From Hufsiella ginkgonis (GTDB taxonomy: Bacteria; Bacteroidota; Bacteroidia; Sphingobacteriales; Sphingobacteriaceae), in contig NZ_WVHS01000002.1 in the NCBI RefSeq assembly GCF_009834915.1, forward strand, positions 186,001 to 250,000: a stretch of 64,000 bases of DNA, given 5' to 3'. The notes beneath the pieces are model-generated. The model ran no database searches. It saw only the letters and a program-made list of their open reading frames with translations, and was not told the DNA's origin. The translations under genes and the position numbers were made by a program. Below are positions 1-64,000 of this stretch, one piece after another (the first letter of the stretch is position 1; each line of letters begins with the position of its first letter).

Positions 1-1751
1 AGAATCACTACGGTACCGTAACCAGTTACCTGAACAAGCAGGGTGTAAAAACCTATAGCGAAGCAGGCGGCGTATCGCTGGAATCGATCGAAGATGCACT
101 GCTAAACAAGAAATATGTCGACATCCCGATGGGGGAGTTCTGGGTAAGGGACCTTCATCCTTCGTCCATGTATTACGAGGATGTGAGGGGAGCTGCCTCC
201 GCATCACACGTATATGGCAAAGGATTGGTTGCGGCCGAGGCATTTACCGGGGGGAATTACGAATCGCCGGCCAGGCTGAAATCCATCGCCGACTACTGGT
301 TTACACAGGGAGTGAACAGGCTGGTATTTCATACTTCCGCCCATCAGCCGCTGGATAGCAAACCCGGTAACACGATGGTGGGAACGCATATTAACCGCAA
401 CATCACCTGGGCAGAGCTGGCGAAGCCGTTTATGACCTACTTGTCGCGAAACGCATATATGCTGCAGCGGGGCAGGTATGCCGCCGATATTCTTTACCTG
501 CTGAACGAGGGTGCGCCCTCCACCATGCCATTCTGGGGACCGGGCATTCAGCCGGCCACGCCGGAAGGATACTCTTTTGACTACATCAACGCCGATGCAC
601 TGCTTAGCCGGGTATCCGGCGGGCCGGATGGGAAACTGGTACTTCCTGACGGGCTTACTTATTCGGTGCTCGTGCTGCCGGAGACACAGGAAATGAGCCT
701 GCCCGTAGCCCGTAAGATCAGGCAACTGGTACAAGCCGGCGCCGTCGTGGTAGGCCCGAAGCCCGTAAAGGTACCCGGATTAACAGCCTTCCCGGCATCG
801 GACGACGAGCTGCGTGAGATCGGCAGCGAAGTATGGGGCGATGTGAATGGAGCCAGCCGCACGGTGAAAACCTACGGGAACGGGAAGATCTACTGGAACC
901 AGCCGCTGCAAAAGGTATTGATGAACGCCGGCGTACCACCCGATGTGGATAATCACCGGTCGATTGCCGAGGTGTCATTTATTCACCGTATCGACGGCGA
1001 TACCGACATTTACCTGCTGGTTAACCGCACCGGCGAAATACAGGACCTCGACGTAAAATTCCGCGTAAGCGGTAAACAGCCTGAGCTTTGGCATGCCACC
1101 GACGGCAGCAGCGAACCGGCGTCGTATCGCCTGATGGATAAGCTTACGGCCGTGAACTTGCGGCTGTTGCCCGGTGAGTCGGTGTACGTGGTCTTCAACG
1201 GGAAGGCCACGGCCCCCTTCCGTACGGTTGTCCGTAAAACAGGGTCGCTGGTTACCACGGTCGGCGGTCCCTGGCAGCTTGCTTTTCCGAAAGGCTGGGG
1301 AGCTACGGATGCAGCCATGCAAGTCGACAGCCTTCAATCATGGACCATGCATGAGGACCCGGGCATCAAATTCTTCTCCGGAACGGCCACCTATACCAAG
1401 GTAATCGACTTAAAGAAAAAATGGACCAGGGGCAGCGCCTTGTGGCTCGACCTGGGGAAAGTAGGCGACCTGGCCGTAGTATCTGTGAACGGACACGTGA
1501 CCGACACACTGTGGCATGCCCCTTACCGCACCCTGATCGGCGGCTTCCTGAAACCCGGGAAGAACACCGTGGAAGTAAAAGTGACCAATAAGTGGACCAA
1601 CCGGATCGCGGGCGACATGGCGCTGCCTGCCGATCAAAAGATCCTTTCCCCGGGTCCGCCACCGTTTGGCGGCGGCGGACGGGCAGTAACTACCGGTCCG
1701 CCGCCGGCTGGTTTAATGGGCCCCGTGAGGTTGCTGCGGGAAGACTGGTAG
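1..1751 (+). CDS. GH106-like alpha-L-rhamnosidase, C-terminal part (5' truncated by window edge)
   Basis: The frame is open from base 3 to a TAG at 1749-1751, so only about 582 C-terminal residues are visible. A DIPMGEFW stretch near the left edge, the region with LLNEGAP and LVLPETQ, and a final jelly-roll-like domain (about the last 170 residues, ending in GLMGPVRLL) resemble the C-terminal half of GH106 proteins, which remove alpha-L-rhamnose from pectin side chains. The signal peptide and any metal-site residues lie outside the window. Its job would fit the pectin locus 27 kb downstream, but it is separated from it by unrelated genes and has no visible copy of the locus promoter box. A different large glycosidase with the same C-terminal layout cannot be excluded. 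Confidence 0.8.
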   Translation, partial: NHYGTVTSYLNKQGVKTYSEAGGVSLESIEDALLNKKYVDIPMGEFWVRDLHPSSMYYEDVRGAASASHVYGKGLVAAEAFTGGNYESPARLKSIADYWFTQGVNRLVFHTSAHQPLDSKPGNTMVGTHINRNITWAELAKPFMTYLSRNAYMLQRGRYAADILYLLNEGAPSTMPFWGPGIQPATPEGYSFDYINADALLSRVSGGPDGKLVLPDGLTYSVLVLPETQEMSLPVARKIRQLVQAGAVVVGPKPVKVPGLTAFPASDDELREIGSEVWGDVNGASRTVKTYGNGKIYWNQPLQKVLMNAGVPPDVDNHRSIAEVSFIHRIDGDTDIYLLVNRTGEIQDLDVKFRVSGKQPELWHATDGSSEPASYRLMDKLTAVNLRLLPGESVYVVFNGKATAPFRTVVRKTGSLVTTVGGPWQLAFPKGWGATDAAMQVDSLQSWTMHEDPGIKFFSGTATYTKVIDLKKKWTRGSALWLDLGKVGDLAVVSVNGHVTDTLWHAPYRTLIGGFLKPGKNTVEVKVTNKWTNRIAGDMALPADQKILSPGPPPFGGGGRAVTTGPPPAGLMGPVRLLREDW

Positions 1752-1880
1752 GCAGGAGCGCCCGAGTTTAACGGGATCTGTTCATTTTGTTCACTTTTTA
1801 CCGCTAATTCATCTTTATTATAGAACCTTTTGGTTTCTATCGCGTTAGGAAAATACAAACGCTACCTTTTCCTGACGTGC

Positions 1881-4055
1881 ATGATAAAGACTGCCTACAA
1901 AATTCCCGTATTACGCTACGGCCTGGTTGTTTCGCTGATTGCATTTTTGTTTATCGGATCATTTTACCTCTATCTTCACTATACGCGGGCACAGAAACTT
2001 CGCCAGGATATAGACCGGTTGGTGTTTGTCCGGGAAAATTCGGCGCTTATCGACAGCTGCATCCTCGCCCTGTATACCGCCGACAACGACAGCCGGCTGT
2101 TTAGTGTTACGGCAGACAAGAAGTACCTTTCGCAATTCCTGGATGAAATAAACCATGTATCCCACTTACTGAGCAGGATAAAGCCCGAAAATCAACAGCT
2201 GTTTACCGCGTCTTCCGAAAGGATCCGGCTGCTGATGGATAAGAAGACCACTAAAACCAACGATTACATCCGGTTAAGACATCTTACAGACAGCCTGATC
2301 GGTAATTCCGAATCGATTGGCGTTTCGCTGACCCGTAAAAACAATAAAGTAAGTTATCTGCTGTTGCGGGAAGTGAAAAGCACAGTGCGGATCGATACGA
2401 TCACGGCCGACCATGTGCCGCAAAAAAAACGGCGTCTGTTAGGCAGGCTGGCCGAGGCCTTTTCTAAAAAACCGCTCGCCGGCAGCCAGCCTGTGCTTGT
2501 GCGGCAGGAGATCGAAACTTCCAAAGCCGAAACGCTGATGATCCCGAAACCCGTCATCCAGCCCTACCGCACCTACTACCGTAAAATATACAAAGCCAAC
2601 ACCAGCCTGCGGAGGAACGAGCGGGAGATACTGTTTATCAACTCTACCATCATCGGCGAGATCATAAATATCCTGAGAACCTACAAGAGCTTGGAACAGA
2701 ATTATTTATGGGAAAGCAAACAACAACTGCGGGGTACCATCATGACGGTATTTTCCGACTTTACGCAGCTTTCGCTGCTTAATATCGGGCTGCTGGTGAC
2801 GTTGGTAACCACCCTGCTTTATAACATCTGGAAGATCTTTAACAACGAGAAAGCCCTGATATTGTACAGCGAAAATGCCCGCAAGTACGCTACCGCGAAA
2901 AGCAGCTTCCTGGCAAGTATGAGCCACGAGATCCGCACACCGCTGAATTCGATCATCGGCTTTGCCGAACAGCTCGACCAGGGACGATTAACCGCCAACC
3001 AGTCAGAACAGGTGACCGCTATCCGGCACTCTTCGGATATGCTGCTTGAGGTAGTGAACCAGATCCTCGACTTCTCCAAGTATGAAACCGGTAAGATGAA
3101 CCTTGATAATTCGCCATTTAAACTGGTGGAAGTGATCGAGGGCGTTTCACGGAGCATGAGTATCCTTGCTGAAAAAAAAGGTATCGCATTGCGCAGCGAG
3201 CTGAAGTTAGAACCCCAGCTCTGCGTTACCGGCGACGCTTTCAGGTTAAAGCAAGTAATGGTGAACCTGATCAGCAATGCCATCAAGTTCACCGCGCAGG
3301 GCGAAGTGTATCTCCATGCCTGGAACAGCCTGGCCAGCGACGACTCCATCGTCCTGCATGTAAAAGTGAAAGATACCGGCATCGGGATCTCAAAAGAGGA
3401 CCTGCCGAATATCTTTAACGAGTTTTCGCAGGTAAATTCCGCGCAAAGCGAAGCCATCAAAGGGACCGGCTTAGGCCTTGCCATCTGTAAGAAGATCGTG
3501 GAGCTGCAAAACGGGCATATCCACGTGCAAAGCGAGCCTGGTAACGGATCGACCTTCAGTTTCCATATCCCGTACGAGCGGTGTGACGAAGCGGCATGTG
3601 AAGCAGGTCGCGACATTGCGTCGATTGACCTGACAGAACAATTAAAAGGGCGTCACATCCTCCTGGCCGAGGACAACAAACTGAACGTATTGCTCGCTAA
3701 GACCATCCTGAAGAAGTGGAACATGACGTATGACGTAGCTTACAATGGCATGGAAGCGTTAGAGCTTTGCAAAATGAACCATTACGACCTGGTATTAACC
3801 GATATCCAGATGCCTGAAATGACCGGGATCGAGCTGGCAAAAGAGATCAGGCAGCTTAGCGACAAGTCCAAATCCGGCATCCCCATCGTGGCACTCACCG
3901 CTAACGTATTAAAGGAGGATCATGATAAATATATAGCCGCCGGGATAAATGATGTGGCACTCAAGCCTTTCCTCGAAAAAAACCTGGTGGAAAAGATCGC
4001 CCTGAACGTCGATAAATGGTTTTCCACCACGTTTATAGGGCCCGAACGGGAATAA
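1881..4055 (+). CDS. Hybrid sensor histidine kinase with C-terminal receiver domain
   Basis: A 724-residue membrane hybrid kinase. I chose ATG 1881, which places a transmembrane helix (about residues 12-31) right after a short basic start; the frame is open further upstream to a TTG at 1830. An extracytoplasmic sensor region of about 260 residues follows and resembles no domain I know. After a second membrane helix (GLLVTLVTTLLYNIW) come the HisKA dimerisation domain with phospho-accepting His349 (SMSHEIRTP), the ATPase domain (NLISNAIKF, DTGIGIS, GTGLGLAI) and a receiver domain with phospho-accepting Asp641 (LTDIQMP) and a KPF motif. There is no DNA-binding output domain, so unlike the hybrid two-component regulators of many sugar loci it must pass phosphate to another protein. 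No partner gene is adjacent. Confidence 0.92.
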   Translation: MIKTAYKIPVLRYGLVVSLIAFLFIGSFYLYLHYTRAQKLRQDIDRLVFVRENSALIDSCILALYTADNDSRLFSVTADKKYLSQFLDEINHVSHLLSRIKPENQQLFTASSERIRLLMDKKTTKTNDYIRLRHLTDSLIGNSESIGVSLTRKNNKVSYLLLREVKSTVRIDTITADHVPQKKRRLLGRLAEAFSKKPLAGSQPVLVRQEIETSKAETLMIPKPVIQPYRTYYRKIYKANTSLRRNEREILFINSTIIGEIINILRTYKSLEQNYLWESKQQLRGTIMTVFSDFTQLSLLNIGLLVTLVTTLLYNIWKIFNNEKALILYSENARKYATAKSSFLASMSHEIRTPLNSIIGFAEQLDQGRLTANQSEQVTAIRHSSDMLLEVVNQILDFSKYETGKMNLDNSPFKLVEVIEGVSRSMSILAEKKGIALRSELKLEPQLCVTGDAFRLKQVMVNLISNAIKFTAQGEVYLHAWNSLASDDSIVLHVKVKDTGIGISKEDLPNIFNEFSQVNSAQSEAIKGTGLGLAICKKIVELQNGHIHVQSEPGNGSTFSFHIPYERCDEAACEAGRDIASIDLTEQLKGRHILLAEDNKLNVLLAKTILKKWNMTYDVAYNGMEALELCKMNHYDLVLTDIQMPEMTGIELAKEIRQLSDKSKSGIPIVALTANVLKEDHDKYIAAGINDVALKPFLEKNLVEKIALNVDKWFSTTFIGPERE

Positions 4056-4101
4056 TTTAGTATGTTTAGGATTGTGAACACGTTATTGATACCTTCTCAA
4101 T

Positions 4102-4965
4102 ATGCATCCTGTCCTCCTCCGTCACGTCAAAGATTTCGCATTAATTACGCTGGGCATTTTCTCCGCTGCCTTTGGTTTTAAAGGTTTCCTGCTTACCAAC
4201 CATTTCATCGACGGCGGGGCTACGGGTATTTCGCTCCTTATCTCTGAGCTCACCGGTGTGCCGCTATATGTGCTCCTGGTGCTGGTAAATATTCCGTTCA
4301 TCATCCTGGGGTACAACATCATCGGCAAGTCGTTTGCCATAAAAACGGCGCTGGCCATCTGTGGTTTGGCGCTGGTGGTGGCGCTGGTACACTTCCCGGA
4401 TGTTACCAAAGACAATTTACTGGTCGCCCTGTTTGGCGGCTTCTTTCTTGGCGCAGGCATCGGGCTTTCGGTGAGGGGAGGAGCGGTAATTGACGGCACC
4501 GAGGTACTGGCGATCTTTTTAAGCCGCAAGTTTGGCACTACCATGGGCGATGTGATCATCGTGATCAATGTATTGATCTTTTCGGCGGCGGCCTATTTCT
4601 TAACCATAGAGATCGCGTTATATTCGATGGTAACGTACCTGGCAGCCTCTAAAACCCTCGATTTCGTGATCGAAGGCGTAGAAGAATATACGGGCGTGAC
4701 CATCGTTTCCGTTCATAGCGACCGGGTGCGGCAAATGATCATCGATACCATCGGGCGCGGCGTAACCGTTTACAACGGAAAACGCGGCTTTGGCAAAACA
4801 GGCGAATCCATGGACATCGAGATCGTTTATACCGTGGTGACCAGGCTGGAGCTGAATCGCCTCAATACAGAGATACTCAAGATCGATCCCAATGCTTTCG
4901 TGGTGATGAGCAGCATCAAGGACACCAAAGGAGGTATGATTAAGAAAAGGCCGCTAAAGCACTGA
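4102..4965 (+). CDS. YitT family membrane protein with C-terminal DUF2179 domain
   Basis: A 287-residue protein with five to six hydrophobic helices in the first about 190 residues, beginning with LITLGIFSAAFGFKGFLL and containing the glycine-rich GGFFLGAGIGLSVRGG segment typical of YitT/DUF161 proteins. The soluble C-terminal part (about residues 200-280, with GRGVTVYNGKRGFG and a final IDPNAFVVMSSI) matches the DUF2179 domain. The family is widespread in Bacillota and Bacteroidota; its transport substrate or function is not established. The gene starts at ATG 4102, 46 bases after the kinase gene, and is probably independent of the glycan genes downstream. Confidence 0.9.
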   Translation: MHPVLLRHVKDFALITLGIFSAAFGFKGFLLTNHFIDGGATGISLLISELTGVPLYVLLVLVNIPFIILGYNIIGKSFAIKTALAICGLALVVALVHFPDVTKDNLLVALFGGFFLGAGIGLSVRGGAVIDGTEVLAIFLSRKFGTTMGDVIIVINVLIFSAAAYFLTIEIALYSMVTYLAASKTLDFVIEGVEEYTGVTIVSVHSDRVRQMIIDTIGRGVTVYNGKRGFGKTGESMDIEIVYTVVTRLELNRLNTEILKIDPNAFVVMSSIKDTKGGMIKKRPLKH

Positions 4966-5103
4966 CAGGCATCATGTTATCCGGTAAATCACCCCGTTGG
5001 CCGCTCCCGTTACAAGCGTGGGTAATTTTTGTTTAAAAAAAAATAAAAAACTTATAGGACTATTTCTGATACTGGTTGTCATTAAGGTGATTTTGGTTTA
5101 GAA

Positions 5104-6336
5104 ATGAAGTTAAGCGAACTCCCCGAAAAGTATCCCCGGCTTAAATACGCAGTACTGCTGTTATGGATCGTAATGGCATTGCTGGTTACCCGTGGCCGGA
5201 TCAGCCATGATGCCATCAACAATTTCCTGATCTTTAAGTACACCTATTTCCATGCTTTAAACGGGCAGAACCTGTACGACCTTTACCCGGCGAACTATTA
5301 CGATTCCAATCACTACGGTCCGCTGTTCAGCCTGGTTATCGCGCCGTTTGCGCTGCTGCCAAAGGGCATCGACATGTATGCCTGGCAGGTATGCATGGTG
5401 CTGATCTTTTTTGCGGCGGTGAACAAGCTTCCCATCCGTGTAAAAGAGAAGCTCTTCCTCATGGTCATTTGTTCTCAGGAACTGCATATCAGCCTGCTGG
5501 AATTTCAAACGAATTCGGCGGTAGCGGCCATGATCATGCTCACCTGGATCTGCATTGAAAACAAGAAAGATTTTTGGGCGGCGCTGTTTATCGTTGCCGG
5601 TTTTTATATCAAGTTATACGGGATCGTAGGGCTGGCATTTTTCTTTTTCTCCGACAATAAAAAAGTGCTCGTCCAATCGCTCATTTTCTGGGGCGCTGCG
5701 TTGTTCGTGGCGCCGATGGCCATTTTTTCGCCTTCGTTCGTAGTGCAATCTTATAACGACTGGTACCATAGCCTGGTATTTAAGAACCTGCAGAACGAGG
5801 CCATCACCAATCCTTACCAGGACATTTCTGTGATGGGTATGATACGCAAGATCTCCGGTAACGGTGAAATTCCCACACTTCCGGTCCTGCTGGCAGGGAT
5901 GTTCCTCTTTTCGCTGCCCTATTTACGGGTCGACAGGCTGAGCAACCGTCCGTTCAGGCTTATGATGCTCAGCTCGGTATTGTTGTTTACCGTTCTTTTC
6001 AGCACGGGTTCCGAACATGCCACCTATATCGTTGCGTTTGCGGGCATCGGGATTTGGTTCGTCACCCTCAAGCGGTCCTGGGATAAATGGCAGTGGGCGT
6101 TTTTCCTCGTGGTGATGTATTTCGGCAGTCTCTTCTATTCAGACCTATCCACCTATCATTTTCGTGCGCAGATCATGCGGCCGTATGCCCTAAAAGCATT
6201 ACCCTGCCTGCTGGTATGGTTGGCCATCAGCGCGCAACTGATCAGGGGACAAGTATGTTTCCGGTTCACTCCCCGGTATTTCCAGTTTGTTAACACTCTC
6301 AAATCCAATAAAATATATGAAGGACAATCACGCTAG
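5104..6336 (+). CDS. GT87-like (DUF2029) polytopic glycosyltransferase
   Basis: A 410-residue membrane protein with about ten hydrophobic segments and a loop between the first helices containing DLYPANYYDSNHYGPLF, which resembles the aspartate-containing first loop of GT-C enzymes such as the GT87/DUF2029 mannosyltransferases that use polyprenyl-phosphate sugars. Its end overlaps the GT2 gene by 20 bases, and the GT2 gene in turn overlaps the deacetylase gene. A GT2 enzyme that charges polyprenyl phosphate next to a GT-C enzyme that uses it is a coherent envelope-glycan module. The acceptor and sugar are unknown. The start ATG 5104 follows an A/T-rich stretch. Confidence 0.78.
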   Translation: MKLSELPEKYPRLKYAVLLLWIVMALLVTRGRISHDAINNFLIFKYTYFHALNGQNLYDLYPANYYDSNHYGPLFSLVIAPFALLPKGIDMYAWQVCMVLIFFAAVNKLPIRVKEKLFLMVICSQELHISLLEFQTNSAVAAMIMLTWICIENKKDFWAALFIVAGFYIKLYGIVGLAFFFFSDNKKVLVQSLIFWGAALFVAPMAIFSPSFVVQSYNDWYHSLVFKNLQNEAITNPYQDISVMGMIRKISGNGEIPTLPVLLAGMFLFSLPYLRVDRLSNRPFRLMMLSSVLLFTVLFSTGSEHATYIVAFAGIGIWFVTLKRSWDKWQWAFFLVVMYFGSLFYSDLSTYHFRAQIMRPYALKALPCLLVWLAISAQLIRGQVCFRFTPRYFQFVNTLKSNKIYEGQSR

Positions 6337-7303
6337 TTCCGGTTCCTGGGAAAAGAAACTGATCTCCGTGGTTATTCCCGGCTTTAACGAAGCCGGCAAT
6401 ATCACCAAGCTGACACAACGACTGGTATCGATCCTGGAACCAAGCGGGTATAATTTCGAGCTTGTTTTTATAAACGACGGGAGCTCCGATAATTCGCAGG
6501 ATCTGCTCGAAAGCCTGCACGAGCTCGATCCGCGCATCAATCACATCCGGTTAAGCCGGAATTTCGGTCACCAGAACGCGCTAAAGGCCGGGCTTGACTA
6601 TGCCAGCGGCGACTGCGTGATCACCATGGATGGCGACCTGCAGCATCCGCCGGAATTACTGCCTACGTTTATTAAAAAGTGGGAAGAAGGGTATGATATC
6701 GTGTATTCCCGGAGGAAAGATGCCAGTACTTCAGGATCGAAATTTAAACGGGTAACCTCTAATTCTTTCTACTACCTGCTTAATACCGTTTCGGAAGTGA
6801 AGCTGGAGCCTGGCACGGCCGATTTCAGGCTTATCGACCGTAAGGTGGTAGAAGTGCTAATGAAGTTCCAGGAAACAGATCCGTTTATGCGCGGTGTGAT
6901 CAAGTGGGTCGGATTTTCACAGTACCCGATCGATTATATTCCCGATGCGCGCTTTTCCGGCAAAAGCAAGTATTCCTTTAAAAAGATGGTGAAGTTCGCC
7001 CTCCAGGGCATTACTTCTTTTAGCATCAGGCCGCTGTATACCGCCGTGTATATTGGGTTTTCGTTCTCCGGTATCTCCGCGCTTTATGTTCCATATGTGC
7101 TTTATAGCTATTTTAACGGGCATGTGATTTCAGGCTGGGCGTCCCTGATGATGACGATCGTATTCATTGGCGGTCTGCAGCTGATCATCATGGGCATTAT
7201 CGGCATCTATATCGGCAAGGTATTCCTGCAAACCAAGCAGCGTCCCAATTATATTGTCAGGAGCACCAGCCTGGCGCCATCAAAATCGCAATGGTCTTAT
7301 TAA
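6317..7303 (+). CDS. GT2 glycosyltransferase, polyprenyl-phosphate sugar synthase type (DPM1/GtrB-like)
   Basis: A 328-residue enzyme with the GT-A fold. VVIPGFNEAGN opens the nucleotide-binding region, FINDGSSDNS follows, and ITMDGDLQHPPE near residue 104 carries the metal-binding DXD-type motif. DFRLIDRKV and the KSKYSFKKM region are typical of dolichol/undecaprenyl-phosphate hexose synthases, and two C-terminal membrane helices match the GtrB/YfdH subgroup. It probably transfers a hexose from an activated nucleotide to polyprenyl phosphate on the cytoplasmic face. I chose ATG 6317 over an upstream TTG at 6287. It overlaps its neighbours by 20 bases upstream and 13 bases downstream, which indicates cotranslation. 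Confidence 0.9.
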   Translation: MKDNHASSGSWEKKLISVVIPGFNEAGNITKLTQRLVSILEPSGYNFELVFINDGSSDNSQDLLESLHELDPRINHIRLSRNFGHQNALKAGLDYASGDCVITMDGDLQHPPELLPTFIKKWEEGYDIVYSRRKDASTSGSKFKRVTSNSFYYLLNTVSEVKLEPGTADFRLIDRKVVEVLMKFQETDPFMRGVIKWVGFSQYPIDYIPDARFSGKSKYSFKKMVKFALQGITSFSIRPLYTAVYIGFSFSGISALYVPYVLYSYFNGHVISGWASLMMTIVFIGGLQLIIMGIIGIYIGKVFLQTKQRPNYIVRSTSLAPSKSQWSY

Positions 7304-8091
7304 GTTTCGATATCGAGGAGTTTGACATGCCGGCGGAGTACGGCAGGCACCTGCCATTCGGCGAACAGATCAGTATTTCGGTAGCGGGAACACGGTCTAT
7401 TCTCGATCTGCTCGACCGGCAGCAGGTAAAGGCTACGTTCTTTTGCACGGCCACCTTTGCACTGAACGCGAAAGAGCTTATCCGCGAGATGATCGATCGC
7501 GGGCACGAGGTGGCCTCGCATGGGTACTATCACTCCAGCTTCGATATAAAGGACCTGGCCGAATCGCGCGTAGTGCTCGAATCCATCACCGGGCAGCCGG
7601 TTACAGGATATCGCATGGCGCGGATGATGCCCATAGATGAGCTCGAGATCGCCATGGCCGGTTATCATTACAACAGTTCGCTCAACCCTACCTGGATTCC
7701 AGGCAGGTACAACAACTGGAACAAGCCGCGAAAACTGTTCCGGTACCAGGGCATCCTCCAGTTACCGGCTTCAGTGAGCCCCCTGATGCGGATCCCGTTG
7801 TTCTGGTTGTCGTTCCATAACTTCCCCATGTGGTTGTACCGGTTCCTTTGCCACCGCACGTATCGCAACGACGGCTACCTGAACCTGTACTTTCATCCCT
7901 GGGAATTTACCGACCTGGCGATCGAAAAATTAAACATGCCGGGGTTTGTACATAAGAATTCAGGCGATAAAATGACTTCCCGGATGGAGCATTTAATCGA
8001 TCACCTGAAAACCAAAGGGCTTAAGTTCGATACGATCAGGGGGTTCCTGGCAGATAAAAAAACCGTCGCTAAAGCGATCCGGAAATTATGA
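7291..8091 (+). CDS. NodB-type polysaccharide deacetylase
   Basis: A 266-residue protein without a signal peptide. The first motif SFDIEEFD supplies the Asp and acidic residues, and HEVASHGYYHSSFD supplies the two metal-binding histidines of the NodB fold (HGYYH). A GYRMARMMP segment and a late YFHPWEF segment agree with the DUF3473-like deacetylases found beside glycan synthesis genes. It would deacetylate an N-acetylated sugar, possibly while lipid linked. ATG 7291 lies inside the end of the GT2 gene, so the two are probably translationally coupled. The actual substrate cannot be read from sequence. Confidence 0.88.
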   Translation: MVLLSFDIEEFDMPAEYGRHLPFGEQISISVAGTRSILDLLDRQQVKATFFCTATFALNAKELIREMIDRGHEVASHGYYHSSFDIKDLAESRVVLESITGQPVTGYRMARMMPIDELEIAMAGYHYNSSLNPTWIPGRYNNWNKPRKLFRYQGILQLPASVSPLMRIPLFWLSFHNFPMWLYRFLCHRTYRNDGYLNLYFHPWEFTDLAIEKLNMPGFVHKNSGDKMTSRMEHLIDHLKTKGLKFDTIRGFLADKKTVAKAIRKL

Positions 8092-8157
8092 TCGGGTTTT
8101 TATTTATATTTGTCGCTTCGTCTATCCTGATAAAATCGATGGTAGGACGGTTTGCAC

Positions 8158-8628
8158 GTGGTAAAAATTACGCTCAGAATTTATTCCGTTTTCCTTGCAT
8201 TGCTTTGCTGCCTTTCCTGCTCCAAAATAGAAGAGGCAGGGCCGAAGGTGAAAGCACCGCTGAGGAGCTATACGATTACGTCGCGGCTTGACAACAAACA
8301 AGCCGGCACCGACTCGCAGGCTACCGGTGTACTGAAGGGCACCTATTCGGAGGTCACCAAGCTGCTTGTTTATTCGCTCGAGTTTAGCGTACCGGAGCCG
8401 CTTTCGGTGCGTATCGACAAAGGTGCAAAAGGTGCGGTAGGGGTATGGGTTTCCGAGTTCGCGAAGAATGCGGGGCATGCCTATAAATCGCCGATCACGG
8501 GGCAAAAGAAGCTGACGTCGCTCGAAGAAAGAGATCTCCTGAAGGGTATCTGGTATATTTCGGTAGAAACCAGCAACTATAAACCCAGCGAGATCCGTGG
8601 AATGGTTACGGTAAAGCTAAGCAAATAG
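8158..8628 (+). CDS. CHRD-domain lipoprotein
   Basis: About 156 residues. There is no in-frame ATG near the start; GTG 8158 is preferred because AGGACGG lies a suitable distance upstream and the product then opens with a clean lipoprotein signal (hydrophobic stretch to LSC-S, lipidated Cys about residue 21). A TTG at 8152 is an alternative. The mature part has the LDNKQAG start, a central GVLKGTYSEVTKLLVYSLEF strand pair and the end GIWYISVETSNYKPSEIRGMV typical of CHRD (chordin-like) domains of bacterial surface proteins. Function is unknown. It precedes the sigma factor gene by six bases, so the two may share a transcript. Confidence 0.75.
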   Translation: MVKITLRIYSVFLALLCCLSCSKIEEAGPKVKAPLRSYTITSRLDNKQAGTDSQATGVLKGTYSEVTKLLVYSLEFSVPEPLSVRIDKGAKGAVGVWVSEFAKNAGHAYKSPITGQKKLTSLEERDLLKGIWYISVETSNYKPSEIRGMVTVKLSK

Positions 8629-8634
8629 CGGCCG

Positions 8635-9201
8635 GTGAACAGGGGATCAGCGGATAACGGTGCGGGAGCAAACGATCAGTTACTGATCGCCGAAATCCGG
8701 CGCCGGAACCGGCAGGTGTTTGAAAAGATCTATAAACAATATTATAAGATGTTGTATATGGTAGCTTACAAATACATGTTGAATCATGAATCGGCCGAAG
8801 AGATCGTACATGATATATTTATTAGAATCTGGGATAAAGCACGTGAAATAGAGATTGAAATATCATTAAAAGGATACCTGGTTCGCAGCGTGGCCAATGC
8901 TGCGCTTAATAAGCTGAAAAAAGATAAGTTGACCGAAGTTAAGCTGGAAGAGTATACCCGACTGGAAACAGACGCCCGGCAGCAGCCTGCCGACACGGAA
9001 GACACGGAAGAATGGTATGAAAAATTAGATACTGCGCTTGAAGGACTGCCGCCTCAATGCAGGAAAGTAATGATGCTGAGCCGTTTTGGAAAGTTGAAAC
9101 AACAAGAAATAGCAGACCAGCTAGGGATATCGGTTAAAACGGTAAAGAACCACCTGACCTACGGTTTTAATAAGATACGCTTATCCATGAACATTGATTA
9201 A
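8635..9201 (+). CDS. ECF RNA polymerase sigma factor
   Basis: A 188-residue sigma-70 family factor of the ECF type. Region 2 spans about residues 25-95 (YKQYYKMLYMVAYKYM, AEEIVHDIFIRIWD) and region 4 about 130-185 with the helix-turn-helix QQEIADQLGISVKTVKNHL. Region 1 and region 3 are absent as expected. It starts at GTG 8635, six bases after the CHRD gene, and ends one base before the FecR-type gene. In Bacteroidota such factors are held by the FecR anti-sigma factor and released when the outer membrane receptor binds its ligand, here presumably the STN-type receptor at 10240. Confidence 0.93.
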   Translation: MNRGSADNGAGANDQLLIAEIRRRNRQVFEKIYKQYYKMLYMVAYKYMLNHESAEEIVHDIFIRIWDKAREIEIEISLKGYLVRSVANAALNKLKKDKLTEVKLEEYTRLETDARQQPADTEDTEEWYEKLDTALEGLPPQCRKVMMLSRFGKLKQQEIADQLGISVKTVKNHLTYGFNKIRLSMNID

Positions 9202-9202
9202 T

Positions 9203-10189
9203 ATGGAAAACACCGAAAAGAACGATGAGTATGCCTTTGGATTGATCATAGATCAGTTTGACGGCACGCTGACCGAAGAGGGGAAGAAAGAATTAGCGCA
9301 ATGGCTCGCTTCTTCGCCCGAGAAGATGAAAATATACCAGGGGTTCTGCGACCTGAGCAAAGGGCTCGAGGACCTGAACATCAGGAAGAACCTGGATGCA
9401 AGCGGCTCCTGGAGCGTGCTCAGCAAAAAACTGGACGATAGCGAACCGGAGGTGGTTTTGCGTACTCCGCGATCGGGAAACATGGTGCGTTATGCGGCGG
9501 CAATAGTGGCGATAGCCGCTGCCGGGATCTATTACCAGGTCTACCAGGCGCCCGAAACTTTCAGCACGGCAATGAACGAACAACGGTCGATCCTCCTGCC
9601 TGATGGTTCCTCCATACACCTGAACGGGAATACGACCATTGCTTTCAACAAACATAAATATGCAGGCCACAGGACCGTATCACTGCAAAAAGGCGAAGCG
9701 TTTTTTGACGTAGTACATAACGACAAGAACAGGTTCGTAGTAGAAATGGATGAAGTGCATATAACAGACCTGGGTACCAGTTTTAATGTCGCCCGGTCGG
9801 CCGATGACATTAACGTGGTGGTAAGTTCGGGCGTAGTAAAGATCGAGGGCGGCAAGGCGCATGCGGAAGTGATCTTGCCGGCAGGTATGCACGGTCTTTA
9901 TAAAACAGGTTCGGGCGCAGTGAGCAAATCTGTGAACAGCAATGTAAACTTTAAGGCATGGGTGGATAAAAAGCTTACCTTTAACAATACCCGGTTAACC
10001 GATGTAGCCAGCCTGCTCGGGAAAGTATACGGATGCAAGGTGATACTTGCGCAGCCGTCGTTAAAAGACCGCATTCTCCACGCTAAGCTTAATTATGCCG
10101 ATGCCGACAGCGCCATCCAGGTGATCGCTCAAACCCTTGACCTTAAAGTTGAGAAGAACGGCGCCCAATTTTTGTTAGCCGATAAGTAA
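9203..10189 (+). CDS. FecR-type anti-sigma factor
   Basis: A 328-residue single-pass inner membrane regulator. ATG 9203 follows the sigma factor stop by one base. The N-terminal about 90 residues are cytoplasmic and would bind the sigma factor; a membrane helix follows (MVRYAAAIVAIAAAGIYY, about residues 95-115). The periplasmic FecR domain begins around RSILLPDGSSIHLNGNT and includes GEAFFDVVHNDKNRFVVE and ITDLGTSFNV. The DUF4974-like C-terminal domain (LTFNNTRLTDVASLLGKVYG and after) would contact the receptor's STN domain. The order sigma - FecR - receptor is the classic cell-surface signalling layout. Confidence 0.93.
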   Translation: MENTEKNDEYAFGLIIDQFDGTLTEEGKKELAQWLASSPEKMKIYQGFCDLSKGLEDLNIRKNLDASGSWSVLSKKLDDSEPEVVLRTPRSGNMVRYAAAIVAIAAAGIYYQVYQAPETFSTAMNEQRSILLPDGSSIHLNGNTTIAFNKHKYAGHRTVSLQKGEAFFDVVHNDKNRFVVEMDEVHITDLGTSFNVARSADDINVVVSSGVVKIEGGKAHAEVILPAGMHGLYKTGSGAVSKSVNSNVNFKAWVDKKLTFNNTRLTDVASLLGKVYGCKVILAQPSLKDRILHAKLNYADADSAIQVIAQTLDLKVEKNGAQFLLADK

Positions 10190-10239
10190 CGACAAATTAA
10201 TAAATTGCCGGGCACAACAATAACACACATGTGTCTGGT

Positions 10240-12789
10240 ATGACTTTAAGGTTTAGGATCGTTATTCGTTCCCTGGCGTTTTATTTGCTCTTTCTCCTTT
10301 CCGTTACCGTTTCGGCCCAGGCGCCGGCTGTTTTGGATCAGCCGATCTCCCTTGCCTTACAAAATGAACCGCTTCCCGCCGCGTTGGTAAAGCTTCAAAA
10401 TCTTGTAAAAGGCGATTTTGCTTACGATCCGCAGATCGTGCCCGCCGGCAAGCTGATCACGCTTAAGTTTGATAAACGACCATTAGCTGCCGTACTCGAC
10501 GAGTTACTGTCCGGCACCGGCTTAAATTACCACGTGATAAACAATGCCGTGGTGATCAGTTCAAATAAACCCAAAGCCTTTACCATTAACGGGCATGTAC
10601 TTGACCGGTACTCCGGGGAGCCGCTCATTGGCGCTACCATTTACCTGCCCGATCTGCAAACAGGCGTAGTTTCTAACCAATACGGTTTTTATTCGCTCAC
10701 TTTGCCGGAAGCCAGCTACCGGCTGTCGGTATCCAGCCTCGGCTTTTCGGGTGAGAGCCAAAAGATCTCCCTGCAAAAGAACATCGTTATTGATTTTCGC
10801 CTGTCGGCACGCGTTTACAGCCTCAGTGATGTCCCCGTTGGGCTGGGGACCGCCGATTCGGCCTACCTGCTTTCTGCCGTTGGAAGCCTTCCTGTCGAAA
10901 AAATGAAATTCCTCCCATATTACGACGGGGAGGTGGATTTGGTAAAAGCGATCCAGATGCAAAACGGCGTGAAAGCGATCACCGAAGGCAGTGGCGGACT
11001 TTTCATTAAGGGCGGCAACAGCGATCAGAACCTCATCACGCTCGACGAAGCGATGGTATACAATCCCTCACATCTGTATGGGCTCGTGTCGGTGTTTAAC
11101 AGCGACGCCATCAAGAAGATCCAGGTCTTTGACGACCACATCCCCTCAAATTACGGGGGGAGATTATCATCCGTGATCGACGTACGGATGGCCGATGGCA
11201 ACAACAAGGAGTTTCATGTAAAAGGCGGTGCCAACCTGCTTTCGATGCACCTGGCAGCGGAGGGGCCTGTCAGGCGCGAAAAAGGTTCGTTTATAATTAC
11301 CGGTCGCCGGAGCCTCACCGACATTTTTAATGCAGATTCGAGGGTGATCATTCCCAACTCAAATTACTACGACCTCAATGCAAAAGCCAACTACCAGTTA
11401 AATAACTCGAACAAGGTCTTTTATTCGTTTTACCTGGGTAACGACCGGCTCTTCTCTAAAAACTCCTACAACAACAATTGGGGGAACATCACGTCTACCT
11501 TTCGGTGGAACCATAAATTCGGATCGAGGACATTCTTAAACCTTTCGGCGATCTTTAGTCACTACGAAAACAACCTGGACGTTAATGCAGATACCCTTTC
11601 CGAGAAGTACGTGTGGAAAACAGGCATTGAAGACCTGAGCCTGAAAGGCGATTTCACCTTTTACAAAAGTGTTTCGAGCGAAGTGAAATTCGGCGGAATC
11701 ACTACGCTTCACCGCGTGGTGCCGGGAGAAGCGTCGACCGCCTTTCCGTCTACGTTTAATATTCCAAGGAACCGTGCCTGGGAAACTGCGCTGTACTTCT
11801 CGCACCAATTATGGATCCGGAAAAAGTTGCAGGCAAAATACGGCTTACGCGCAGGCCAGTTTGCAAACGCCGAGGACCGCACCGATGTATTCGATACCGA
11901 CGGGAACGCGTTAAAAGTACGCGAGCATAAAACCTATTACGGCCTGGAGCCGCGGATATATCTTGCGTGGTCGGTAGCAGCAGACCAACGGTTGCACGCC
12001 GCCTACAACCGCAATTACCAATACCTGCAGCTTATCCAGAACAGCGAGCTCACGTTTTCGTCGCTGGAAAGCTGGCTTCCCGCTTCCGCAAAAACAAAAC
12101 CGCAGCGGGCCGATTACTGGTCGCTGGGATACGATTATTTACCCGGCGGGAACAAAGCGCTCCTGAACGTCTACTATAAGAAATTCTACAACCAGGCCGA
12201 CTTGCTCAACCATACCCAGATCATCAAAAATCCGTTGATCCGCGACCAATTGAGAACGGGTACGTCGCAGGCTTATGGCGCCGAGATCAGTGTGTCGAAA
12301 ATAACGTCAGGCTACCTTATCGAGGCCAGCTATAACTATTCAAGGGTTTTCAGAAAGATCACCGATATCAACGACGGCCTGCGTTTCAGGGCCAGTTATG
12401 ATGTGCCGCATGACTTTAAGCTCAGTCAAACCTACCTGGCGCCGAAAAGGTGGTCGGCCAGCGCGTTTTTCAACCTCACTTCCGGGCGTGTGGTGACGCT
12501 CCCGGTGGGTTACTTCGTACAGGACGGGTTAAATGTGCCGTTGTTCGAGGGACGTAACCGGTCGCGTTTCCCGCTTTTTCACCGGCTCGATCTCTCGGCA
12601 CAGTTCAGGCTGAGCGATCCTGCCAGGCAGAAGCAAACATTTAATCACGAAGTATCGTTCGGAGTATATAATGCCTATAACAAGAAAAACCCGCTTTTTT
12701 ACCGCATCAGCCAACCCGGCGAAGGTTCGGCACGTTTTGAAAGGACTAGTGGGATCGTGCCCTGGGTGGCCTATAATTTTAAGCTCTAA
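10240..12789 (+). CDS. STN-type TonB-dependent outer membrane receptor
   Basis: About 849 residues. Start chosen at ATG 10240, nine bases inside an alternative GTG at 10231; a signal peptide ending near VSAQAPA follows. The secretin/TonB N-terminal (STN) domain covers about residues 35-105 (QNEPLPAALVKLQNLV, GTGLNYHVINNAVVIS), then a carboxypeptidase-regulatory-like beta-sandwich (TINGHVLDRYSGEPLIGATIYL), a plug domain (EGSGGLFIKGGNSDQNLITLD) and a 22-strand-type barrel. The STN domain signals to FecR in the periplasm. It lacks the SusC signature motif and no SusD follows; its partner is the DUF4249 lipoprotein that begins at the next base. The ligand is unknown. Confidence 0.9.
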   Translation: MTLRFRIVIRSLAFYLLFLLSVTVSAQAPAVLDQPISLALQNEPLPAALVKLQNLVKGDFAYDPQIVPAGKLITLKFDKRPLAAVLDELLSGTGLNYHVINNAVVISSNKPKAFTINGHVLDRYSGEPLIGATIYLPDLQTGVVSNQYGFYSLTLPEASYRLSVSSLGFSGESQKISLQKNIVIDFRLSARVYSLSDVPVGLGTADSAYLLSAVGSLPVEKMKFLPYYDGEVDLVKAIQMQNGVKAITEGSGGLFIKGGNSDQNLITLDEAMVYNPSHLYGLVSVFNSDAIKKIQVFDDHIPSNYGGRLSSVIDVRMADGNNKEFHVKGGANLLSMHLAAEGPVRREKGSFIITGRRSLTDIFNADSRVIIPNSNYYDLNAKANYQLNNSNKVFYSFYLGNDRLFSKNSYNNNWGNITSTFRWNHKFGSRTFLNLSAIFSHYENNLDVNADTLSEKYVWKTGIEDLSLKGDFTFYKSVSSEVKFGGITTLHRVVPGEASTAFPSTFNIPRNRAWETALYFSHQLWIRKKLQAKYGLRAGQFANAEDRTDVFDTDGNALKVREHKTYYGLEPRIYLAWSVAADQRLHAAYNRNYQYLQLIQNSELTFSSLESWLPASAKTKPQRADYWSLGYDYLPGGNKALLNVYYKKFYNQADLLNHTQIIKNPLIRDQLRTGTSQAYGAEISVSKITSGYLIEASYNYSRVFRKITDINDGLRFRASYDVPHDFKLSQTYLAPKRWSASAFFNLTSGRVVTLPVGYFVQDGLNVPLFEGRNRSRFPLFHRLDLSAQFRLSDPARQKQTFNHEVSFGVYNAYNKKNPLFYRISQPGEGSARFERTSGIVPWVAYNFKL

Positions 12790-13626
12790 ATGAGGAACCT
12801 GCTGTGTTTATTCCTGGTAGTAATGCTTTTCCCTGCGTGTGAGAAGCAGGGCAACGGCGATATTACTTTCGGCGCGCCCGGGAAAACCTATGGCATCGTG
12901 GTGGAAGGCGGCATCAACACTTTCTATAAGATACAATACATCCGGTTATCCGAACCGTCTTTTTCTGCCGATGGAACCGTAGTGCCGGCTGTCGGGGCGA
13001 GGGTTACGGTAACTGACGGGGGAGCAAACGTAGTTTTCAGAGAAACCGCTACGCCGGGTGTTTATTCCGGTACGATACAAAACAACACCAACTACAATAA
13101 AGCATACAAGCTGAACATCACTTACAAAGACAAGTCATATACGGCAACCGATACCCTCAGGCAGGTGGTGAATATCATTGATGACTTTCTCCCCCTGGGC
13201 TGCATAAAACAAGCCAACGGCACCATAAAGCTCACGATCCCTAAACATACTTTCGGTTTCCTGAATTCCTGTAAATGGCTCATTTCCTATCCCGAAATCC
13301 CCGCCTGGAACCCGGCCCGATTCGAGAATGCCGGTTATTTTAATTATACGCATATCCAGGGATCTCCCAACTCGGTTTACCCGCTCATTAACCAGCTGCG
13401 TATAGTAGAGCTGCAGCCCAATGATTTTGTCTCGATCTACAAATTCTCCATGTCTGATGCCTATTCGCAATACCTGTATACGGTATTCCAGGAAACGGAT
13501 TGGAAAGGGCTTTTTTCCGGCGTGCCCGCCGAAGTAAAGGGAAATCTTTCAGCCGGGGCGCTCGGGTTCTTTTACGTCACCGACGTCGACATACGGCGTT
13601 ACCGCGCAAGCGAGCTCGCCAACTAA
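12790..13626 (+). CDS. DUF4249 family lipoprotein
   Basis: A 278-residue lipoprotein. The signal peptide ends in LFPAC-E, giving lipidation at about Cys17. GIVVEGGI, PAVGARVTVTDGGANVVF, a Ser/Thr-rich TPGVYSGTIQNN strand and YKLNITYKDKSYTATDTLR follow, the layout of DUF4249 proteins, which in Bacteroidota usually sit directly behind an STN/carboxypeptidase-like TonB receptor. It starts on the base after the receptor stop codon. The likely role is a surface or periplasmic partner of that receptor, by analogy with SusD for SusC; that is inference from position, since no biochemical role is settled for the family. Confidence 0.85.
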   Translation: MRNLLCLFLVVMLFPACEKQGNGDITFGAPGKTYGIVVEGGINTFYKIQYIRLSEPSFSADGTVVPAVGARVTVTDGGANVVFRETATPGVYSGTIQNNTNYNKAYKLNITYKDKSYTATDTLRQVVNIIDDFLPLGCIKQANGTIKLTIPKHTFGFLNSCKWLISYPEIPAWNPARFENAGYFNYTHIQGSPNSVYPLINQLRIVELQPNDFVSIYKFSMSDAYSQYLYTVFQETDWKGLFSGVPAEVKGNLSAGALGFFYVTDVDIRRYRASELAN

Positions 13627-13708
13627 GAGATTTTATCCCGCCTCAAACTTTACGGGCATTTGCATTGTTTCGATAACGGCAGGCGGGCGTTCTATTGCCC
13701 GGATCTAC

Positions 13709-14488
13709 ATGGACGATAACCAATACGAAGACCTTACGGACGATGAACGAAAACTCTTCGAGGACCTGATGCCCGAAGAGCTGGAGGAGATCCTCGATGC
13801 CGGTTTTACCCGACGCCATTTCCTGAAACTGATGACCATCGCCGGCGGCGGATTACTGGCAAGCCACTTACTGGGTACTGAACAGGTACTTGCCCGTTCG
13901 CTGGCTGCTCCGCCCCCCGAACTAACCCCGGCAGCGGTCGAAAACGGAGTAAACGTTGTTTTCAAGGTGAACGGAATGACCAGGAAGCTGACGGTCGACT
14001 CGCGCATGACGCTGCTTGATACCTTGCGGGAGCGACTTGAGCTTACCGGTTCAAAAAAAGGATGCGACCACGGGCAATGCGGCGCATGTACGGTGATGGT
14101 AGACGGGCACCGCGTATTGTCGTGCCTTACTCTGGCAGCCACCTGCGAAGGAAGGTCGGTTACTACCATCGAGGGGGTTGCGACCGGAAATACACTTCAT
14201 CCGATGCAGGCGGCATTCTTAAAACATGACGGATTTCAATGCGGTTTTTGTACCCCCGGGCAAATCTGCTCGGCGGTAGCGCTGATGGCGGAAGCAAGGA
14301 ACGGCGATGCCAGCTATTTGACCCCCGACTTGAGAAAAACGCCGCGGCCGCTTACGCTCAGCGACGAAGAGATCCGGGAACGCATGTCGGGCAACATCTG
14401 CCGGTGCGGCGCGTACCCTAATATTGTTGCGGCTATCCGGGAAGTACATAGCGGCAAGCCGGTGCCGCAGAGCTGGTTAACTGCATGA
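13709..14488 (+). CDS. Aldehyde oxidoreductase iron-sulfur subunit (PaoA/YagT-like), Tat-exported
   Basis: 259 residues. A long acidic N-terminus precedes a twin-arginine signal TRRHFLKL (Arg35-Arg36) and a hydrophobic stretch, so the folded complex is probably exported to the periplasm by Tat. The ferredoxin-like domain binds one 2Fe-2S cluster through GCDHGQCGACTV and a later Cys in VLSCLTLA; the helical domain binds the second through CGFCTPGQ and the NICRCGAY pair. This is the electron-transfer subunit of xanthine-dehydrogenase-family molybdoenzymes. The three genes 13709-17637 run in the small - FAD - large order of E. coli paoABC. The insertion before the Tat motif is longer than usual. 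Confidence 0.92.
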   Translation: MDDNQYEDLTDDERKLFEDLMPEELEEILDAGFTRRHFLKLMTIAGGGLLASHLLGTEQVLARSLAAPPPELTPAAVENGVNVVFKVNGMTRKLTVDSRMTLLDTLRERLELTGSKKGCDHGQCGACTVMVDGHRVLSCLTLAATCEGRSVTTIEGVATGNTLHPMQAAFLKHDGFQCGFCTPGQICSAVALMAEARNGDASYLTPDLRKTPRPLTLSDEEIRERMSGNICRCGAYPNIVAAIREVHSGKPVPQSWLTA

Positions 14489-14509
14489 TAAACACCTAAA
14501 GAAACGTGT

Positions 14510-15508
14510 ATGAGACCCTTTAAATTCACCCCGGTAACTGACGCCGCTTCCGCGATCGCTTTGCTTGCCAAAAATGAGCACGCGAGGTTTATCGGTGGCG
14601 GCACTAACCTGCTCGACCTCATGAAAGAAGACGTGGAGCGTCCCAACGAACTGATCGACATATCGAGGCTCGGGATAACGAAGGTTAGCACGATCCTTAC
14701 CGGGAATCACAGCGGCGGCGTTTCGATAGGTGCGGTGGGAAAAAACGCCGACACCGCCAATCACCCGCTTATCAGGCAGAAATACCCGCTGCTCGCACAG
14801 GCGATCCTCGCGGGCGCTTCCGCACAGATCCGCAACATGGCGACCAACGGCGGCAACCTCCTGCAACGAACGCGCTGCCCTTATTTTTACGATGTGGCGA
14901 TGCCCTGTAATAAACGTCAGCCGGGATCGGGTTGCGGAGCACTGGAAGGAATCAACCGGATGCATGCCATTTTCGGATGGTCGGAACATTGTGTAGCGGT
15001 TTACCCGTCAGACATGTCGGTGGCACTCGCCGCACTGGGCGCTACCGTAAAAGTACGCGGAACGGCCGGGCAGGAGCGAAGCATCGCGTTTACCGATTTT
15101 CATCGCCTCCCGGGCAACACACCGGAGCGTGATACTAACCTGGCCCACGGCGAAATGGTCACCGCGATCGAGCTCCCGCCGGATAATTTCGCTGGCAATT
15201 CCTATTATCTCAAAGTACGCGACCGGGCTTCCTACGCTTTCGCGCTGGTTTCTGTGGCAGCGGCGTTGGAATTAAGCGGCTCCCGGATCGTAAACGCAAG
15301 AATTGCCCTGGGAGGCGTAGCCCATAAACCATGGCGGGCTTTTGCGGCAGAACGGCTGCTTGCCGGTAAGGAGGCTACAGAAGCTAATTTTCTACTTGCC
15401 GCTGCAGAAGAAATGAAATCGGCCAAACCGTTGGGGCACAACCTGTTTAAAGTAGAGTTGGGAAAACGTGCGATAGTACGGTCTCTGCAAATGGCTATGA
15501 ATAAATAA
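14510..15508 (+). CDS. Aldehyde oxidoreductase FAD subunit (PaoB/YagS-like)
   Basis: 332 residues with the FAD-binding domain of the CO dehydrogenase/xanthine dehydrogenase medium subunit: FIGGGTNLLDLMK for the FAD pyrophosphate and IRNMATNGGNLLQRTRC for the second FAD loop. After that loop the protein carries extra cysteines (RTRCPYFYD, AMPCNKRQPGSGC) placed like those that bind an additional 4Fe-4S cluster in PaoB of E. coli. The C-terminal CO_deh_flav_C domain spans about residues 215-325 (GGVAHKPWRA). It accepts electrons from the two 2Fe-2S clusters of the small subunit. It has no signal peptide and would be exported with the Tat-tagged subunit. Confidence 0.9.
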   Translation: MRPFKFTPVTDAASAIALLAKNEHARFIGGGTNLLDLMKEDVERPNELIDISRLGITKVSTILTGNHSGGVSIGAVGKNADTANHPLIRQKYPLLAQAILAGASAQIRNMATNGGNLLQRTRCPYFYDVAMPCNKRQPGSGCGALEGINRMHAIFGWSEHCVAVYPSDMSVALAALGATVKVRGTAGQERSIAFTDFHRLPGNTPERDTNLAHGEMVTAIELPPDNFAGNSYYLKVRDRASYAFALVSVAAALELSGSRIVNARIALGGVAHKPWRAFAAERLLAGKEATEANFLLAAAEEMKSAKPLGHNLFKVELGKRAIVRSLQMAMNK

Positions 15509-15510
15509 AC

Positions 15511-17637
15511 ATGCAACAAGCAAAGAAACTCACCGGTATGCCCGTCGATCGCATCGATGGGATACTGAAAGTAACAGGTAAGGCATCCTATGCCACCGAC
15601 TACCCGGTAAAGAACATAGCCTATGCGGTGCTGTTTAAGAGTACCATCGCCGCAGGCAGCATCACCTCGATCGATACGTCAGAGGCCGAAAAGGTCCCGG
15701 GCGTACTATCGGTAATTACCCACCTGAACGCGCCGAAATTAAATGTAAAAGGCGGCTTGAGAGGCGGTGCACTGTTACAGGGACCTGAAATCGAATTCCA
15801 CGGCCAGCACATCGGCATGGTAGTGGCCGAAACTTTCGAACAAGCCCGTTACGCCGCACGCCTGGTAAAAGTGTCATACCGGCAAACCGATGCAAAAGTA
15901 GATTTCGCAAAACTGGCTGATCGCGCTGTGCCGCCGAAAGACCGCGGCATGGCCGATGTGAAACGGGGCGACACAGCGGCAGCCCTTCGCAATGCTGAAG
16001 TTAAAGTTGAAGAAATTTACCAGACACCTATCGAGCATCATCACCCGCTGGAGCCTCATTCTACCATCGCCGTTTGGGAGGGCGACCATGTTACACTTTA
16101 TAACGGCTCGCAAATTGTGAACGGCGCACAAACAGCCGCGGCTGCCACGCTTAACTTAAAACCCGGTAATGTGCGGATCGTTTCGCCTTATATCGGCGGC
16201 GGCTTTGGCTCCAAGGGCGGACAGTGGGCCAACCTGGTGCTTACCGCGGTGGCCGCAAAAGTAGTAAGCCGACCGGTAAAGCTCGCCCTTAGCCGGCAGC
16301 AAATGTTCAATTCGGTGGGCTTACGGCAGCGTAACATTCAAAAGCTGGGTATCGCTGCCACCAAAGACGGCAAGCTAACCGCCCTGGCACACGAAACTAC
16401 TACCCATGTCGCCATCAACAGCGAGTTCCTCGAACCTTGCGGCGATTGCTCGAAGGTAATGTACGACGTGCCGAACTCGCTGATCACTTACCGGGTGGTG
16501 CCGCTCAATATCATCTTGCCCACTTATACACGCGGCCCCGGGAAATCAACCGGAAGCTTTGCGCTCGAATCGGCGATGGACGAGCTCGCTTTTAAGCTTA
16601 ATATGGACCCGATCGAGCTTCGCCTTAAAAACCAGCCGGCGGTTGATCCGTCTGACGGAAAGCCCTGGTCATCCCGCTCCACCATACAGTGTCTCAAAGA
16701 AGGCGCACGGGCTTTTGGATGGGAGAAACGCAATCCTGTGCCAGGCAAAACCATCCAGGGCGACTACCTGGTAGGCTATGGCGTTGCCTGCGGAAGTTAT
16801 CCCGCCAGGCAACGGGAAAGCTCGGCAATTGTCAGGCTTACCGCGAAGGGACCGGACGTAAGGGCGACGATCGAACTGGCAGCATCCGACCTTGGTACGG
16901 GCACCCACACCATCCTCGCACAAACCGCCGCTGATGGCCTGGGATTACCTATCGATAAGATCCACATCCGCATCGGCGATTCAGATCTTCCGCCCGCCGC
17001 CGGGTCCGTGGGATCCGTTGGTGCCGCAAGCTTTGCCAATGCCGTAAATGATGCCTGCCGTAAGATCACAGACGAACTGGTGGTTAAGTCGGGTAAACAA
17101 TTCTTCGTGGCGCCTACAGCCGCACAATTAATGATCTCTGAACGCATCAATAGTTACGAGGCCCGCGTCGATGCAAAGCCCCCCGTAAGCGCAAACCAAT
17201 ATTCATCGCATAGCTTTAACGCGAACTTTGCCGAAGTATGGGTAAACAGGTCAACCGGCATGGTTAAGGTGGCGCGTTTCCTCGCCGTAACAGGTGCAGG
17301 GAAGATATTGAACCCCAAAACGGCGAGGTCGCAGATCATTGGCGGAAATGTATGGGGGATTGGCATGGCACTCACCGAAGAGTCGGTGATCGACACGCGC
17401 TGGGGGAATTTTATTACGCGGTCATTTGCAGATTACCATGTGCCGGCTAACCTGGACATCGGTTCCATGGAGACCATCTTTATCAACGAGGAAGAAAAAT
17501 TCAGCAATACGCTCGGTGTAAAGGGAATCGGGGAGGTAGGGATAGTAGGCGTTGCAGCAGCGGTGGTAAACGCCATTTTTAACGCAACGGGCAAACGTGT
17601 GCGCGATTTACCCGTTACGCCAGACAAGCTGCTCTAA
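15511..17637 (+). CDS. Aldehyde oxidoreductase molybdenum-binding subunit (PaoC/YagR-like)
   Basis: 708 residues, starting two bases after the FAD subunit. The N-terminal aldehyde oxidase/xanthine dehydrogenase a/b-hammerhead domain (about 15-120) is followed by the molybdopterin-binding domain, with YIGGGFGSKGGQW contacting the cofactor and the GVKGIGEVGI motif near the C-terminus carrying the catalytic Glu (about residue 675). The length and order match PaoC, a periplasmic enzyme that oxidises aromatic aldehydes to acids. The dedicated insertion chaperone (PaoD/XdhC type) is not in this window. Substrate is inferred only from family. Confidence 0.92.
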   Translation: MQQAKKLTGMPVDRIDGILKVTGKASYATDYPVKNIAYAVLFKSTIAAGSITSIDTSEAEKVPGVLSVITHLNAPKLNVKGGLRGGALLQGPEIEFHGQHIGMVVAETFEQARYAARLVKVSYRQTDAKVDFAKLADRAVPPKDRGMADVKRGDTAAALRNAEVKVEEIYQTPIEHHHPLEPHSTIAVWEGDHVTLYNGSQIVNGAQTAAAATLNLKPGNVRIVSPYIGGGFGSKGGQWANLVLTAVAAKVVSRPVKLALSRQQMFNSVGLRQRNIQKLGIAATKDGKLTALAHETTTHVAINSEFLEPCGDCSKVMYDVPNSLITYRVVPLNIILPTYTRGPGKSTGSFALESAMDELAFKLNMDPIELRLKNQPAVDPSDGKPWSSRSTIQCLKEGARAFGWEKRNPVPGKTIQGDYLVGYGVACGSYPARQRESSAIVRLTAKGPDVRATIELAASDLGTGTHTILAQTAADGLGLPIDKIHIRIGDSDLPPAAGSVGSVGAASFANAVNDACRKITDELVVKSGKQFFVAPTAAQLMISERINSYEARVDAKPPVSANQYSSHSFNANFAEVWVNRSTGMVKVARFLAVTGAGKILNPKTARSQIIGGNVWGIGMALTEESVIDTRWGNFITRSFADYHVPANLDIGSMETIFINEEEKFSNTLGVKGIGEVGIVGVAAAVVNAIFNATGKRVRDLPVTPDKLL

Positions 17638-17649
17638 AACAATAAAGTA

Positions 17650-18009
17650 CTAATGCTCTACCTGCCTGTCGATAGTTTCGATAAGCTCATCGATATCGAA
17701 CGGCTTAGCCAGTACTTCGTCAGCGCAGATCTTTTTAATCTCTGCGAAGCTCAGGTGTGTTGAAAGCGCGATCACCGGCACATGCCTCGTTTTTTCCGTC
17801 GCCTTGATGGCCCGGCAAAGGGCGGTTCCCTGTAAAGTCGGGCGAACTACATCCAGCAATATTGCGTCCGGGCTTTCACGGAAGATCTTTTCCAGGATCC
17901 CTTCCTCGGAGGTATAACCGCTTACCTGGTACCCGGCATCACGAAAAATATCCATAATGATCTGTAATATATCCGTGTCTCTTTCGACGATAAGCAGTTT
18001 CTTTTTCAT
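17650..18009 (-). CDS. Single-domain response regulator (CheY-like receiver)
   Basis: 119 residues starting at ATG 18009 (MKKKLLIVERDTD); a TTG further out at 18033 is less likely. The whole protein is a receiver domain: acidic residues near positions 9-11, phospho-accepting Asp53 in AILLDVV, the Ser/Thr switch in IALST, and Lys102 in LAKPFD. There is no output domain, so it would act by protein contact or as a phosphorelay shuttle. The stand-alone hybrid kinase at 1881-4055 is a conceivable partner, but it is 14 kb away and nothing in the sequence links them. The gene converges on the molybdoenzyme operon with a 12-base gap. Confidence 0.9.
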   Translation of the reverse strand: MKKKLLIVERDTDILQIIMDIFRDAGYQVSGYTSEEGILEKIFRESPDAILLDVVRPTLQGTALCRAIKATEKTRHVPVIALSTHLSFAEIKKICADEVLAKPFDIDELIETIDRQVEH

Positions 18010-18454
18010 TCTTAAAGATAAAAAAAAATCCAATTTTCCCGGATAGACGAAAACAATTTTAATTTTTGATTGTAGAGACTGCTTTTAAAACAGTAGTCAT
18101 ACAGGCCCCAGCAGGTAGGTTATAATAAACGTGTACCCACCAAGCGGGCCAATGCCGTTTTATCGCGGCAGCCAGCCAGCAGTTACCGGATCATAGTGCA
18201 GCCACCGTGAGAGAGATCCGTACAGGATAATGATGCATATAACCGCGAAAACAACAGCATCGGGTTATTAAATACGAGGCGATGCCTCCCGCGATCCGGA
18301 AAAACCGCCGGCGCCGGCCTTACCAGTGGCATAATGCAGGGTTAGCGTCCAAAGATAGATCCGGATAGACAAGCGAACTTTTCCCGGCTTGTACTTAATC
18401 CACAAAAAAACCCGCCCGGGGGCAGGTTTTGTAGTTGGTGGTTTAACGAAATTG
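18010..18454. other. Intergenic region of about 445 bp, mostly featureless
   Basis: It lies between the receiver gene and the AT-hook gene, both on the minus strand. A ten-base string CCGGATAGAC occurs twice (18039-18048 and 18361-18370), which may be chance. The terminator of the AT-hook gene occupies 18403-18431. I see no convincing coding frame or structural RNA. Confidence 0.5.
18403..18431 (-). terminator. Intrinsic terminator of the AT-hook protein gene
   Basis: Read on the minus strand, AAAACCTGCC pairs with GGCGGGTTTT around a short C/G-rich loop and is followed by a run of T. It begins about 24 bases after the stop codon at 18455, the expected place for termination of that gene. Confidence 0.75.
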
Positions 18455-18931
18455 TTACAGGGAATACCTGTATTTTCTGCCTTCGCGCTCCGCTTTAACA
18501 AGGCCTTTTTTAAACATTGAAGAAAGCTTCACCGTTACGTCTTTATCTAACTTCTTAGGATCAACTTCAGGTTCGAGATCATTTAATACTTTAAAAACGT
18601 CTTCCTTGAAAGAAGGGCCGGCTTTAGCCAATGCGTAAGCGATCTTTTTATCGAACTTAAGTTTGGAATTATACTCTGTGGGTGCTTCAACCGCCGCCTT
18701 TACCGATGCACGTGGTTTACGACCTCTTTTCTGCTTCAAAGCAGCCAATTCAATAGCCGCAGCCTGGTTCTTTAATGAAGAGTTAACGGCCATTTTCGCC
18801 GATCCGGGTGCTGATAAAGCGGTTCCTCTAAATGCATCCAACGCACTTTGAGCCTTTGAAAGCTCAACCTGGATCGATGCAACTTTTTCCTCTAGGAACA
18901 TAATTACATCTTGTTCTGTTACTTTAGTCAT
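18455..18931 (-). CDS. Hypothetical DNA-binding-like protein with AT-hook motif and C-terminal winged-helix-like region
   Basis: 158 residues, ATG at 18931. Residues 1-50 form a probable helix or coiled coil (MFLEEKVASIQVELSKAQSAL). A basic KQKRGRKPRAS segment near the middle is a typical AT-hook that would sit in the minor groove of A/T DNA. The C-terminal about 65 residues (YALAKAGPSFKEDVFKVLNDL, VTVKLSSMFKKGLVKAEREG, YRYSL) read like a small winged helix. I do not recognise a named family; a nucleoid-associated or regulatory role is inference. A (TG)11 tract lies 13 bases upstream of the start codon, and a clear terminator follows. Confidence 0.75.
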   Translation of the reverse strand: MTKVTEQDVIMFLEEKVASIQVELSKAQSALDAFRGTALSAPGSAKMAVNSSLKNQAAAIELAALKQKRGRKPRASVKAAVEAPTEYNSKLKFDKKIAYALAKAGPSFKEDVFKVLNDLEPEVDPKKLDKDVTVKLSSMFKKGLVKAEREGRKYRYSL

Positions 18932-19343
18932 GAAATTAATTTATTGTGTGTGTGTGTGTGTGTGTGTACAAATGTACTGTAAAGGTTTAATATTCAAAAT
19001 TGTTTCCGGTTAGAATTAATTTTTAGATGATTGATCAATTTCAAACCGGCAAACATTTTTCGTGGTAACTCAATGATGCATCCTTTTAAACATCATCATC
19101 ATCCCGCATGGAAAGTCCTGGTTCTTAGTAGCTGGTGGTTAATTTAGGTCTAACTCTAAAATAAGATGAAAAGATCACCGTTTATTCTCCCCCGGCGGGG
19201 GAAGGAAATTCGGTCCCCATTTGTATCATCTTTATGATCAGCGGCGTCCTGGTCATTCGGGAGGCCACTTATTACGATAGGCAGAGCGAAGAAAAACAGC
19301 TGTGAAAACCGTACTTTTGCAGCTTCATCCGTACACGAACCCT
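18932..19343. other. Intergenic region of about 410 bp with microsatellite and small repeats
   Basis: Divergent spacer between the AT-hook gene (minus) and the helicase-like gene (plus). It holds the (TG)11 tract, a (CAT)4 run at 19091-19102, and a compact C/G hairpin (TCCCCC / GGGGGA) near 19190 without a T run. No coding frame looks real. It must contain both promoters, but I cannot place -33/-7 elements with confidence. Confidence 0.5.
18945..18966. repeat. (TG)11 dinucleotide microsatellite in the 5' region of the AT-hook gene
   Basis: Eleven perfect TG units on the plus strand, equal to (CA)11 in the transcript direction of the downstream minus-strand gene. It ends 13 bases before that gene's start codon. 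Long perfect dinucleotide tracts are rare in bacterial chromosomes and prone to slipped-strand length change, so the tract may lie in the promoter or leader. Confidence 0.95.
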
Positions 19344-20645
19344 ATGGCCTGGCCCGAAAAACTAAAGCTGAACAAACGATTGATCCAATCCTTAACTGAT
19401 ATAGGTTATGTCAATCCCAAGGAAATTCAGCTAAAAACGATCCCCCGTATTAGCGGCGGGCAAGACATTATTGCCATTGGACCGGAAGGTTCCGGTAAAA
19501 CTACCGCTTATATCCTCGCGGTGTTGAATCGCTTCCGGTACGCAGCGGAAGGCGTTCCCAAGGTGTTGATACTGGTGCCGGATAAGGACCGGGTGCTTGA
19601 TGTGATCAGTCGTTTCGACCTCCTGAATAAGAACAAATCGCTCCTGGTGGTAGGCCTGTATCCCGCGCCGGGAACAGAAGCGCAAATGAACGCACTGGCG
19701 GACGGCGCCGATATCGTAGTGGCCACGCCAGACAGGGCCCGTGCGATCTACCTGAAACTCGGTCTCAACCTTAATAAAATGGAGATGCTGGTCATCGATG
19801 ATGCTGAGCTTATTGTGAAGCAAGGGCTGCAGCTGCCCGTAGCCGAGCTTGCCAATAGTATGACTAAATGCCAGCACCTGGTTTTTACAGAGGTGATGCA
19901 TGCCCGGCTCGAAAAAATGCTCGATCCGTTTATGAAGCTGCCCGCCCTGGTAGAAGTGGAGGATACCGACGGACAAACTATGGATGTGATCCCGCAGCTG
20001 CTTTACATCCTGCCCAATTTCGGGACAAAACTAAACCTGCTGAACTTCTTTTTGCAGGACGATGAAGTGTTTACCAAAACAGTGGTGTTTGTAAATACGC
20101 GCCAAACAGCCGAAACGATCCTGAGAAGCCTTCACACGCGCCTCAAACAAGCCGCCGCCATTTTAAATCCCTGGTTCTACGAGCTTCCGGGCTTTGCCTC
20201 CCTGGATGACTTCATGCGATCGCCGCAGGCCCGTGTATTGGTGGTGGTTAACGATCCTTCGGAAAATTTCGGCGTAACCGGCATCCCGTTCATCATCCAT
20301 TTTGAACTCCCGGATGATAAACAGGTTTATATTTCCCGGGTGACCGATCATAATCCCGGCCGGGAGTCGGCGACCATGGCGCTAACCTTCGGTACCGACC
20401 TCGAGCTTTCGGTAGTACGCAAAATCGAACAGGCCACCGGGCAGAAAATCCCTGTTGCCGGGCTTCCGGAACACCTGCTGATCGAAAAAGAACGAAAAGC
20501 CAAACGCACGGGTGAGTCTAATCCAAAACAGCCGGAATCCACGATAGGTGAAGCTTTCCATGAGAAGAAAGCCGGCAACGCGAAAAACTATAACTATGGG
20601 GGAGGGCAGAAGGCTAAAATGAACAAAAAGCGTAAACACGGGTGA
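19344..20645 (+). CDS. Degenerate DEAD/DEAH-box helicase-like protein
   Basis: About 433 residues from ATG 19344 (MAWPEKLKLNK); the frame is open to a GTG at 19302. The layout is that of a two-RecA-domain RNA helicase: Q-motif-like KEIQLKTIP, a good Walker A (GPEGSGKT), and a second domain beginning near PQLLYILPNFGTKLNLL with VVFVNTRQTAE. Several later motifs are eroded: motif II reads DDAE (about residues 152-155) instead of DEAD, the SAT motif is not found (FTEVMH in its place), and the HRxGRxxR motif VI is replaced by ISRVTDHNPG. A Lys-rich tail ends the protein. It may bind RNA or nucleotide without normal unwinding. An A/T-flanked hairpin over the stop codon ends the gene. Confidence 0.8.
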   Translation: MAWPEKLKLNKRLIQSLTDIGYVNPKEIQLKTIPRISGGQDIIAIGPEGSGKTTAYILAVLNRFRYAAEGVPKVLILVPDKDRVLDVISRFDLLNKNKSLLVVGLYPAPGTEAQMNALADGADIVVATPDRARAIYLKLGLNLNKMEMLVIDDAELIVKQGLQLPVAELANSMTKCQHLVFTEVMHARLEKMLDPFMKLPALVEVEDTDGQTMDVIPQLLYILPNFGTKLNLLNFFLQDDEVFTKTVVFVNTRQTAETILRSLHTRLKQAAAILNPWFYELPGFASLDDFMRSPQARVLVVVNDPSENFGVTGIPFIIHFELPDDKQVYISRVTDHNPGRESATMALTFGTDLELSVVRKIEQATGQKIPVAGLPEHLLIEKERKAKRTGESNPKQPESTIGEAFHEKKAGNAKNYNYGGGQKAKMNKKRKHG

Positions 20646-20667
20646 ATATTCCCGCCCTTACGCTTTT
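20626..20667. terminator. Bidirectional terminator between convergent genes
   Basis: AAAAGCGTAA (20626-20635) pairs with TTACGCTTTT (20658-20667), with a second inner stem CGGG/CCCG and an eight-base loop. The A run on one side and T run on the other let it act in both directions, ending the helicase-like gene (its stop codon lies in the loop) and the minus-strand gene at 20693. Confidence 0.75.
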
Positions 20668-20692
20668 CGCTGACCGTTGATCAAAGCCCTGG

Positions 20693-21034
20693 CTATTTAA
20701 ATTTCGAAATATGCGTGGTTTTGATAGAGAGCAGGAATGATTTTCCAACACTCATCTTCACACTTCTATCCTGCAGAAATGCACGGCTAACTTCATCGGA
20801 AGTTAACGCTTCGTATAAGTCGCGCGCTACCGCGGAACCGCTGATATTGTTTACCACCTTGCCGTTTTCCATCAGCATATTAAACGTGTAACCCGATCGT
20901 CCGCTGTTGCCGGCCGATTCAAAATCCGTAAAATTTAATTTGAATTCCTGGGATTCGTTAATACTTTTTTTAAGATGTAACCTGATGACCGGGATATATT
21001 TTTTCCAGGTAGCTAAATATTTTCTTTCTTCCAT
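20693..21034 (-). CDS. Hypothetical protein (113 aa)
   Basis: A 113-residue, probably cytoplasmic protein with no signal peptide. It begins MEERKYLATWKKYIPVI, is rich in Lys and Ser, and contains FKLNFTDFESAGNSGRSGYTF and NGKVVNNISGSAVARDLYEAL. I do not recognise a family. The regular alternation of polar and hydrophobic residues in the middle suggests beta strands. It faces the 21158 lipoprotein gene divergently across about 120 bases that hold a palindrome, and it converges on the helicase-like gene with a shared terminator. Confidence 0.65.
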   Translation of the reverse strand: MEERKYLATWKKYIPVIRLHLKKSINESQEFKLNFTDFESAGNSGRSGYTFNMLMENGKVVNNISGSAVARDLYEALTSDEVSRAFLQDRSVKMSVGKSFLLSIKTTHISKFK

Positions 21035-21097
21035 GCTTGCTGTAAAGGTATGTTTTAATGATGAAGTATTTAATTAAGAAATATTTACATTTTTACA

Positions 21098-21138
21098 GTA
21101 CTATGTATTGTATAGTACCATGCAAAGCTTTATCTTTG
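21098..21138 (+). promoter_or_regulatory. Promoter with overlapping operator-like palindrome
   Basis: A perfect inverted repeat GTACTAT - 7 bases - ATAGTAC (21098-21118) overlaps a TTG (21108-21110) that could be the -33 element, and a perfect TAnnTTTG-type -7 element TATCTTTG lies at 21131-21138, twenty bases further. The gene at 21158 starts about 20 bases after it. The arrangement suggests a repressor site covering the promoter. Confidence 0.65.
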
Positions 21139-21157
21139 ATCGTAAATCAAGTATAAA

Positions 21158-21520
21158 ATGAAAAAGATCACAATGATATCGACCATGGCCATATTACTAA
21201 CCGGCATCGTCGCCTGCCGGCAGGCGAGCCCGCATAGCACGATGACCGTACAAACTGACTCCGTTCATCTCAAGATTGAAACAGCGGGTAACGTTGTTTT
21301 TAGCAGGGACGAAGATTTTATCGACGCCATATCCGAGAATGGTTTTCTGAAATATGATAAGAACGGCAAAACGCTTATTGCCGAAGGTGACGGCAAAGGC
21401 AATATTATTTATGAAGTAAACGGCGGCGAAAAAACGACCACTCCTGATGATACGGAAAGACAATTTATCCGGTCGGTGGTAAGGGAGATCATGAGGCAAA
21501 AGAAGAATCAAAAGAAATAA
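21158..21520 (+). CDS. Small hypothetical lipoprotein
   Basis: 120 residues. A lipoprotein signal ends in TGIVAC-R (Cys about residue 20). The mature part starts with a Ser/Thr/Gln stretch, then KIETAGNVVFSRDEDFIDAIS, NGFLKYDKNGKTLIAEGDGKGNIIYEVNGGE and a basic C-terminal helix (FIRSVVREIMRQKKNQKK). The short glycine-centred strands recall a small beta-sheet protein. I know no family for it. It has the best canonical promoter I can see in the window, with a palindrome over the -33 region, so it is probably tightly regulated. Confidence 0.7.
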   Translation: MKKITMISTMAILLTGIVACRQASPHSTMTVQTDSVHLKIETAGNVVFSRDEDFIDAISENGFLKYDKNGKTLIAEGDGKGNIIYEVNGGEKTTTPDDTERQFIRSVVREIMRQKKNQKK

Positions 21521-21550
21521 CTACAACTGCATCATAACAATCCAGGTAGA

Positions 21551-21568
21551 CTGTCTCCGCTTAGACAG
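21551..21568 (+). terminator. Possible terminator hairpin
   Basis: CTGTCT pairs with AGACAG around a six-base loop, followed by CCTGTTTGTG. It lies 30 bases after the small lipoprotein gene. The stem is short and the T run is broken, so the call is tentative. Confidence 0.35.
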
Positions 21569-21699
21569 CCTGTTTGTGCATCACCGGGTAGAAGGACGCT
21601 GCGTTTTGCCGGTTACACGAGGATTTCAACCACATCCATCGTTCGGTGATTAAACTTTTTTAGGGCTCCATAGTTATTCATTAACCTATTGTGAACAAC

Positions 21700-24429
21700 A
21701 TGACCCTGGAAAAATATGTCGCCAAACGCGACTTTACAAAAACCGCCGAACCCAAAGCAGGCAGAAGTAAGGATAAGAACAAGTTGCTGTTCGTGATCCA
21801 GAAACACGATGCATCACGCCTGCATTATGATTTTCGTTTAGAAATGGATGGCGTGTTAAAAAGCTGGGCCGTACCCAAAGGCCCGTCCACCGATCCGAAA
21901 ACGAAACGACTCGCCATGATGGTGGAGGACCACCCGTTTGATTACCGCAATTTTGAAGGCATTATCCCGGAAGGCGAATATGGCGGCGGAACTGTGATTG
22001 TGTGGGACCAGGGCAGCTACGAACCCATCGACGAAATAAAAGGCAAGAAAGCCCAGGAGAAGCATCTGCTGAAGCAGCTAAAATCAGGCTCCGTAAAGAT
22101 AAAGCTGCATGGCGAAAAGCTGGAAGGGGAGTTTGCGTTGGTGAAAACCCATGGAATGGGAGAGAACGCGTGGTTGCTGATTAAACACGACGACGATTTC
22201 GCCTCGAAAAAAGACGTGACTAAACTCGATAAATCCATCCTTTCTGGAAAAACCATTGAAACGATGCAAAAAACCAGCGACAAGGTTTGGAAAGAAGGGC
22301 ATGAACAGGAGCTTGAAAAATCAGAAAAGACCGTCGTAAAGAAGCAGGCAAGGAAAAAAAAAGCAGCAGAACCAGTTGAACAAGGCGATATTGATGAAGT
22401 TGAAGCCGGAACGACCGACGTAGCTTCAGTATTAAAAAAAGCGCCGGAATCACAGTTCCCAACGGGCTTGAAACCAATGCTGGCCACCCTTGTAGACAAG
22501 CCTTTCGACGACCCGGATTGGGTATACGAAGTAAAATGGGACGGTTACCGCGCGTTGGGATTTATCGACAAAGGTACGGTGGAACTGCTTTCGCGGAATA
22601 AAAAAAGCTTCAATGAAAAATTCTACCCTATTTATGAGCTGCTGGGGCAGTGGGACATCAACGCCGTGATAGATGGCGAGATCCTGGTACTGAACGAAAA
22701 AGGCATCTCTAATTTCGGGCACCTGCAGAACTGGCGCAGTGAAGCAGATGGCGAGCTGGTTTATTATGTATTTGATATCCTCTGGTACGAAGGCAAAAAC
22801 CTGATGGACCTCCCGTTAAATACACGACAGGCCATCCTGAAAGACGTGCTGCCTACCGGCGATGACCGTGTCCGCGTAAGTAAAGTGTTCGATGCCAGCG
22901 GCACCGATTTCTTTAATGCCGCAGAGCGGATGGGCCTGGAGGGGATCATCGCCAAGAAAGCGAGCAGCACGTACTTCCCGGACCTTCGTTCCAGGGAATG
23001 GCTCAAGATCAAGGTCCACAAACGGCAGGAGGTCGTGATCGCCGGTTTTACCAGGAACGCAGACACTTCCAAACAGTTCAGCTCGCTCTTACTGGGTGTG
23101 TATGAAAATGGCGCGCTTCAATATGTTGGCAAAGTTGGCACGGGCTTTTCAGACAGCCTGCAAAAAGACATGATGAAGCAGTTTACACCGCTGATCACGG
23201 AGGAGAGTCCCTTCCGGCAGATCCCGGACGTAAACAAGCCTTCGCGTTTTCGCCCCAATCCGCCGAAGGCGAAAGCGACCTGGCTGAAACCGGAACTGGT
23301 ATGTGAAGTGGCTTTTAGCGAAGTGACCAGCGATGGTGTTTTCAGGCATCCTTCCTTCCAGGGGATGCGCGAAGACAAAAAAGCAAAAGACGTAGTTCGT
23401 GAAACGGCAGCATCCACGGAAGCTGTGGTGGAAGAAACCCCGGAACCGGCAGATACGCATGCCACCGCCATTACCCCACCCCAAAATAAGGGCCGCAAAA
23501 CATTACTGAACCCGAAAGATGAAACGCAGGTACGCAAGATTTGCGGGCAGGAGATAAAGTTTACCCACCTAAGTAAATTATACTGGCCTGAAGATAAGGT
23601 AAGTAAACGGGATATGTTTAACTATTATTACCAGGTGGCCGAGTATATTCTGCCGTATTTACATGACCGGCCGCAATCGCTCAACCGTTTCCCGGGCGGC
23701 ATCCATGGCAAGAGCTTTTACCAGAAAGACGTAAAAGGGAAGGCGCCCGATTGGGTGAAAACATTCCCCTACACCACCAGCGACGGCGAACACAAAGAAT
23801 ACCTGGTAGGTACCGATGAAGCAAGTTTGCTATGGATGGCATCCCTCGGCTGCATCGAAATGAACCCCTGGTTTAGCAGGATCCAGTCGCCGGATAACCC
23901 GGATTATTGCGTGATCGATCTTGATCCCGACAAGAACACCTTCGACCAGGTGATCTCCGCCGCACTCGAGGTAAAGAAGGTGCTGGACGCGCTTGAGGTC
24001 CCTTGTTTTTGCAAAACTTCAGGTTCTACCGGCATGCACGTTTACATCCCCTTGGGTGCCAGGTATTCCTATGATCAGTCCCAGCTGTTTGCGCGCCTGG
24101 TAGTGAATATCGTGCACCAGCAAATACCTGATTTTACCAGCCTGGAGCGCATGATCGCAAAACGAAACGGAAAAATGTATCTCGATTTCCTGCAAAATCG
24201 CCCGGGCGCCACCATCGCCGGTCCGTACTCCCTGAGACCCAAACCGGGTGCTACGGTCTCTATGCCGCTTCATTGGGACGAAGTAAAACCGGGCCTTACC
24301 ATGAAGCATTTTACGATCTTTAATACGCCCGACCGGCTTAAAGCAGAAGGCGATCTTTTTAAAGGAGTATTGGGCAAAGGAATAGAGCTGGATAAAGTAA
24401 CCCGCAAAGCAAAGGAGATTTTTGGCTGA
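21700..24429 (+). CDS. ligD: Multidomain ATP-dependent DNA ligase D (phosphoesterase-ligase-polymerase)
   Basis: About 909 residues from ATG 21700. The order is 3'-phosphoesterase (about 30-160; HDASRLHYDFRLEMDG, EGEYGGGTVIVWD), a charged linker, the adenylating ligase domain (about 245-540; adenylated Lys279 in EVKWDGYRAL, DGEILVL, EGIIAKK) and a primase-like polymerase (about 610-900; catalytic aspartates in VIDLDPDK, SGSTGMHVYIPL). This is the Pseudomonas-type arrangement. The enzyme repairs double-strand breaks by non-homologous end joining together with Ku. No ku gene is in this window, so Ku must be elsewhere. Confidence 0.96.
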   Translation: MTLEKYVAKRDFTKTAEPKAGRSKDKNKLLFVIQKHDASRLHYDFRLEMDGVLKSWAVPKGPSTDPKTKRLAMMVEDHPFDYRNFEGIIPEGEYGGGTVIVWDQGSYEPIDEIKGKKAQEKHLLKQLKSGSVKIKLHGEKLEGEFALVKTHGMGENAWLLIKHDDDFASKKDVTKLDKSILSGKTIETMQKTSDKVWKEGHEQELEKSEKTVVKKQARKKKAAEPVEQGDIDEVEAGTTDVASVLKKAPESQFPTGLKPMLATLVDKPFDDPDWVYEVKWDGYRALGFIDKGTVELLSRNKKSFNEKFYPIYELLGQWDINAVIDGEILVLNEKGISNFGHLQNWRSEADGELVYYVFDILWYEGKNLMDLPLNTRQAILKDVLPTGDDRVRVSKVFDASGTDFFNAAERMGLEGIIAKKASSTYFPDLRSREWLKIKVHKRQEVVIAGFTRNADTSKQFSSLLLGVYENGALQYVGKVGTGFSDSLQKDMMKQFTPLITEESPFRQIPDVNKPSRFRPNPPKAKATWLKPELVCEVAFSEVTSDGVFRHPSFQGMREDKKAKDVVRETAASTEAVVEETPEPADTHATAITPPQNKGRKTLLNPKDETQVRKICGQEIKFTHLSKLYWPEDKVSKRDMFNYYYQVAEYILPYLHDRPQSLNRFPGGIHGKSFYQKDVKGKAPDWVKTFPYTTSDGEHKEYLVGTDEASLLWMASLGCIEMNPWFSRIQSPDNPDYCVIDLDPDKNTFDQVISAALEVKKVLDALEVPCFCKTSGSTGMHVYIPLGARYSYDQSQLFARLVVNIVHQQIPDFTSLERMIAKRNGKMYLDFLQNRPGATIAGPYSLRPKPGATVSMPLHWDEVKPGLTMKHFTIFNTPDRLKAEGDLFKGVLGKGIELDKVTRKAKEIFG

Positions 24430-24473
24430 ATCGCGTCCAAAACTTGTACCTGGTTCATCGCACCGTGAGCATT

Positions 24474-24500
24474 GAGCAACGCTAGCGGGAGGAGCAACGC
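24474..24500. repeat. Short imperfect direct repeat downstream of ligD
   Basis: GAGCAACGC occurs at 24474-24482 and 24492-24500 with an 18-base period, each followed by a similar AGC-GG string. It is too short and too few copies for a CRISPR or VNTR call. Confidence 0.4.
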
Positions 24501-24576
24501 ATAGCCGGCATATCCGGGTTCTGGAACAACATGCCTGCGGCATCTCAACCGGATCTATCTTACCGGTAAAGGCTGG

Positions 24577-24894
24577 ATGTTTGAACAGGATAACCAGAAG
24601 ATCGTCCGCTCCGCTTCCGGGGACAAACTGCTTGCCCGTGAAAAAGGTTACGAAGAATTCACCAAAGCAGATGAAAAAGAATTCGCCTATGCAAAATCCT
24701 GGTGGAAAGAACAGCAGTCATACTGGGCTACCGTTCGCCGGGCGTGGGATGATGTATTCGCTCAGAAGGAAACCGTAAGCCTGAAATCCAACTTGAACGG
24801 GAAGGTGCTCTTCGAAAAATTGTTCGACCTAGGCGATCAATCGGTAAAGGAAAATGTAACGCAGATAAAAGCCGCGAAGAAACACGTAAGGTGA
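24577..24894 (+). CDS. Hypothetical protein (105 aa)
   Basis: 105 residues, highly charged, no signal peptide. Predicted helical from composition: KGYEEFTKADEKEFAYAKSWW, a Trp/Tyr cluster (WWKEQQSYWATVRRAWDDVF) and a Lys-rich end. It starts 147 bases after ligD on the same strand. I do not recognise the family, and it does not resemble Ku. The codon pattern and the absence of a better frame on either strand suggest that it is real. Confidence 0.55.
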   Translation: MFEQDNQKIVRSASGDKLLAREKGYEEFTKADEKEFAYAKSWWKEQQSYWATVRRAWDDVFAQKETVSLKSNLNGKVLFEKLFDLGDQSVKENVTQIKAAKKHVR

Positions 24895-24990
24895 TCGCCG
24901 AATACCTGGAGAAAAGCTGACCGGTAAGCTTCAAACTAATTCGGGTCTCGTTAGTTATAATTGCGCGAAGCAACACCCTAAAAACCCCGC

Positions 24991-26049
24991 ATGAATTACG
25001 ACGATATTCGCGCGCTTCTCGGCAAGGACCAGGAATCGCTCTTTGAACACGTTTCTCACACGTTTCCCGGCGAAAGCCTGCATAAGCCGTCGCCGGCCGT
25101 AATCGACGACATCTTTGTGCAAACGAACCGCAATGCACAAGTGTTGCGAAACCTGGCCTCCATTTATCGTCATGGGCGATTGGGCGACACCGGGTATGTC
25201 TCTATTCTGCCGGTCGACCAGGATATAGAACACACTGCCGGTGCATCGTTTGCCGTAAACCCGATGTATTTCGATCCCGAAAATATTGTCCGGCTGGCCA
25301 TCGAAGGCGGATGTAATGCCGTTGCTACCACGTTCGGTAACCTGGCGATGGTTTCGCGGAAGTATGCACACAAGATCCCGTTCCTGGTGAAGATCAACCA
25401 TAACGAGCTGCTTACCTATCCTGCTAAATATGAACAGATCCTGTTTGGCTCTGTAAAGGAGGCCTGGAACCTGGGCGCGGCGGCAATAGGGGCTACCATC
25501 TATTTCGGCTCCGAGGGTTCATCGAGACAGATCACAGAAGTAGCCAACGCGTTTGAAGAGGCGCACTCCCTGGGTATGGCTTGCGTCCTCTGGTGCTATA
25601 CACGCAACGGCGGTTTCACCAAAGATGGCATCAACTATGAAACAGCCGCGGACATTACGGGCCAGGCCAACCACCTCGGCGTTACACTGCGTGCCGATAT
25701 CATCAAACAAAAGATGCCCGACCGCAACGGCGGGTTTACCGCCATAAACTTTTCTAAAAGTCACCCGGCTATGTACGACAAACTTTCGGCGGATAATCCC
25801 ATCGACCTCTGCCGGTACCAGGTGGCTAATTGTTATATGGGACGTATCCCGCTGATCAATTCCGGCGGCGAATCCAAAGGGGAGAGCGACCTGGCAGACT
25901 CGGTAAAGAACGCAGTGATCAACAAGCGGGCGGGTGGCTCAGGCCTTATTCTCGGTCGCCGTGCTTTCCAGCGCCCGTTCAAAGAGGGCGTGGCGCTGCT
26001 GAATGCCATACAGGATGTATACCTGTCGAAAGAAATAACCATAGCCTGA
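24991..26049 (+). CDS. fbaB: Class I fructose-bisphosphate aldolase (DhnA/FbaB type)
   Basis: 352 residues. The sequence has the archaeal/bacterial DhnA class I aldolase features, including [15 protein letters not shown] near the start, [39 protein letters not shown] and a late [16 protein letters not shown] phosphate-binding end. It cleaves fructose 1,6-bisphosphate into dihydroxyacetone phosphate and glyceraldehyde 3-phosphate through a Schiff base and needs no metal. I cannot assign the Schiff-base lysine with certainty. A PfkB-type kinase follows 101 bases downstream on the same strand, which makes a lower-glycolysis pair. Confidence 0.92.
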
Positions 26050-26150
26050 GGCGGTTAGAAATCTTCATATAAAGAACATCATATTATCGCTATTTTGTGG
26101 GCCAGTAACCGTTAGGCAACTAACGCCTGTATAAATAGCCGTTCCTGTCA

Positions 26151-27086
26151 ATGAAGAATATCATTACCCTCACGCTCAGTCCTACCATCGATAAAAGTAC
26201 TGTAGTAGATAAGTTTATTCCCGAGCAGAAGCTGAGCTGCGCACCCCCGAAATTCGAACCGGGTGGCGGCGGCATTAATGTATCGAGGGCGTTGAAAAAA
26301 TTAGGGACTCCTTCTTTTGCGTTATACCCCGCAGGAGGCGTTCCCGGTCAGTTGCTGCAGCAATTGCTGGATGCCGAAGACGTGATGAACCACGGTATCG
26401 CTACCCGCAATCCCTCGCGGGAGAACTTTATCGTGGTAGAATCGGCTACCAACCAGCAATTCCGCTTTGGAATGCCCGCCGTTGAGCTGTTTCCGCAGGA
26501 GGAAGACCTGATCCTCCATACGTTAAAGGAACTGTCGCGCGGTGCGGGGTACGTAATCGCGAGTGGCGGCGTTCCTCCAGGTATCACCCCGGGCTTCTTT
26601 GCCAAACTGGCCAGGATCTGTAAAGCCGCTGACGCCCGCTTTGTGGTCGACACGTCTGGCGATGCCCTCGAAGAAGCGGTTAACGAGGGCGTTTACCTGC
26701 TCAAACCCAATCTCGGTGAACTAAGCCACCTCCTCGGAAAAGCGGAGCTCGATAACGACAGCGCAGACGACGCCGCCCGGGAATTGATAGGCAAAGGCAA
26801 ATGCGAAGTGGTGGTGGTGTCGATGGGGGCGCAGGGCGCATACCTCGTGTCGGCCCTGGAAACAAAGCATGTGGTGGCGCCCGTAGTAAAAAAGCAAAGC
26901 ACGGTAGGCGCCGGCGACAGCATGGTTGCGGGGATGATCCATGCACTTTCTAATGGCAGTACGCTTACCCAAGCGGTAAGAATGGGCGTGGCTTGCGGAT
27001 CTGCGGCGACGATGAACCCCGGTACCGAACTTTTCCACCCGAACGATGCGCTCAGGCTATACAGCCGCATCACAGACCGTGGCTAG
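26151..27086 (+). CDS. PfkB-family hexose-phosphate kinase (1-phosphofructokinase / 6-phosphofructokinase II type)
   Basis: 311 residues of the ribokinase (PfkB) fold. N-terminal TLSPTIDKSTVVDKF and GGGGINVSRALKKLG form the substrate-binding signature, and TVGAGDSMVAGMI near the C-terminus carries the catalytic Asp256 and anion hole of PfkB signature 2. KPNLGELSHLLG is typical of the phosphofructokinase/tagatose-6-phosphate kinase branch. Standing behind a fructose-bisphosphate aldolase gene, it most likely supplies that enzyme with fructose 1,6-bisphosphate, but tagatose 6-phosphate or fructose 1-phosphate as substrate cannot be excluded. It converges on the SDR gene with a six-base gap. Confidence 0.9.
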   Translation: MKNIITLTLSPTIDKSTVVDKFIPEQKLSCAPPKFEPGGGGINVSRALKKLGTPSFALYPAGGVPGQLLQQLLDAEDVMNHGIATRNPSRENFIVVESATNQQFRFGMPAVELFPQEEDLILHTLKELSRGAGYVIASGGVPPGITPGFFAKLARICKAADARFVVDTSGDALEEAVNEGVYLLKPNLGELSHLLGKAELDNDSADDAARELIGKGKCEVVVVSMGAQGAYLVSALETKHVVAPVVKKQSTVGAGDSMVAGMIHALSNGSTLTQAVRMGVACGSAATMNPGTELFHPNDALRLYSRITDRG

Positions 27087-27092
27087 GCTCGC

Positions 27093-28076
27093 TCAACGTT
27101 TATTCTTTAACAAGGCAAATCCCGAAAAAGCGGCGATAAGCAGCAGTCCCCCGGCCAGGTATTTCCTGTGCGCCCGGGGCTTTCCCGGAAGTCCCCATCC
27201 GCCATGCGTACTCGTACCGAACTTTAGCGGGTCGAACACATTGCCGCTGGTAACCGGGATGGGATCAGCCTGCTTAAGGTAATGACCGATAACGGCGCGG
27301 GTGATATTGCGGGTTAGCACCGGGAACAAGCCATAAGAAATACGCAGCAGCGCGGCAATGCTCCCCACCGATTTATTGGATCGCGGGTTCTTCGCCAGGG
27401 AAACCATCGCCTGGGCTACCCGCCGGGGATCATACACCGGGGGAGCAGGTTTCAGTTGCTTGCCCGTGAAATTTGCGGCATGCTGGATCCCCGGGGTATC
27501 GAGAAAAGCCGGGTACAGGTCGCAGATCACAATTCCCGGCAAGCGGGAAAGCTCTGCTTTAAGGGCCTGCGAGAACCCGCGCAACCCGAACTTGCTTGCC
27601 GAATAGCCTACGCCGTAAGGTACGGGCAGGTATCCGCCAACGGAAATATTGTTAATAAGAATGCCTTTTTGCTGGTCCCTAAAATAGGGCAGCACCGCAT
27701 GTGCCCCGTACAGGTAACCAAGCAAGTTTGTTTTTATTACGTGGGTATGGATTTCTACCGGGGTTTTATCAAACTCACCCGCGGCCAGCACGCCCGCATT
27801 GTTTATCCATACATCGATGGCGCCGCCGTATCGGTTAGCCGCCTCCGCCAGCCGGATCATATTCGCCGGCTCGGTCACATCGGTCACTACCGCGATGGCG
27901 TGGCCGCCGGCAGCTTCGCATTCTTCAATCAGGGCGCCTAAAGCGGCTTCGTTCCGTGCCGCGAGCACGAGCCTGGCACCGGTAACCGCAAATTCGAGTG
28001 CAGCCGCCCGTCCGACACCACTTGATGCCCCGGTGATCACCACGGTCTTATCTTTCAACGGAAAAGGATCTTTCAT
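27093..28076 (-). CDS. SDR family oxidoreductase with C-terminal membrane helix
   Basis: 327 residues. Classical short-chain dehydrogenase features: NAD(P)-binding TGASSGVGRAAA, NNAGVL, a catalytic Ser in NNISVGGYL and the active-site YSASK. After the about 250-residue Rossmann domain a C-terminal extension ends in a hydrophobic helix (YLAGGLLLIAAFSGFALL) and a basic KNKR tail, so the protein is probably anchored to the inner membrane with the enzyme in the cytoplasm. Substrate unknown. It is transcribed away from the pectin locus. Confidence 0.9.
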   Translation of the reverse strand: MKDPFPLKDKTVVITGASSGVGRAAALEFAVTGARLVLAARNEAALGALIEECEAAGGHAIAVVTDVTEPANMIRLAEAANRYGGAIDVWINNAGVLAAGEFDKTPVEIHTHVIKTNLLGYLYGAHAVLPYFRDQQKGILINNISVGGYLPVPYGVGYSASKFGLRGFSQALKAELSRLPGIVICDLYPAFLDTPGIQHAANFTGKQLKPAPPVYDPRRVAQAMVSLAKNPRSNKSVGSIAALLRISYGLFPVLTRNITRAVIGHYLKQADPIPVTSGNVFDPLKFGTSTHGGWGLPGKPRAHRKYLAGGLLLIAAFSGFALLKNKR

Positions 28077-28113
28077 ATAAAAGACAACTACCTGCGCTTG
28101 GGATTGTTTTTGA

Positions 28114-28269
28114 TCATTTTGCTGCTATCATCGTGGTGAGGTACTTAAAATCTTCAAGCACCGCCGCCGACGGGTAAGTTCGGACGGTATCGGCACTGCC
28201 TGTTGTTTGCCCGCTCGCCGAAAAGGCTTGATGGCACAATTGAAGAGCGATTAATAAGACGCGATGCAT
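28114..28269 (-). CDS. Possible small exported peptide (about 51 aa)
   Basis: A short frame from ATG 28269 to TGA 28114. The N-terminus (MHRVLLIALQLCHQAFSASGQ) looks like a signal peptide, and the remaining about 30 residues (TTGSADTVRTYPSAAVLEDF...) show no family. It sits upstream of the SDR gene on the same strand and next to the regulatory box of the first pectin operon. It may be a gene remnant or chance frame. Confidence 0.3.
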   Translation of the reverse strand: MHRVLLIALQLCHQAFSASGQTTGSADTVRTYPSAAVLEDFKYLTTMIAAK

Positions 28270-28315
28270 AACCTGATATCTTGTTTTTTTATGTAACCTG
28301 CCAAGCGTTTTCACC

Positions 28316-28384
28316 TATGATAACATCCTACAATACAAAGAGAAATTACTATAGAAATGCCCCCTTTAAAAATCCCTAAATTTG
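28316..28384 (+). promoter_or_regulatory. PUL regulatory site A: activator box plus -7 element, operon 1
   Basis: TATGATAACATCCTA at 28316-28330, CTACAATAC starting at 28328 and CTATAGAAA starting at 28349 (21 bases on), then a perfect TAnnTTTG -7 element TAAATTTG at 28377-28384. The operon's first start codon is 65 bases further. No TTTG-like -33 element is present; the second half-site covers that place, as for an activator-dependent promoter. Confidence 0.75.
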
Positions 28385-28449
28385 ATGTCGTACCTGTGTA
28401 CTAACCAGTAAACGCAATCCTGTATCCACCGCAGGAAACAAAGTTCCTG

Positions 28450-31197
28450 ATGAAGAAAATTGCATATTTATTTAGTATTTGCCTGGGGCTCGTTTTCCTG
28501 TTCCCGAACATTGGTCGGGCAAGGCAAGCAGGAAAAGGTAAAGTAACCATCGTGCGTTTGAATAGCCATGTGCGCGTTAAATTTGGCGCGGAGAAACTGG
28601 CAGGTGCGCTGCGCGCGAAGGGTTACGAGGTCAGCCTGCTTACCCAGGGAAGGGCGCCGCTTACGGGCCGCACCATCCTGGTAGGTGTATACGGCGAAAA
28701 GTGGCTATGGCATTCGGCCGATATAAACCACATCTGGCTCAACAAGCCGAAGAAAGAAGGATTCTCGATCAGCTCCGGTAAAACGACGTCGGTAGTAGCC
28801 GGTGCCGATGCCTCAGGCACGTTGTACGGCTGCATGGAAATTATCGAAAGATTGAACCAGGCCGGTACGCTTCCCGCCTCGTTAACCCTGACGGATCAAC
28901 CGGAGATGGTGCTGCGCGGTACTTGTATCGGCCTTCAAAAGCCGGTATACCTCCCGGGACGGGGTGTTTACGAATATCCTTACACGCCGGCGACCTTTCC
29001 ATGGTTTTATGATAAAGCACTATGGATCAAGTACCTGGATATGATGGTAGAGAACCGTTATAATTCCTTGTACTTGTGGAATGGTCACCCGTTCGCTTCG
29101 CTGGTAAGGCTTAAGGATTATCCGTACGCCGTGGAGGTAGACGAAGCCACCTTTAAAAAGAACGAGGAGATCTTCCGGTTTCTCACCCGAGAAGCGGATA
29201 AACGCGGCATCTGGGTGATCCAGATGTTCTATAATATCATCGTTTCCAAGCCATTTGCGGAGAAAAACAACCTGAAAACACAGGACAGGAACCGGCCGAT
29301 CGTTCCCTTGATCGCCGATTATACACGCAAGTCCATCGCCGCCTTCGTAGAAAAATACCCGAACGTCGGCTTAATGGTCGCACTGGGCGAAGCGATGGAA
29401 GGTGTGGGAAACGACGACATAGAGTGGTTCACTAAAACGATCATCCCCGGTGTAAAGGACGGGTTAAAAGCGCTGGGTAAAACCGATGAGCCACCGATCG
29501 TACTGCGCGCGCACGATACCGACGCTCCCGCGGTGATGAAGGCCGCGCTGCCGCTCTATAAAAACCTGTACACCGAAGCCAAATTTAACGGCGAAGCCCT
29601 CACCACCTACGAGCCGCGCGGCCCGTGGGCAGACCTGCATCGCACGCTGAGCCGTATCGGCACCGTCCAGATCGAAAACGTGCACATCCTGGCCAACCTC
29701 GAGCCTTTCAGGTATGGTTCAGCCGATTTTATACAGCGATCGGTGAAAGCCATGCACAGCGTATACGAGGCGAACGGCCTTCATTTATACCCGCAGTCTT
29801 CCTATTGGGACTGGCCTTATACTGCCGACAATGTCCCGGGCCGGATCCTGCAGGTCGACCGCGATTGGATGTGGTATAAAACCTGGGGCAGGTACGCTTG
29901 GAATGCACAGCGCGACCGGGTGGGCGAGATCGCTTATTGGAGCGACCAGCTGGGTGCCCGGTACGGTTGCGAACCTGCAAAGGGCCGGTTAATTTTAGAT
30001 GCTTATGAAGAGGCAGGTGAGATCTCTCCCAAACTCCTGCGGCGCTATGGCATTACCGATGGCAACCGCCAGACGCTTACACTCGGCATGCTTATGACGC
30101 AGCTCATCAGCCCGAATAAGTTCGGTCTTTTTCCTTTGTTATATAATTCGGAAGCACCGGAAGGGGAGATGATCATCGAATATGCCGAAAAGCAATGGAA
30201 GAAACAACCGCACGTCGGCGAAACCCCTGTTCGGGTTGCCGCTGAAGTGGAGGCACATGGTAAAAAAGCCATTAAAGCGATAAATGACGCATTGCCTTTT
30301 GTTACGCGCGATAAAACGGAATTTGAACGGCTGCGAAACGATATGTACTGCCAGGCGGCCCTTGCCGATTTTTATGCGGAAAAGGTGCGCGCGGCTTTAC
30401 AGGTACTTCGTTTCAAGTATTCCGACGACATCGCCGATCTCGAAAAGGCGTTCCCTTTACTTCAAAAGAGCGTGGCACATTTCCGTGAGCTCACCGGGTT
30501 AACAGAGAAAACTTATTTGTACGCCAATAGCATGCAAACCTCGCAGCGAAAGATCCCGATGCGCGGAGTCGACGGAACGTACAAGGAATGGCGGGAAATG
30601 TTACCCGTTTATGAGAAAGAACTGGGCAACCTGAGAAGGAATATAGATTCGTTAAAAAATGCAAAAGGCGCGGTAACACAGTCGGCAGTCGTGGCGTTTA
30701 AAAATGCGACGGTAACGTTAACAGGCGCCGCCGGCGAGAAAATTACGCTTAGCACAGGCGAAAGGGTGTTCGGGGATACCGCTGCCGTGATAACCGGGAT
30801 GGTCCCGGAGCTGAGAGGCCTTGCCGCCGTCCGAACGAACGCAGCTAAACAAGAAGCGGACGGAACTATCGTTAATTTTACCTGTACGGCCCCCGTAAAA
30901 TTGCTGGTAGGTTATTTTAATACCAGGGACCAGCGTTACCTGAAAGCCCCGAGGCTGGAAAACGATGCCAATGCAAATGAGTTCGGGCAGGACGAGATCC
31001 GGATAGCCAATGCGCTGGTCATAAGCGGATTAACGCCGGTAAATGTACATGTTTTCTCCGTTTCCGCGGGTACGCATTCCATCAGTTTGGGCAGGGGAAG
31101 ATGCCTGGTACTGGGGTTTATTCCCGGCACCCAGGCCGTTAAAACATATGATGCCGCATTAACGAATGAACGTGATGTGGACTGGCTATTTAACTGA
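28450..31197 (+). CDS. Putative alpha-hexuronidase (GH67/GH115-like; possibly alpha-D-galacturonidase)
   Basis: 915 residues with signal peptide. Residues about 30-140 resemble the alpha-glucuronidase N-terminal domain (ILVGVYGEKWLW, GADASGTLYGCMEII). A TIM-barrel-like region follows (about 150-520; MMVENRYNSLYLWNGHPF, LMVALGEAMEG, QSSYWDWPY), then a helical domain and a C-terminal beta domain (FKNATVTLTGAAGEK and after). Acidic residues such as the Glu of ALGEAM are candidates for catalysis, but I cannot prove roles. In a locus with PL1 and GH28 enzymes, removal of galacturonic or glucuronic acid from oligosaccharides is the natural guess. It leads a five-gene operon behind regulatory site A. 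Confidence 0.65.
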   Translation: MKKIAYLFSICLGLVFLFPNIGRARQAGKGKVTIVRLNSHVRVKFGAEKLAGALRAKGYEVSLLTQGRAPLTGRTILVGVYGEKWLWHSADINHIWLNKPKKEGFSISSGKTTSVVAGADASGTLYGCMEIIERLNQAGTLPASLTLTDQPEMVLRGTCIGLQKPVYLPGRGVYEYPYTPATFPWFYDKALWIKYLDMMVENRYNSLYLWNGHPFASLVRLKDYPYAVEVDEATFKKNEEIFRFLTREADKRGIWVIQMFYNIIVSKPFAEKNNLKTQDRNRPIVPLIADYTRKSIAAFVEKYPNVGLMVALGEAMEGVGNDDIEWFTKTIIPGVKDGLKALGKTDEPPIVLRAHDTDAPAVMKAALPLYKNLYTEAKFNGEALTTYEPRGPWADLHRTLSRIGTVQIENVHILANLEPFRYGSADFIQRSVKAMHSVYEANGLHLYPQSSYWDWPYTADNVPGRILQVDRDWMWYKTWGRYAWNAQRDRVGEIAYWSDQLGARYGCEPAKGRLILDAYEEAGEISPKLLRRYGITDGNRQTLTLGMLMTQLISPNKFGLFPLLYNSEAPEGEMIIEYAEKQWKKQPHVGETPVRVAAEVEAHGKKAIKAINDALPFVTRDKTEFERLRNDMYCQAALADFYAEKVRAALQVLRFKYSDDIADLEKAFPLLQKSVAHFRELTGLTEKTYLYANSMQTSQRKIPMRGVDGTYKEWREMLPVYEKELGNLRRNIDSLKNAKGAVTQSAVVAFKNATVTLTGAAGEKITLSTGERVFGDTAAVITGMVPELRGLAAVRTNAAKQEADGTIVNFTCTAPVKLLVGYFNTRDQRYLKAPRLENDANANEFGQDEIRIANALVISGLTPVNVHVFSVSAGTHSISLGRGRCLVLGFIPGTQAVKTYDAALTNERDVDWLFN

Positions 31198-31198
31198 T

Positions 31199-32746
31199 AT
31201 GATGACAACTATTAGGAAATACTTAATTATTACTTTATTCTTTGTCGTTCATGCCGCCTATGCACAGCAAAAAAGCTTGATAAATACGGCGCAGCTGAAA
31301 CCGTATATCGATTCTTTTAACGCAGAAGATCCGGAAGCGGTTAAAAATTTCATCTCGAACGACCAGTCTTTGGCATGGCTTTCCGCCAATATCCCGCTGT
31401 TCGACTGCCCTGATTCCGCCATTCAGAAGGTGTATTATTACCGGTGGTGGACGTTTCGTAAACACCTGAAACAAACCCCGGAAGGCTTTATTTTCACAGA
31501 GTTCATCACCCCGGTGAACCATGCCGGTAAATATAACGCGGTAAGCAGCGCGTTGGGTCACCAGGTGTTCGAGGGGCGCTGGCTGCGCGATCCCAAATAC
31601 ATCAGCGACTATATTTCGTTCTGGTTATACGTCGACCCTAAACATACCAAGCCTGTATTCCACGGCTTTAGCAGCTGGGTAGACTATGCGGTGTACCACC
31701 TTTACCTCGTGAACCTCGATAAAAGCTTCGTTCAAAAGAACCTGGCCGCTTTGGATGCCGATTACGCCCGCTGGGAGACCGAAAAGCGCGAGCCCGGGGG
31801 CCTGTTCTGGCAATTTGACGTCAAAGATGCCATGGAGGAATCGATCTCCGGCTCGCGTAAGGACAAGAATGTGCGGCCCACCATCAACAGCTATATGTAC
31901 GGTAATGCCATGGCGCTTTCGGCTATGGCAAAGCTAACCGGCGATGACAACCTACAGAAAAAATATGCGGAGAAAGCGGCTGACCTTAAATCGAAAACCG
32001 ATGCCCAATTATGGGATAATAATGCTTCATTCTATAAAGTAAAATTCGAAAAAGGTGGCTTCTCTGACGCCAGAGAAGAGATCGGGTTCATTCCATGGTA
32101 CTTTAACCTGCCCGAAGACAAAGCGGCTTACGCGAAACAATGGTCGCAACTGCTCGACCCCGCCGGGTTTAATGCGCCGTGGGGGATCACTACGGCAGAA
32201 CGGCGCCACCCGCTGTTCCGTACACACGGGTCGGGGCATGGCTGCGAGTGGGACGGCGCAGTATGGCCTTTCGCCACTACGCAAACATTAAAGGGATTGG
32301 CAAATCTCCTGACGGATTATAAGGTTCACGGCAAAATGAACGCGGCCGTTTATTATAATGAGCTCCATAAGTATGCAATGTCTCACCAGATGGGCGGTAA
32401 GATCTATATCGGTGAGTACCAGGACGAAAAGAACGGCGAATGGTTGAAAGGTGATAATCCCCGCAGTCGTTTTTACAACCATTCGGGTTTTGCAGACCTG
32501 GTAATAAACGACCTGGTAGGCCTAAAGGCCCGTCCAGACGATATCCTGGAGATCAACCCCCTTATCCCGCAAGGCGAATGGGATTGGTTTTGCCTGGACA
32601 AGGTACGTTATCATGGCAAAGACATCTCCATTTTATGGGACAAAACCGGCCGCAAATATGGAAAGGGGAAGGGTTTCAGGCTGTTCGCTGATGGCAGAGA
32701 GATATATTCAGGTAAAAAGGTGAGTCATGTACAGGTTAAGCTTTGA
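31199..32746 (+). CDS. MGH1-like (alpha/alpha)6-barrel glycoside hydrolase
   Basis: 515 residues; ATG 31199 is one base after the preceding stop. A signal peptide ends in AAYAQQ. The body is helical with motifs of the GH63/GH37-like trehalase superfamily: GLFWQFDVKDAMEESISGS, NSYMYGNAMALSAMAKL, EIGFIPWYFNLPED and GCEWDGAVWPFATTQTLKG, the last being very typical of MGH1-like domains. A short C-terminal beta part (DKVRYHGKDISILWD) closes it. Candidate acids are the Asp of QFDVKDAME and the Asp of EWDGAVW. The substrate is not predictable; in this operon it is probably a pectin side-chain or uronic disaccharide exo-enzyme. Confidence 0.7.
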   Translation: MMTTIRKYLIITLFFVVHAAYAQQKSLINTAQLKPYIDSFNAEDPEAVKNFISNDQSLAWLSANIPLFDCPDSAIQKVYYYRWWTFRKHLKQTPEGFIFTEFITPVNHAGKYNAVSSALGHQVFEGRWLRDPKYISDYISFWLYVDPKHTKPVFHGFSSWVDYAVYHLYLVNLDKSFVQKNLAALDADYARWETEKREPGGLFWQFDVKDAMEESISGSRKDKNVRPTINSYMYGNAMALSAMAKLTGDDNLQKKYAEKAADLKSKTDAQLWDNNASFYKVKFEKGGFSDAREEIGFIPWYFNLPEDKAAYAKQWSQLLDPAGFNAPWGITTAERRHPLFRTHGSGHGCEWDGAVWPFATTQTLKGLANLLTDYKVHGKMNAAVYYNELHKYAMSHQMGGKIYIGEYQDEKNGEWLKGDNPRSRFYNHSGFADLVINDLVGLKARPDDILEINPLIPQGEWDWFCLDKVRYHGKDISILWDKTGRKYGKGKGFRLFADGREIYSGKKVSHVQVKL

Positions 32747-32752
32747 AGCATC

Positions 32753-34309
32753 ATGATTAAAAAAATCGTTTTCGTTCTCCTTTCGCTCTCTTCTGTTTTT
32801 TTGAAGGCAAATGCACAGTCGTATTACAACGTGGTTAAATACGGGGCGAAGAACGATAGCAGTCGGCTCGCAACCGCGGCCATCGCACGGGCGATAGATG
32901 CAGCCTCCAAAGCAGGTGGCGGTACGGTTTATTTTCCGGCAGGTAAATACCTCACGGGGCCGATCCGCCTGGAAAGCAATATCGTGATCGACATTGATGC
33001 GGGTGCGGAGCTTCATTTCAGCGATAATTTTGATCACTACCTGCCGATGGTACGATCGCGTTGGGAAGGAACGGACGTGATGAACTTTTCTCCGTTGTTC
33101 TATGCCTATAAAGCCGAAAATATCACCATCCGCGGCCGCGGCCTGATCGACGGACATGGCAAAAAATGGTGGGCATTCTCCGAAGGATACAACGAGAAAA
33201 GCCCGCGGTCGAAATGGCAGCTGGAGTTCGACCGGCTGAATAAAGACATTCTTCGTCCCGACCTCCCGGGATGGGTGGAACGCGGCTTTCTTCGTCCGCC
33301 GTTCATACAACCCATGTTTTGTAAGAATTTACTTATCCAAGGGATCACGATCCGCAATTCACCCTTCTGGACGGTAAACCCGGAATTTTGCGAGAACGTG
33401 ACCATTACCGGTATCACCATTAATAATCCGCCGTCACCGAATACGGATGGCATTAATCCCGAGTCGTGCAGGTACGTGCATATTTCCGATTGTCATATCA
33501 GCGTGGGCGACGACTGTATCACCATTAAGTCGGGCAAGGACCGTTCGGGCAGAAAAATGGCCACCCCGGCAGAAAACTATACGATCGTAAATTGTACCAT
33601 GTTATCCGGTCACGGGGGAGTAGTGATCGGGAGCGAAATGTCGGGCGATGTGCGGAAGATCGCGATCTCCAACTGCATTTTTGACGGTACCGACCGCGGG
33701 ATCCGTATAAAAACGGCCCGTGGAAGGGGCGGCATCGTGGAGGAGATCCGCGTGGACAACATCGTTATGAAGAATATCAGGGAGCAGGCCCTGGTGCTCG
33801 ATATGCAGTATGCCAAGACGCAGCCGGAGCCGGTTTCTGAACGCACGCCGCAGTTCAGGAACATTCATTTCAGCAACATTACCGGCGAGGTAAACCAGGC
33901 GGCATTCCTGAACGGCCTGGCGGAAATGCCCATCGAAAATGTAACGTTTAACAACATCAATCTCATCGCCAAAACAGGATTTTCAATAAAAGAAGCTAAG
34001 TTCATCGAGTTTCACCAGGTTAAGGTGAGTACGACGGCCGGCCCCGTCATCGTGGCCGAAAATGTTAAGTTTCTCGAGATTAACGGCGTTAAGTCTACCT
34101 CTCCCGGAACGGGTGCCGCAGTAGCGGAGCTCACAGACAGCGAGGATGTTTTTGTTTCGGGATGTACCACGTTACCCGGCAGCGGCGTGTTCCTCAGGCT
34201 GACAGGCGCAAAAACCAGGAACATCGCCCTGAAAGGCAATAGCTTTACGTACGGTACCCCGGTGGTAAAAGACGCTTCGGTAACGGAAAAGGTCACAGTT
34301 GATGAATAG
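32753..34309 (+). CDS. GH28 polygalacturonase-family glycoside hydrolase
   Basis: 518 residues with signal peptide (LKANAQS). Right-handed beta-helix family GH28 with the standard catalytic set: NTDGINP (Asp232), VGDDC (Asp253, Asp254), SGHGGVVIGS (His287) and the substrate-binding RIK in DRGIRIKTARG. An N-terminal pectate-lyase-like start (YNVVKYGAKNDSS, GGGTVYFPAGKYLTGPI) is usual for Bacteroidota exo-type members. It hydrolyses alpha-1,4-galacturonic acid linkages, or rhamnogalacturonan in some subfamilies. It lies six bases after the MGH1-like gene and overlaps the GH95 gene by eight bases. Confidence 0.95.
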   Translation: MIKKIVFVLLSLSSVFLKANAQSYYNVVKYGAKNDSSRLATAAIARAIDAASKAGGGTVYFPAGKYLTGPIRLESNIVIDIDAGAELHFSDNFDHYLPMVRSRWEGTDVMNFSPLFYAYKAENITIRGRGLIDGHGKKWWAFSEGYNEKSPRSKWQLEFDRLNKDILRPDLPGWVERGFLRPPFIQPMFCKNLLIQGITIRNSPFWTVNPEFCENVTITGITINNPPSPNTDGINPESCRYVHISDCHISVGDDCITIKSGKDRSGRKMATPAENYTIVNCTMLSGHGGVVIGSEMSGDVRKIAISNCIFDGTDRGIRIKTARGRGGIVEEIRVDNIVMKNIREQALVLDMQYAKTQPEPVSERTPQFRNIHFSNITGEVNQAAFLNGLAEMPIENVTFNNINLIAKTGFSIKEAKFIEFHQVKVSTTAGPVIVAENVKFLEINGVKSTSPGTGAAVAELTDSEDVFVSGCTTLPGSGVFLRLTGAKTRNIALKGNSFTYGTPVVKDASVTEKVTVDE

Positions 34310-37091
34310 AAAATGTATCGTGCTGGCGGCCTGCCTGTTGACTGCGGCGCAGGCCTTTTCACAGGACCTGAAGCTATGGTATGCGGCTCCGGCAGATCCG
34401 GCCGTATGGACCGATGCGCTGCCCATTGGCAACGGCAGGATGGGCGGCATGGTATTCGGTGGCGTACGCCGGGACAGGATCCAGTTTAACGAAGAAACCC
34501 TATGGAGCGGCGCGCCGCGCGACTATAACCGGCAAGGCGCTTACCGGTATCTTCCGCAGATCCGGCAGCTGCTGTTCGACGGAAAACAGAAAGAAGCGGA
34601 AGAACTTGCCGAAAAGCGGTTTATGGGGGCGCAATCGCCTGCGGGCGATCGTGAAGCCTGGCTTCGCCGGGTACGTGCCCTGAAAGGATTAAACGGCAAC
34701 CCTGCGCTGCCCGGTTATAACGACGATGCCTGGAAGGAAATGCCGGTACCCGCTTACGAAGGATGGGAAACGGCAGGCTTCGAAGGCCTCGACGGCGCCG
34801 TTTGGTTTCGCACTACTTTCAACCTCCCCGGGTCGTGGAATGGGAAGGACCTCGTTCTCGACCTTAACCGCATACGCGAGCTCGATTTTACTTATGTGAA
34901 TGGCAAGCTTATAGGCAGTACCAACAGCCCCGATCCCCGGAAATACATCGTGCCGGCCACTGCGCTCGTAAAAGGCAGGAATGTAATAGCTATCCAGGTG
35001 ATCAATTATTTCGACAAAGGCGGCATCGCAGGCTATAAAGATACCACGCGGCACATAGGCATTTACCCCGGAACCGATCCGAAACAGGCGATCTCCCTCG
35101 TAAAACCATGGAAATACCTGGTCCAGGACAGCGATCCGCCCGCAATTGCGCGGTACCAGGCGGATTATCAGCCTTTTGGCGACCTTACGCTTAATTTTCC
35201 GGGCCATGAGAAAGAAGAACGCTACCGGCGCGAGCTCGACCTGGAACGTGCTATTGTTACCACCAGCTACACAGCCGGAGGCGTTGGCTATCGCCGTGAG
35301 TACTTTGCAAGTCAACCGGGCGACGCGCTTGTAGTGCACCTGGCGGCGGATCAGCCCGGGAAGATCAGCTTCAGGGCCTCGCTTGGCAGCCCGCACAGGG
35401 GTGCGACGGTAACCCGTATAGACGCTCATACCATCGCGCTCTCGTTGAACGTAAAGCATGGCGCGTTAAAGGGCGTAAGCCACCTGCGGGTAAAGCTGAA
35501 CGGCGGGAAGATCACGGCAAGCGGTAATGAGCTGGTTATATCGGGTGCCAACGAGGCAACGCTTTATCTTACTGCCGCCACCAATTTCAGGAGTTACCGC
35601 GACGTGTCTGCCAATGCTAACGAAATCAGCCGTATCGCCCTTGAAAAAATTACCGCCAGGTCATACGAAACAGTTAAACAGGCGCACGTACAGGACTACC
35701 AGCGTTACTTTAACACGTTTTCGATCAGGCTGGGAACCGATACAGCCTCGGCAACACCGACAAACCTGAGGCTCTTGAGCTTTTCGAAACGGCCCGATCC
35801 GTCGTTTGCAGCCCTGTATGTACAATATGGGCGTTATTTGCTCATCTCCAGTTCACGTCCGGGTACGCAGGCCGCCAACCTGCAGGGAATATGGAACGAC
35901 CTTCTGGCCCCGCCATGGGGGAGCAAATATACCACCAATGTAAACCTGGAGATGAACTACTGGCCGGCGGAGGTATTAAATCTTTCACCGATGCACGAGC
36001 CGCTGTTTAATCTTACCGAAGATCTCGTTAAAACGGGCACCGAAACCGCAAAACAATATTATAACGCGCCCGGCTGGGTACTTCATCACAATACTGATCT
36101 CTGGCGCGGCACGGCACCTATCAACGCCTCCAATCATGGCATCTGGGTGTCGGGGGCGGCGTGGCTTAGTCACCATTTCTGGGAACATTACCTGTTTACA
36201 CAGGACGAGACTTTTCTGCGGGCGAGGGCGTATCCCGTGATGCGATCGGCTGCCCGGTTTTATAACAGTTTCCTGGTGAAAGACCCCAAAACCGGCTGGC
36301 TGGTAAGCACGCCCTCCAATTCGCCCGAGAACGGAGGGCTGGTAGCAGGTCCCGCAATGGATCACCAATTAATACGTGACCTCTTTAAAAACACCATCGA
36401 GGCGTCGAAAATATTGGAGACGGATGCTAAGTTCCGCGATAGCCTGCAAAAAAAAATGCCGATGATAGCACCCAACCAGGTCGGCAGGGCGGGGCAGCTG
36501 CAGGAATGGCTCGAGGATAAAGACGATACCGCGAGCACACACCGCCACGTATCACATCTTTGGGGCGTGTTCCCGGGTAACGAGATCAATTGGGACGAAA
36601 GCGCAAAACTGATGCACGCAGCCCGGCAATCCCTGTTATTCCGCGGAGATGAGGGCACAGGCTGGAGCCTGGCGTGGAAAATTAACTACTGGGCCCGTTT
36701 TAAGGACGGCGCACATGCTTTTAACCTCTTAAAAATGCTGCTCCGGCCGGCACGGAGCATTGGTGGCTCTTACCTCAACTTATTCGACGCGCATCCGCCG
36801 TTCCAGATCGACGGCAATTTCGGGGGCGCCGCAGGTATCGCCGAGATGCTGGTCCAAAGCCAGATGAGCTATATCGACCTGCTGCCGGCTTTGCCTCCCG
36901 AGATCCCGGACGGGGAAATAAAAGGGTTATGTGCAAGAGGAGGTTTTGTGGTAAACCTTTCGTGGAAAAAGGGCAAACTGGTTAGTACCGAAGTGTTCTC
37001 AAAAGCCGGCAACAAGTGTATACTAAAATATGGCAGCCAGGTACAGGATTTCTCCACGGAAAAAGGCAAATCGTACATAACAAATTGGTGA
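34302..37091 (+). CDS. GH95 alpha-L-fucosidase/alpha-L-galactosidase with an inserted beta-sandwich domain
   Basis: 929 residues from ATG 34302; signal peptide ends near AFSQD. GH95 hallmarks are present: LPIGNGRMGGMV, FNEETLWSG, NVNLEMNYWPAE (substrate-site Asn pair), a Glu in STPSNSPENGG (general acid position) and QIDGNFGGAAG. Between about residues 110 and 250 an extra jelly-roll of the GH2 sugar-binding type (WFRTTFNLPGSWNGKDLVLDL, NVIAIQVINYFDKGGIAG) is inserted inside the N-terminal domain, after which the family sequence resumes at YQPFGDLTLNF. The enzyme removes terminal alpha-L-fucose, or L-galactose as in rhamnogalacturonan II. It overlaps GH28 by eight bases and GH2 by one. Confidence 0.93.
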   Translation: MNRKCIVLAACLLTAAQAFSQDLKLWYAAPADPAVWTDALPIGNGRMGGMVFGGVRRDRIQFNEETLWSGAPRDYNRQGAYRYLPQIRQLLFDGKQKEAEELAEKRFMGAQSPAGDREAWLRRVRALKGLNGNPALPGYNDDAWKEMPVPAYEGWETAGFEGLDGAVWFRTTFNLPGSWNGKDLVLDLNRIRELDFTYVNGKLIGSTNSPDPRKYIVPATALVKGRNVIAIQVINYFDKGGIAGYKDTTRHIGIYPGTDPKQAISLVKPWKYLVQDSDPPAIARYQADYQPFGDLTLNFPGHEKEERYRRELDLERAIVTTSYTAGGVGYRREYFASQPGDALVVHLAADQPGKISFRASLGSPHRGATVTRIDAHTIALSLNVKHGALKGVSHLRVKLNGGKITASGNELVISGANEATLYLTAATNFRSYRDVSANANEISRIALEKITARSYETVKQAHVQDYQRYFNTFSIRLGTDTASATPTNLRLLSFSKRPDPSFAALYVQYGRYLLISSSRPGTQAANLQGIWNDLLAPPWGSKYTTNVNLEMNYWPAEVLNLSPMHEPLFNLTEDLVKTGTETAKQYYNAPGWVLHHNTDLWRGTAPINASNHGIWVSGAAWLSHHFWEHYLFTQDETFLRARAYPVMRSAARFYNSFLVKDPKTGWLVSTPSNSPENGGLVAGPAMDHQLIRDLFKNTIEASKILETDAKFRDSLQKKMPMIAPNQVGRAGQLQEWLEDKDDTASTHRHVSHLWGVFPGNEINWDESAKLMHAARQSLLFRGDEGTGWSLAWKINYWARFKDGAHAFNLLKMLLRPARSIGGSYLNLFDAHPPFQIDGNFGGAAGIAEMLVQSQMSYIDLLPALPPEIPDGEIKGLCARGGFVVNLSWKKGKLVSTEVFSKAGNKCILKYGSQVQDFSTEKGKSYITNW

Positions 37092-40000
37092 TGGATCAAA
37101 AACTTAGGCGCGGGCTTGTTTTGGTGATCCTGATCGCCGGTATTCCAGCTGCCGGGTTCTCGCAGCCGTTGCGCCGGGATATACCGCTAAACGCCGGCTG
37201 GCTAACCGCAGAGAGTTCCCTTAGCGCTGCGTACAAGGGTTTTGAGACACGCGGTTTCGCTGTTCGAAACTGGACGAAAGTGACCGTCCCGCATAATTGG
37301 GATGCGTATGGCGGTTATCGCAGGCTGCGGCACGGGAACCTGCATGGTTTCGCCTGGTACCGGAAAACTTTTACCGCGAAAGCCGCTTCCGGCCGCGAAA
37401 GGTTTTTTCTCTGGTTTGAAGGCGTAGGATCTTATGCCACGGTGTACCTGAACGGTAAGCTGGTCGGAAAACACGCAGGCGGACGGACTTCTTTTACCCT
37501 GGATGTTACCGCGGAAATATACCGCGACGGACGAAGTAATCTCTTAGCCGTATTTGCGGGCCACCCTGCCGATATCCGGGACTTGCCGTGGGTTTGCGGC
37601 GGCTGTTCAGAAGAGCGCGGATTTTCGGAAGGATCACAACCGATGGGGATTTTCAGGCCGGTTCATTTAATCGTTACCGATGAGGTGCGGATCGAGCCGT
37701 TCGGCGTACATGCGTGGAATAACAAGATCCCGGCTTCCGGACCGGTGCCGTTATTTACCGAAACAACCGTCAGGAATTACGGAAACACCAACCGGAAGCT
37801 GGTTTTACGCACCGCCCTGAAAGACGCAGACGGGAAGACGTTGGCCATGCAGGTTTCTCCTGCAAAGCGGATACCGGGTAGCACAAGTTACCAGTTCAAG
37901 GGACAGGTAACCGTACGGAACCCGCATTTATGGTCGCTGGAAGATCCTCATTTATACCAGCTTGTGTCGGAAATCGTGGAGAACGGCAAAGTGATCGACC
38001 GGTTATCCACACTCTATGGCATTCGCTGGATCAGCTGGCCCGATGTACAGGGGACCGCGCAAAAGCAATTCCTGCTAAACGGCAAGCCGGTTTTTATTAA
38101 CGGGATCGCCGAGTATGAGCATATGATCGGAAAGAGCCACGCATTCGACGCCGCGGAGGTGCGTTCGAGGGTGATGCAAATTAAAGCGGCGGGTTTCAAC
38201 GCGTTCCGCGACGCCCACCAGCCTCATAACCTGCGGTACCAGGCGTACTGGGATAAACTGGGGATCTTGTCATGGACACAGATGGCGGCACATATCTGGT
38301 ATGATACCCCGGCGTTCAGGGCCAACTTCAAAAACCTGCTCACTGAATGGGTAAAAGAACGTCGCAACAGCCCCTCCGTGATCCTCTGGGGCCTGGAAAA
38401 TGAAAGCACGTTACCCGAGGATTTCGCCAAAGAATGCACGCAGCTGATCCGGCAGCTGGACCCGACCGCATCATCCCAGCGAAAGGTAACCACCTGCAAC
38501 GGCGGTAAAGGCACCGATTGGGATGTACCGCAAAACTGGACGGGCACTTACGGCGGAAATCCTGCCGATTACGCCAATGACGTAAAACGGCAGGTGCTGA
38601 TTGGCGAATACGGCGCATGGCGTACCGCCGACCTGCACACCGAAGGCCCGTTCAACGCAGCGGGCGCCTTAAGTGAAGACCGGATGGCCCGGTTGATAGA
38701 GCAGAAGATCCGCCTGGCCGAATCGGTTAAAGACAGTGTCGCCGGGCAATATTTCTGGTTATTTAATTCGCATGACAACCCGGGGAGGGTACAGGGCGGC
38801 GAGGGAAAACGGGAGATAGATCGGGTAGGACCGGTTAATTACAAGGGCCTGCTCACCCCCTGGGAAGAGCCGCTTGACGTGTATTACCTTTTCCGCTCAA
38901 ACTATGCGCCTAAAACGACACAGCCGATGGTGTACATCGTGTCGCATACCTGGCCTGACCGGTGGACCACGACCGGGGAAAAGGACAGCCTGGTGGTATA
39001 CTCCAATTGTGATGAAGTTGAATTGTTTAACGACGTAGGGCAGCAATCGCTCGGAAAGCGCAGCCGCGGTGCGATAGGTAACCATTTCCAATGGGACGAT
39101 GCCATGATCCGCTATAATGTATTGTACGCCGTTGGCTATGTGAACGGTAAAGCTGCCGCCAAAGACTATATCGTATTGAACCACTTGCCCGAGGCGCCAG
39201 GTTTTAAGAAATTATTATCGGGTGCAAAGCCAATAACCGCACCGGAGCCTGGCTATCACTACCTGTACCGCGTAAACTGCGGCGGGCCGGATTACACGGA
39301 TACGCAGGGGAATACGTGGCTGGCTGACCGGCCCCGGTCTGGTAACAGCACCTGGGGGAGCTCTTCATGGGCAAAAAATTATCCCGGAACGCCCTCTTTT
39401 TTCGCCAGTCAGCGGCGAACATCCGATCCCATTCAGGGCACTGCCGACTGGAAGCTCTTCCAGGATTTTCGGTATGGCCTCGATCAGCTACGATTTGATT
39501 TCCCGGTTCCTGACGGCAACTACCGGGTAGAGCTATACTTTACAGAACCCTGGCTTGGTACCGGCGGCGGCATGGATTGCACCGGTTGGCGGCTCTTTGA
39601 TGTGGCTGTTAACGAAAAAACGGTCATCTGCGACCTGGATATATGGAAAGAATCAGGTCACGACGGCGCGTTGAAAAAAGTAATAAACGCACACGTAACG
39701 GGCGGAGTGCTTACCATTCACTTTCCCGGCGCGAAGGCCGGACAAGCCCTTATCTCCGCCATCGCGGTAGCATCACTGAAACCTGTCGCGGCGGCACCGC
39801 CGTCATCGGGCGTTTTTGAGGCCACGCCTGCGCATCCTGCCATTATGCCGCCGGGATGGACGGTACGCAGCTGGCTCGATACAGGCGAACATCCTTACAC
39901 GGATTCCGTCATTGCATTCAGCGATCTGCCACCCTACCTGTACGGTGCTGAATGGGTACGAAAACCCTTTAACGACTTGCCATTAACCCCGGGTTTCCTG

Positions 40001-40648
40001 CTGGCCGACACTGCTGATGTTTTTGTGGGTATTGACCGTGGCGAAAAAGCGCTGCCGGATTGGCTGAAAAGCTTTGAAGATACCGGGGATAAGATCACCA
40101 CGAGTGAAAACGGCGGCCGTAAATTCATGGTGTTCAAAAAGCGTTTCGATGCAGGCAGCACGGTATCGATCCCTTCTGCAGGAACGGTTTCGGCGGGAAA
40201 TTACCTGGTCGCCGCTATTCCGGCAGCGCGCATGCAACCTGCTTACGACCTCAAGCCCGTTAAGACCTATAAGGCGACCGACGGTTTGTTAACTGGCAAC
40301 GGCATCGCCAAAGAGCACCTGATGGACAAAGAACGCGTGGTATTTAAGAAAGCCGCCGGCGACCAGCTGATATGGACGATCACTACCGGTGTTGCCGATA
40401 TCTATTCATTGACGATCAAATATCATAATCCGCTGGAAAAGCCCATGAAGGCGAAAATCTCGGTGATCAGTAAGGACGGAACGGTGATCCTTAAAGATGA
40501 ACCGCTGGAATTTCTGTCCACCAAAAGCGGGAAATGGAATTACCTCACCACCAATACCGGCAGCATGGTAAACGCCGGCCAGTATAAGATCATACTCACC
40601 GCGGAAGACGCCGCCGGCCTGTTTATCGACACGCTCGATGTGCAGTAA
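37091..40648 (+). CDS. GH2 family glycosidase with malectin-like domain and long C-terminal extension
   Basis: 1185 residues; ATG 37091 shares its A with the GH95 stop codon. After a signal peptide come the GH2 jelly-roll (VPHNWDAYGGYRRL, FAWYRKTF), Ig-like domain and TIM barrel with the acid/base Glu438 in WGLENES and the nucleophile Glu506 in LIGEYGAWR. About residues 720-900 form a malectin-like carbohydrate-binding domain (YRVNCGGPDYTDTQGNTW, DGNYRVELYFTEPW). The last about 280 residues include another unrecognised domain (DLPPYLYGAEWVRKPF) and a beta-sandwich. Activity is likely beta-galactosidase, beta-glucuronidase or a related exo-activity. Last gene of operon 1. Confidence 0.92.
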   Translation: MDQKLRRGLVLVILIAGIPAAGFSQPLRRDIPLNAGWLTAESSLSAAYKGFETRGFAVRNWTKVTVPHNWDAYGGYRRLRHGNLHGFAWYRKTFTAKAASGRERFFLWFEGVGSYATVYLNGKLVGKHAGGRTSFTLDVTAEIYRDGRSNLLAVFAGHPADIRDLPWVCGGCSEERGFSEGSQPMGIFRPVHLIVTDEVRIEPFGVHAWNNKIPASGPVPLFTETTVRNYGNTNRKLVLRTALKDADGKTLAMQVSPAKRIPGSTSYQFKGQVTVRNPHLWSLEDPHLYQLVSEIVENGKVIDRLSTLYGIRWISWPDVQGTAQKQFLLNGKPVFINGIAEYEHMIGKSHAFDAAEVRSRVMQIKAAGFNAFRDAHQPHNLRYQAYWDKLGILSWTQMAAHIWYDTPAFRANFKNLLTEWVKERRNSPSVILWGLENESTLPEDFAKECTQLIRQLDPTASSQRKVTTCNGGKGTDWDVPQNWTGTYGGNPADYANDVKRQVLIGEYGAWRTADLHTEGPFNAAGALSEDRMARLIEQKIRLAESVKDSVAGQYFWLFNSHDNPGRVQGGEGKREIDRVGPVNYKGLLTPWEEPLDVYYLFRSNYAPKTTQPMVYIVSHTWPDRWTTTGEKDSLVVYSNCDEVELFNDVGQQSLGKRSRGAIGNHFQWDDAMIRYNVLYAVGYVNGKAAAKDYIVLNHLPEAPGFKKLLSGAKPITAPEPGYHYLYRVNCGGPDYTDTQGNTWLADRPRSGNSTWGSSSWAKNYPGTPSFFASQRRTSDPIQGTADWKLFQDFRYGLDQLRFDFPVPDGNYRVELYFTEPWLGTGGGMDCTGWRLFDVAVNEKTVICDLDIWKESGHDGALKKVINAHVTGGVLTIHFPGAKAGQALISAIAVASLKPVAAAPPSSGVFEATPAHPAIMPPGWTVRSWLDTGEHPYTDSVIAFSDLPPYLYGAEWVRKPFNDLPLTPGFLLADTADVFVGIDRGEKALPDWLKSFEDTGDKITTSENGGRKFMVFKKRFDAGSTVSIPSAGTVSAGNYLVAAIPAARMQPAYDLKPVKTYKATDGLLTGNGIAKEHLMDKERVVFKKAAGDQLIWTITTGVADIYSLTIKYHNPLEKPMKAKISVISKDGTVILKDEPLEFLSTKSGKWNYLTTNTGSMVNAGQYKIILTAEDAAGLFIDTLDVQ

Positions 40649-40651
40649 AGC

Positions 40652-40719
40652 GGTGCTAATATCCTATAGTACCTGGAAAAAATCATATATGAAACTACCC
40701 GCTCTCCCCGGCATATTTG
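40652..40719 (+). promoter_or_regulatory. PUL regulatory site D: activator box plus -7 element, transporter operon
   Basis: GGTGCTAATATCCTA at 40652-40666 matches 12 of 15 positions of the site-B box; CTATAGTAC starts at 40664, and ATATATGAA starts at 40685, 21 bases on. A CATATTTG -7-like element lies at 40712-40719, exactly 60 bases after the box start. It begins four bases after the GH2 stop codon and lies 28 bases before the symporter start. Confidence 0.62.
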
Positions 40720-40746
40720 GAATGAACTAACCGGCGGTTTCACCAG

Positions 40747-42321
40747 ATGAAGAACCTTCCAATTTTCGATCTAGCTATTATCGCCGTGTACCTGCTTGGC
40801 ATGGTGCTAACCGGTTTGTATTTTTCGGGGAAGAACAAAAACGCGGAACAGTTCACCAAAGCCTCGGGCCGGATACCCGGTTGGGCTATCGGACTTTCCA
40901 TATACGCTACTTTTTTAAGCAGCAACACGTTTCTCGGAGTTCCCGGCAAAGCGTTCGGGTCTAACTGGAACGCCTTTGTTTTCAGCTTATCCATGCCGCT
41001 TGCCGCGTGGGTCGCGTCGAAATATTTTGTCCCGTTTTACCGGTGTACCGGCGAAGTTTCGGCCTATACGCATCTCGAAAAACGGTTCGGCCCATGGGCA
41101 AGGACCTACGCGGTCTGTTGTTTCCTGCTTACGCAGCTCGCACGCATGGGATCCATATTTTTTGGGATCGCGCTCAGCCTGCAGGCGTTAACCGGGTTCT
41201 CCATGCAAACGGTAATGATCACCATGGGGATCTGTATCATCATCTATACCGTATTGGGCGGCATCGAAGCCGTGATCTGGACGGAAGTGATCCAGGGCGT
41301 TTTAAAAACGCTTGGCGCATTGCTGATCCTGTATCTTATTATCAGCCGCATGCCCGGGGGCGTATCACATATCGTCGAAATCGGGCAGCGGGACGGAAAG
41401 CTAAGCCTTGGCAGTCTTTCGCCGGATTTTACTACGTCGACTTTTTGGGTAGTGCTGTTTTACGGATTTTTTATTAACCTGAACAATTTCGGGATGGACC
41501 AGAACTACATTCAGCGTTACCATACCGCTACCTCCTCCAGGCAGGCTTCAAGGTCTGTGTGGCTTTGCGTGGTCCTGTACGTTCCGGCGTCGCTGTTGTT
41601 CTTTGTAATAGGGTCCTGCCTGTACGCGTACTACCAGGTACACCCCGAACTGATCAGCGGGATCCGTGAACAGGTAGCCGCGGAACGTTTACCCGCTTCG
41701 GCCGCCGCGGCGGAAATATCCCGCGTGGCGGCCTCATTACAACCCGCCGATTATGGCGACAAGGTAATGCCGCATTTTATGGTAAGCAGTATTCCCGCAG
41801 GTTTGGCAGGGCTTATTGTTTCCGCCATTTTATCGGCCGCTATGAGCACCATCAGCTCCGGGATGAATGCTTCGGCCACGGTTTTTACCGAAGATATTTA
41901 CAAACGGTACATCAACCCCGGTTTGAACGACAAACAGACCATGAGGTTGCTTTACCTGCTTACCGTGCTCGCGGGTCTTCTTGGTATGGGCGCAGGTATC
42001 GCCATGATCGGCGTAAAAAGTATCCTGGATGCCTGGTGGGAACTTTCGGGGATCTTCGCGGCGGGAATGCTTGGCCTTTTCCTGCTGGGCATGATCAGCC
42101 GGAGGGCGGGAAACGCCGAGGCACTTACCGCGGTGATCATCGGTATCCTGGTAATCGTCTGGATGACCTTCCCCGGTTTGTTACCCGGTGACCTTGCCTG
42201 GCTCAGGAACCCGCTGCATAAGAACATGATCATCGTAATCGGAACGCTGACCATCTTTTTAGCAGGAATTATCATCACCAATTTGAAAAGCGCCGCGACG
42301 ATCAATAACAAAGAATCATGA
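40747..42321 (+). CDS. Sodium:solute symporter (SSS family)
   Basis: 524 residues with about 13-14 membrane helices. N-terminal DLAIIAVYLLGMVLTGLYFSGKN and FTKASGRIPGWAIGLSIYATFLSSNTFLGVPGKAFG carry the SSS family pattern, and NFGMDQNYIQRY and SAILSAAMSTISSGMNASATVFTEDIY are the conserved mid-protein motifs. It would import a monosaccharide, uronate or small glycan from the periplasm with sodium. It overlaps the aldolase gene (ATGA), and the pair has its own copy of the locus regulatory box, so uptake and cleavage of the final sugar product are co-induced with the pectin enzymes. Confidence 0.92.
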   Translation: MKNLPIFDLAIIAVYLLGMVLTGLYFSGKNKNAEQFTKASGRIPGWAIGLSIYATFLSSNTFLGVPGKAFGSNWNAFVFSLSMPLAAWVASKYFVPFYRCTGEVSAYTHLEKRFGPWARTYAVCCFLLTQLARMGSIFFGIALSLQALTGFSMQTVMITMGICIIIYTVLGGIEAVIWTEVIQGVLKTLGALLILYLIISRMPGGVSHIVEIGQRDGKLSLGSLSPDFTTSTFWVVLFYGFFINLNNFGMDQNYIQRYHTATSSRQASRSVWLCVVLYVPASLLFFVIGSCLYAYYQVHPELISGIREQVAAERLPASAAAAEISRVAASLQPADYGDKVMPHFMVSSIPAGLAGLIVSAILSAAMSTISSGMNASATVFTEDIYKRYINPGLNDKQTMRLLYLLTVLAGLLGMGAGIAMIGVKSILDAWWELSGIFAAGMLGLFLLGMISRRAGNAEALTAVIIGILVIVWMTFPGLLPGDLAWLRNPLHKNMIIVIGTLTIFLAGIIITNLKSAATINNKES

Positions 42322-43250
42322 AAACAGAAAAAGGATTTATCCCCGTCATGCTCACTCCCTTCACAGATAGTGGCGAGATCGACTACCCGGCGCTTACCCG
42401 TTTAACGGAAGTTTACCTCGGGGCGGGTGCCGCCGGATTGTTTGCGAATTGCCTCTCGGGCGAGATGTTCGAGCTTACCGGCGAAGAGCGGATCCGCGCC
42501 ATCAGGCACGTGGTAAAAACAGTTAACGGGGCAGTTCCCGTGGTGGCCACCGGTACGTTTGGCGGTCCCGTCGCGCAGCAGGCCGATTTTGCGAAACGGG
42601 TATACGATTGCGGAGCGGAAGCCGTGATCGGCATTACCGGCCTGCTCGCCGGGGAGCATGAAACTGACGAAGTTTTTAACGAGCGCGTTTTGCAGCTGTT
42701 CGACCTCACCCCGGGCATACCTATGGGATTTTATGAATGCCCCGTACCTTATAAAAGATTGCTTTCTGCCAGCCAGGTTAAACAATTCGTAGACACCGGG
42801 CGGTTGGTTTATCATAAAGATACTTGCCTGGATATTGAACAGGTACGCGAGAAAATCGCGGCAGGAGCAGGGCGCACGTTCGGGTTATACGACGCTTATA
42901 TGGTCCACGCCGTCGAATCGCTGAAAGCAGGTTCCGCCGGGCTTTCATGCATCCAGGGTAACTTTTTCCCCGAAATGATCGCGTGGCTTTGCAAAAATTA
43001 CGGTAACGAAACCTTATCCCACGAAGTGGACCTGGTACAGCAGTTCCTGGTACATAACATGGACGTTATGCACCATGTATACCCGGTTATCGCCAAATAC
43101 TACCTCAGCAAACGCGGGATCGGTATCTCCACGTTCACCAGGAGGAAAGTCGGGGAATTTACCCCGACCGTAAAAAAAGAGATCAACAGCTTGTACGACC
43201 GGTATCGCTTACTGGAACGTGAAGTCAAATTTGAGAATAACGGTCACTAA
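42318..43250 (+). CDS. DapA/NanA-family class I aldolase or lyase (DHDPS family)
   Basis: 310 residues of the dihydrodipicolinate synthase/N-acetylneuraminate lyase TIM-barrel family. The Schiff-base Lys167 is in VYHKDTCL and the partner Tyr139 in GFYECPVPY; the usual GTTGE loop is replaced by NCLSGEMFELTGEER. Family members cleave or form 2-keto-3-deoxy acids. Downstream of a pectin-induced symporter, cleavage of a 2-keto-3-deoxy sugar acid (from galacturonate, L-galactonate or L-rhamnonate) is more likely than lysine synthesis or sialic acid breakdown. It overlaps the symporter by four bases and the convergent regulator gene by four. Confidence 0.85.
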   Translation: MKTEKGFIPVMLTPFTDSGEIDYPALTRLTEVYLGAGAAGLFANCLSGEMFELTGEERIRAIRHVVKTVNGAVPVVATGTFGGPVAQQADFAKRVYDCGAEAVIGITGLLAGEHETDEVFNERVLQLFDLTPGIPMGFYECPVPYKRLLSASQVKQFVDTGRLVYHKDTCLDIEQVREKIAAGAGRTFGLYDAYMVHAVESLKAGSAGLSCIQGNFFPEMIAWLCKNYGNETLSHEVDLVQQFLVHNMDVMHHVYPVIAKYYLSKRGIGISTFTRRKVGEFTPTVKKEINSLYDRYRLLEREVKFENNGH

Positions 43251-44119
43251 TTCCGCAGGTATTTCCGCTTGTACTCCAGCGGGGTCATACCGGCCACCTT
43301 TTTAAAATGCCGGTAGAAGTTGGACACGTTGTTGAAACCACACTCGAAACACAGCACTTCCGTGGGCAATTTATCTTCGATCAGGAAACGGCACGCATGG
43401 CTGATGCGGATCTCGATCAGGAAATCATAGTACGTTTTCTTGGTGATCTGCTTAAAATACCGGCAGAATGAAGTAACGCTCAGGTTACTGATGGAAGAGA
43501 TCTCTTCCAGGCTGATCTCCCGTTTATAGTTGGACAGGGTGTAGCTGCACACTTTGTTCAACCGGATCGTATCCGACTCATTGGATTGATAAAATGCCTG
43601 GTGCGTAGACGCGATGGGCGAAAACTCCTCCGTTTCCGCCAGCGTTTTTAAAATAGACAACAGCACGATGATCCGGTCGAGGTTGGTGGCGTGCACCGCG
43701 TTAAACATCAGGCCGGCCAGCTGTTCCCGGGCTTTTCCGCCGATCAGCATCCCGTTTTTTGCCTTTTCAAACAATTTCGGGATCAGGTATGCCTCCGGTA
43801 AACTCAATAAATATTTACCAAGACAATCCGGAAGAAAATGGATCACAATGGCCTCTACATTCAGGTCCGGGTTATTTTGGAAATATTCTTCTTTACATCG
43901 CCAGGTATGAGGAAGGTTTTCGCCGAGCAGCAGGATCTCGCCCGATGAAAAATTGCTGATATTATCCCCGATCAATCTTACGCCTTCGCCCCGTATAATG
44001 TGGTGAAGTTCCAACTCCGGGTGATAATGCCAGATCCCGCCGAAGTTGGGCAGGTGGTCGTGCCTCACGCTATAAGAGTTCTGGATATTGATCGGTACCT
44101 TACGAAAATGCGCTTTCAT
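43247..44119 (-). CDS. AraC-family transcriptional regulator of the locus
   Basis: 290 residues. The N-terminal cupin-like sensing domain (HYHPELELHHIIRGEGVRL, LLLGENLPHTW) is followed by a linker and two helix-turn-helix motifs (ISLEEISSISNLSVTSFCRYF; VLCFECGFNNVSNFYRHF) with the family end GMTPLEYKRKYL. It is the only DNA-binding regulator inside the pectin locus and the only minus-strand gene there. Four operons around it carry a box with 21-base-spaced half-sites, a spacing typical for AraC-family dimers, and one box lies in its own divergent upstream region. It is therefore the best candidate activator, probably sensing a small sugar through the cupin domain. Confidence 0.93.
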   Translation of the reverse strand: MKAHFRKVPINIQNSYSVRHDHLPNFGGIWHYHPELELHHIIRGEGVRLIGDNISNFSSGEILLLGENLPHTWRCKEEYFQNNPDLNVEAIVIHFLPDCLGKYLLSLPEAYLIPKLFEKAKNGMLIGGKAREQLAGLMFNAVHATNLDRIIVLLSILKTLAETEEFSPIASTHQAFYQSNESDTIRLNKVCSYTLSNYKREISLEEISSISNLSVTSFCRYFKQITKKTYYDFLIEIRISHACRFLIEDKLPTEVLCFECGFNNVSNFYRHFKKVAGMTPLEYKRKYLRN

Positions 44120-44248
44120 GTGGTTATACTCAGCTTTTTAATTGGTTCCTGAAATTCCTGCGGGCGATTTATGCTATCCTGATAATTTTCACAAATAAAA
44201 ATTACATTTACAACTGAAAGTAATCGACGAAACTTCTGAAAGTAAAGA

Positions 44249-44316
44249 TATGATAATATCCTACAACAAGAAGATAACAATTGCAAAAAATACTCGCTGA
44301 CCAGCTATCATCTTTG
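44249..44316 (+). promoter_or_regulatory. PUL regulatory site B: activator box plus -7 element, SusCD operon
   Basis: TATGATAATATCCTA at 44249-44263, CTACAACAA starting at 44261, and a CATCTTTG -7-like element at 44309-44316, 60 bases after the box start. The second half-site at 44282 is poorly conserved. The site lies in the divergent region between the AraC gene (start 44119) and the DUF3826 gene (start 44397), so it could also serve autoregulation. Confidence 0.68.
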
Positions 44317-44396
44317 TATAAGCAGTTTGGCTTAAACTGAACCAATAATAGATTAAACGATGCCTGGATGACTACCGGGCGACCAATTATTGACCA

Positions 44397-45077
44397 ATGA
44401 GATCAGTACTAAAATTTTCTTTCCCGGGTATTTTTGCGCTTCTTTTTTCGGTGGGAGCTATCGCGCAAACCGCGGAGAAAGCTGTCCGCGACCAGGAATA
44501 TATCAAAACGATCACACTCCGTTCTGATAAGATCGCAGCGGTACTGGGCATCGCAGATTCTGCAAAGTATAAACGCGTAAGGACCTTACTGGTGAATGAA
44601 TACAGCGCTCTTAACGACGTACACGAAACGCGTAACCAGGAAACAAAGGCGCTAAAAGAGGAACTGAAGGACGATAAAGCTAAACTCGACTCAGGCATAG
44701 CCGGGCTGGAAGCCGTAGCCAATAGGAAATTAGACGCCCTGCACAATCATTTCCTGGCCAGCCTGGCGAAAGAACTTAACCAGGACCAGATAGAACAGGT
44801 AAAGAACGGCCTCACTTATAACGTATTGCCTATCACCTGGAAGGCTTACCAGGAAATGCTCCCCGATCTTACCGAACCCCAAAAAAAGCAGATGCTCGCC
44901 TGGCTTACCGAAGCGAGAGAGCATGCCATGGATGCCGAATCTTCGGATAAAAAACATGCCTGGTTTGGAAAGTACAAAGGCAGGATCAATAACTACCTGT
45001 CGGCACAAGGCATCGACATGAAAAAAGCGGGGGAGGACTGGCAGAAGCGCATCAAGGCCGCCCAGCAAAAGAACTAA
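44397..45077 (+). CDS. DUF3826 family exported protein
   Basis: 226 residues with a signal peptide (SVGAIAQT). The mature protein is almost entirely helical and charged (DQEYIKTITLRSDKIAAVLG, YSALNDVHETRNQETKALKEELKDD, LTYNVLPITWKAYQEML, YKGRINNYLSAQGIDMKKAGEDW), the pattern of DUF3826. This family is found beside SusCD pairs and pectin or rhamnogalacturonan enzymes in Bacteroidota, but its biochemical role is not known to me. It is the first gene behind regulatory site B and lies 63 bases before susC, so it is produced with the importer. A periplasmic binding or chaperone-like role is only a guess. Confidence 0.88.
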   Translation: MRSVLKFSFPGIFALLFSVGAIAQTAEKAVRDQEYIKTITLRSDKIAAVLGIADSAKYKRVRTLLVNEYSALNDVHETRNQETKALKEELKDDKAKLDSGIAGLEAVANRKLDALHNHFLASLAKELNQDQIEQVKNGLTYNVLPITWKAYQEMLPDLTEPQKKQMLAWLTEAREHAMDAESSDKKHAWFGKYKGRINNYLSAQGIDMKKAGEDWQKRIKAAQQKN

Positions 45078-45140
45078 GAGTTTCTGCGGCGCAAGCTGTG
45101 ACAATAAACGATTATCAAATTAACCATTAAAAACCAAATT

Positions 45141-48100
45141 ATGAATCTGAAACAACTACTAAATCTTTCGGGAACTTTTCTCCTGTTGTTGTTCGCCTGC
45201 TCTATGGGTTATGCCCAGGAAAGGGCGGTGACAGGAAAGGCGGTCGATAAGGCGGATGGCAGCCCCATGATCGGGCTGATCGTGAGCGTGAAAGGCCGCC
45301 CGTCAAATGTAAGCACCAACGGCAACGGAGAATTCTCAATCAGGGTTACCCCGTCTGATTCAGTGCTGGTATTTTCCTACATTGGCTATATCAGGCAGCA
45401 GGTAAAGATCGGCGACCGCTCGTCCATCATCGTTACGATGGAACCTGACACCAAAAGCCTGGACGAGGTAGTGGTGGTAGGCTACGGTACGCAAAAACGC
45501 GAAACCCTTACCGGTTCCATAGCTACGCTCACCACTAAAGACATAGAAGATTTGCCGGTAAGCAACATCGGCGCCGCGCTCGCCGGCCGTCTGCTGGGTG
45601 TAGGGGTAAGCGGCGGTACGCAGCGTCCGGGCTCTACGGCGACGATCACCGTGCGTAATCCTAACACGTTCCTGAGTAAAGACGGCGGTACCACATCCCC
45701 GTTGTTCGTGATTGATGATGTTATCCAGGTAACATCACAGGGAGCTCCGGATAATACACTGTTCAATAGTCTCGATATCAGTGAAATCGAATCGCTCAGC
45801 GTACTGAAAGATGCCGCGGCCGCTATCTACGGTTCACGGGCTGCAAACGGCGTGATCGTAGTTCGGACTAAACGCGGGAAAGACGGTAAGCCAAGGATTT
45901 CTTACAATGGGTCGTACGCAGTTAACGACGAGGCATTCCGTACCAAAATGTTGTCAGCAGCTGATTTCGCCCGGTATTACAATATCATGAACGGTCCGAA
46001 CGGCAGGGCCGCTACAAATTCCGTTACCAACGACAATGTGTTCACCGCTGAGGAAATCGCTGCTTTCGAGAATACGGATCATAACTGGCTAGACGACGCC
46101 TGGAAAGCGTCACATAACATGCATCATGGCCTCAGTGTATCAGGCGGCGCCAATAAGGCGACTTATTTTGCCAACGCTTCTTATTATACGCAGGACGGTA
46201 ACATGGGTGCGCTCGAATTCAGTCGCTGGAATTTCCGCGGCGGCGCCGACGTTGAGCCGATAAACAACTTAAAAGTTGGCCTTCAACTGTCGGGGAATTT
46301 TACCGACCAGGCGCGTACCTTCAATAAGATCGGTAGCGAGACGCTGGAGAATGACTATGTGAATTTGCTTACTACCCCACGTTATATTCCGGAATATATC
46401 AATGGCGTGCCCGTAAAGATTCCCGGAACAAACGCGTTCGCAGGATATCACTTTTTCGAGATCGAGCGTCTTGGAAACATTCAGTCTAATGACGACCGTG
46501 TCTTTACCGTGAACGTTTCTGCAGAATACAAATTACCCTGGGTGAAAGGCCTGGGCTTCAGGTTACAGTACGCGACGAATTTCGCCAACAATAACGGTGG
46601 CCAGGTAGGAACTACCTATACGCTGACCAAATTCACCGGGACCGGGACCAACATCCATATTCTCGATGATAACGCAGTGCCGATCGCGACGACGCCGACC
46701 AGCTCGTATTCTAACGGAGACCGCCTGTATTACTCGCAAACACGACAAAAAAGAGATCAAACCAACTTTTTCGTGACTTATGAACGTAGTTTCGGAAAGC
46801 ACAGCGTAAGTGCGCTCGCTACTGTAGAAAAATCCGAAGCTGAAGCTTATGGTACTACCGTTCTCAAAGAGAAACCGCTCCAGGGCACTAACGGGATGTT
46901 TAATACGGCCTTCGGTGCGATCGACGGTACTACAACCGGTAATGAGTCCGGAACATTGGGCTACATCGGAAGAGCGAACTACAATTATTCCAGCAAATAC
47001 CTGGCCGAATTCCTGTTCCGTTCAGACGCATCGACCAAATTTGCTCCGGACAATTATTGGGGCCGCTTTTATTCAGGATCGGTGGGATGGGTTGTTTCGG
47101 AAGAGAGCTTCTTTACAACACACGTGCTTGATTACCTGAAAGTTCGCTATTCACTGGGTAAACTCGGAAACGACCAAACCAAGGCATGGCTATGGCGGCA
47201 ACGCTATACGCCGCAGGAAGGGAAGGGCCTCGTGCTCCCTGGTACCGGCGGTAACAACAATACGAATACCGCTACCACGACCGGTTATAAAATGGAGGCG
47301 TCTCCTAACCCCGACGCGACGTGGAGCGATGAGCTTAAGCATAATCTTGGGTTCGACATGCGTTTCCTGAACAATCGCTTATCTGCGACCCTCGAAGGCT
47401 ATTACAATAAAGCCACTAATATCCTGATCGAGCCGATCGGAAGCGTGCCGGCTACCGTCGGGGGTTCAATAGCCTCTACTAATTTCGGGGCGGCAAACTT
47501 CTACGGCTATGAAATCGGGCTCGGCTGGAACGCAAAAGCTGGTAAAGACGTTAATTACGGCATCAACCTCAACTTTAACTGGGGCGATAATAAGGTCATT
47601 AAAATGAACTATACCGACATCTCCCAGCTTCAGCCATGGTCTCCGCATTATGGCGAGTCGAGCGATAACGGCAAATGGGGATATGATGTACTGGGCATGT
47701 TCAAAAACCAGGAGGAGATCGACGCATATGTGGCAGAGTACAAGATCACACAAGTACATGGCAATACGATCGGAAGCAGCTACAAACTAACGCCCGGTCA
47801 GTTGTACTACCGTGATATTCGCGGCAAAATGAACGCAGACGGCACTTTCGCCGCTCCCGATGGTATTATCGACGAAAACGACCAGGTCCAGCTTGCTAAA
47901 AAAGCGGTAAATCACTATGGCTTCGGTATCGTACTGCGCGCCGGCTGGAAAGGATTGAGCTTTGATGCTGCGATTACCGGCTCGTTCGGTGGTTTTGCGG
48001 AAATGGATGCCCGCAACAAGATGGAAACGAATATCTCGAATGCTTACTCGAGCGTACCAGCCTATTGGGCGAATATTTACGATCCGGTGCTGAACCCTTC

Positions 48101-48383
48101 GGGTACCCTGCCTAACCCGAACTGGTCGAACGTGAGCCTGGATAAGACATCGAAATTCTGGCAGGTAAGTGCGTTTCGTATGGGATTCCGCAATGCGAAC
48201 CTGAACTACTCGCTTCCGAAGAAGTTGGTGCAGCGCGCAGGCATAAGCAATGCACGGGTTTCACTTACTGCGCTTAATCCGGTGATCCTTTACAATCCGT
48301 ACGACTACAGGGATCCGGATGCAGGCTGGAACACTTACCCGAACCTGAGAACGATTTCATTGGGTCTCAACGCTACATTTTAA
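45141..48383 (+). CDS. SusC/RagA-type TonB-linked outer membrane importer
   Basis: 1080 residues. After a signal peptide (MGYAQERAV) comes a carboxypeptidase-regulatory-like domain (about 27-105; GKAVDKADGSPMIGL, FSYIGYIRQQ), the plug with the SusC signature (LDEVVVVGYGTQKRETLTGSI, LSVLKDAAAAIYGSRAANGVIVV) and a large barrel. It has no STN domain, so unlike the receptor at 10240 it should not signal to a FecR protein. It takes up the oligosaccharides made by surface lyases, together with the SusD lipoprotein 29 bases downstream. The substrate is inferred to be pectic from the enzymes around it. Confidence 0.96.
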   Translation: MNLKQLLNLSGTFLLLLFACSMGYAQERAVTGKAVDKADGSPMIGLIVSVKGRPSNVSTNGNGEFSIRVTPSDSVLVFSYIGYIRQQVKIGDRSSIIVTMEPDTKSLDEVVVVGYGTQKRETLTGSIATLTTKDIEDLPVSNIGAALAGRLLGVGVSGGTQRPGSTATITVRNPNTFLSKDGGTTSPLFVIDDVIQVTSQGAPDNTLFNSLDISEIESLSVLKDAAAAIYGSRAANGVIVVRTKRGKDGKPRISYNGSYAVNDEAFRTKMLSAADFARYYNIMNGPNGRAATNSVTNDNVFTAEEIAAFENTDHNWLDDAWKASHNMHHGLSVSGGANKATYFANASYYTQDGNMGALEFSRWNFRGGADVEPINNLKVGLQLSGNFTDQARTFNKIGSETLENDYVNLLTTPRYIPEYINGVPVKIPGTNAFAGYHFFEIERLGNIQSNDDRVFTVNVSAEYKLPWVKGLGFRLQYATNFANNNGGQVGTTYTLTKFTGTGTNIHILDDNAVPIATTPTSSYSNGDRLYYSQTRQKRDQTNFFVTYERSFGKHSVSALATVEKSEAEAYGTTVLKEKPLQGTNGMFNTAFGAIDGTTTGNESGTLGYIGRANYNYSSKYLAEFLFRSDASTKFAPDNYWGRFYSGSVGWVVSEESFFTTHVLDYLKVRYSLGKLGNDQTKAWLWRQRYTPQEGKGLVLPGTGGNNNTNTATTTGYKMEASPNPDATWSDELKHNLGFDMRFLNNRLSATLEGYYNKATNILIEPIGSVPATVGGSIASTNFGAANFYGYEIGLGWNAKAGKDVNYGINLNFNWGDNKVIKMNYTDISQLQPWSPHYGESSDNGKWGYDVLGMFKNQEEIDAYVAEYKITQVHGNTIGSSYKLTPGQLYYRDIRGKMNADGTFAAPDGIIDENDQVQLAKKAVNHYGFGIVLRAGWKGLSFDAAITGSFGGFAEMDARNKMETNISNAYSSVPAYWANIYDPVLNPSGTLPNPNWSNVSLDKTSKFWQVSAFRMGFRNANLNYSLPKKLVQRAGISNARVSLTALNPVILYNPYDYRDPDAGWNTYPNLRTISLGLNATF

Positions 48384-48412
48384 CAGAGTTCCGAAACAAC
48401 AATAAAACGATA

Positions 48413-50425
48413 ATGAAACGAACAAAATATATATTTCTCCTGGCATCGCTTATCATCGCCGCGGCAGGATGTAACGATGATTTCCTCGAAGAAAAACGCG
48501 ACCTTACAGGGACCAACGAAGAAGTTTTCCAGGAACCGCAACTCGCTTCCGGCTATGTGGATTACATTTACGGGCTCTTCAGCCCTGCAAATAATGGTAT
48601 CCCGAACGTACAGAGCCAGTCGAATGCTGAAAACGGCGCATTTAACACGGCGTGGACACAAACCACCGATGAGATGTCGGGCGAAAACGACTGGAATAAG
48701 GTATGGCCTTCGATCGCTTATACACAGAACCATGCCGTAAAGTATTTCGGACAGGCCGTTGGAACGAGCATCGCCAACAACACCTGGACGCGCATGAAAC
48801 AAATCAATATCTTCCTCACGTCTATCGACAAGTATAGTTTGACTGACGCGGTAAAAGATCCGCTGAAAGGACAAATGTATTTCTGGCGGGCCTACCAGTA
48901 TTTCGAACTGGTAAAATTATATGGCGGCGTTCCGCTGGTGCTCGAGCCGGCCAACCCGATCCTCGACGGCAATACCAGCAGTAAGATCCAGCGCAGTTCG
49001 ACCGATGCAACTATTAGCCAGATCGTAGCCGACCTGGACCAGGCGATCAAGCTGCTTCCGGCAAAATGGCCGGCTTCTGACTGGGGCCGGATTACGAGCG
49101 GCGCCGCAGCGGCCCTGAAAGGGCGCGTACTCCTTACCTATGCAAGCCCGCAATTCAACCGCGCCGATGACAGGGTCCGCTGGCAAAAAGCCTACGATGC
49201 TAACCTTGCAGCTAAAACACTCCTCGATGCTAATGGCTTTGGCTTATATAACGTTGGAGGCACCGCCAACGGGACGGCCTGGGCAAACATGTTCCTCGCA
49301 GAAGGTTACGCCAACACTGAGGCTATCTGGACCACCGGGTTCAACACCGTAGCTTCAGGCAACTCACAACGGAACAACGGTTGGGAGCAAGCTATCCGGC
49401 CGAAAGATATCGGTGGTGGCGGTTCCGTGGTACCTACCAAACAAATAGTGGATGCATTCCCCATGAAAGACGGCAAAATGCCAGGCTCCTCTATCTACAC
49501 CTACGATGCTGTTAAAATTTATAAGAACCGTGACCCTCGTTTCGCAAAAACCTTTATCTGGAACGGCGCGCTTTACCCTTATAACGGTGCATCGGCGAAC
49601 CGCGCATGGACGTATACCTGGAAATCGGCAAGCTCAGCGACAAAATACGACAAGAGCACTGAAAAGGCGGCGACCGCCACGGGCTTTTATCTTTGTAAAG
49701 CAAGCAATACCGCAGCAGCCATCACAAACGGCTCATTTTCAATCAGCGGGACCGATTACATCGAGATCCGCTATGCGGAAGTACTGCTCAATCTTGCAGA
49801 ATCGGCTGCCGGCATAGATAAAGTGACCGACGGGTTGGGCTACATCCAGCAAGTTCGCGCCAGGGCTGGTGTCGAAAATAAAGACGGCATGTATGGCTTG
49901 AGCGGTATCGCTTCCCGCGACCAGGCCTTCGGCGCTGTCATCAATGAACGGAAAGTAGAGTTCGCGTATGAGAACAAACGCTTCTGGGACCTGCGCCGGT
50001 GGCTACTCTTCAATAACGATTTTGGTACATGTACGCGGCTCGGGCAGACGCCGATCGACGGGATGCGTCGCCAGGGATACTATTTCAGTGCCAGAAACAG
50101 CAACGGTACGGATTACGTGCACACCTCGGCCGATCCTTTCGTAAAACCGGCTTCAGGTTCGGCGCCGCTGATAGACAGGGATGCAACCACTTATCCTGCC
50201 GGTGTAGCCAACGCTGATGCCTACGTGGATTATATTTATGACAACTACCTGAAAGTGAGCGTAAAGGACGACGTAGATCCCACCACCGGGTGGAAATTCA
50301 AATGGTACAACGAGTATTATTTCTTCGGCATCAATTCATCGGTTCTCAACACATCCAGCTATCTTAATCAAACGATCGGCTGGAATAGCCTGACCGGGAA
50401 CGGAACGTTCGACCCGTTGAAATAA
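48413..50425 (+). CDS. SusD/RagB-type surface glycan-binding lipoprotein
   Basis: 670 residues. The lipoprotein signal ends in IIAAAGC-N (Cys about residue 20), followed by an acidic DDFLEE stretch usual for surface export in Bacteroidota. The SusD N-terminal TPR-like region (about 60-300; FWRAYQYFELVKLYGGVPLVLEP, AALKGRVLLTYASPQFN) and RagB/SusD C-terminal domain (ADPFVKP region, YIEIRYAEVLLNLAE, INERKVEFAYENKRFWDLRRW) are complete. It forms the lid of the SusC barrel and captures the oligosaccharide. At 670 residues it is somewhat longer than the starch prototype. Confidence 0.96.
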   Translation: MKRTKYIFLLASLIIAAAGCNDDFLEEKRDLTGTNEEVFQEPQLASGYVDYIYGLFSPANNGIPNVQSQSNAENGAFNTAWTQTTDEMSGENDWNKVWPSIAYTQNHAVKYFGQAVGTSIANNTWTRMKQINIFLTSIDKYSLTDAVKDPLKGQMYFWRAYQYFELVKLYGGVPLVLEPANPILDGNTSSKIQRSSTDATISQIVADLDQAIKLLPAKWPASDWGRITSGAAAALKGRVLLTYASPQFNRADDRVRWQKAYDANLAAKTLLDANGFGLYNVGGTANGTAWANMFLAEGYANTEAIWTTGFNTVASGNSQRNNGWEQAIRPKDIGGGGSVVPTKQIVDAFPMKDGKMPGSSIYTYDAVKIYKNRDPRFAKTFIWNGALYPYNGASANRAWTYTWKSASSATKYDKSTEKAATATGFYLCKASNTAAAITNGSFSISGTDYIEIRYAEVLLNLAESAAGIDKVTDGLGYIQQVRARAGVENKDGMYGLSGIASRDQAFGAVINERKVEFAYENKRFWDLRRWLLFNNDFGTCTRLGQTPIDGMRRQGYYFSARNSNGTDYVHTSADPFVKPASGSAPLIDRDATTYPAGVANADAYVDYIYDNYLKVSVKDDVDPTTGWKFKWYNEYYFFGINSSVLNTSSYLNQTIGWNSLTGNGTFDPLK

Positions 50426-50449
50426 TACCGGGTCAGCACGATTCTTTGA

Positions 50450-50485
50450 GCAATGCAGCATCCCTTAAAGAGATGACTGCATTGT
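50450..50485 (+). terminator. Strong hairpin between susD and the lyase operon
   Basis: CAATGCAG-CATC pairs with GATG-A-CTGCATTG (twelve pairs, one bulged A, nine-base loop), about 25 bases after the susD stop codon, followed by TTCATTATC. It may be a terminator with a weak T run, or a 3' stabiliser that sets the SusCD to enzyme ratio. Confidence 0.55.
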
Positions 50486-50527
50486 TCATTATCTGCCGGT
50501 TGCGGGGACTATACCATTGTTACACGC

Positions 50528-50595
50528 TATGATAACATCCTATACTATTTTGAGAAAATGCTATAGAAACCAAGCCAGCTTTAGCCGGATATTTG
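50528..50595 (+). promoter_or_regulatory. PUL regulatory site C: activator box plus -7 element, lyase operon
   Basis: TATGATAACATCCTA at 50528-50542, CTATACTAT starting at 50540 and CTATAGAAA starting at 50561 (21 bases on), then a GATATTTG -7-like element at 50588-50595, 60 bases after the box start. It is nearly identical to site A, 22 kb away. The lyase start codon is 41 bases further. Confidence 0.74.
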
Positions 50596-50636
50596 ATTTA
50601 CTTGTACTTTCTAACCATAGAATAAACTCTCAAAAA

Positions 50637-52304
50637 ATGAAGAAATATTTTGCAGTGCTGATGGCGATGGTTTTGGCCGGCGCTACTAAACCAGTCCTGG
50701 CACAATACCCAAAGATCCCGGCAGATGTGCAGAAAGCCAGCGATGAAATGATGGCCGAAGCAAAACGTAAATCAGATATCGCATGGCTGAAAGCGTTACC
50801 AGTTATTGAGAGAGAAGCAAAAGCAGGTAAGCCATATGTTCCGTGGGCGGGCCGGCCGATCGATCTTCCCCAATCTGATATTCTTGCATTCCCGGGAGCG
50901 GAAGGTGGGGGTGCGCATTCTTTCGGCGGACGCGGGGGACGTGTGATCGTAGTGACCAGTCTCGGAGACTCCGGTCCGGGAACGCTCCGCGATGCCTGCG
51001 AACAGGGTGGCGCGCGCATTGTCGTGTTCAATGTATCAGGTATTATCCGCATCAAAACACCCCTGGTGATCAGAGCTCCGTACATCACCATCGCCGGTCA
51101 AACCGCGCCGGGCGACGGGATATGCGTGGCCGGGGAGTCTGTGTGGCTCAATACCCATGATGTAGTAGTACGTTTTATGCGCTTCCGCCGCGGCGAAACG
51201 TATGTAGGCCGCCGGGATGACGCCATTGGCGGAAATCCGATCGGCAACATCATGATCGATCACGTTTCGGCAAGCTGGGGATTGGATGAAAACATGTCTA
51301 TGTACCGACACATGTACAACGACAGCACCGGTAAAGCGGAAGAAAAACTTGCAACGGTGAATATTACCATCCAGAATTCAATTTTCTCCGAGTGCCTCGA
51401 TACCTGGAACCACGCGTTTGGCAGCACGCTGGGCGGGGAAAATTGTTCGTTCATCAGGAATTTATGGGCAGACAACGGCGCCCGCAACCCGTCTATCGGG
51501 TGGAACGGGATCTTTAATTTCGCTAATAACGTTGTGTTTAACTGGCACAATCGTTCTACCGATGGCGGGGACTACACCGCCCTATACAATATTATCAACA
51601 ACTACTATAAACCGGGTCCGGTTACCGATGTAAAAGATCCCGTGAGCTACCGGATCCTAAAACCGGAATCGGGGAGAAGTAAACTACCTTACGTGGTGTT
51701 TGGCCGTGCGCACGTAAGCGGCAATATCATAGAGGGAAATGAGCAGGTAACCAAAGATAACTGGAACGGAGGCGTACAGGTGGAAAATAAAAAAGGCGAC
51801 CTGATGAGCTACGCGGATGCCAGCAAATATTTTGCAGCCATGAAAGTGGAGAAACCCTTGCCGATGCCCGATTTCACGATCATTCCTGCCCGCGATGCTT
51901 ACAGCTATGTACTGGAGAACGCGGGGGCTACGTTACCTAAGCGGGATCCGGTTGATACCCGGATCGTGAAACAGGTACGTACCGGTGTGATCGACTATAT
52001 TAAAGACGTAAAATTACCCGCTACGCAGTTCGAACATCGCCGCCTACCGATCGACTCGTATAAACTCGGCATTATTACCGATATCAGCCAGGTCGGCGGA
52101 TATCCGGAATATAAAGGATCCCCTTATAAGGATTCCGACGGCGACGGAATGCCCGACGACTACGAACTTAAGAACGGTCTGGATCCAAAGAGCGCCGCCG
52201 ACGCGGCCGTGATCCGCAAAAGCGGGTACAGCAACATCGAAGAATATTTAAATAGCATTGTAGCGATCGCTGCGGTAACCCCCGCCGCAAAAAAAATAAA
52301 GTAA
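50637..52304 (+). CDS. Pectate lyase family 1 (PL1), first of a tandem pair, with C-terminal calcium motif
   Basis: 555 residues from ATG 50637, followed by a signal peptide (KPVLAQYPKIP). Features of the Bacteroidota PL1 group: FPGAEGGGAHSFGGRGG, TLRDACEQGGARIVVFNVSG, PYITIAGQTAPGDGI, IGGNPIGNIMIDHVSASWGLDENMS and the catalytic-site Arg283 in ARNPSIGWNG. The enzyme cleaves polygalacturonate by calcium-dependent beta-elimination. The C-terminus has DSDGDGMPDDYE, a thrombospondin-type-3/dockerin-like calcium-binding loop. A near-duplicate follows with a one-base overlap. First gene behind regulatory site C. Confidence 0.93.
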   Translation: MKKYFAVLMAMVLAGATKPVLAQYPKIPADVQKASDEMMAEAKRKSDIAWLKALPVIEREAKAGKPYVPWAGRPIDLPQSDILAFPGAEGGGAHSFGGRGGRVIVVTSLGDSGPGTLRDACEQGGARIVVFNVSGIIRIKTPLVIRAPYITIAGQTAPGDGICVAGESVWLNTHDVVVRFMRFRRGETYVGRRDDAIGGNPIGNIMIDHVSASWGLDENMSMYRHMYNDSTGKAEEKLATVNITIQNSIFSECLDTWNHAFGSTLGGENCSFIRNLWADNGARNPSIGWNGIFNFANNVVFNWHNRSTDGGDYTALYNIINNYYKPGPVTDVKDPVSYRILKPESGRSKLPYVVFGRAHVSGNIIEGNEQVTKDNWNGGVQVENKKGDLMSYADASKYFAAMKVEKPLPMPDFTIIPARDAYSYVLENAGATLPKRDPVDTRIVKQVRTGVIDYIKDVKLPATQFEHRRLPIDSYKLGIITDISQVGGYPEYKGSPYKDSDGDGMPDDYELKNGLDPKSAADAAVIRKSGYSNIEEYLNSIVAIAAVTPAAKKIK

Positions 52305-53938
52305 TGAAACGGACTTCTATTACGATAGCTGCCGCGTTAAGCCTGGCGGTTTTATCACACACTGCTTTTGCGCAGTATCCCGTCATCCCCGAAAAACTCC
52401 AGGCAGATGCCGATGCTGCGCTCGGTATCGTGAAAAAAAACTCGGATATCGCCTGGGAGAAGGCGCTTCCTATTATACGGCGCGATGAGAAAAATGGTAA
52501 ACCCTACGTTCCATGGGCGGCAAAGCCTTCGGACCTGCCACAGTCAAAACTAGTGGCGTTCCCGGGCGCGGAAGGCGGCGGAGCACACTCATTTGGCGGC
52601 CATGGCGGAAAAGTGATCGTGGTAACCACGCTGGCCGACAGTGGTCCGGGCTCCTTCCGCGAGGCTTGCGAGCAGGGTGGCACACGTATCGTGGTGTTCA
52701 ACGTAGCCGGGATCATCCGCATTAAAAGCCCGGTGATCATTCGCGCTCCGTATATCACCATCGCCGGTCAGTCCGCGCCGGGAGATGGCGTATGTATCGC
52801 CGGAGAATCGGTTTGGATCGATACACACGATGTGGTGATCCGTTATATGCGCTTCCGCCGGGGCGAAACCGACGTAACGCGCAGGGACGACGCCATCGGC
52901 GGAAACCCGGTGGGAAACATCCTGATCGATCATGTATCTGCAAGCTGGGGCCTGGACGAAAACATGTCGATGTACCGGCATGTATACGATCGCGGCGGGT
53001 CGAAACAGGAAAAATTGCCGACCGTTAACATCACGATTCAGAACTCGATCTTCTCTGAAGCGCTCGATACTTATAACCATGCATTCGGAAGTACCATCGG
53101 CGGATTGAACAGCACCTTTATGCGGAACTTGTGGGCGAATAACATTAGCCGGAATCCGTCTGTGGGTATGTACGGCGATTTTGGATTTGTGAATAACGTA
53201 GTTTACAACTGGTGGAACCGGTCCGCAGACGGTGGAGATAACGAATCGCAATACAGCTTTATCAACAATTATTATAAACCCGGCCCCATTACTCCCCCGG
53301 GCGAGCCGATCAGCTACCGTATCCTGAAACCGGAAGCGGGGCGTGCCAAAGACAAATCGACGGTGTTCGGGAAAGCTTATGTTGCCGGGAACGTCATAGA
53401 AGGCAACGAGAAAGTAACTAAAAATAATTGGGACGGTGGGGTCCAGGTAGAGAGCAAGGGCGACAACGCCAGGCTGATCGATAGCATCCGCACAGATAAA
53501 CCTTTCCCGATGGCATCTATAACGAAAGTTTCGGCTGAAAAAGCTTACGCATACGTGCTCGGCAATGCCGGCGCTACGCTTCCTAAACGTGACCCGGTTG
53601 ATCTTCGCATCATCGAGGAGGTGAAAACCGGTAAACCGCTGAACCGTCAGCCGGGAACGCCCGCGAACGGACAGCAATATATTAAAAGAAGGCTCGGCCC
53701 CGATTCCTATTTAAAGGGGATTATCAGCGACATCAGCCAGGTAGGCGGGTATCCTGAGTATAAAGGCAGTCCTTACAAGGATGCCGATAACGACGGGCTG
53801 CCTGACGATTGGGAACTAAAGAACGGTTTAAACCCGAAAGACCCGTCAGATTCCGCGAAGGTCCGATCCAAAAGCGGTTATTCGGTGATCGAAGAATACC
53901 TGAATAGTTTAGTGAAAGTGGAGGATGTGAGACCTTGA
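52304..53938 (+). CDS. Pectate lyase family 1 (PL1), second of a tandem pair
   Basis: 544 residues, ATG 52304 overlapping the preceding stop by one base. The same blocks as in the first copy are conserved over nearly the full length (FPGAEGGGAHSFGGHGG, SFREACEQGGTRIVVFNVAG, IDHVSASWGLDENMSMYRH, Arg283 in SRNPSVGMYG), including the calcium motif DADNDGLPDDWE, so the pair is a tandem duplication. Differences concentrate in the stretch after ENMSMYRH and in the last third (a LNRQPGTPANGQQY insert), which may alter cleft or product profile. It acts in the same pathway step as its neighbour. Confidence 0.93.
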   Translation: MKRTSITIAAALSLAVLSHTAFAQYPVIPEKLQADADAALGIVKKNSDIAWEKALPIIRRDEKNGKPYVPWAAKPSDLPQSKLVAFPGAEGGGAHSFGGHGGKVIVVTTLADSGPGSFREACEQGGTRIVVFNVAGIIRIKSPVIIRAPYITIAGQSAPGDGVCIAGESVWIDTHDVVIRYMRFRRGETDVTRRDDAIGGNPVGNILIDHVSASWGLDENMSMYRHVYDRGGSKQEKLPTVNITIQNSIFSEALDTYNHAFGSTIGGLNSTFMRNLWANNISRNPSVGMYGDFGFVNNVVYNWWNRSADGGDNESQYSFINNYYKPGPITPPGEPISYRILKPEAGRAKDKSTVFGKAYVAGNVIEGNEKVTKNNWDGGVQVESKGDNARLIDSIRTDKPFPMASITKVSAEKAYAYVLGNAGATLPKRDPVDLRIIEEVKTGKPLNRQPGTPANGQQYIKRRLGPDSYLKGIISDISQVGGYPEYKGSPYKDADNDGLPDDWELKNGLNPKDPSDSAKVRSKSGYSVIEEYLNSLVKVEDVRP

Positions 53939-56900
53939 GCAAGTTCTTTCGGCATATTTTACTGGTTGGTTTCGGTGCGCTGCACTGCGGTTCGGCTATT
54001 GCGCAGCCGAAACCGGCAAAACCTCTTCCGCCGCTGGTGGTTGGAAAAGACGGAAAACTCACCTACAACGGTGACGCCAAAGGAAACCGGGTGCCCGACT
54101 TTTCTTACAGCGGCTATATGGCCGGGGAAACTGCGCTCCCGGAAGTGCCCGTAAAAGTTACGGTGCCTGTAAAAGCGGGCGACGCTACCTGGCGGATCCA
54201 ATCGGCTATTGATTATGTATCTGCCCTCGTACCCGATAAAGCCGGGTTTCGTGGCGCCGTGCTCCTCGAAAAAGGAACTTACACGGTAGAGGGCGCATTA
54301 AAGATCGCCGCGTCGGGTGTAATACTTCGCGGTAGCGGGGCCGGTAGTAACGGTACCTTATTGCTCGGAGCGGGAACCGACCGGCAAACCCTGATCACGG
54401 TGTCAGGCAAATTCGACCGCAAAACCCAGGCCCCGGTTAAAGTAACGGATCCGTATGTTCCCGTAAACGCGACAAAGCTCACTGTACCTGATGCATCGCC
54501 ATTTAAAGCGGGCGACCAGGTATTGGTGCAGCGCCCGTCTACAAAAGCCTGGATCGACCTGCTCGGCACGGATCATTTTGGCGGCGGCATTACCTCGCTA
54601 GGCTGGAAACCCGGCCAGCGCGACGTTGCTTGGGACCGTAAAATCATCTCCATATCCGGCAATACGCTTACCCTCGATGCACCGTTAACGACCGCGCTCG
54701 ACACAGCATTCGGGGGCGGAACGGTTTCGAAATATTCCTGGCCGGGTAGAATTGAACGCAGCGGCATCGAAAATATGCGCCTGGTTTCGGCTTACGATGA
54801 AGCTAACCCCAAGGACGAAGCACACCGCTGGATGGCGATCGTGATAGCCAATACCACAGATGCCTGGGTGCGGAGGGTGAACTTCTCTAACTTCGCAGGT
54901 TCGGCGGTAATGGTCCAGGAAACCGGTAAACGCATCACGATAGAAGATTGCAAATCGTTGAACCCGGTTTCAGAAATTGGCGGCGAGCGCAGGAATACCT
55001 TTTTCACCGCCGGCCAGCAAACGCTTTTCCAGCGGATCTATGCCGAATTTGGCTTCCATGATTTCGGTCTCGGATTTTGTGCCGCGGGACCCAATGCATT
55101 TGTGCAATGCGAATCACATCTCCCGTATAGTTTTAGCGGACCGATAGACAGCTGGGCATCGGGCGTATTATTTGATATCGTGAACGTCGACGGCCAGGCG
55201 TTAAGCTACCTGAACCGCGGGCAGGACGGACAAGGCGCCGGCTGGAATGCCGCTAACAGCGTTTTCTGGCAATGCAGCGCTTCCAGGATCGACTGTTACC
55301 AGCCCCCGGGCGCTAATAACTGGTCGTACGCTTCCTGGGCGCAATTCGCCGGCGACGGCTATTGGGAAAGCTCCAACGAACAGGTTCAGCCGAGGAGCCT
55401 GTATTATGCACAGCTAAAAGAACGCGTGGGCGAATCGGTTAAGCCGAGGATGCGCCTCCTGGATATCCAGACAGAAGCATCCAGCAGTCCGCCGGTGGAC
55501 GTAGCGATGGCATTAACCAAAGAGGCGACCAATGCAGCGCCGCTCCTGGCCGACCTCATAGACCGTGCAGGAGACCTGGATCCGTTACCGGTTAACCCTG
55601 CGGGGATAAAGACCATCGATGATATCGGGGTAAAAACACCAGTTGTACCCGCGCTTGCCGCGCCATTAAAGATCGCGAACGGCGTATTGGTGAGAGGCGG
55701 TATCGTAGTAACCGGCAAACAGCGCGACGTTCCCTGGTGGAACGGCAGCGCAAGGCCGTATGCGCTTGCTGCCGCCAAACAACATATCACCCGGTTTGTG
55801 CCTGGTAAAACAGGAAACGGGTTGACCGATGATCCTGCCACGGTATCCGATTCGATGGTATCGAACAACGTGGTGGCGTTAGATCATAACTATGGTTTAT
55901 GGTATGAACGCCGCCGCGACGACCACGAACGTATCCGCAGGATGGACGGCGACGTTTGGGCTCCATTTTATGAGTTGCCCTTCGCGCGAAGCGGCCAGGG
56001 TACCGCCTGGGATGGCATGAGTCGTTACGACCTCACCAAATACAATAAGTGGTACTGGAGCAGGTTGAAGCAATTCGCCGACCTGGCAGATCAGAAAGGG
56101 TTGGTATTGATCCACGAGAATTACTTCCAGCACAACATCATTGAAGCCGGTGCGCACTATGCCGATTTCCCATGGAGGCCTGTAAATAACATCAACAATA
56201 CCGGTTTCCCCGAGCCGGTGAACTATGCGGGCGATAAACGACTGTTTATGGCCGGGCAGTTTTATGACGTTACAAATCCGGCCAGGAGAAACATCCACAA
56301 GGCGTATATCCGCCAGTGCCTCAATAACTTTACGGGAAACAGCGGGGTGATCCAGCTGATCGGTGCAGAGTTTACGGGCCCGCTTCACTTTGTACAATTC
56401 TGGCTCGACAACATCGGCGATTGGGAGAAGGAAACCGGGAAAAAGGAACTGGTAGGTCTTAGCACCACGAAGGATGTGCAGGACGCTATCCTGGCCGACC
56501 CGGAACGGGCTAAATTGGTGGATATCATAGATATCCGCTACTGGCATTACCAGGCCGACGGGAAAGCATATGCACCTCCCGGCGGACAGAACCTTGCTCC
56601 GCGCCAGCACGCACGCTTGTTAAAACCAAAAGCCAGCTCGTTTGAACAGGTTTACAGGGCCGTAGCCGAGTACCGGCAAAAGTACCCGACGAAGGCGGTA
56701 ATGTACTCAGGTGACGGAGCGGAAAATAACGGATGGGCTGTATTTATGGCCGGTGGCTCCCTGGCGGCTATCCCGAAAACGCCCGACGGATTCCTGAAAG
56801 AGGCATCTGCGATGAAGCCATTGGCGCTGCCCGAAAAGATTACAGGGCAGTACGCACTTTCCGGGGGGAAATCAGGGTACATCATCTATAACGGCTCCGC

Positions 56901-57069
56901 GCAACCGGTAAAGCTGGATCTTTCCCGCGTTCCCGGGACGCTGACTCTTCAATGGATCAATACCAGGAATGGCGCTTTATCAAACAAGAACGAAAAAATT
57001 AAAGGCGGAAGTGTTGCCGAGCTCACGCCGCCCGGACAGGACTTTATCGCATGGATCACACAAAAATGA
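53935..57069 (+). CDS. Two-module DUF6298-like protein: beta-helix plus TIM-barrel-like region, possible new pectin-active enzyme
   Basis: 1044 residues. The only reasonable start is TTG 53935, overlapping the lyase stop (TTGA), and it gives a good signal peptide (MSKFFRHILLVGFGALHCGSAIAQ region). Residues about 70-480 look like a right-handed beta-helix (TWRIQSAIDYVSAL, GAVLLEKGTYTVEGALKIAASGVILRGSG, WVRRVNFSNFAGSAVMV). Residues about 640-980 look like a GH TIM barrel (YNKWYWSRLKQFADLADQKGLVLIHENYFQHN, NNFTGNSGVIQLIGAEFTGPLHFVQFW, KAVMYSGDGAENNGW), followed by a short beta domain. Acidic pairs in HENYF and GAEFTG could be catalytic. I believe it belongs to the DUF6298 group; no activity is known to me. 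Confidence 0.7.
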   Translation: MSKFFRHILLVGFGALHCGSAIAQPKPAKPLPPLVVGKDGKLTYNGDAKGNRVPDFSYSGYMAGETALPEVPVKVTVPVKAGDATWRIQSAIDYVSALVPDKAGFRGAVLLEKGTYTVEGALKIAASGVILRGSGAGSNGTLLLGAGTDRQTLITVSGKFDRKTQAPVKVTDPYVPVNATKLTVPDASPFKAGDQVLVQRPSTKAWIDLLGTDHFGGGITSLGWKPGQRDVAWDRKIISISGNTLTLDAPLTTALDTAFGGGTVSKYSWPGRIERSGIENMRLVSAYDEANPKDEAHRWMAIVIANTTDAWVRRVNFSNFAGSAVMVQETGKRITIEDCKSLNPVSEIGGERRNTFFTAGQQTLFQRIYAEFGFHDFGLGFCAAGPNAFVQCESHLPYSFSGPIDSWASGVLFDIVNVDGQALSYLNRGQDGQGAGWNAANSVFWQCSASRIDCYQPPGANNWSYASWAQFAGDGYWESSNEQVQPRSLYYAQLKERVGESVKPRMRLLDIQTEASSSPPVDVAMALTKEATNAAPLLADLIDRAGDLDPLPVNPAGIKTIDDIGVKTPVVPALAAPLKIANGVLVRGGIVVTGKQRDVPWWNGSARPYALAAAKQHITRFVPGKTGNGLTDDPATVSDSMVSNNVVALDHNYGLWYERRRDDHERIRRMDGDVWAPFYELPFARSGQGTAWDGMSRYDLTKYNKWYWSRLKQFADLADQKGLVLIHENYFQHNIIEAGAHYADFPWRPVNNINNTGFPEPVNYAGDKRLFMAGQFYDVTNPARRNIHKAYIRQCLNNFTGNSGVIQLIGAEFTGPLHFVQFWLDNIGDWEKETGKKELVGLSTTKDVQDAILADPERAKLVDIIDIRYWHYQADGKAYAPPGGQNLAPRQHARLLKPKASSFEQVYRAVAEYRQKYPTKAVMYSGDGAENNGWAVFMAGGSLAAIPKTPDGFLKEASAMKPLALPEKITGQYALSGGKSGYIIYNGSAQPVKLDLSRVPGTLTLQWINTRNGALSNKNEKIKGGSVAELTPPGQDFIAWITQK

Positions 57070-58448
57070 AAGTGACCTATTCTTATTTACTGTCATTGCT
57101 GCTGGTGCTGACGTCGGCAACAAACCTGGCTGCTCAAACTGTCGGGAAATTATCCGTTTCTGCCAATCGCAGGTTTATTCAGCGCGACGGAAAGCCGTTC
57201 TTTTGGTTAGGTGATACCGGGTGGCTTCTTTTCGTTAAACTTGACCGGGAAGCGGTAGATAACTACCTCGAAGACCGCCATCAGAAAGGATTTAACGTGA
57301 TCCAGGTAATGGTAGTGCACGATCTCCGAAAGGCGGTGAACGTATACGGCGATTCAGCTTTTGTGAATAACGATCTTTCAAAGCCGCTTACTACCCCAGG
57401 CGCATCCTTCGCAAGCAAGCAGCAATACGATTTCTGGGACCATGTGGATTACGTGGTAAACAAGGCGGCTTCCAAAGGCATTTACCTGGGAATGGTGCCT
57501 GTTTGGGGAAGCAACATTAAAGGAGGCCTGGCTAACCGGGAACAAGCGGCCATCTACACTAAGTTTCTCGTTAACAGGTACAAAAGGTCCGGCAACATCA
57601 TTTGGTTGAATGGCGGCGACATCAAAGGAAGCGATTCGGCCGCGGTGTGGAAAACGATCGGGACAACCCTGAAAAAGCATGATCCAAACCACCTGGTCAC
57701 TTTTCATCCGCGCGGACGATCGTCGTCATCAGAATGGTTCCACAACGAGAACTGGCTGGATTTCGACATGTTCCAATCCGGGCATAAAAGTTATGCACAG
57801 GACACTACCGACATCCGCATCGGCGAGGATAACTGGAGATATGTAAGAACGGATTTCGGTAAGCTGCCCAAAAAACCTTCGATAGACGGAGAACCTTCCT
57901 ACGAAAAAATTCCACAGGGATTACATGATACGCTGGCGCCGTTATGGACCGATGCCGACGTGCGCAGGTATGGCTACTGGTCGGTTTTTGCCGGGGGCTT
58001 CGGGTATACCTATGGCGATAATACGGTAATGCAATTCCGCAGGCCAGGCGATGGTCCCGGCGCATACGGCGCAAAAGACTATTGGTACCAGGCGATCCAC
58101 GACCCCGGGTCTTCGCAAGTACAGTGGCTAAAAAAACTGATCCTCGGCAAACCATTCTTTGAAAGGATTCCTGATCAATCTCTTATTGCCAACCAGGGCG
58201 AAAAGTACAATTACCTGGCTGCTACGCGTGGCAGGCGTTACGCGTTTGTGTATTCGTATACCGGCAGAACGATGAAAATAAACATGGGAAAGATCGCCGG
58301 TACCCGGGTTAAAACATCCTGGTATGATCCGCGCACGGGGAAAACGACACCCGGGGCAACCGTCAGCAATTCCGGGGTAAAAGAATTCGGCCCGCCGGGA
58401 GAAGAGAAAGAAGGCAACGACTGGGTGCTGGTACTGGAAAGTATTTAA
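57066..58448 (+). CDS. GH140-like glycosidase (DUF4038, apiosidase family)
   Basis: 460 residues; ATG 57066 overlaps the preceding stop (ATGA). The signal peptide ends near NLAAQTVG. The DUF4038 barrel carries RFIQRDGKPFFWLGDTGWLLF, FNVIQVMVVHDL, GNIIWLNGGDIKGSD and a Glu in PSIDGEPSYE; the C-terminal about 90 residues (YAFVYSYTGRTMKINMGKIAGTRVKTSWYDPRTG) match the collagen-binding-like domain that accompanies the family. The founding member, BT_1012, is an apiosidase acting on rhamnogalacturonan II. That substrate would agree with the GH95 gene, but DUF4038 proteins are diverse. Confidence 0.82.
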   Translation: MKVTYSYLLSLLLVLTSATNLAAQTVGKLSVSANRRFIQRDGKPFFWLGDTGWLLFVKLDREAVDNYLEDRHQKGFNVIQVMVVHDLRKAVNVYGDSAFVNNDLSKPLTTPGASFASKQQYDFWDHVDYVVNKAASKGIYLGMVPVWGSNIKGGLANREQAAIYTKFLVNRYKRSGNIIWLNGGDIKGSDSAAVWKTIGTTLKKHDPNHLVTFHPRGRSSSSEWFHNENWLDFDMFQSGHKSYAQDTTDIRIGEDNWRYVRTDFGKLPKKPSIDGEPSYEKIPQGLHDTLAPLWTDADVRRYGYWSVFAGGFGYTYGDNTVMQFRRPGDGPGAYGAKDYWYQAIHDPGSSQVQWLKKLILGKPFFERIPDQSLIANQGEKYNYLAATRGRRYAFVYSYTGRTMKINMGKIAGTRVKTSWYDPRTGKTTPGATVSNSGVKEFGPPGEEKEGNDWVLVLESI

Positions 58449-58464
58449 ACAACATAAAAAAGCG

Positions 58465-59397
58465 ATGACGAATCATTACAAGTTACCAGGCGTTTTTATA
58501 GTGATGTTTACGGCATCGCTTTTAAGCGCGTGCGCGGGTAACCAGTATTTATTCACCTCCTTCCATGAGCCGGCAGACGAAGGGTTGCGGTTTTTGTACA
58601 GCAAGGATGCAAGAAACTGGACGGATCTTAACCATATCTTTCTTAAACCAGGCGTTGGCACCCAGAAAGTCATGCGCGATCCGTCGATAGTTCGTGGCCC
58701 CGACGGTACTTTTCACCTGGTGTGGACCAGCAGTTGGAAAGGCGATAAGGGCTTCGGCTATGCCAGCTCGAAAGACCTGGCGCATTGGTCGGAGCAGAAG
58801 TTTGTACCTGTAATGGAAAATGAGCCGGCTACCGTTAATGTATGGGCGCCGGAGCTTTTCTACGATGCGGATAACGGGCAGTTTATCATTATCTGGGCAT
58901 CAACGATTCCGTTCCGGTTCCCCAAAGGGGAGGAGGAGGAAGAGAACAATCACCGCATGTATTATACGGTTACGAAGGACTTTAATACGTTTTCACCGGC
59001 AAAGCTTTTCTATGACGGTGGTTTTAGCGTTATCGACGCCGTGATCGTAAAACGTGGCAAAGCAGATTTCGTGCTGGTATTAAAGGACAACACACGACCT
59101 AACAGGAACATCCGAGTGTCTTACGGTAAAACCGCTCTTGGACCGTATACCGGCGTTTCTCCCGCCTTTACATCCAGGTTTTCTGAAGGGCCCTCCGTGG
59201 TAAAAACAGGAGATCAATGGCTGATTTATTATGATGCTTACCAGGATAAGAAGTATAACGCCGTCCAGACCGCTGATTTTAAAATATTTACCGATGCACA
59301 GGTTTCAGTGCCTGCCGGTCACAAACACGGCACAATCATCAAGGTTGCCGGTAAAGTGATTAAGGATCTAAAAAAATATTCCGGTTCCAGTAACTGA
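58465..59397 (+). CDS. GH43-like five-bladed beta-propeller lipoprotein
   Basis: 310 residues, 16 bases after the GH140-like gene. Lipoprotein signal with LLSAC-A (Cys23). The propeller carries the three GH43/GH117 acids in order: base Asp72 in MRDPSIV, pKa modulator Asp191 in VIDAVIVK, and acid Glu241 in SEGPSVVK. Repeating blade motifs (FHLVWTSSWKGDKGFGYASSKDLAHWS, FIIIWASTIPF) support the fold. GH43 enzymes mainly remove alpha-L-arabinofuranose or beta-D-xylose and galactose. The lipid anchor suggests the outer or inner membrane surface. An acidic GEEEEENN loop is unusual. Confidence 0.85.
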   Translation: MTNHYKLPGVFIVMFTASLLSACAGNQYLFTSFHEPADEGLRFLYSKDARNWTDLNHIFLKPGVGTQKVMRDPSIVRGPDGTFHLVWTSSWKGDKGFGYASSKDLAHWSEQKFVPVMENEPATVNVWAPELFYDADNGQFIIIWASTIPFRFPKGEEEEENNHRMYYTVTKDFNTFSPAKLFYDGGFSVIDAVIVKRGKADFVLVLKDNTRPNRNIRVSYGKTALGPYTGVSPAFTSRFSEGPSVVKTGDQWLIYYDAYQDKKYNAVQTADFKIFTDAQVSVPAGHKHGTIIKVAGKVIKDLKKYSGSSN

Positions 59398-59400
59398 TCT

Positions 59401-61251
59401 ATGAAAAAGTTTATTCTACATATTTCGTTCATCATCGCATTCCTGCTGTATGGGCATCTAAATAGCCTTGCACAGGATACGGTCCATTATTCGGGAACCA
59501 CGCTTTCCAACGTCGACTACCATCACGGGCAGCTGGCCTCCGCGGTTGGCGTGCACAACATCCAGGTATTCCGGGCAAACCGCGAACACCCTGAGTGGGC
59601 GTCAGGGCTTAATTGGACCTACAACCACGCGCCAATGCTGGCATATTGGAATAATACCTTTTACCTGCAGTACCTGAGCAACCCGGTAGGGGAACATGTG
59701 CCGCCAGGACAGACGCTGCTTATGACTTCTGCGGATGGGTACAACTGGAGTGCGCCGGCGGTAATTTTCCCCGTCTATCGCATACCCGACGGAACAAAGA
59801 AACCCGGCCATGCTCCCGAAGCGCGGAACCTCGATGCCGTGATGCACCAGCGTATGGGCTTTTACGTGGCCAGGAACAAACGTTTACTAACATTGGCCTT
59901 TTACGGAATGGTCATTGAACCGAAAGACGATCCCAATGATGGAAACGGTATCGGTCGCGTGGTCCGCGAGATCTATCCCGACGGAAAATATGGTCCGGTC
60001 TATTTTATCAGGAACAATACCTGGTGGGATAAAACAAAATCCGCCTACCCGTTCTACACATCGAGCAAGGACAAAGGGTTCGTGGAAGCCTGCAACGAAC
60101 TGCTTGGAAATCCGCTAGCCATGCAGGAATGGGTAGAAGAAGCCGACCGCAACGACCCGCTGGTCCCGCTCAAAAAGGAAGTGAAGGCATTCAGCTACTA
60201 TCATCTTCCGAACGGGAAGGTAGTGGGGTTATGGAAGAACGCGCTTACCTCTATAAGTGCCGATAATGGCAAAACCTGGCAGTATGGCCCTTTGCGGGCA
60301 CCTGGCTTTGTAAACAGCAACGCGAAAATATGGGGGCAGCGTACTTCCGATGGTCGCTATGCTACGGTTTATAATCCGTCTGAATTTCGCTGGCCGTTAG
60401 CGGTATCAATAAGTGATGATGGCCTGGATTACAAGAACTTGCTCCTGGTAAACGGGGAAATCACTACGATGCGCTATGGTGGCGCCTATAAATCATATGG
60501 CCCTCAATATGTGCGCGGAATAGAGGAAGGCTGCGGAACACCGCCAGACGGGAAAATGTGGGTCACCTACAGCATGAACAAGGAAGATATCTGGATAGCC
60601 AATATTCGCGTTCCTGTTGTTTCTGAAGTAAAAGAACCTGTAAACGAGGTGTTTGCAAATCTTCCACAGGGAAAAGAGTTACAATTTTGGAACATTTACA
60701 GCCCGTTATGGGCGCCTGTAAAAATTGAAAAATCTCCCGATGGCTCGAATGCACTCACGCTGCGTGATAAAGACCCCTTTGATTACGCTACCGCCGGGCG
60801 TGTAATTCCGCGATCGAAAAAAGTGGCGGTCGAATTTACGATCATACCGGGACAAAGCGACAGGGGGCAGCTCCAGGTAGAATTCCAGGACGATAAGGGA
60901 ACGGCCGCCTCGCGCCTGGTTTTTGATTCCGACAGCCTCTTGAAAGTAAAAACCGGCTATCGTTCGTCGACCGTTACGAAATATGAGGCGGGTAAAGCGC
61001 TTAGAGTGCGCGCAGAGCTCGACAGGGACAAACGCATGCTGACGATTGCCATTAACGGCGAAAATAAAGGTCCGAAGATATTCTTTGCGCCGGTTGCCTT
61101 TTTTGAAAAAGTAGTATTCCGTACGGGGGATGTACGCCGTTTCCCGGATGCGGATACCCCCACTGACCAGGATTTCGATGTAAAGAATCCCGGTGCGCAA
61201 GATGCGGAAGCAGTATTTTATATTAAATCATTCTCAACCAGCAGGTTATAA
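59401..61251 (+). CDS. Sialidase-fold beta-propeller protein with C-terminal beta-sandwich, function unknown
   Basis: 616 residues with signal peptide (NSLAQDTV). Residues about 30-410 have propeller-like repeats including one good Asp-box (SADNGKTW, residues 286-293) and two partial ones (SADGYNW at 110-116; SDDGLDY near 338). About residues 430-610 form a beta-sandwich of the concanavalin/laminin-G type (KKVAVEFTIIPGQSDRGQLQVEF, LRVRAELDRDKRMLTIAING). A YRIP string occurs but is not in the GH33 context, and I cannot find a convincing arginine triad. Asp-box propellers in pectin and arabinogalactan loci include lyases and rhamnosidases (PL27, GH145), which are alternatives. It abuts the esterase gene. 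Confidence 0.65.
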   Translation: MKKFILHISFIIAFLLYGHLNSLAQDTVHYSGTTLSNVDYHHGQLASAVGVHNIQVFRANREHPEWASGLNWTYNHAPMLAYWNNTFYLQYLSNPVGEHVPPGQTLLMTSADGYNWSAPAVIFPVYRIPDGTKKPGHAPEARNLDAVMHQRMGFYVARNKRLLTLAFYGMVIEPKDDPNDGNGIGRVVREIYPDGKYGPVYFIRNNTWWDKTKSAYPFYTSSKDKGFVEACNELLGNPLAMQEWVEEADRNDPLVPLKKEVKAFSYYHLPNGKVVGLWKNALTSISADNGKTWQYGPLRAPGFVNSNAKIWGQRTSDGRYATVYNPSEFRWPLAVSISDDGLDYKNLLLVNGEITTMRYGGAYKSYGPQYVRGIEEGCGTPPDGKMWVTYSMNKEDIWIANIRVPVVSEVKEPVNEVFANLPQGKELQFWNIYSPLWAPVKIEKSPDGSNALTLRDKDPFDYATAGRVIPRSKKVAVEFTIIPGQSDRGQLQVEFQDDKGTAASRLVFDSDSLLKVKTGYRSSTVTKYEAGKALRVRAELDRDKRMLTIAINGENKGPKIFFAPVAFFEKVVFRTGDVRRFPDADTPTDQDFDVKNPGAQDAEAVFYIKSFSTSRL

Positions 61252-62718
61252 ATGAAAATGTGTAAAACCTTTTTCGCCGCATTAATTATGTTGATATCCT
61301 TCCAGGGACGATCAGCGGTAGTGCTGCCCAAAATACTGGGGCACAACATGGTGCTCCAGCAAGGACAGCCGGTACCGGTATGGGGAAAAGCCGCACCGGG
61401 TGAAAAGGTGACAGTTAATTTTGCCGGCCAGGTATTAGTCGGCACCGCAGATGCGGCCGGCAATTGGCAGGTTCATCTTTCACCGTTGAAAGTTTCTGCC
61501 CGGCCTGCCGTGATGACGGTATCAGGAACAAATACTATCCGGCTGGAAAATATCCTGGTAGGCGAAGTCTGGTTCTGCTCGGGTCAATCGAACATGGAAT
61601 ATACCATGCGCAAAAACAGCAAAGTAACACCCAAACCTTCAGTTGACGGTCAGAACCCGGTCGACGAACTCGACTATGCTCATAACCCCTGGATCCGCAT
61701 TTTCCTGGTAAATCGTAAAGAAGTGGTAAAACCCGATCTGTCTCACCAGGGATGGAGTATCGCACAGGATTCTGCATTGCGGTCCTTTTCAGCAGCCGGG
61801 TATTTCTTCGCAAAAGAGCTTAACCGCAGGTTGCGCGTCCCGGTAGGAATGATCTCTTCGGCCGTGCCCGGAATTGATATTGAACCATGGCTCCCGGGTA
61901 CGCTCGCGTTATCAAAGGATGAAAAAGGAAATGTCGTCCCGGCTGGTTACGACCTCGCAAAGCCGGGAAAATTCTACCCGAACATGGTAACCCCGGTAGC
62001 GCCGTTTGCCCTGAAAGGATTTTTATGGTACCAGGGAGAAACCAATTGTTTTCAGAATGAGACCATTGAGTATACTTACAAAATGCAGGAGCTGGTTAAT
62101 GGCTGGCGGAAACTTTGGGAGAATACGGCACTGCCGTTTTATTACGTGCAGATAGCGCCCTTTTATTATGCTAAAAGTGCGGGCAAATATCCGTTAACCA
62201 CCGAAACATTGCCACGCTTTTGGGAAGCACAATCGCTCGCCGCCAGCATTCGCAATACCGCGATGGCCACAATTACCGATTTGATAGACAGCCCCGAAGA
62301 TCTCCATCCCGGCTATAAATGGGAAGTTGGGCGTAGATTGGCTCTCCTGGCACTCCACCACACGTACGGGTTAAAGATCCGGTCCTCTGGTCCTGTTTAT
62401 GTTGATATGAAGAAACAAAAAGGAAAAATATCCCTCGAATTTACCGAAACGGGCGCCGGATTAACCAGCAACGACGGTAAAACGCTTCGTGGCTTTACCA
62501 TTGCCGGTGCCGACGGAAAATTCGTTCCGGCAGACGCCAGGATCAACGGCAATAAAGTGATCGTGTCCGCACCCTCCGTTCCCGTGCCCGTTTCCGTGCG
62601 CTTTGGTTGGGATGAAGCCGGAAAGTTTAATTTCTTTAATAAAGATGGTCTTCCCGCGGTTCCGTTCAGGACGGACAATCCGTTTTTGGGCCTCTTTAGA
62701 ACAACTGCGAAAAAATGA
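61252..62718 (+). CDS. SGNH-type carbohydrate O-acetylesterase (sialate O-acetylesterase family)
   Basis: 488 residues. ATG 61252 directly follows the preceding stop. N-terminal beta domain (LGHNMVLQQGQPVPVWGKAAPGEKVTVNF), then the SGNH hydrolase with nucleophile Ser113 in CSGQSNMEY, the conserved GFLWYQGETNCF block, and Asp/His near EDLHPGYKW as the rest of the triad. The family is named for sialic acid, but in pectin loci its members remove acetyl groups from acetylated galacturonan or other side-chain sugars, which is the likely role here. It overlaps the GH2 gene by four bases. Confidence 0.9.
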   Translation: MKMCKTFFAALIMLISFQGRSAVVLPKILGHNMVLQQGQPVPVWGKAAPGEKVTVNFAGQVLVGTADAAGNWQVHLSPLKVSARPAVMTVSGTNTIRLENILVGEVWFCSGQSNMEYTMRKNSKVTPKPSVDGQNPVDELDYAHNPWIRIFLVNRKEVVKPDLSHQGWSIAQDSALRSFSAAGYFFAKELNRRLRVPVGMISSAVPGIDIEPWLPGTLALSKDEKGNVVPAGYDLAKPGKFYPNMVTPVAPFALKGFLWYQGETNCFQNETIEYTYKMQELVNGWRKLWENTALPFYYVQIAPFYYAKSAGKYPLTTETLPRFWEAQSLAASIRNTAMATITDLIDSPEDLHPGYKWEVGRRLALLALHHTYGLKIRSSGPVYVDMKKQKGKISLEFTETGAGLTSNDGKTLRGFTIAGADGKFVPADARINGNKVIVSAPSVPVPVSVRFGWDEAGKFNFFNKDGLPAVPFRTDNPFLGLFRTTAKK

Positions 62719-64000
62719 GCCCGTCGACTAAGTACCTGCTGACATTCGCTTTCCTGCTGTCGTTTCCAGGTTTCCTTTACGCGCAGGAAACTGAAAAAGT
62801 TTACCTGAGCGGTAAGGGAAATGACCAGACCGTAACCTGGGATTTTTTTTGCACGGCGGGAAGAAACTCCGGTAAATGGACCACCATTGCCGTCCCCTCT
62901 AACTGGGAACTGCAAGGTTTTGGGAAATATGATTATGGTTTTGCAAAAGATACCACACGCGGCAAAGAAAAGGGTCTATACCGGTATTTTTTTAACGTTC
63001 CCGCGGCCCGAAAGGGTAAACGCATCAACCTGGTATTTGAAGGAGTGATGACCGATGCCGAGGTTAAAATTAATGGAAAGTTGGCAGGCCCTGTTCACCA
63101 GGGAAGTTATTATGCATTTAAATATGACGTTTCCGGGTTATTGACCTATGGCGCCGCAAATCAACTGGAAGTTGCGGTTTCAAAACACTCGGCGAATGAA
63201 TCCGTAAACGATGCGGAACGACGGGGTGATTTCTGGTTATTTGGCGGGATCTTCAGACCCGTATATCTTGAAGTACTGCCGGCAGCGAATATTTCACATC
63301 TCGCCCTCGACGCAAAGGCGAATGGCGACTTCAAAGCCATGCTAACCGTTGCGAAAACGGCGATTGCCGGAACGGTATCCGCCCAGGTCTATGACAGCAA
63401 TGGTAAAAAGATCGGTGTGCCATTTTCATCGAAAATAAGCGCCAGGGATTCCATCGTCTATCTCCAGTCGAAGACGATCTCTCCGCGCTTGTGGTCGCCT
63501 GAATACCCTCACCTATATAAGGTGAAAGTAGATCTGGTCCTCAACGGAAAGATCACACACACCGTTTCACAAAAGTTCGGCTTCCGCAGCATCGTGGTAA
63601 AAGAAAAGGACGGCGTATATGTCAACGGCGTAAAAGTGAAGTTTAAAGGTGTGAACCGGCATTCCTTCTGGCCTTCGTCGGGACGTACATTGAGTAAAAA
63701 GCTCAGCATTATGGACGTAAACCTGATGAAAGACATGAACATGAACGCAGTACGCATGTCGCATTACCCGCCCGACGATCATTTTCTCGACGTTTGCGAT
63801 TCGTTGGGTATTTTTGTGTTCGACGAACTGGCTGGCTGGCATGGCAAATACAATACGCCCACCGGAACGAAACTGGTGAAAGAGCTATTACGCCATGACG
63901 TAAATCACCCGTCCATTATTTTCTGGATCAACGGTAACGAAGGCGGACATAATTATGCGCTGGATGCTGATTTTGACACCGGAGATATTCAGCGCCGGCC
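62715..64000 (+). CDS. GH2 family beta-galactosidase-like protein, N-terminal part (3' truncated by window edge)
   Basis: ATG 62715 overlaps the esterase stop (ATGA), and the frame stays open to the right edge (about 428 codons). Signal peptide ends in FLYAQE. GH2 features in order: VPSNWELQGFGKYDYGF, LYRYFFNVP, a jelly-roll with VMTDAEVKINGKLAGPVHQG, an Ig-like domain, KFGFRSIVVKEKDGVYVNG, FKGVNRHSFWP, MKDMNMNAVRMSHYPPDD and the acid/base Glu in FWINGNEGG. The nucleophile lies beyond the window. It removes a terminal beta-linked sugar (galactose or glucuronic acid). The operon continues to the right. Confidence 0.92.
   Translation, partial: MSPSTKYLLTFAFLLSFPGFLYAQETEKVYLSGKGNDQTVTWDFFCTAGRNSGKWTTIAVPSNWELQGFGKYDYGFAKDTTRGKEKGLYRYFFNVPAARKGKRINLVFEGVMTDAEVKINGKLAGPVHQGSYYAFKYDVSGLLTYGAANQLEVAVSKHSANESVNDAERRGDFWLFGGIFRPVYLEVLPAANISHLALDAKANGDFKAMLTVAKTAIAGTVSAQVYDSNGKKIGVPFSSKISARDSIVYLQSKTISPRLWSPEYPHLYKVKVDLVLNGKITHTVSQKFGFRSIVVKEKDGVYVNGVKVKFKGVNRHSFWPSSGRTLSKKLSIMDVNLMKDMNMNAVRMSHYPPDDHFLDVCDSLGIFVFDELAGWHGKYNTPTGTKLVKELLRHDVNHPSIIFWINGNEGGHNYALDADFDTGDIQRR

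Follow-up and report, generated by a model that had tools for sequence, protein, structure and literature searches.

What substrate and what chemistry belong to the large protein encoded behind two lyase genes in Hufsiella ginkgonis? In the window (the whole 64,000-nucleotide stretch of DNA that was analysed), ORF 53935-57069 on the forward strand encodes 1044 amino acids from a TTG start and has no internal stop. The four bases TTGA are common to its start and to the 3' end of lyase gene 52304-53938, in line with the coupling of the TTG start to the upstream gene that the original prediction had proposed. The DUF6298-like label given there also holds, as Pfam DUF6298 (PF19815) matches residues 475-960 over model positions 1-487 of 487 (833.2 bits, E 9e-251), which passes the gathering cut-off of 28.1 bits. 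The gene is present as a single copy in its own genome, and a pattern-based scan of 84,980 species, one genome per species, found 82 relatives, 80 of which were analysed; since these homologues exist, the ORF is a real gene and not a chance ORF. DUF6298 was not named anywhere in the literature searched, and phmmer found no PDB relative of the protein at E 1. The genes of interest in the window are as follows.

28450..31197, forward strand: relative of BPa0997 (PDB 6hzf; PDB search, 1036.7 bits)
31166..32746, forward strand: relative of the C-terminal half of 5mqr (PDB search)
34299..37091, forward strand: GH95-like enzyme (family search)
44397..45077, forward strand: DUF3826 protein, of the family of B. 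theta BT1022 and the BT1017 C-terminal domain (family search)
45141..50425, forward strand: SusC-like/SusD-like pair (labels by reading)
50517..52304, forward strand: PelZ/PL1-like lyase A, long TTG-start form (NCBIfam PelZ)
52304..53938, forward strand: PelZ/PL1-like lyase B (NCBIfam PelZ)
53935..57069, forward strand: DUF6298 two-module protein, 1044 aa (ORF list, Pfam, structure model)
57051..58448, forward strand: GH140 apiosidase relative (Pfam Apiosidase, 370.6 bits; PDB 3kzs/5msy, 442.7 bits)
58465..59397, forward strand: GH43-like protein (family search)
59401..61251, forward strand: relative of the N-terminal half of 5mqr (BT1020; family and PDB search)
61252..62718, forward strand: SASA-type acetylesterase-like protein (family search)

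As had been proposed, the DUF6298 gene lies in a lyase operon, after two PelZ/PL1-like lyase ORFs and the SusC/SusD-like pair; the two lyases score 134.7 and 135.1 bits with NCBIfam PelZ, below its 840-bit equivalog cut-off. Relatives of BT1012, of both BT1020 halves and of BPa0997 are all found within the 64-kb window. We take BPa0997 (6hzf) to be GH138, and the N-terminal and C-terminal halves of 5mqr/BT1020 to be GH143 and GH142, respectively. These sequence relationships identify a rhamnogalacturonan-II (RG-II) locus that holds relatives of GH138, GH142, GH143, GH140, GH95 and GH43. BT1012, BT1017, BT1018, BT1021 and BT0996 are named as RG-II enzymes in the available passages of PMC7939467. 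The earlier reading of a pectin operon thus fits the pectin-enzyme relatives around the gene, and the pectin substrate is most likely RG-II.

The association with RG-II genes extends across genomes. Full-length DUF6298 was found in 19 of 395 Bacteroidota genomes and DUF3826 in exactly those 19, while strong GH138 matches occurred in 18 of the 395, all of them among the 19. Each of the 18 DUF6298-GH138 pairs lies on one contig, 5-60 kb apart. DUF6298 does not merely track pectin use, because GH28, a general pectin marker, is far wider (99 of 390 genomes, a slightly smaller draw). At the 80 loci, where flanks reached at most 10 kb and several contigs were short, a relative of the GH143 half was seen in 66, GH140 in 65, DUF3826 in 60 and either lyase in 74; where 800 bases upstream were available, the nearest upstream match within 1 kb was a lyase in 65 of 76 and DUF3826 in 8 of 76. 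Two planctomycete MAGs also have the DUF6298 gene next to lyase genes, and in genome G238 it is preceded by a regulator and a PL1-like gene. With the gene encoded alongside RG-II-specific enzymes across genomes, the DUF6298 protein is very probably a dedicated RG-II component.

The esterase part of the original prediction found no support, as a separate relative of the BT1017-type RG-II methylesterase is present in 19 of 19 DUF6298 genomes (E 6.3e-115 or better), which also rules out DUF6298 as a replacement of that enzyme. Such a replacement had been considered since DUF6298 often has as its neighbour DUF3826, a domain that BT1017 carries in fusion with the methylesterase. BT1013 had been guessed from operon order as the B. 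theta orthologue and was dropped on account of the different gene order in G238; BT1013 was not named in the literature searched, and of BT0978-BT0981 only BT0981 was mentioned there, in two papers. Judged by the synteny in G238, the B. theta orthologue would instead adjoin BT0980/BT0981.

The two modules that had been proposed, a beta-helix and a glycosidase-like barrel, were borne out by structure prediction and a fold search with both parts. In the AlphaFold model (full length, pLDDT 85.1 and pTM 0.86; C half, pLDDT 85.0 and pTM 0.89), an N-terminal right-handed beta-helix is followed by a C-terminal (beta/alpha)8 barrel and a beta-sandwich.

53935..54006, forward strand: signal-peptide-like N terminus, residues 1-24 (by reading of the translation)
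54055..55434, forward strand: beta-helix module, about residues 41-500, also given as about 71-536 (model, fold comparison, PL29 homology)
54814..54831, forward strand: D294-E295-A-H297-R298-W299 motif (alignment of 80 relatives)
54988..54993, forward strand: R352-R353 pair (alignment of 80 relatives)
55057..55062, forward strand: H375-D376 pair (alignment of 80 relatives)
55435..55734, forward strand: variable helical linker, residues 501-600 (model, column identity)
55735..56814, forward strand: predicted (beta/alpha)8 barrel, about residues 601-960, with GH140 as the closest fold (C-half model, fold comparison)
55891..55989, forward strand: basic loop after beta1, residues 653-685 (alignment, model)
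56368..56370, forward strand: E812, end of strand beta4 (80 of 80 relatives, C-half model)
56815..57066, forward strand: C-terminal beta-sandwich, residues 961-1044 (fold comparison, sub-threshold Collagen_bind_2 match)

The signal-peptide-like stretch, read by eye, suggests that the protein is probably secreted. The analysed relatives have best-segment identities of 47-66%, and lengths run from 1029 to 1090 aa in the 79 that are unbroken, which fill at least 99% of helix and barrel columns. Mean column identity is 0.78 in the barrel versus 0.74 in the helix and 0.56 in the linker. The modules are also found apart, the helix without the barrel in L142 and L158 and the barrel without the helix in L139. 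The acidic residues that had merely looked conserved in the single sequence proved to include invariant acids in both helix and barrel.

Of the fold-search structures, GH140 apiosidases come closest to the predicted C half (8t9w, Z 19.6, rmsd 3.5, 334 aligned; 5msy, Z 18.9, rmsd 3.6, 348 aligned), with GH5 rows close behind at Z 18.1 and lower, level with the second GH140 row. The GH140 alignment spans residues 560-1044 and covers both barrel and sandwich, at 13-14% identity in the structural rows. The sandwich has a sub-threshold match to Collagen_bind_2, which also trails the Apiosidase domain in the neighbouring GH140 gene. The DUF6298 protein had no Apiosidase (PF13204; cut-off 26.5 bits) match at E 0.1, and hhalign of the barrel against GH140 profiles aligned the sandwich only (64 columns, probability 35). 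L140 matches both the DUF6298 model (3.8e-13) and, below the cut-off, the Apiosidase model (1e-4). A joint MAFFT alignment seemed to shift the GH140 strands and was left out of the residue mapping.

In clan GH-A the end of beta7 bears the nucleophile, and the GH140 catalytic pair consists of the acids ending beta4 and beta7. The GH140 beta-apiosidases (BT1012; 5msy, 8t9w), a relative of which is encoded in the same operon, share the barrel-plus-sandwich fold with the DUF6298 protein and presumably have an acidic residue at the beta4 end corresponding to E812. They differ in that the DUF6298 barrel has a long basic loop after beta1, highly conserved yet modelled with partly low confidence, and in that its beta7 acid is not invariant. 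With strand ends taken from the predicted model, no invariant acid was found at the end of beta7 among the 80 relatives: position 926 is A in 35, G in 33, E in 5, S in 5, H in 1 and T in 1, and D927 is kept in 65 of 80. Hydrolysis by the barrel is uncertain because this nucleophile place lacks an invariant acid, and from the model we regard the chances that the barrel is catalytic as evenly balanced.

The same lack of an invariant beta7 acid in 80 sequences would fit a protein in which only the helix is catalytic, as a lyase, while the barrel, as a degenerate relative of GH140, serves to bind the apiosyl region in the manner of an internal carbohydrate-binding domain. DUF6298-like barrels that stand alone, about 490 aa long (L100, L101, L103, L107 and L151), have the barrel and sandwich in common with the DUF6298 protein, and L100, L101 and L151 carry Glu at the E812 place; by eye, among the rows shown of the joint alignment, most stand-alone barrels have no beta7 acid either, an exception being L103, which has Glu. 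They differ in having no beta-helix, in their weak DUF6298 scores (21-38 bits) and, in the joint alignment, in a short or absent stretch at the basic loop. However, the persistence of barrel-only relatives without the helix argues against a mere binding role, and no other module is as well conserved as the barrel, where 28 D, E, H, R or K residues are invariant, more than expected for a binding surface. We therefore consider a protein with the helix as its sole catalytic module unlikely.

For the helix, the sequence relationships point to lyases. The NCBIfam PL29 model matches the DUF6298 protein at E 7.4e-11 and a planctomycete member at E 1.6e-11; the score of 41 bits falls far short of the membership threshold, which is 1100 bits for this BT3328 family, and one of the nine proteins scanned (L070) had no match at E 0.01. 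In the reverse direction, the helix profile found five PL29-model matches (L162, 68.4 bits; L163, 51.8; L164, 46.1; L161, 31.1; L160, 19.0), with E-values of 2.7e-22 to 2.6e-7 that refer to a search set of 13 ORFs only; L160, with just 19.0 bits, is the only one of the five above the PL29 cut-off. Profile searches of the PDB gave 7chu (2.1e-4, 3.7e-6) and, more weakly, 3zsc (0.064, 0.0074), both named lyases; beyond these, only chance-like matches to unrelated proteins were obtained. By sequence, the helix is thus a homologous, distant relative of PL29-type lyases, and a C-terminal PxSLYxAQLxxRLG-like stretch is common to both, as seen in L162-L164. The DUF6298 protein differs from PL29 lyases such as BT3328 in its partner domain and in its place among RG-II genes. 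The available passages of PMC9067506 give chondroitin sulfate, dermatan sulfate and hyaluronan as substrates of the PL29 founder.

D294, E295, H297 and W299 are present in 80 of 80 relatives and in the helix-only relatives. R352, R353, H375 and D376 are likewise found in 80 of 80; R352 is also invariant in the helix-only relatives, and in wider sets H375 is invariant and D376 is not (Ala in L149). Five residues, D294, E295, H297, R352 and H375, are therefore invariant even among helix-only relatives. Homology together with this invariant D/E/H/R set suggests, at somewhat better than even chances, that the helix is catalytic as a lyase.

A hydrolase or uronate epimerase acting on RG-II, similar to GH28, GH141 or alginate epimerases, would account for the high rows of the fold search, namely the alginate epimerase/lyase 8ja4 (Z 28.0, 265 aligned, 2.2 A), the epimerase 5lw3 (Z 27.8), GH28 1bhe (Z 27.1) and GH141 BT1002 (Z 25.1). 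Since the helix resembles epimerases, GH28, GH141 and phage tailspikes at like Z, fold alone does not indicate a lyase. The sequence homology of the helix to PL29-type proteins and the lyase names of the only non-chance PDB profile matches make such an enzyme rather improbable. That neither half is catalytic and the protein is a scaffold that binds RG-II at the surface or in the periplasm is very unlikely: no activity is known for DUF6298 members and RG-II loci hold other proteins of unexplained role such as DUF3826 (available passages of PMC7939467 report no RG-II binding by BT1022 and the BT1017 DUF3826 domain), but both DUF6298 halves have invariant polar sets and are related to enzyme families.

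We tentatively favour, at a little short of even chances, a bifunctional RG-II enzyme with a lyase module for the galacturonan backbone and a GH140-like module for the apiosyl branch. The PL29-related helix, as a uronate lyase, would cut RG-II in its 4-linked galacturonan backbone, close to the decorations, working beside the PL1-like lyases encoded upstream. The GH140-like barrel and sandwich would engage the apiosyl-galacturonate branch point, where the barrel would either cleave the branch by non-standard residues or hold the substrate for the lyase module. Computation supplies the gene, its modules and their folds, the homology, the conservation and the RG-II gene context of this scheme, to which we add by inference the lyase chemistry, the exact bond, the secretion and any hydrolysis by the barrel.

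No plant pectin is more complex than RG-II, and the way in which B. theta breaks it down is regarded as nearly solved. DUF6298 is present in all 18 sampled strong-GH138 Bacteroidota genomes, yet has 'unknown function' in Pfam, which suggests an unnamed RG-II step; the protein may be an overlooked enzyme of the RG-II pathway. It is conceivable but doubtful that DUF6298 founds a new family of RG-II backbone lyases, fused to a new GH family that lies near GH140 and has a catalytic pair unlike that of clan GH-A, and that this fusion is a step in every strong-GH138 RG-II system sampled and absent from the RG-II literature searched (Ndeh et al. 2017 lies outside that search). Should the helix prove to be a lyase of the RG-II backbone, it would also serve as a tool for freeing RG-II domains from cell walls.

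The original prediction read the following gene as encoding a pectate-lyase-like beta-helix joined to a glycosidase-like barrel, translationally coupled within a lyase operon.

53935-57069, + strand, DUF6298 two-module ORF, 1044 codons plus stop, TTG start

At the window locus, the 5′ bases of this ORF overlap the stop of the upstream lyase ORF (lyase B, 52304-53938), in line with the predicted coupling from a TTG start. Across the loci, DUF6298-to-lyase gaps range from -44 to 441 bases (starts uncurated), and thus translational coupling is not a general feature. The N terminus is signal-peptide-like on direct reading of the translation. The single Pfam match above the cut-off is DUF6298 (PF19815; residues 475-960, E 9e-251), with a sub-threshold Collagen_bind_2 match at residues 980-1035, and a phmmer search of the PDB at E 1 found no relative. 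The gene is single-copy in the Hufsiella ginkgonis genome (5.2 Mb, 25 contigs). The structural reading proved right by this Pfam match and by predicted structure. The full-length model (mean pLDDT 85.1, pTM 0.86) aligned by VIA-align with right-handed beta-helices spanning residues 71-536 (best 50 rows), including the alginate epimerase/lyase 8ja4 (Z 28.0, rmsd 2.2, 265 aligned), the polygalacturonase 1bhe (Z 27.1, rmsd 3.0, 287 aligned) and the GH141 enzyme BT1002 (5mqp; Z 25.1, rmsd 3.2, 279 aligned); Foldseek matches of this model also included GH140 structures. When the C half (barrel and sandwich, residues 560-1044) was folded alone with 80 sequences (pLDDT 85.0, pTM 0.89), its best match was the GH140 apiosidase 8t9w (Z 19.6, 3.5 A, 334 aligned), and GH140 5msy (BT1012) gave Z 18.9 (3.6 A, 348 aligned). 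GH5 mannanases came next; they start at Z 18.1, on a par with the second GH140 row, but cover fewer residues (3wh9: 272). Four GH140 or GH140-like rows lead the 21 of the best 50 C-half rows that extend through the sandwich to residue 485, and GH140 chains occupy the first fifteen Foldseek places.

A pattern-based scan of one genome per species (84,980 species) returned 82 relatives, of which 80 were taken forward (best-segment identity 47-66%); by their titles these are mostly Bacteroidota, with two planctomycete MAGs (L020, L040). The 79 unbroken relatives are 1029-1090 aa long and fill at least 99% of helix and barrel columns, and mean column identity is 0.74 in the helix, 0.56 in the linker, 0.78 in the barrel and 0.47 in the sandwich. 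The modules were also found apart. L142 (1013 aa) and L158 (626 aa) have the helix and no barrel; in L142 it lies behind another beta-helix region, and L158 ends in a T9SS tail. L139 has the barrel and no helix, and its N-terminal extension probably reflects an ORF called too long. This separate occurrence supports two separable functions.

For the helix, the NCBIfam PL29 model (BT3328 family) matched the protein at E 7.4e-11 and 41 bits, far under its 1100-bit cut-off. Nine DUF6298-type or helix-only proteins were scanned with it, and eight gave a match at E 0.01 or better, the exception being L070. In the reverse test, a helix profile of 53 sequences matched five ORFs retrieved by the PL29 model, L162 (68.4 bits), L163 (51.8), L164 (46.1), L161 (31.1) and L160 (19.0), of which L160 alone exceeds the PL29 cut-off; the E-values (2.7e-22 to 2.6e-7) are flattering, as the target file held only 13 ORFs. 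The PL29 founder BT3328 is described as an endolytic beta-eliminating lyase in PMC9067506. Polar residues invariant also in helix-only relatives, judged in two sets of 11 and 14 sequences, include E279, D294, E295, H297, W299, D338, R352, R367, H375 and D414. By the strand positions of the model, D294/E295/H297, E347/R352/R353 and H375/D376 lie in loops following strands of neighbouring turns, suggesting that they may share one groove. Alginate epimerases too have a D/E-x-H plus Arg arrangement.

The conserved-looking acidic residues that the original prediction placed in the barrel were borne out by the homologue alignment, in which E812 is invariant, as is a D/E/H/R set of the helix. E812 ends strand beta4 of the model and is Glu in 80/80 sequences, and it aligns with Glu in each of the six further relatives viewed (L139, L140, L100, L151, L101 and L141). 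Further acids near strand ends (D693, E737, D847 and D866) are likewise invariant in 80/80, and D866 is replaced by Cys in L139. Clan GH-A enzymes require another Glu, located where beta7 ends. In the model beta7 is 921-924, and the positions that follow carry no invariant acid among the 80 sequences: position 926 is A in 35, G in 33, E in 5, S in 5, H in 1 and T in 1, position 927 is D in 65, and position 930 has D in 66 sequences and E in 7. Catalysis by the barrel, if present, would thus depart from the textbook pair. The basic loop that follows beta1 (residues 653-685) is highly conserved and poorly modelled, and it may close over a substrate of acidic character. Among 32 loci scanned (L100-L110, L139-L159), weak barrel matches below 60 bits occurred in 21; in 17 of these the ORF is 449-572 aa long. 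L140 (G397 C112) joins a DUF6298-like barrel and sandwich to a beta-lactamase-family domain; it matches both DUF6298 (3.8e-13) and, below the cut-off, Apiosidase (1e-4), and so links the one family to the other.

Several known RG-II enzymes have relatives encoded in the window: GH140 3kzs/5msy (442.7 bits), both BT1020 halves (5mqr), here as separate genes (750.3 and 517.5 bits), and the GH138 enzyme BPa0997 (1036.7 bits). GH95, GH28, GH2, GH43-like, SASA and DUF3826 proteins are encoded there too. An ORF still open from 62715 reads GH2-like, and two GH78-type rhamnosidases and a BNR sialidase-like protein lie downstream. The BT1020-half genes (31166-32746 and 59401-61251) are about 27 kb apart, and a LigD-type gene with phosphoesterase, ligase and primase-polymerase domains lies upstream of the locus (21691-24429). 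Just outside the window is a second DUF3826 copy (G000 C12:254403-254945; the first is 44397-45077). PMC7939467 describes BT1012, BT1017, BT1018, BT1021 and BT0996 on RG-II, places DUF3826 in BT1022 and as a BT1017 domain, and gives two B. theta DUF3826 members as not binding RG-II.

This context recurs elsewhere. Within flanks of up to 10 kb at 80 mutually related loci, we found the GH143-half relative in 66, GH140 in 65 (both together in 62), the GH43-like protein in 63, lyase A in 63, DUF3826 in 60, the 62715 ORF in 53, SASA in 32, lyase B in 22 and either lyase in 74, all lower bounds because several contigs are short. The nearest upstream match within 1 kb was a lyase in 65/76, DUF3826 in 8/76 and none in 3/76, and the nearest downstream match was GH140 in 65/80. 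PF19815 matched 27 of 395 Bacteroidota genomes, 19 at full length and 8 as weak barrel relatives only. DUF3826 is present in exactly those 19, and a GH138-type protein at E 0 in 18, all inside the 19; nine further genomes, including the nineteenth (G286), have only weak partial GH138-type matches. The hypergeometric chance is about 9e-33 for DUF6298/DUF3826 and 3e-30 for DUF6298/GH138 assuming independent genomes, which they are not: ten genera are represented in the 19, and nine of the genomes belong to one genus (g9). Seven g9 genomes (G057, G068, G084, G174, G245, G289 and G339) have GH28 and no match rows for PF19815, DUF3826 or the GH138-type protein. GH28 occurs in 99/390 genomes, covering 18 of the 19 (G394 is not listed). 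All 18 DUF6298-GH138 pairs share one contig, with match starts 5-60 kb apart, and an RG-II methylesterase relative is present in 19/19. A 198-genome draw around the Prevotellaceae MAG G395 held full-length DUF6298 in 7; one genome of this order draw carries tandem DUF6298 genes (L148 and L156, G505 C6:73287-77882; helix identity to the window's 47% and 53%). The DUF6298 protein is a real, conserved RG-II-locus protein, of which we found no description.

The gut genome G238 is near B. theta, as its methylesterase matches BT1017 (6goc) at 1118.9 bits. The PL1-like and DUF6298 genes are paired on the margin of its RG-II gene set, where a hybrid two-component regulator precedes them; the GH140 gene is about 63 kb distant. 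That the pair is kept together even with GH140 distant links the job of the pair to backbone cutting. In the same genome, the GH143-half match falls inside a single ORF of 1109 aa, as long as the fused BT1020 protein, and a DUF5703 protein with no other Pfam match lies amid RG-II genes (L173:3883-6105, C3). PMC3243724 and PMC3878776 describe BT0977-BT1030 as a rhamnogalacturonan locus (specified as RG-II in the first) and BT0981 as its regulator; disrupting BT0981 lowered growth density on RG-II to 78.3% of wild type. Synteny predicts a B. theta orthologue at around BT0979.

Both activities are putative. To our knowledge, the 4-substituted uronates of RG-II are only in the galacturonan backbone, and since they lie there, a lyase of this system would most likely cut that backbone, perhaps where side chains block PL1, while the GH140-like half may act at, or hold, the apiosyl-galacturonate branch.
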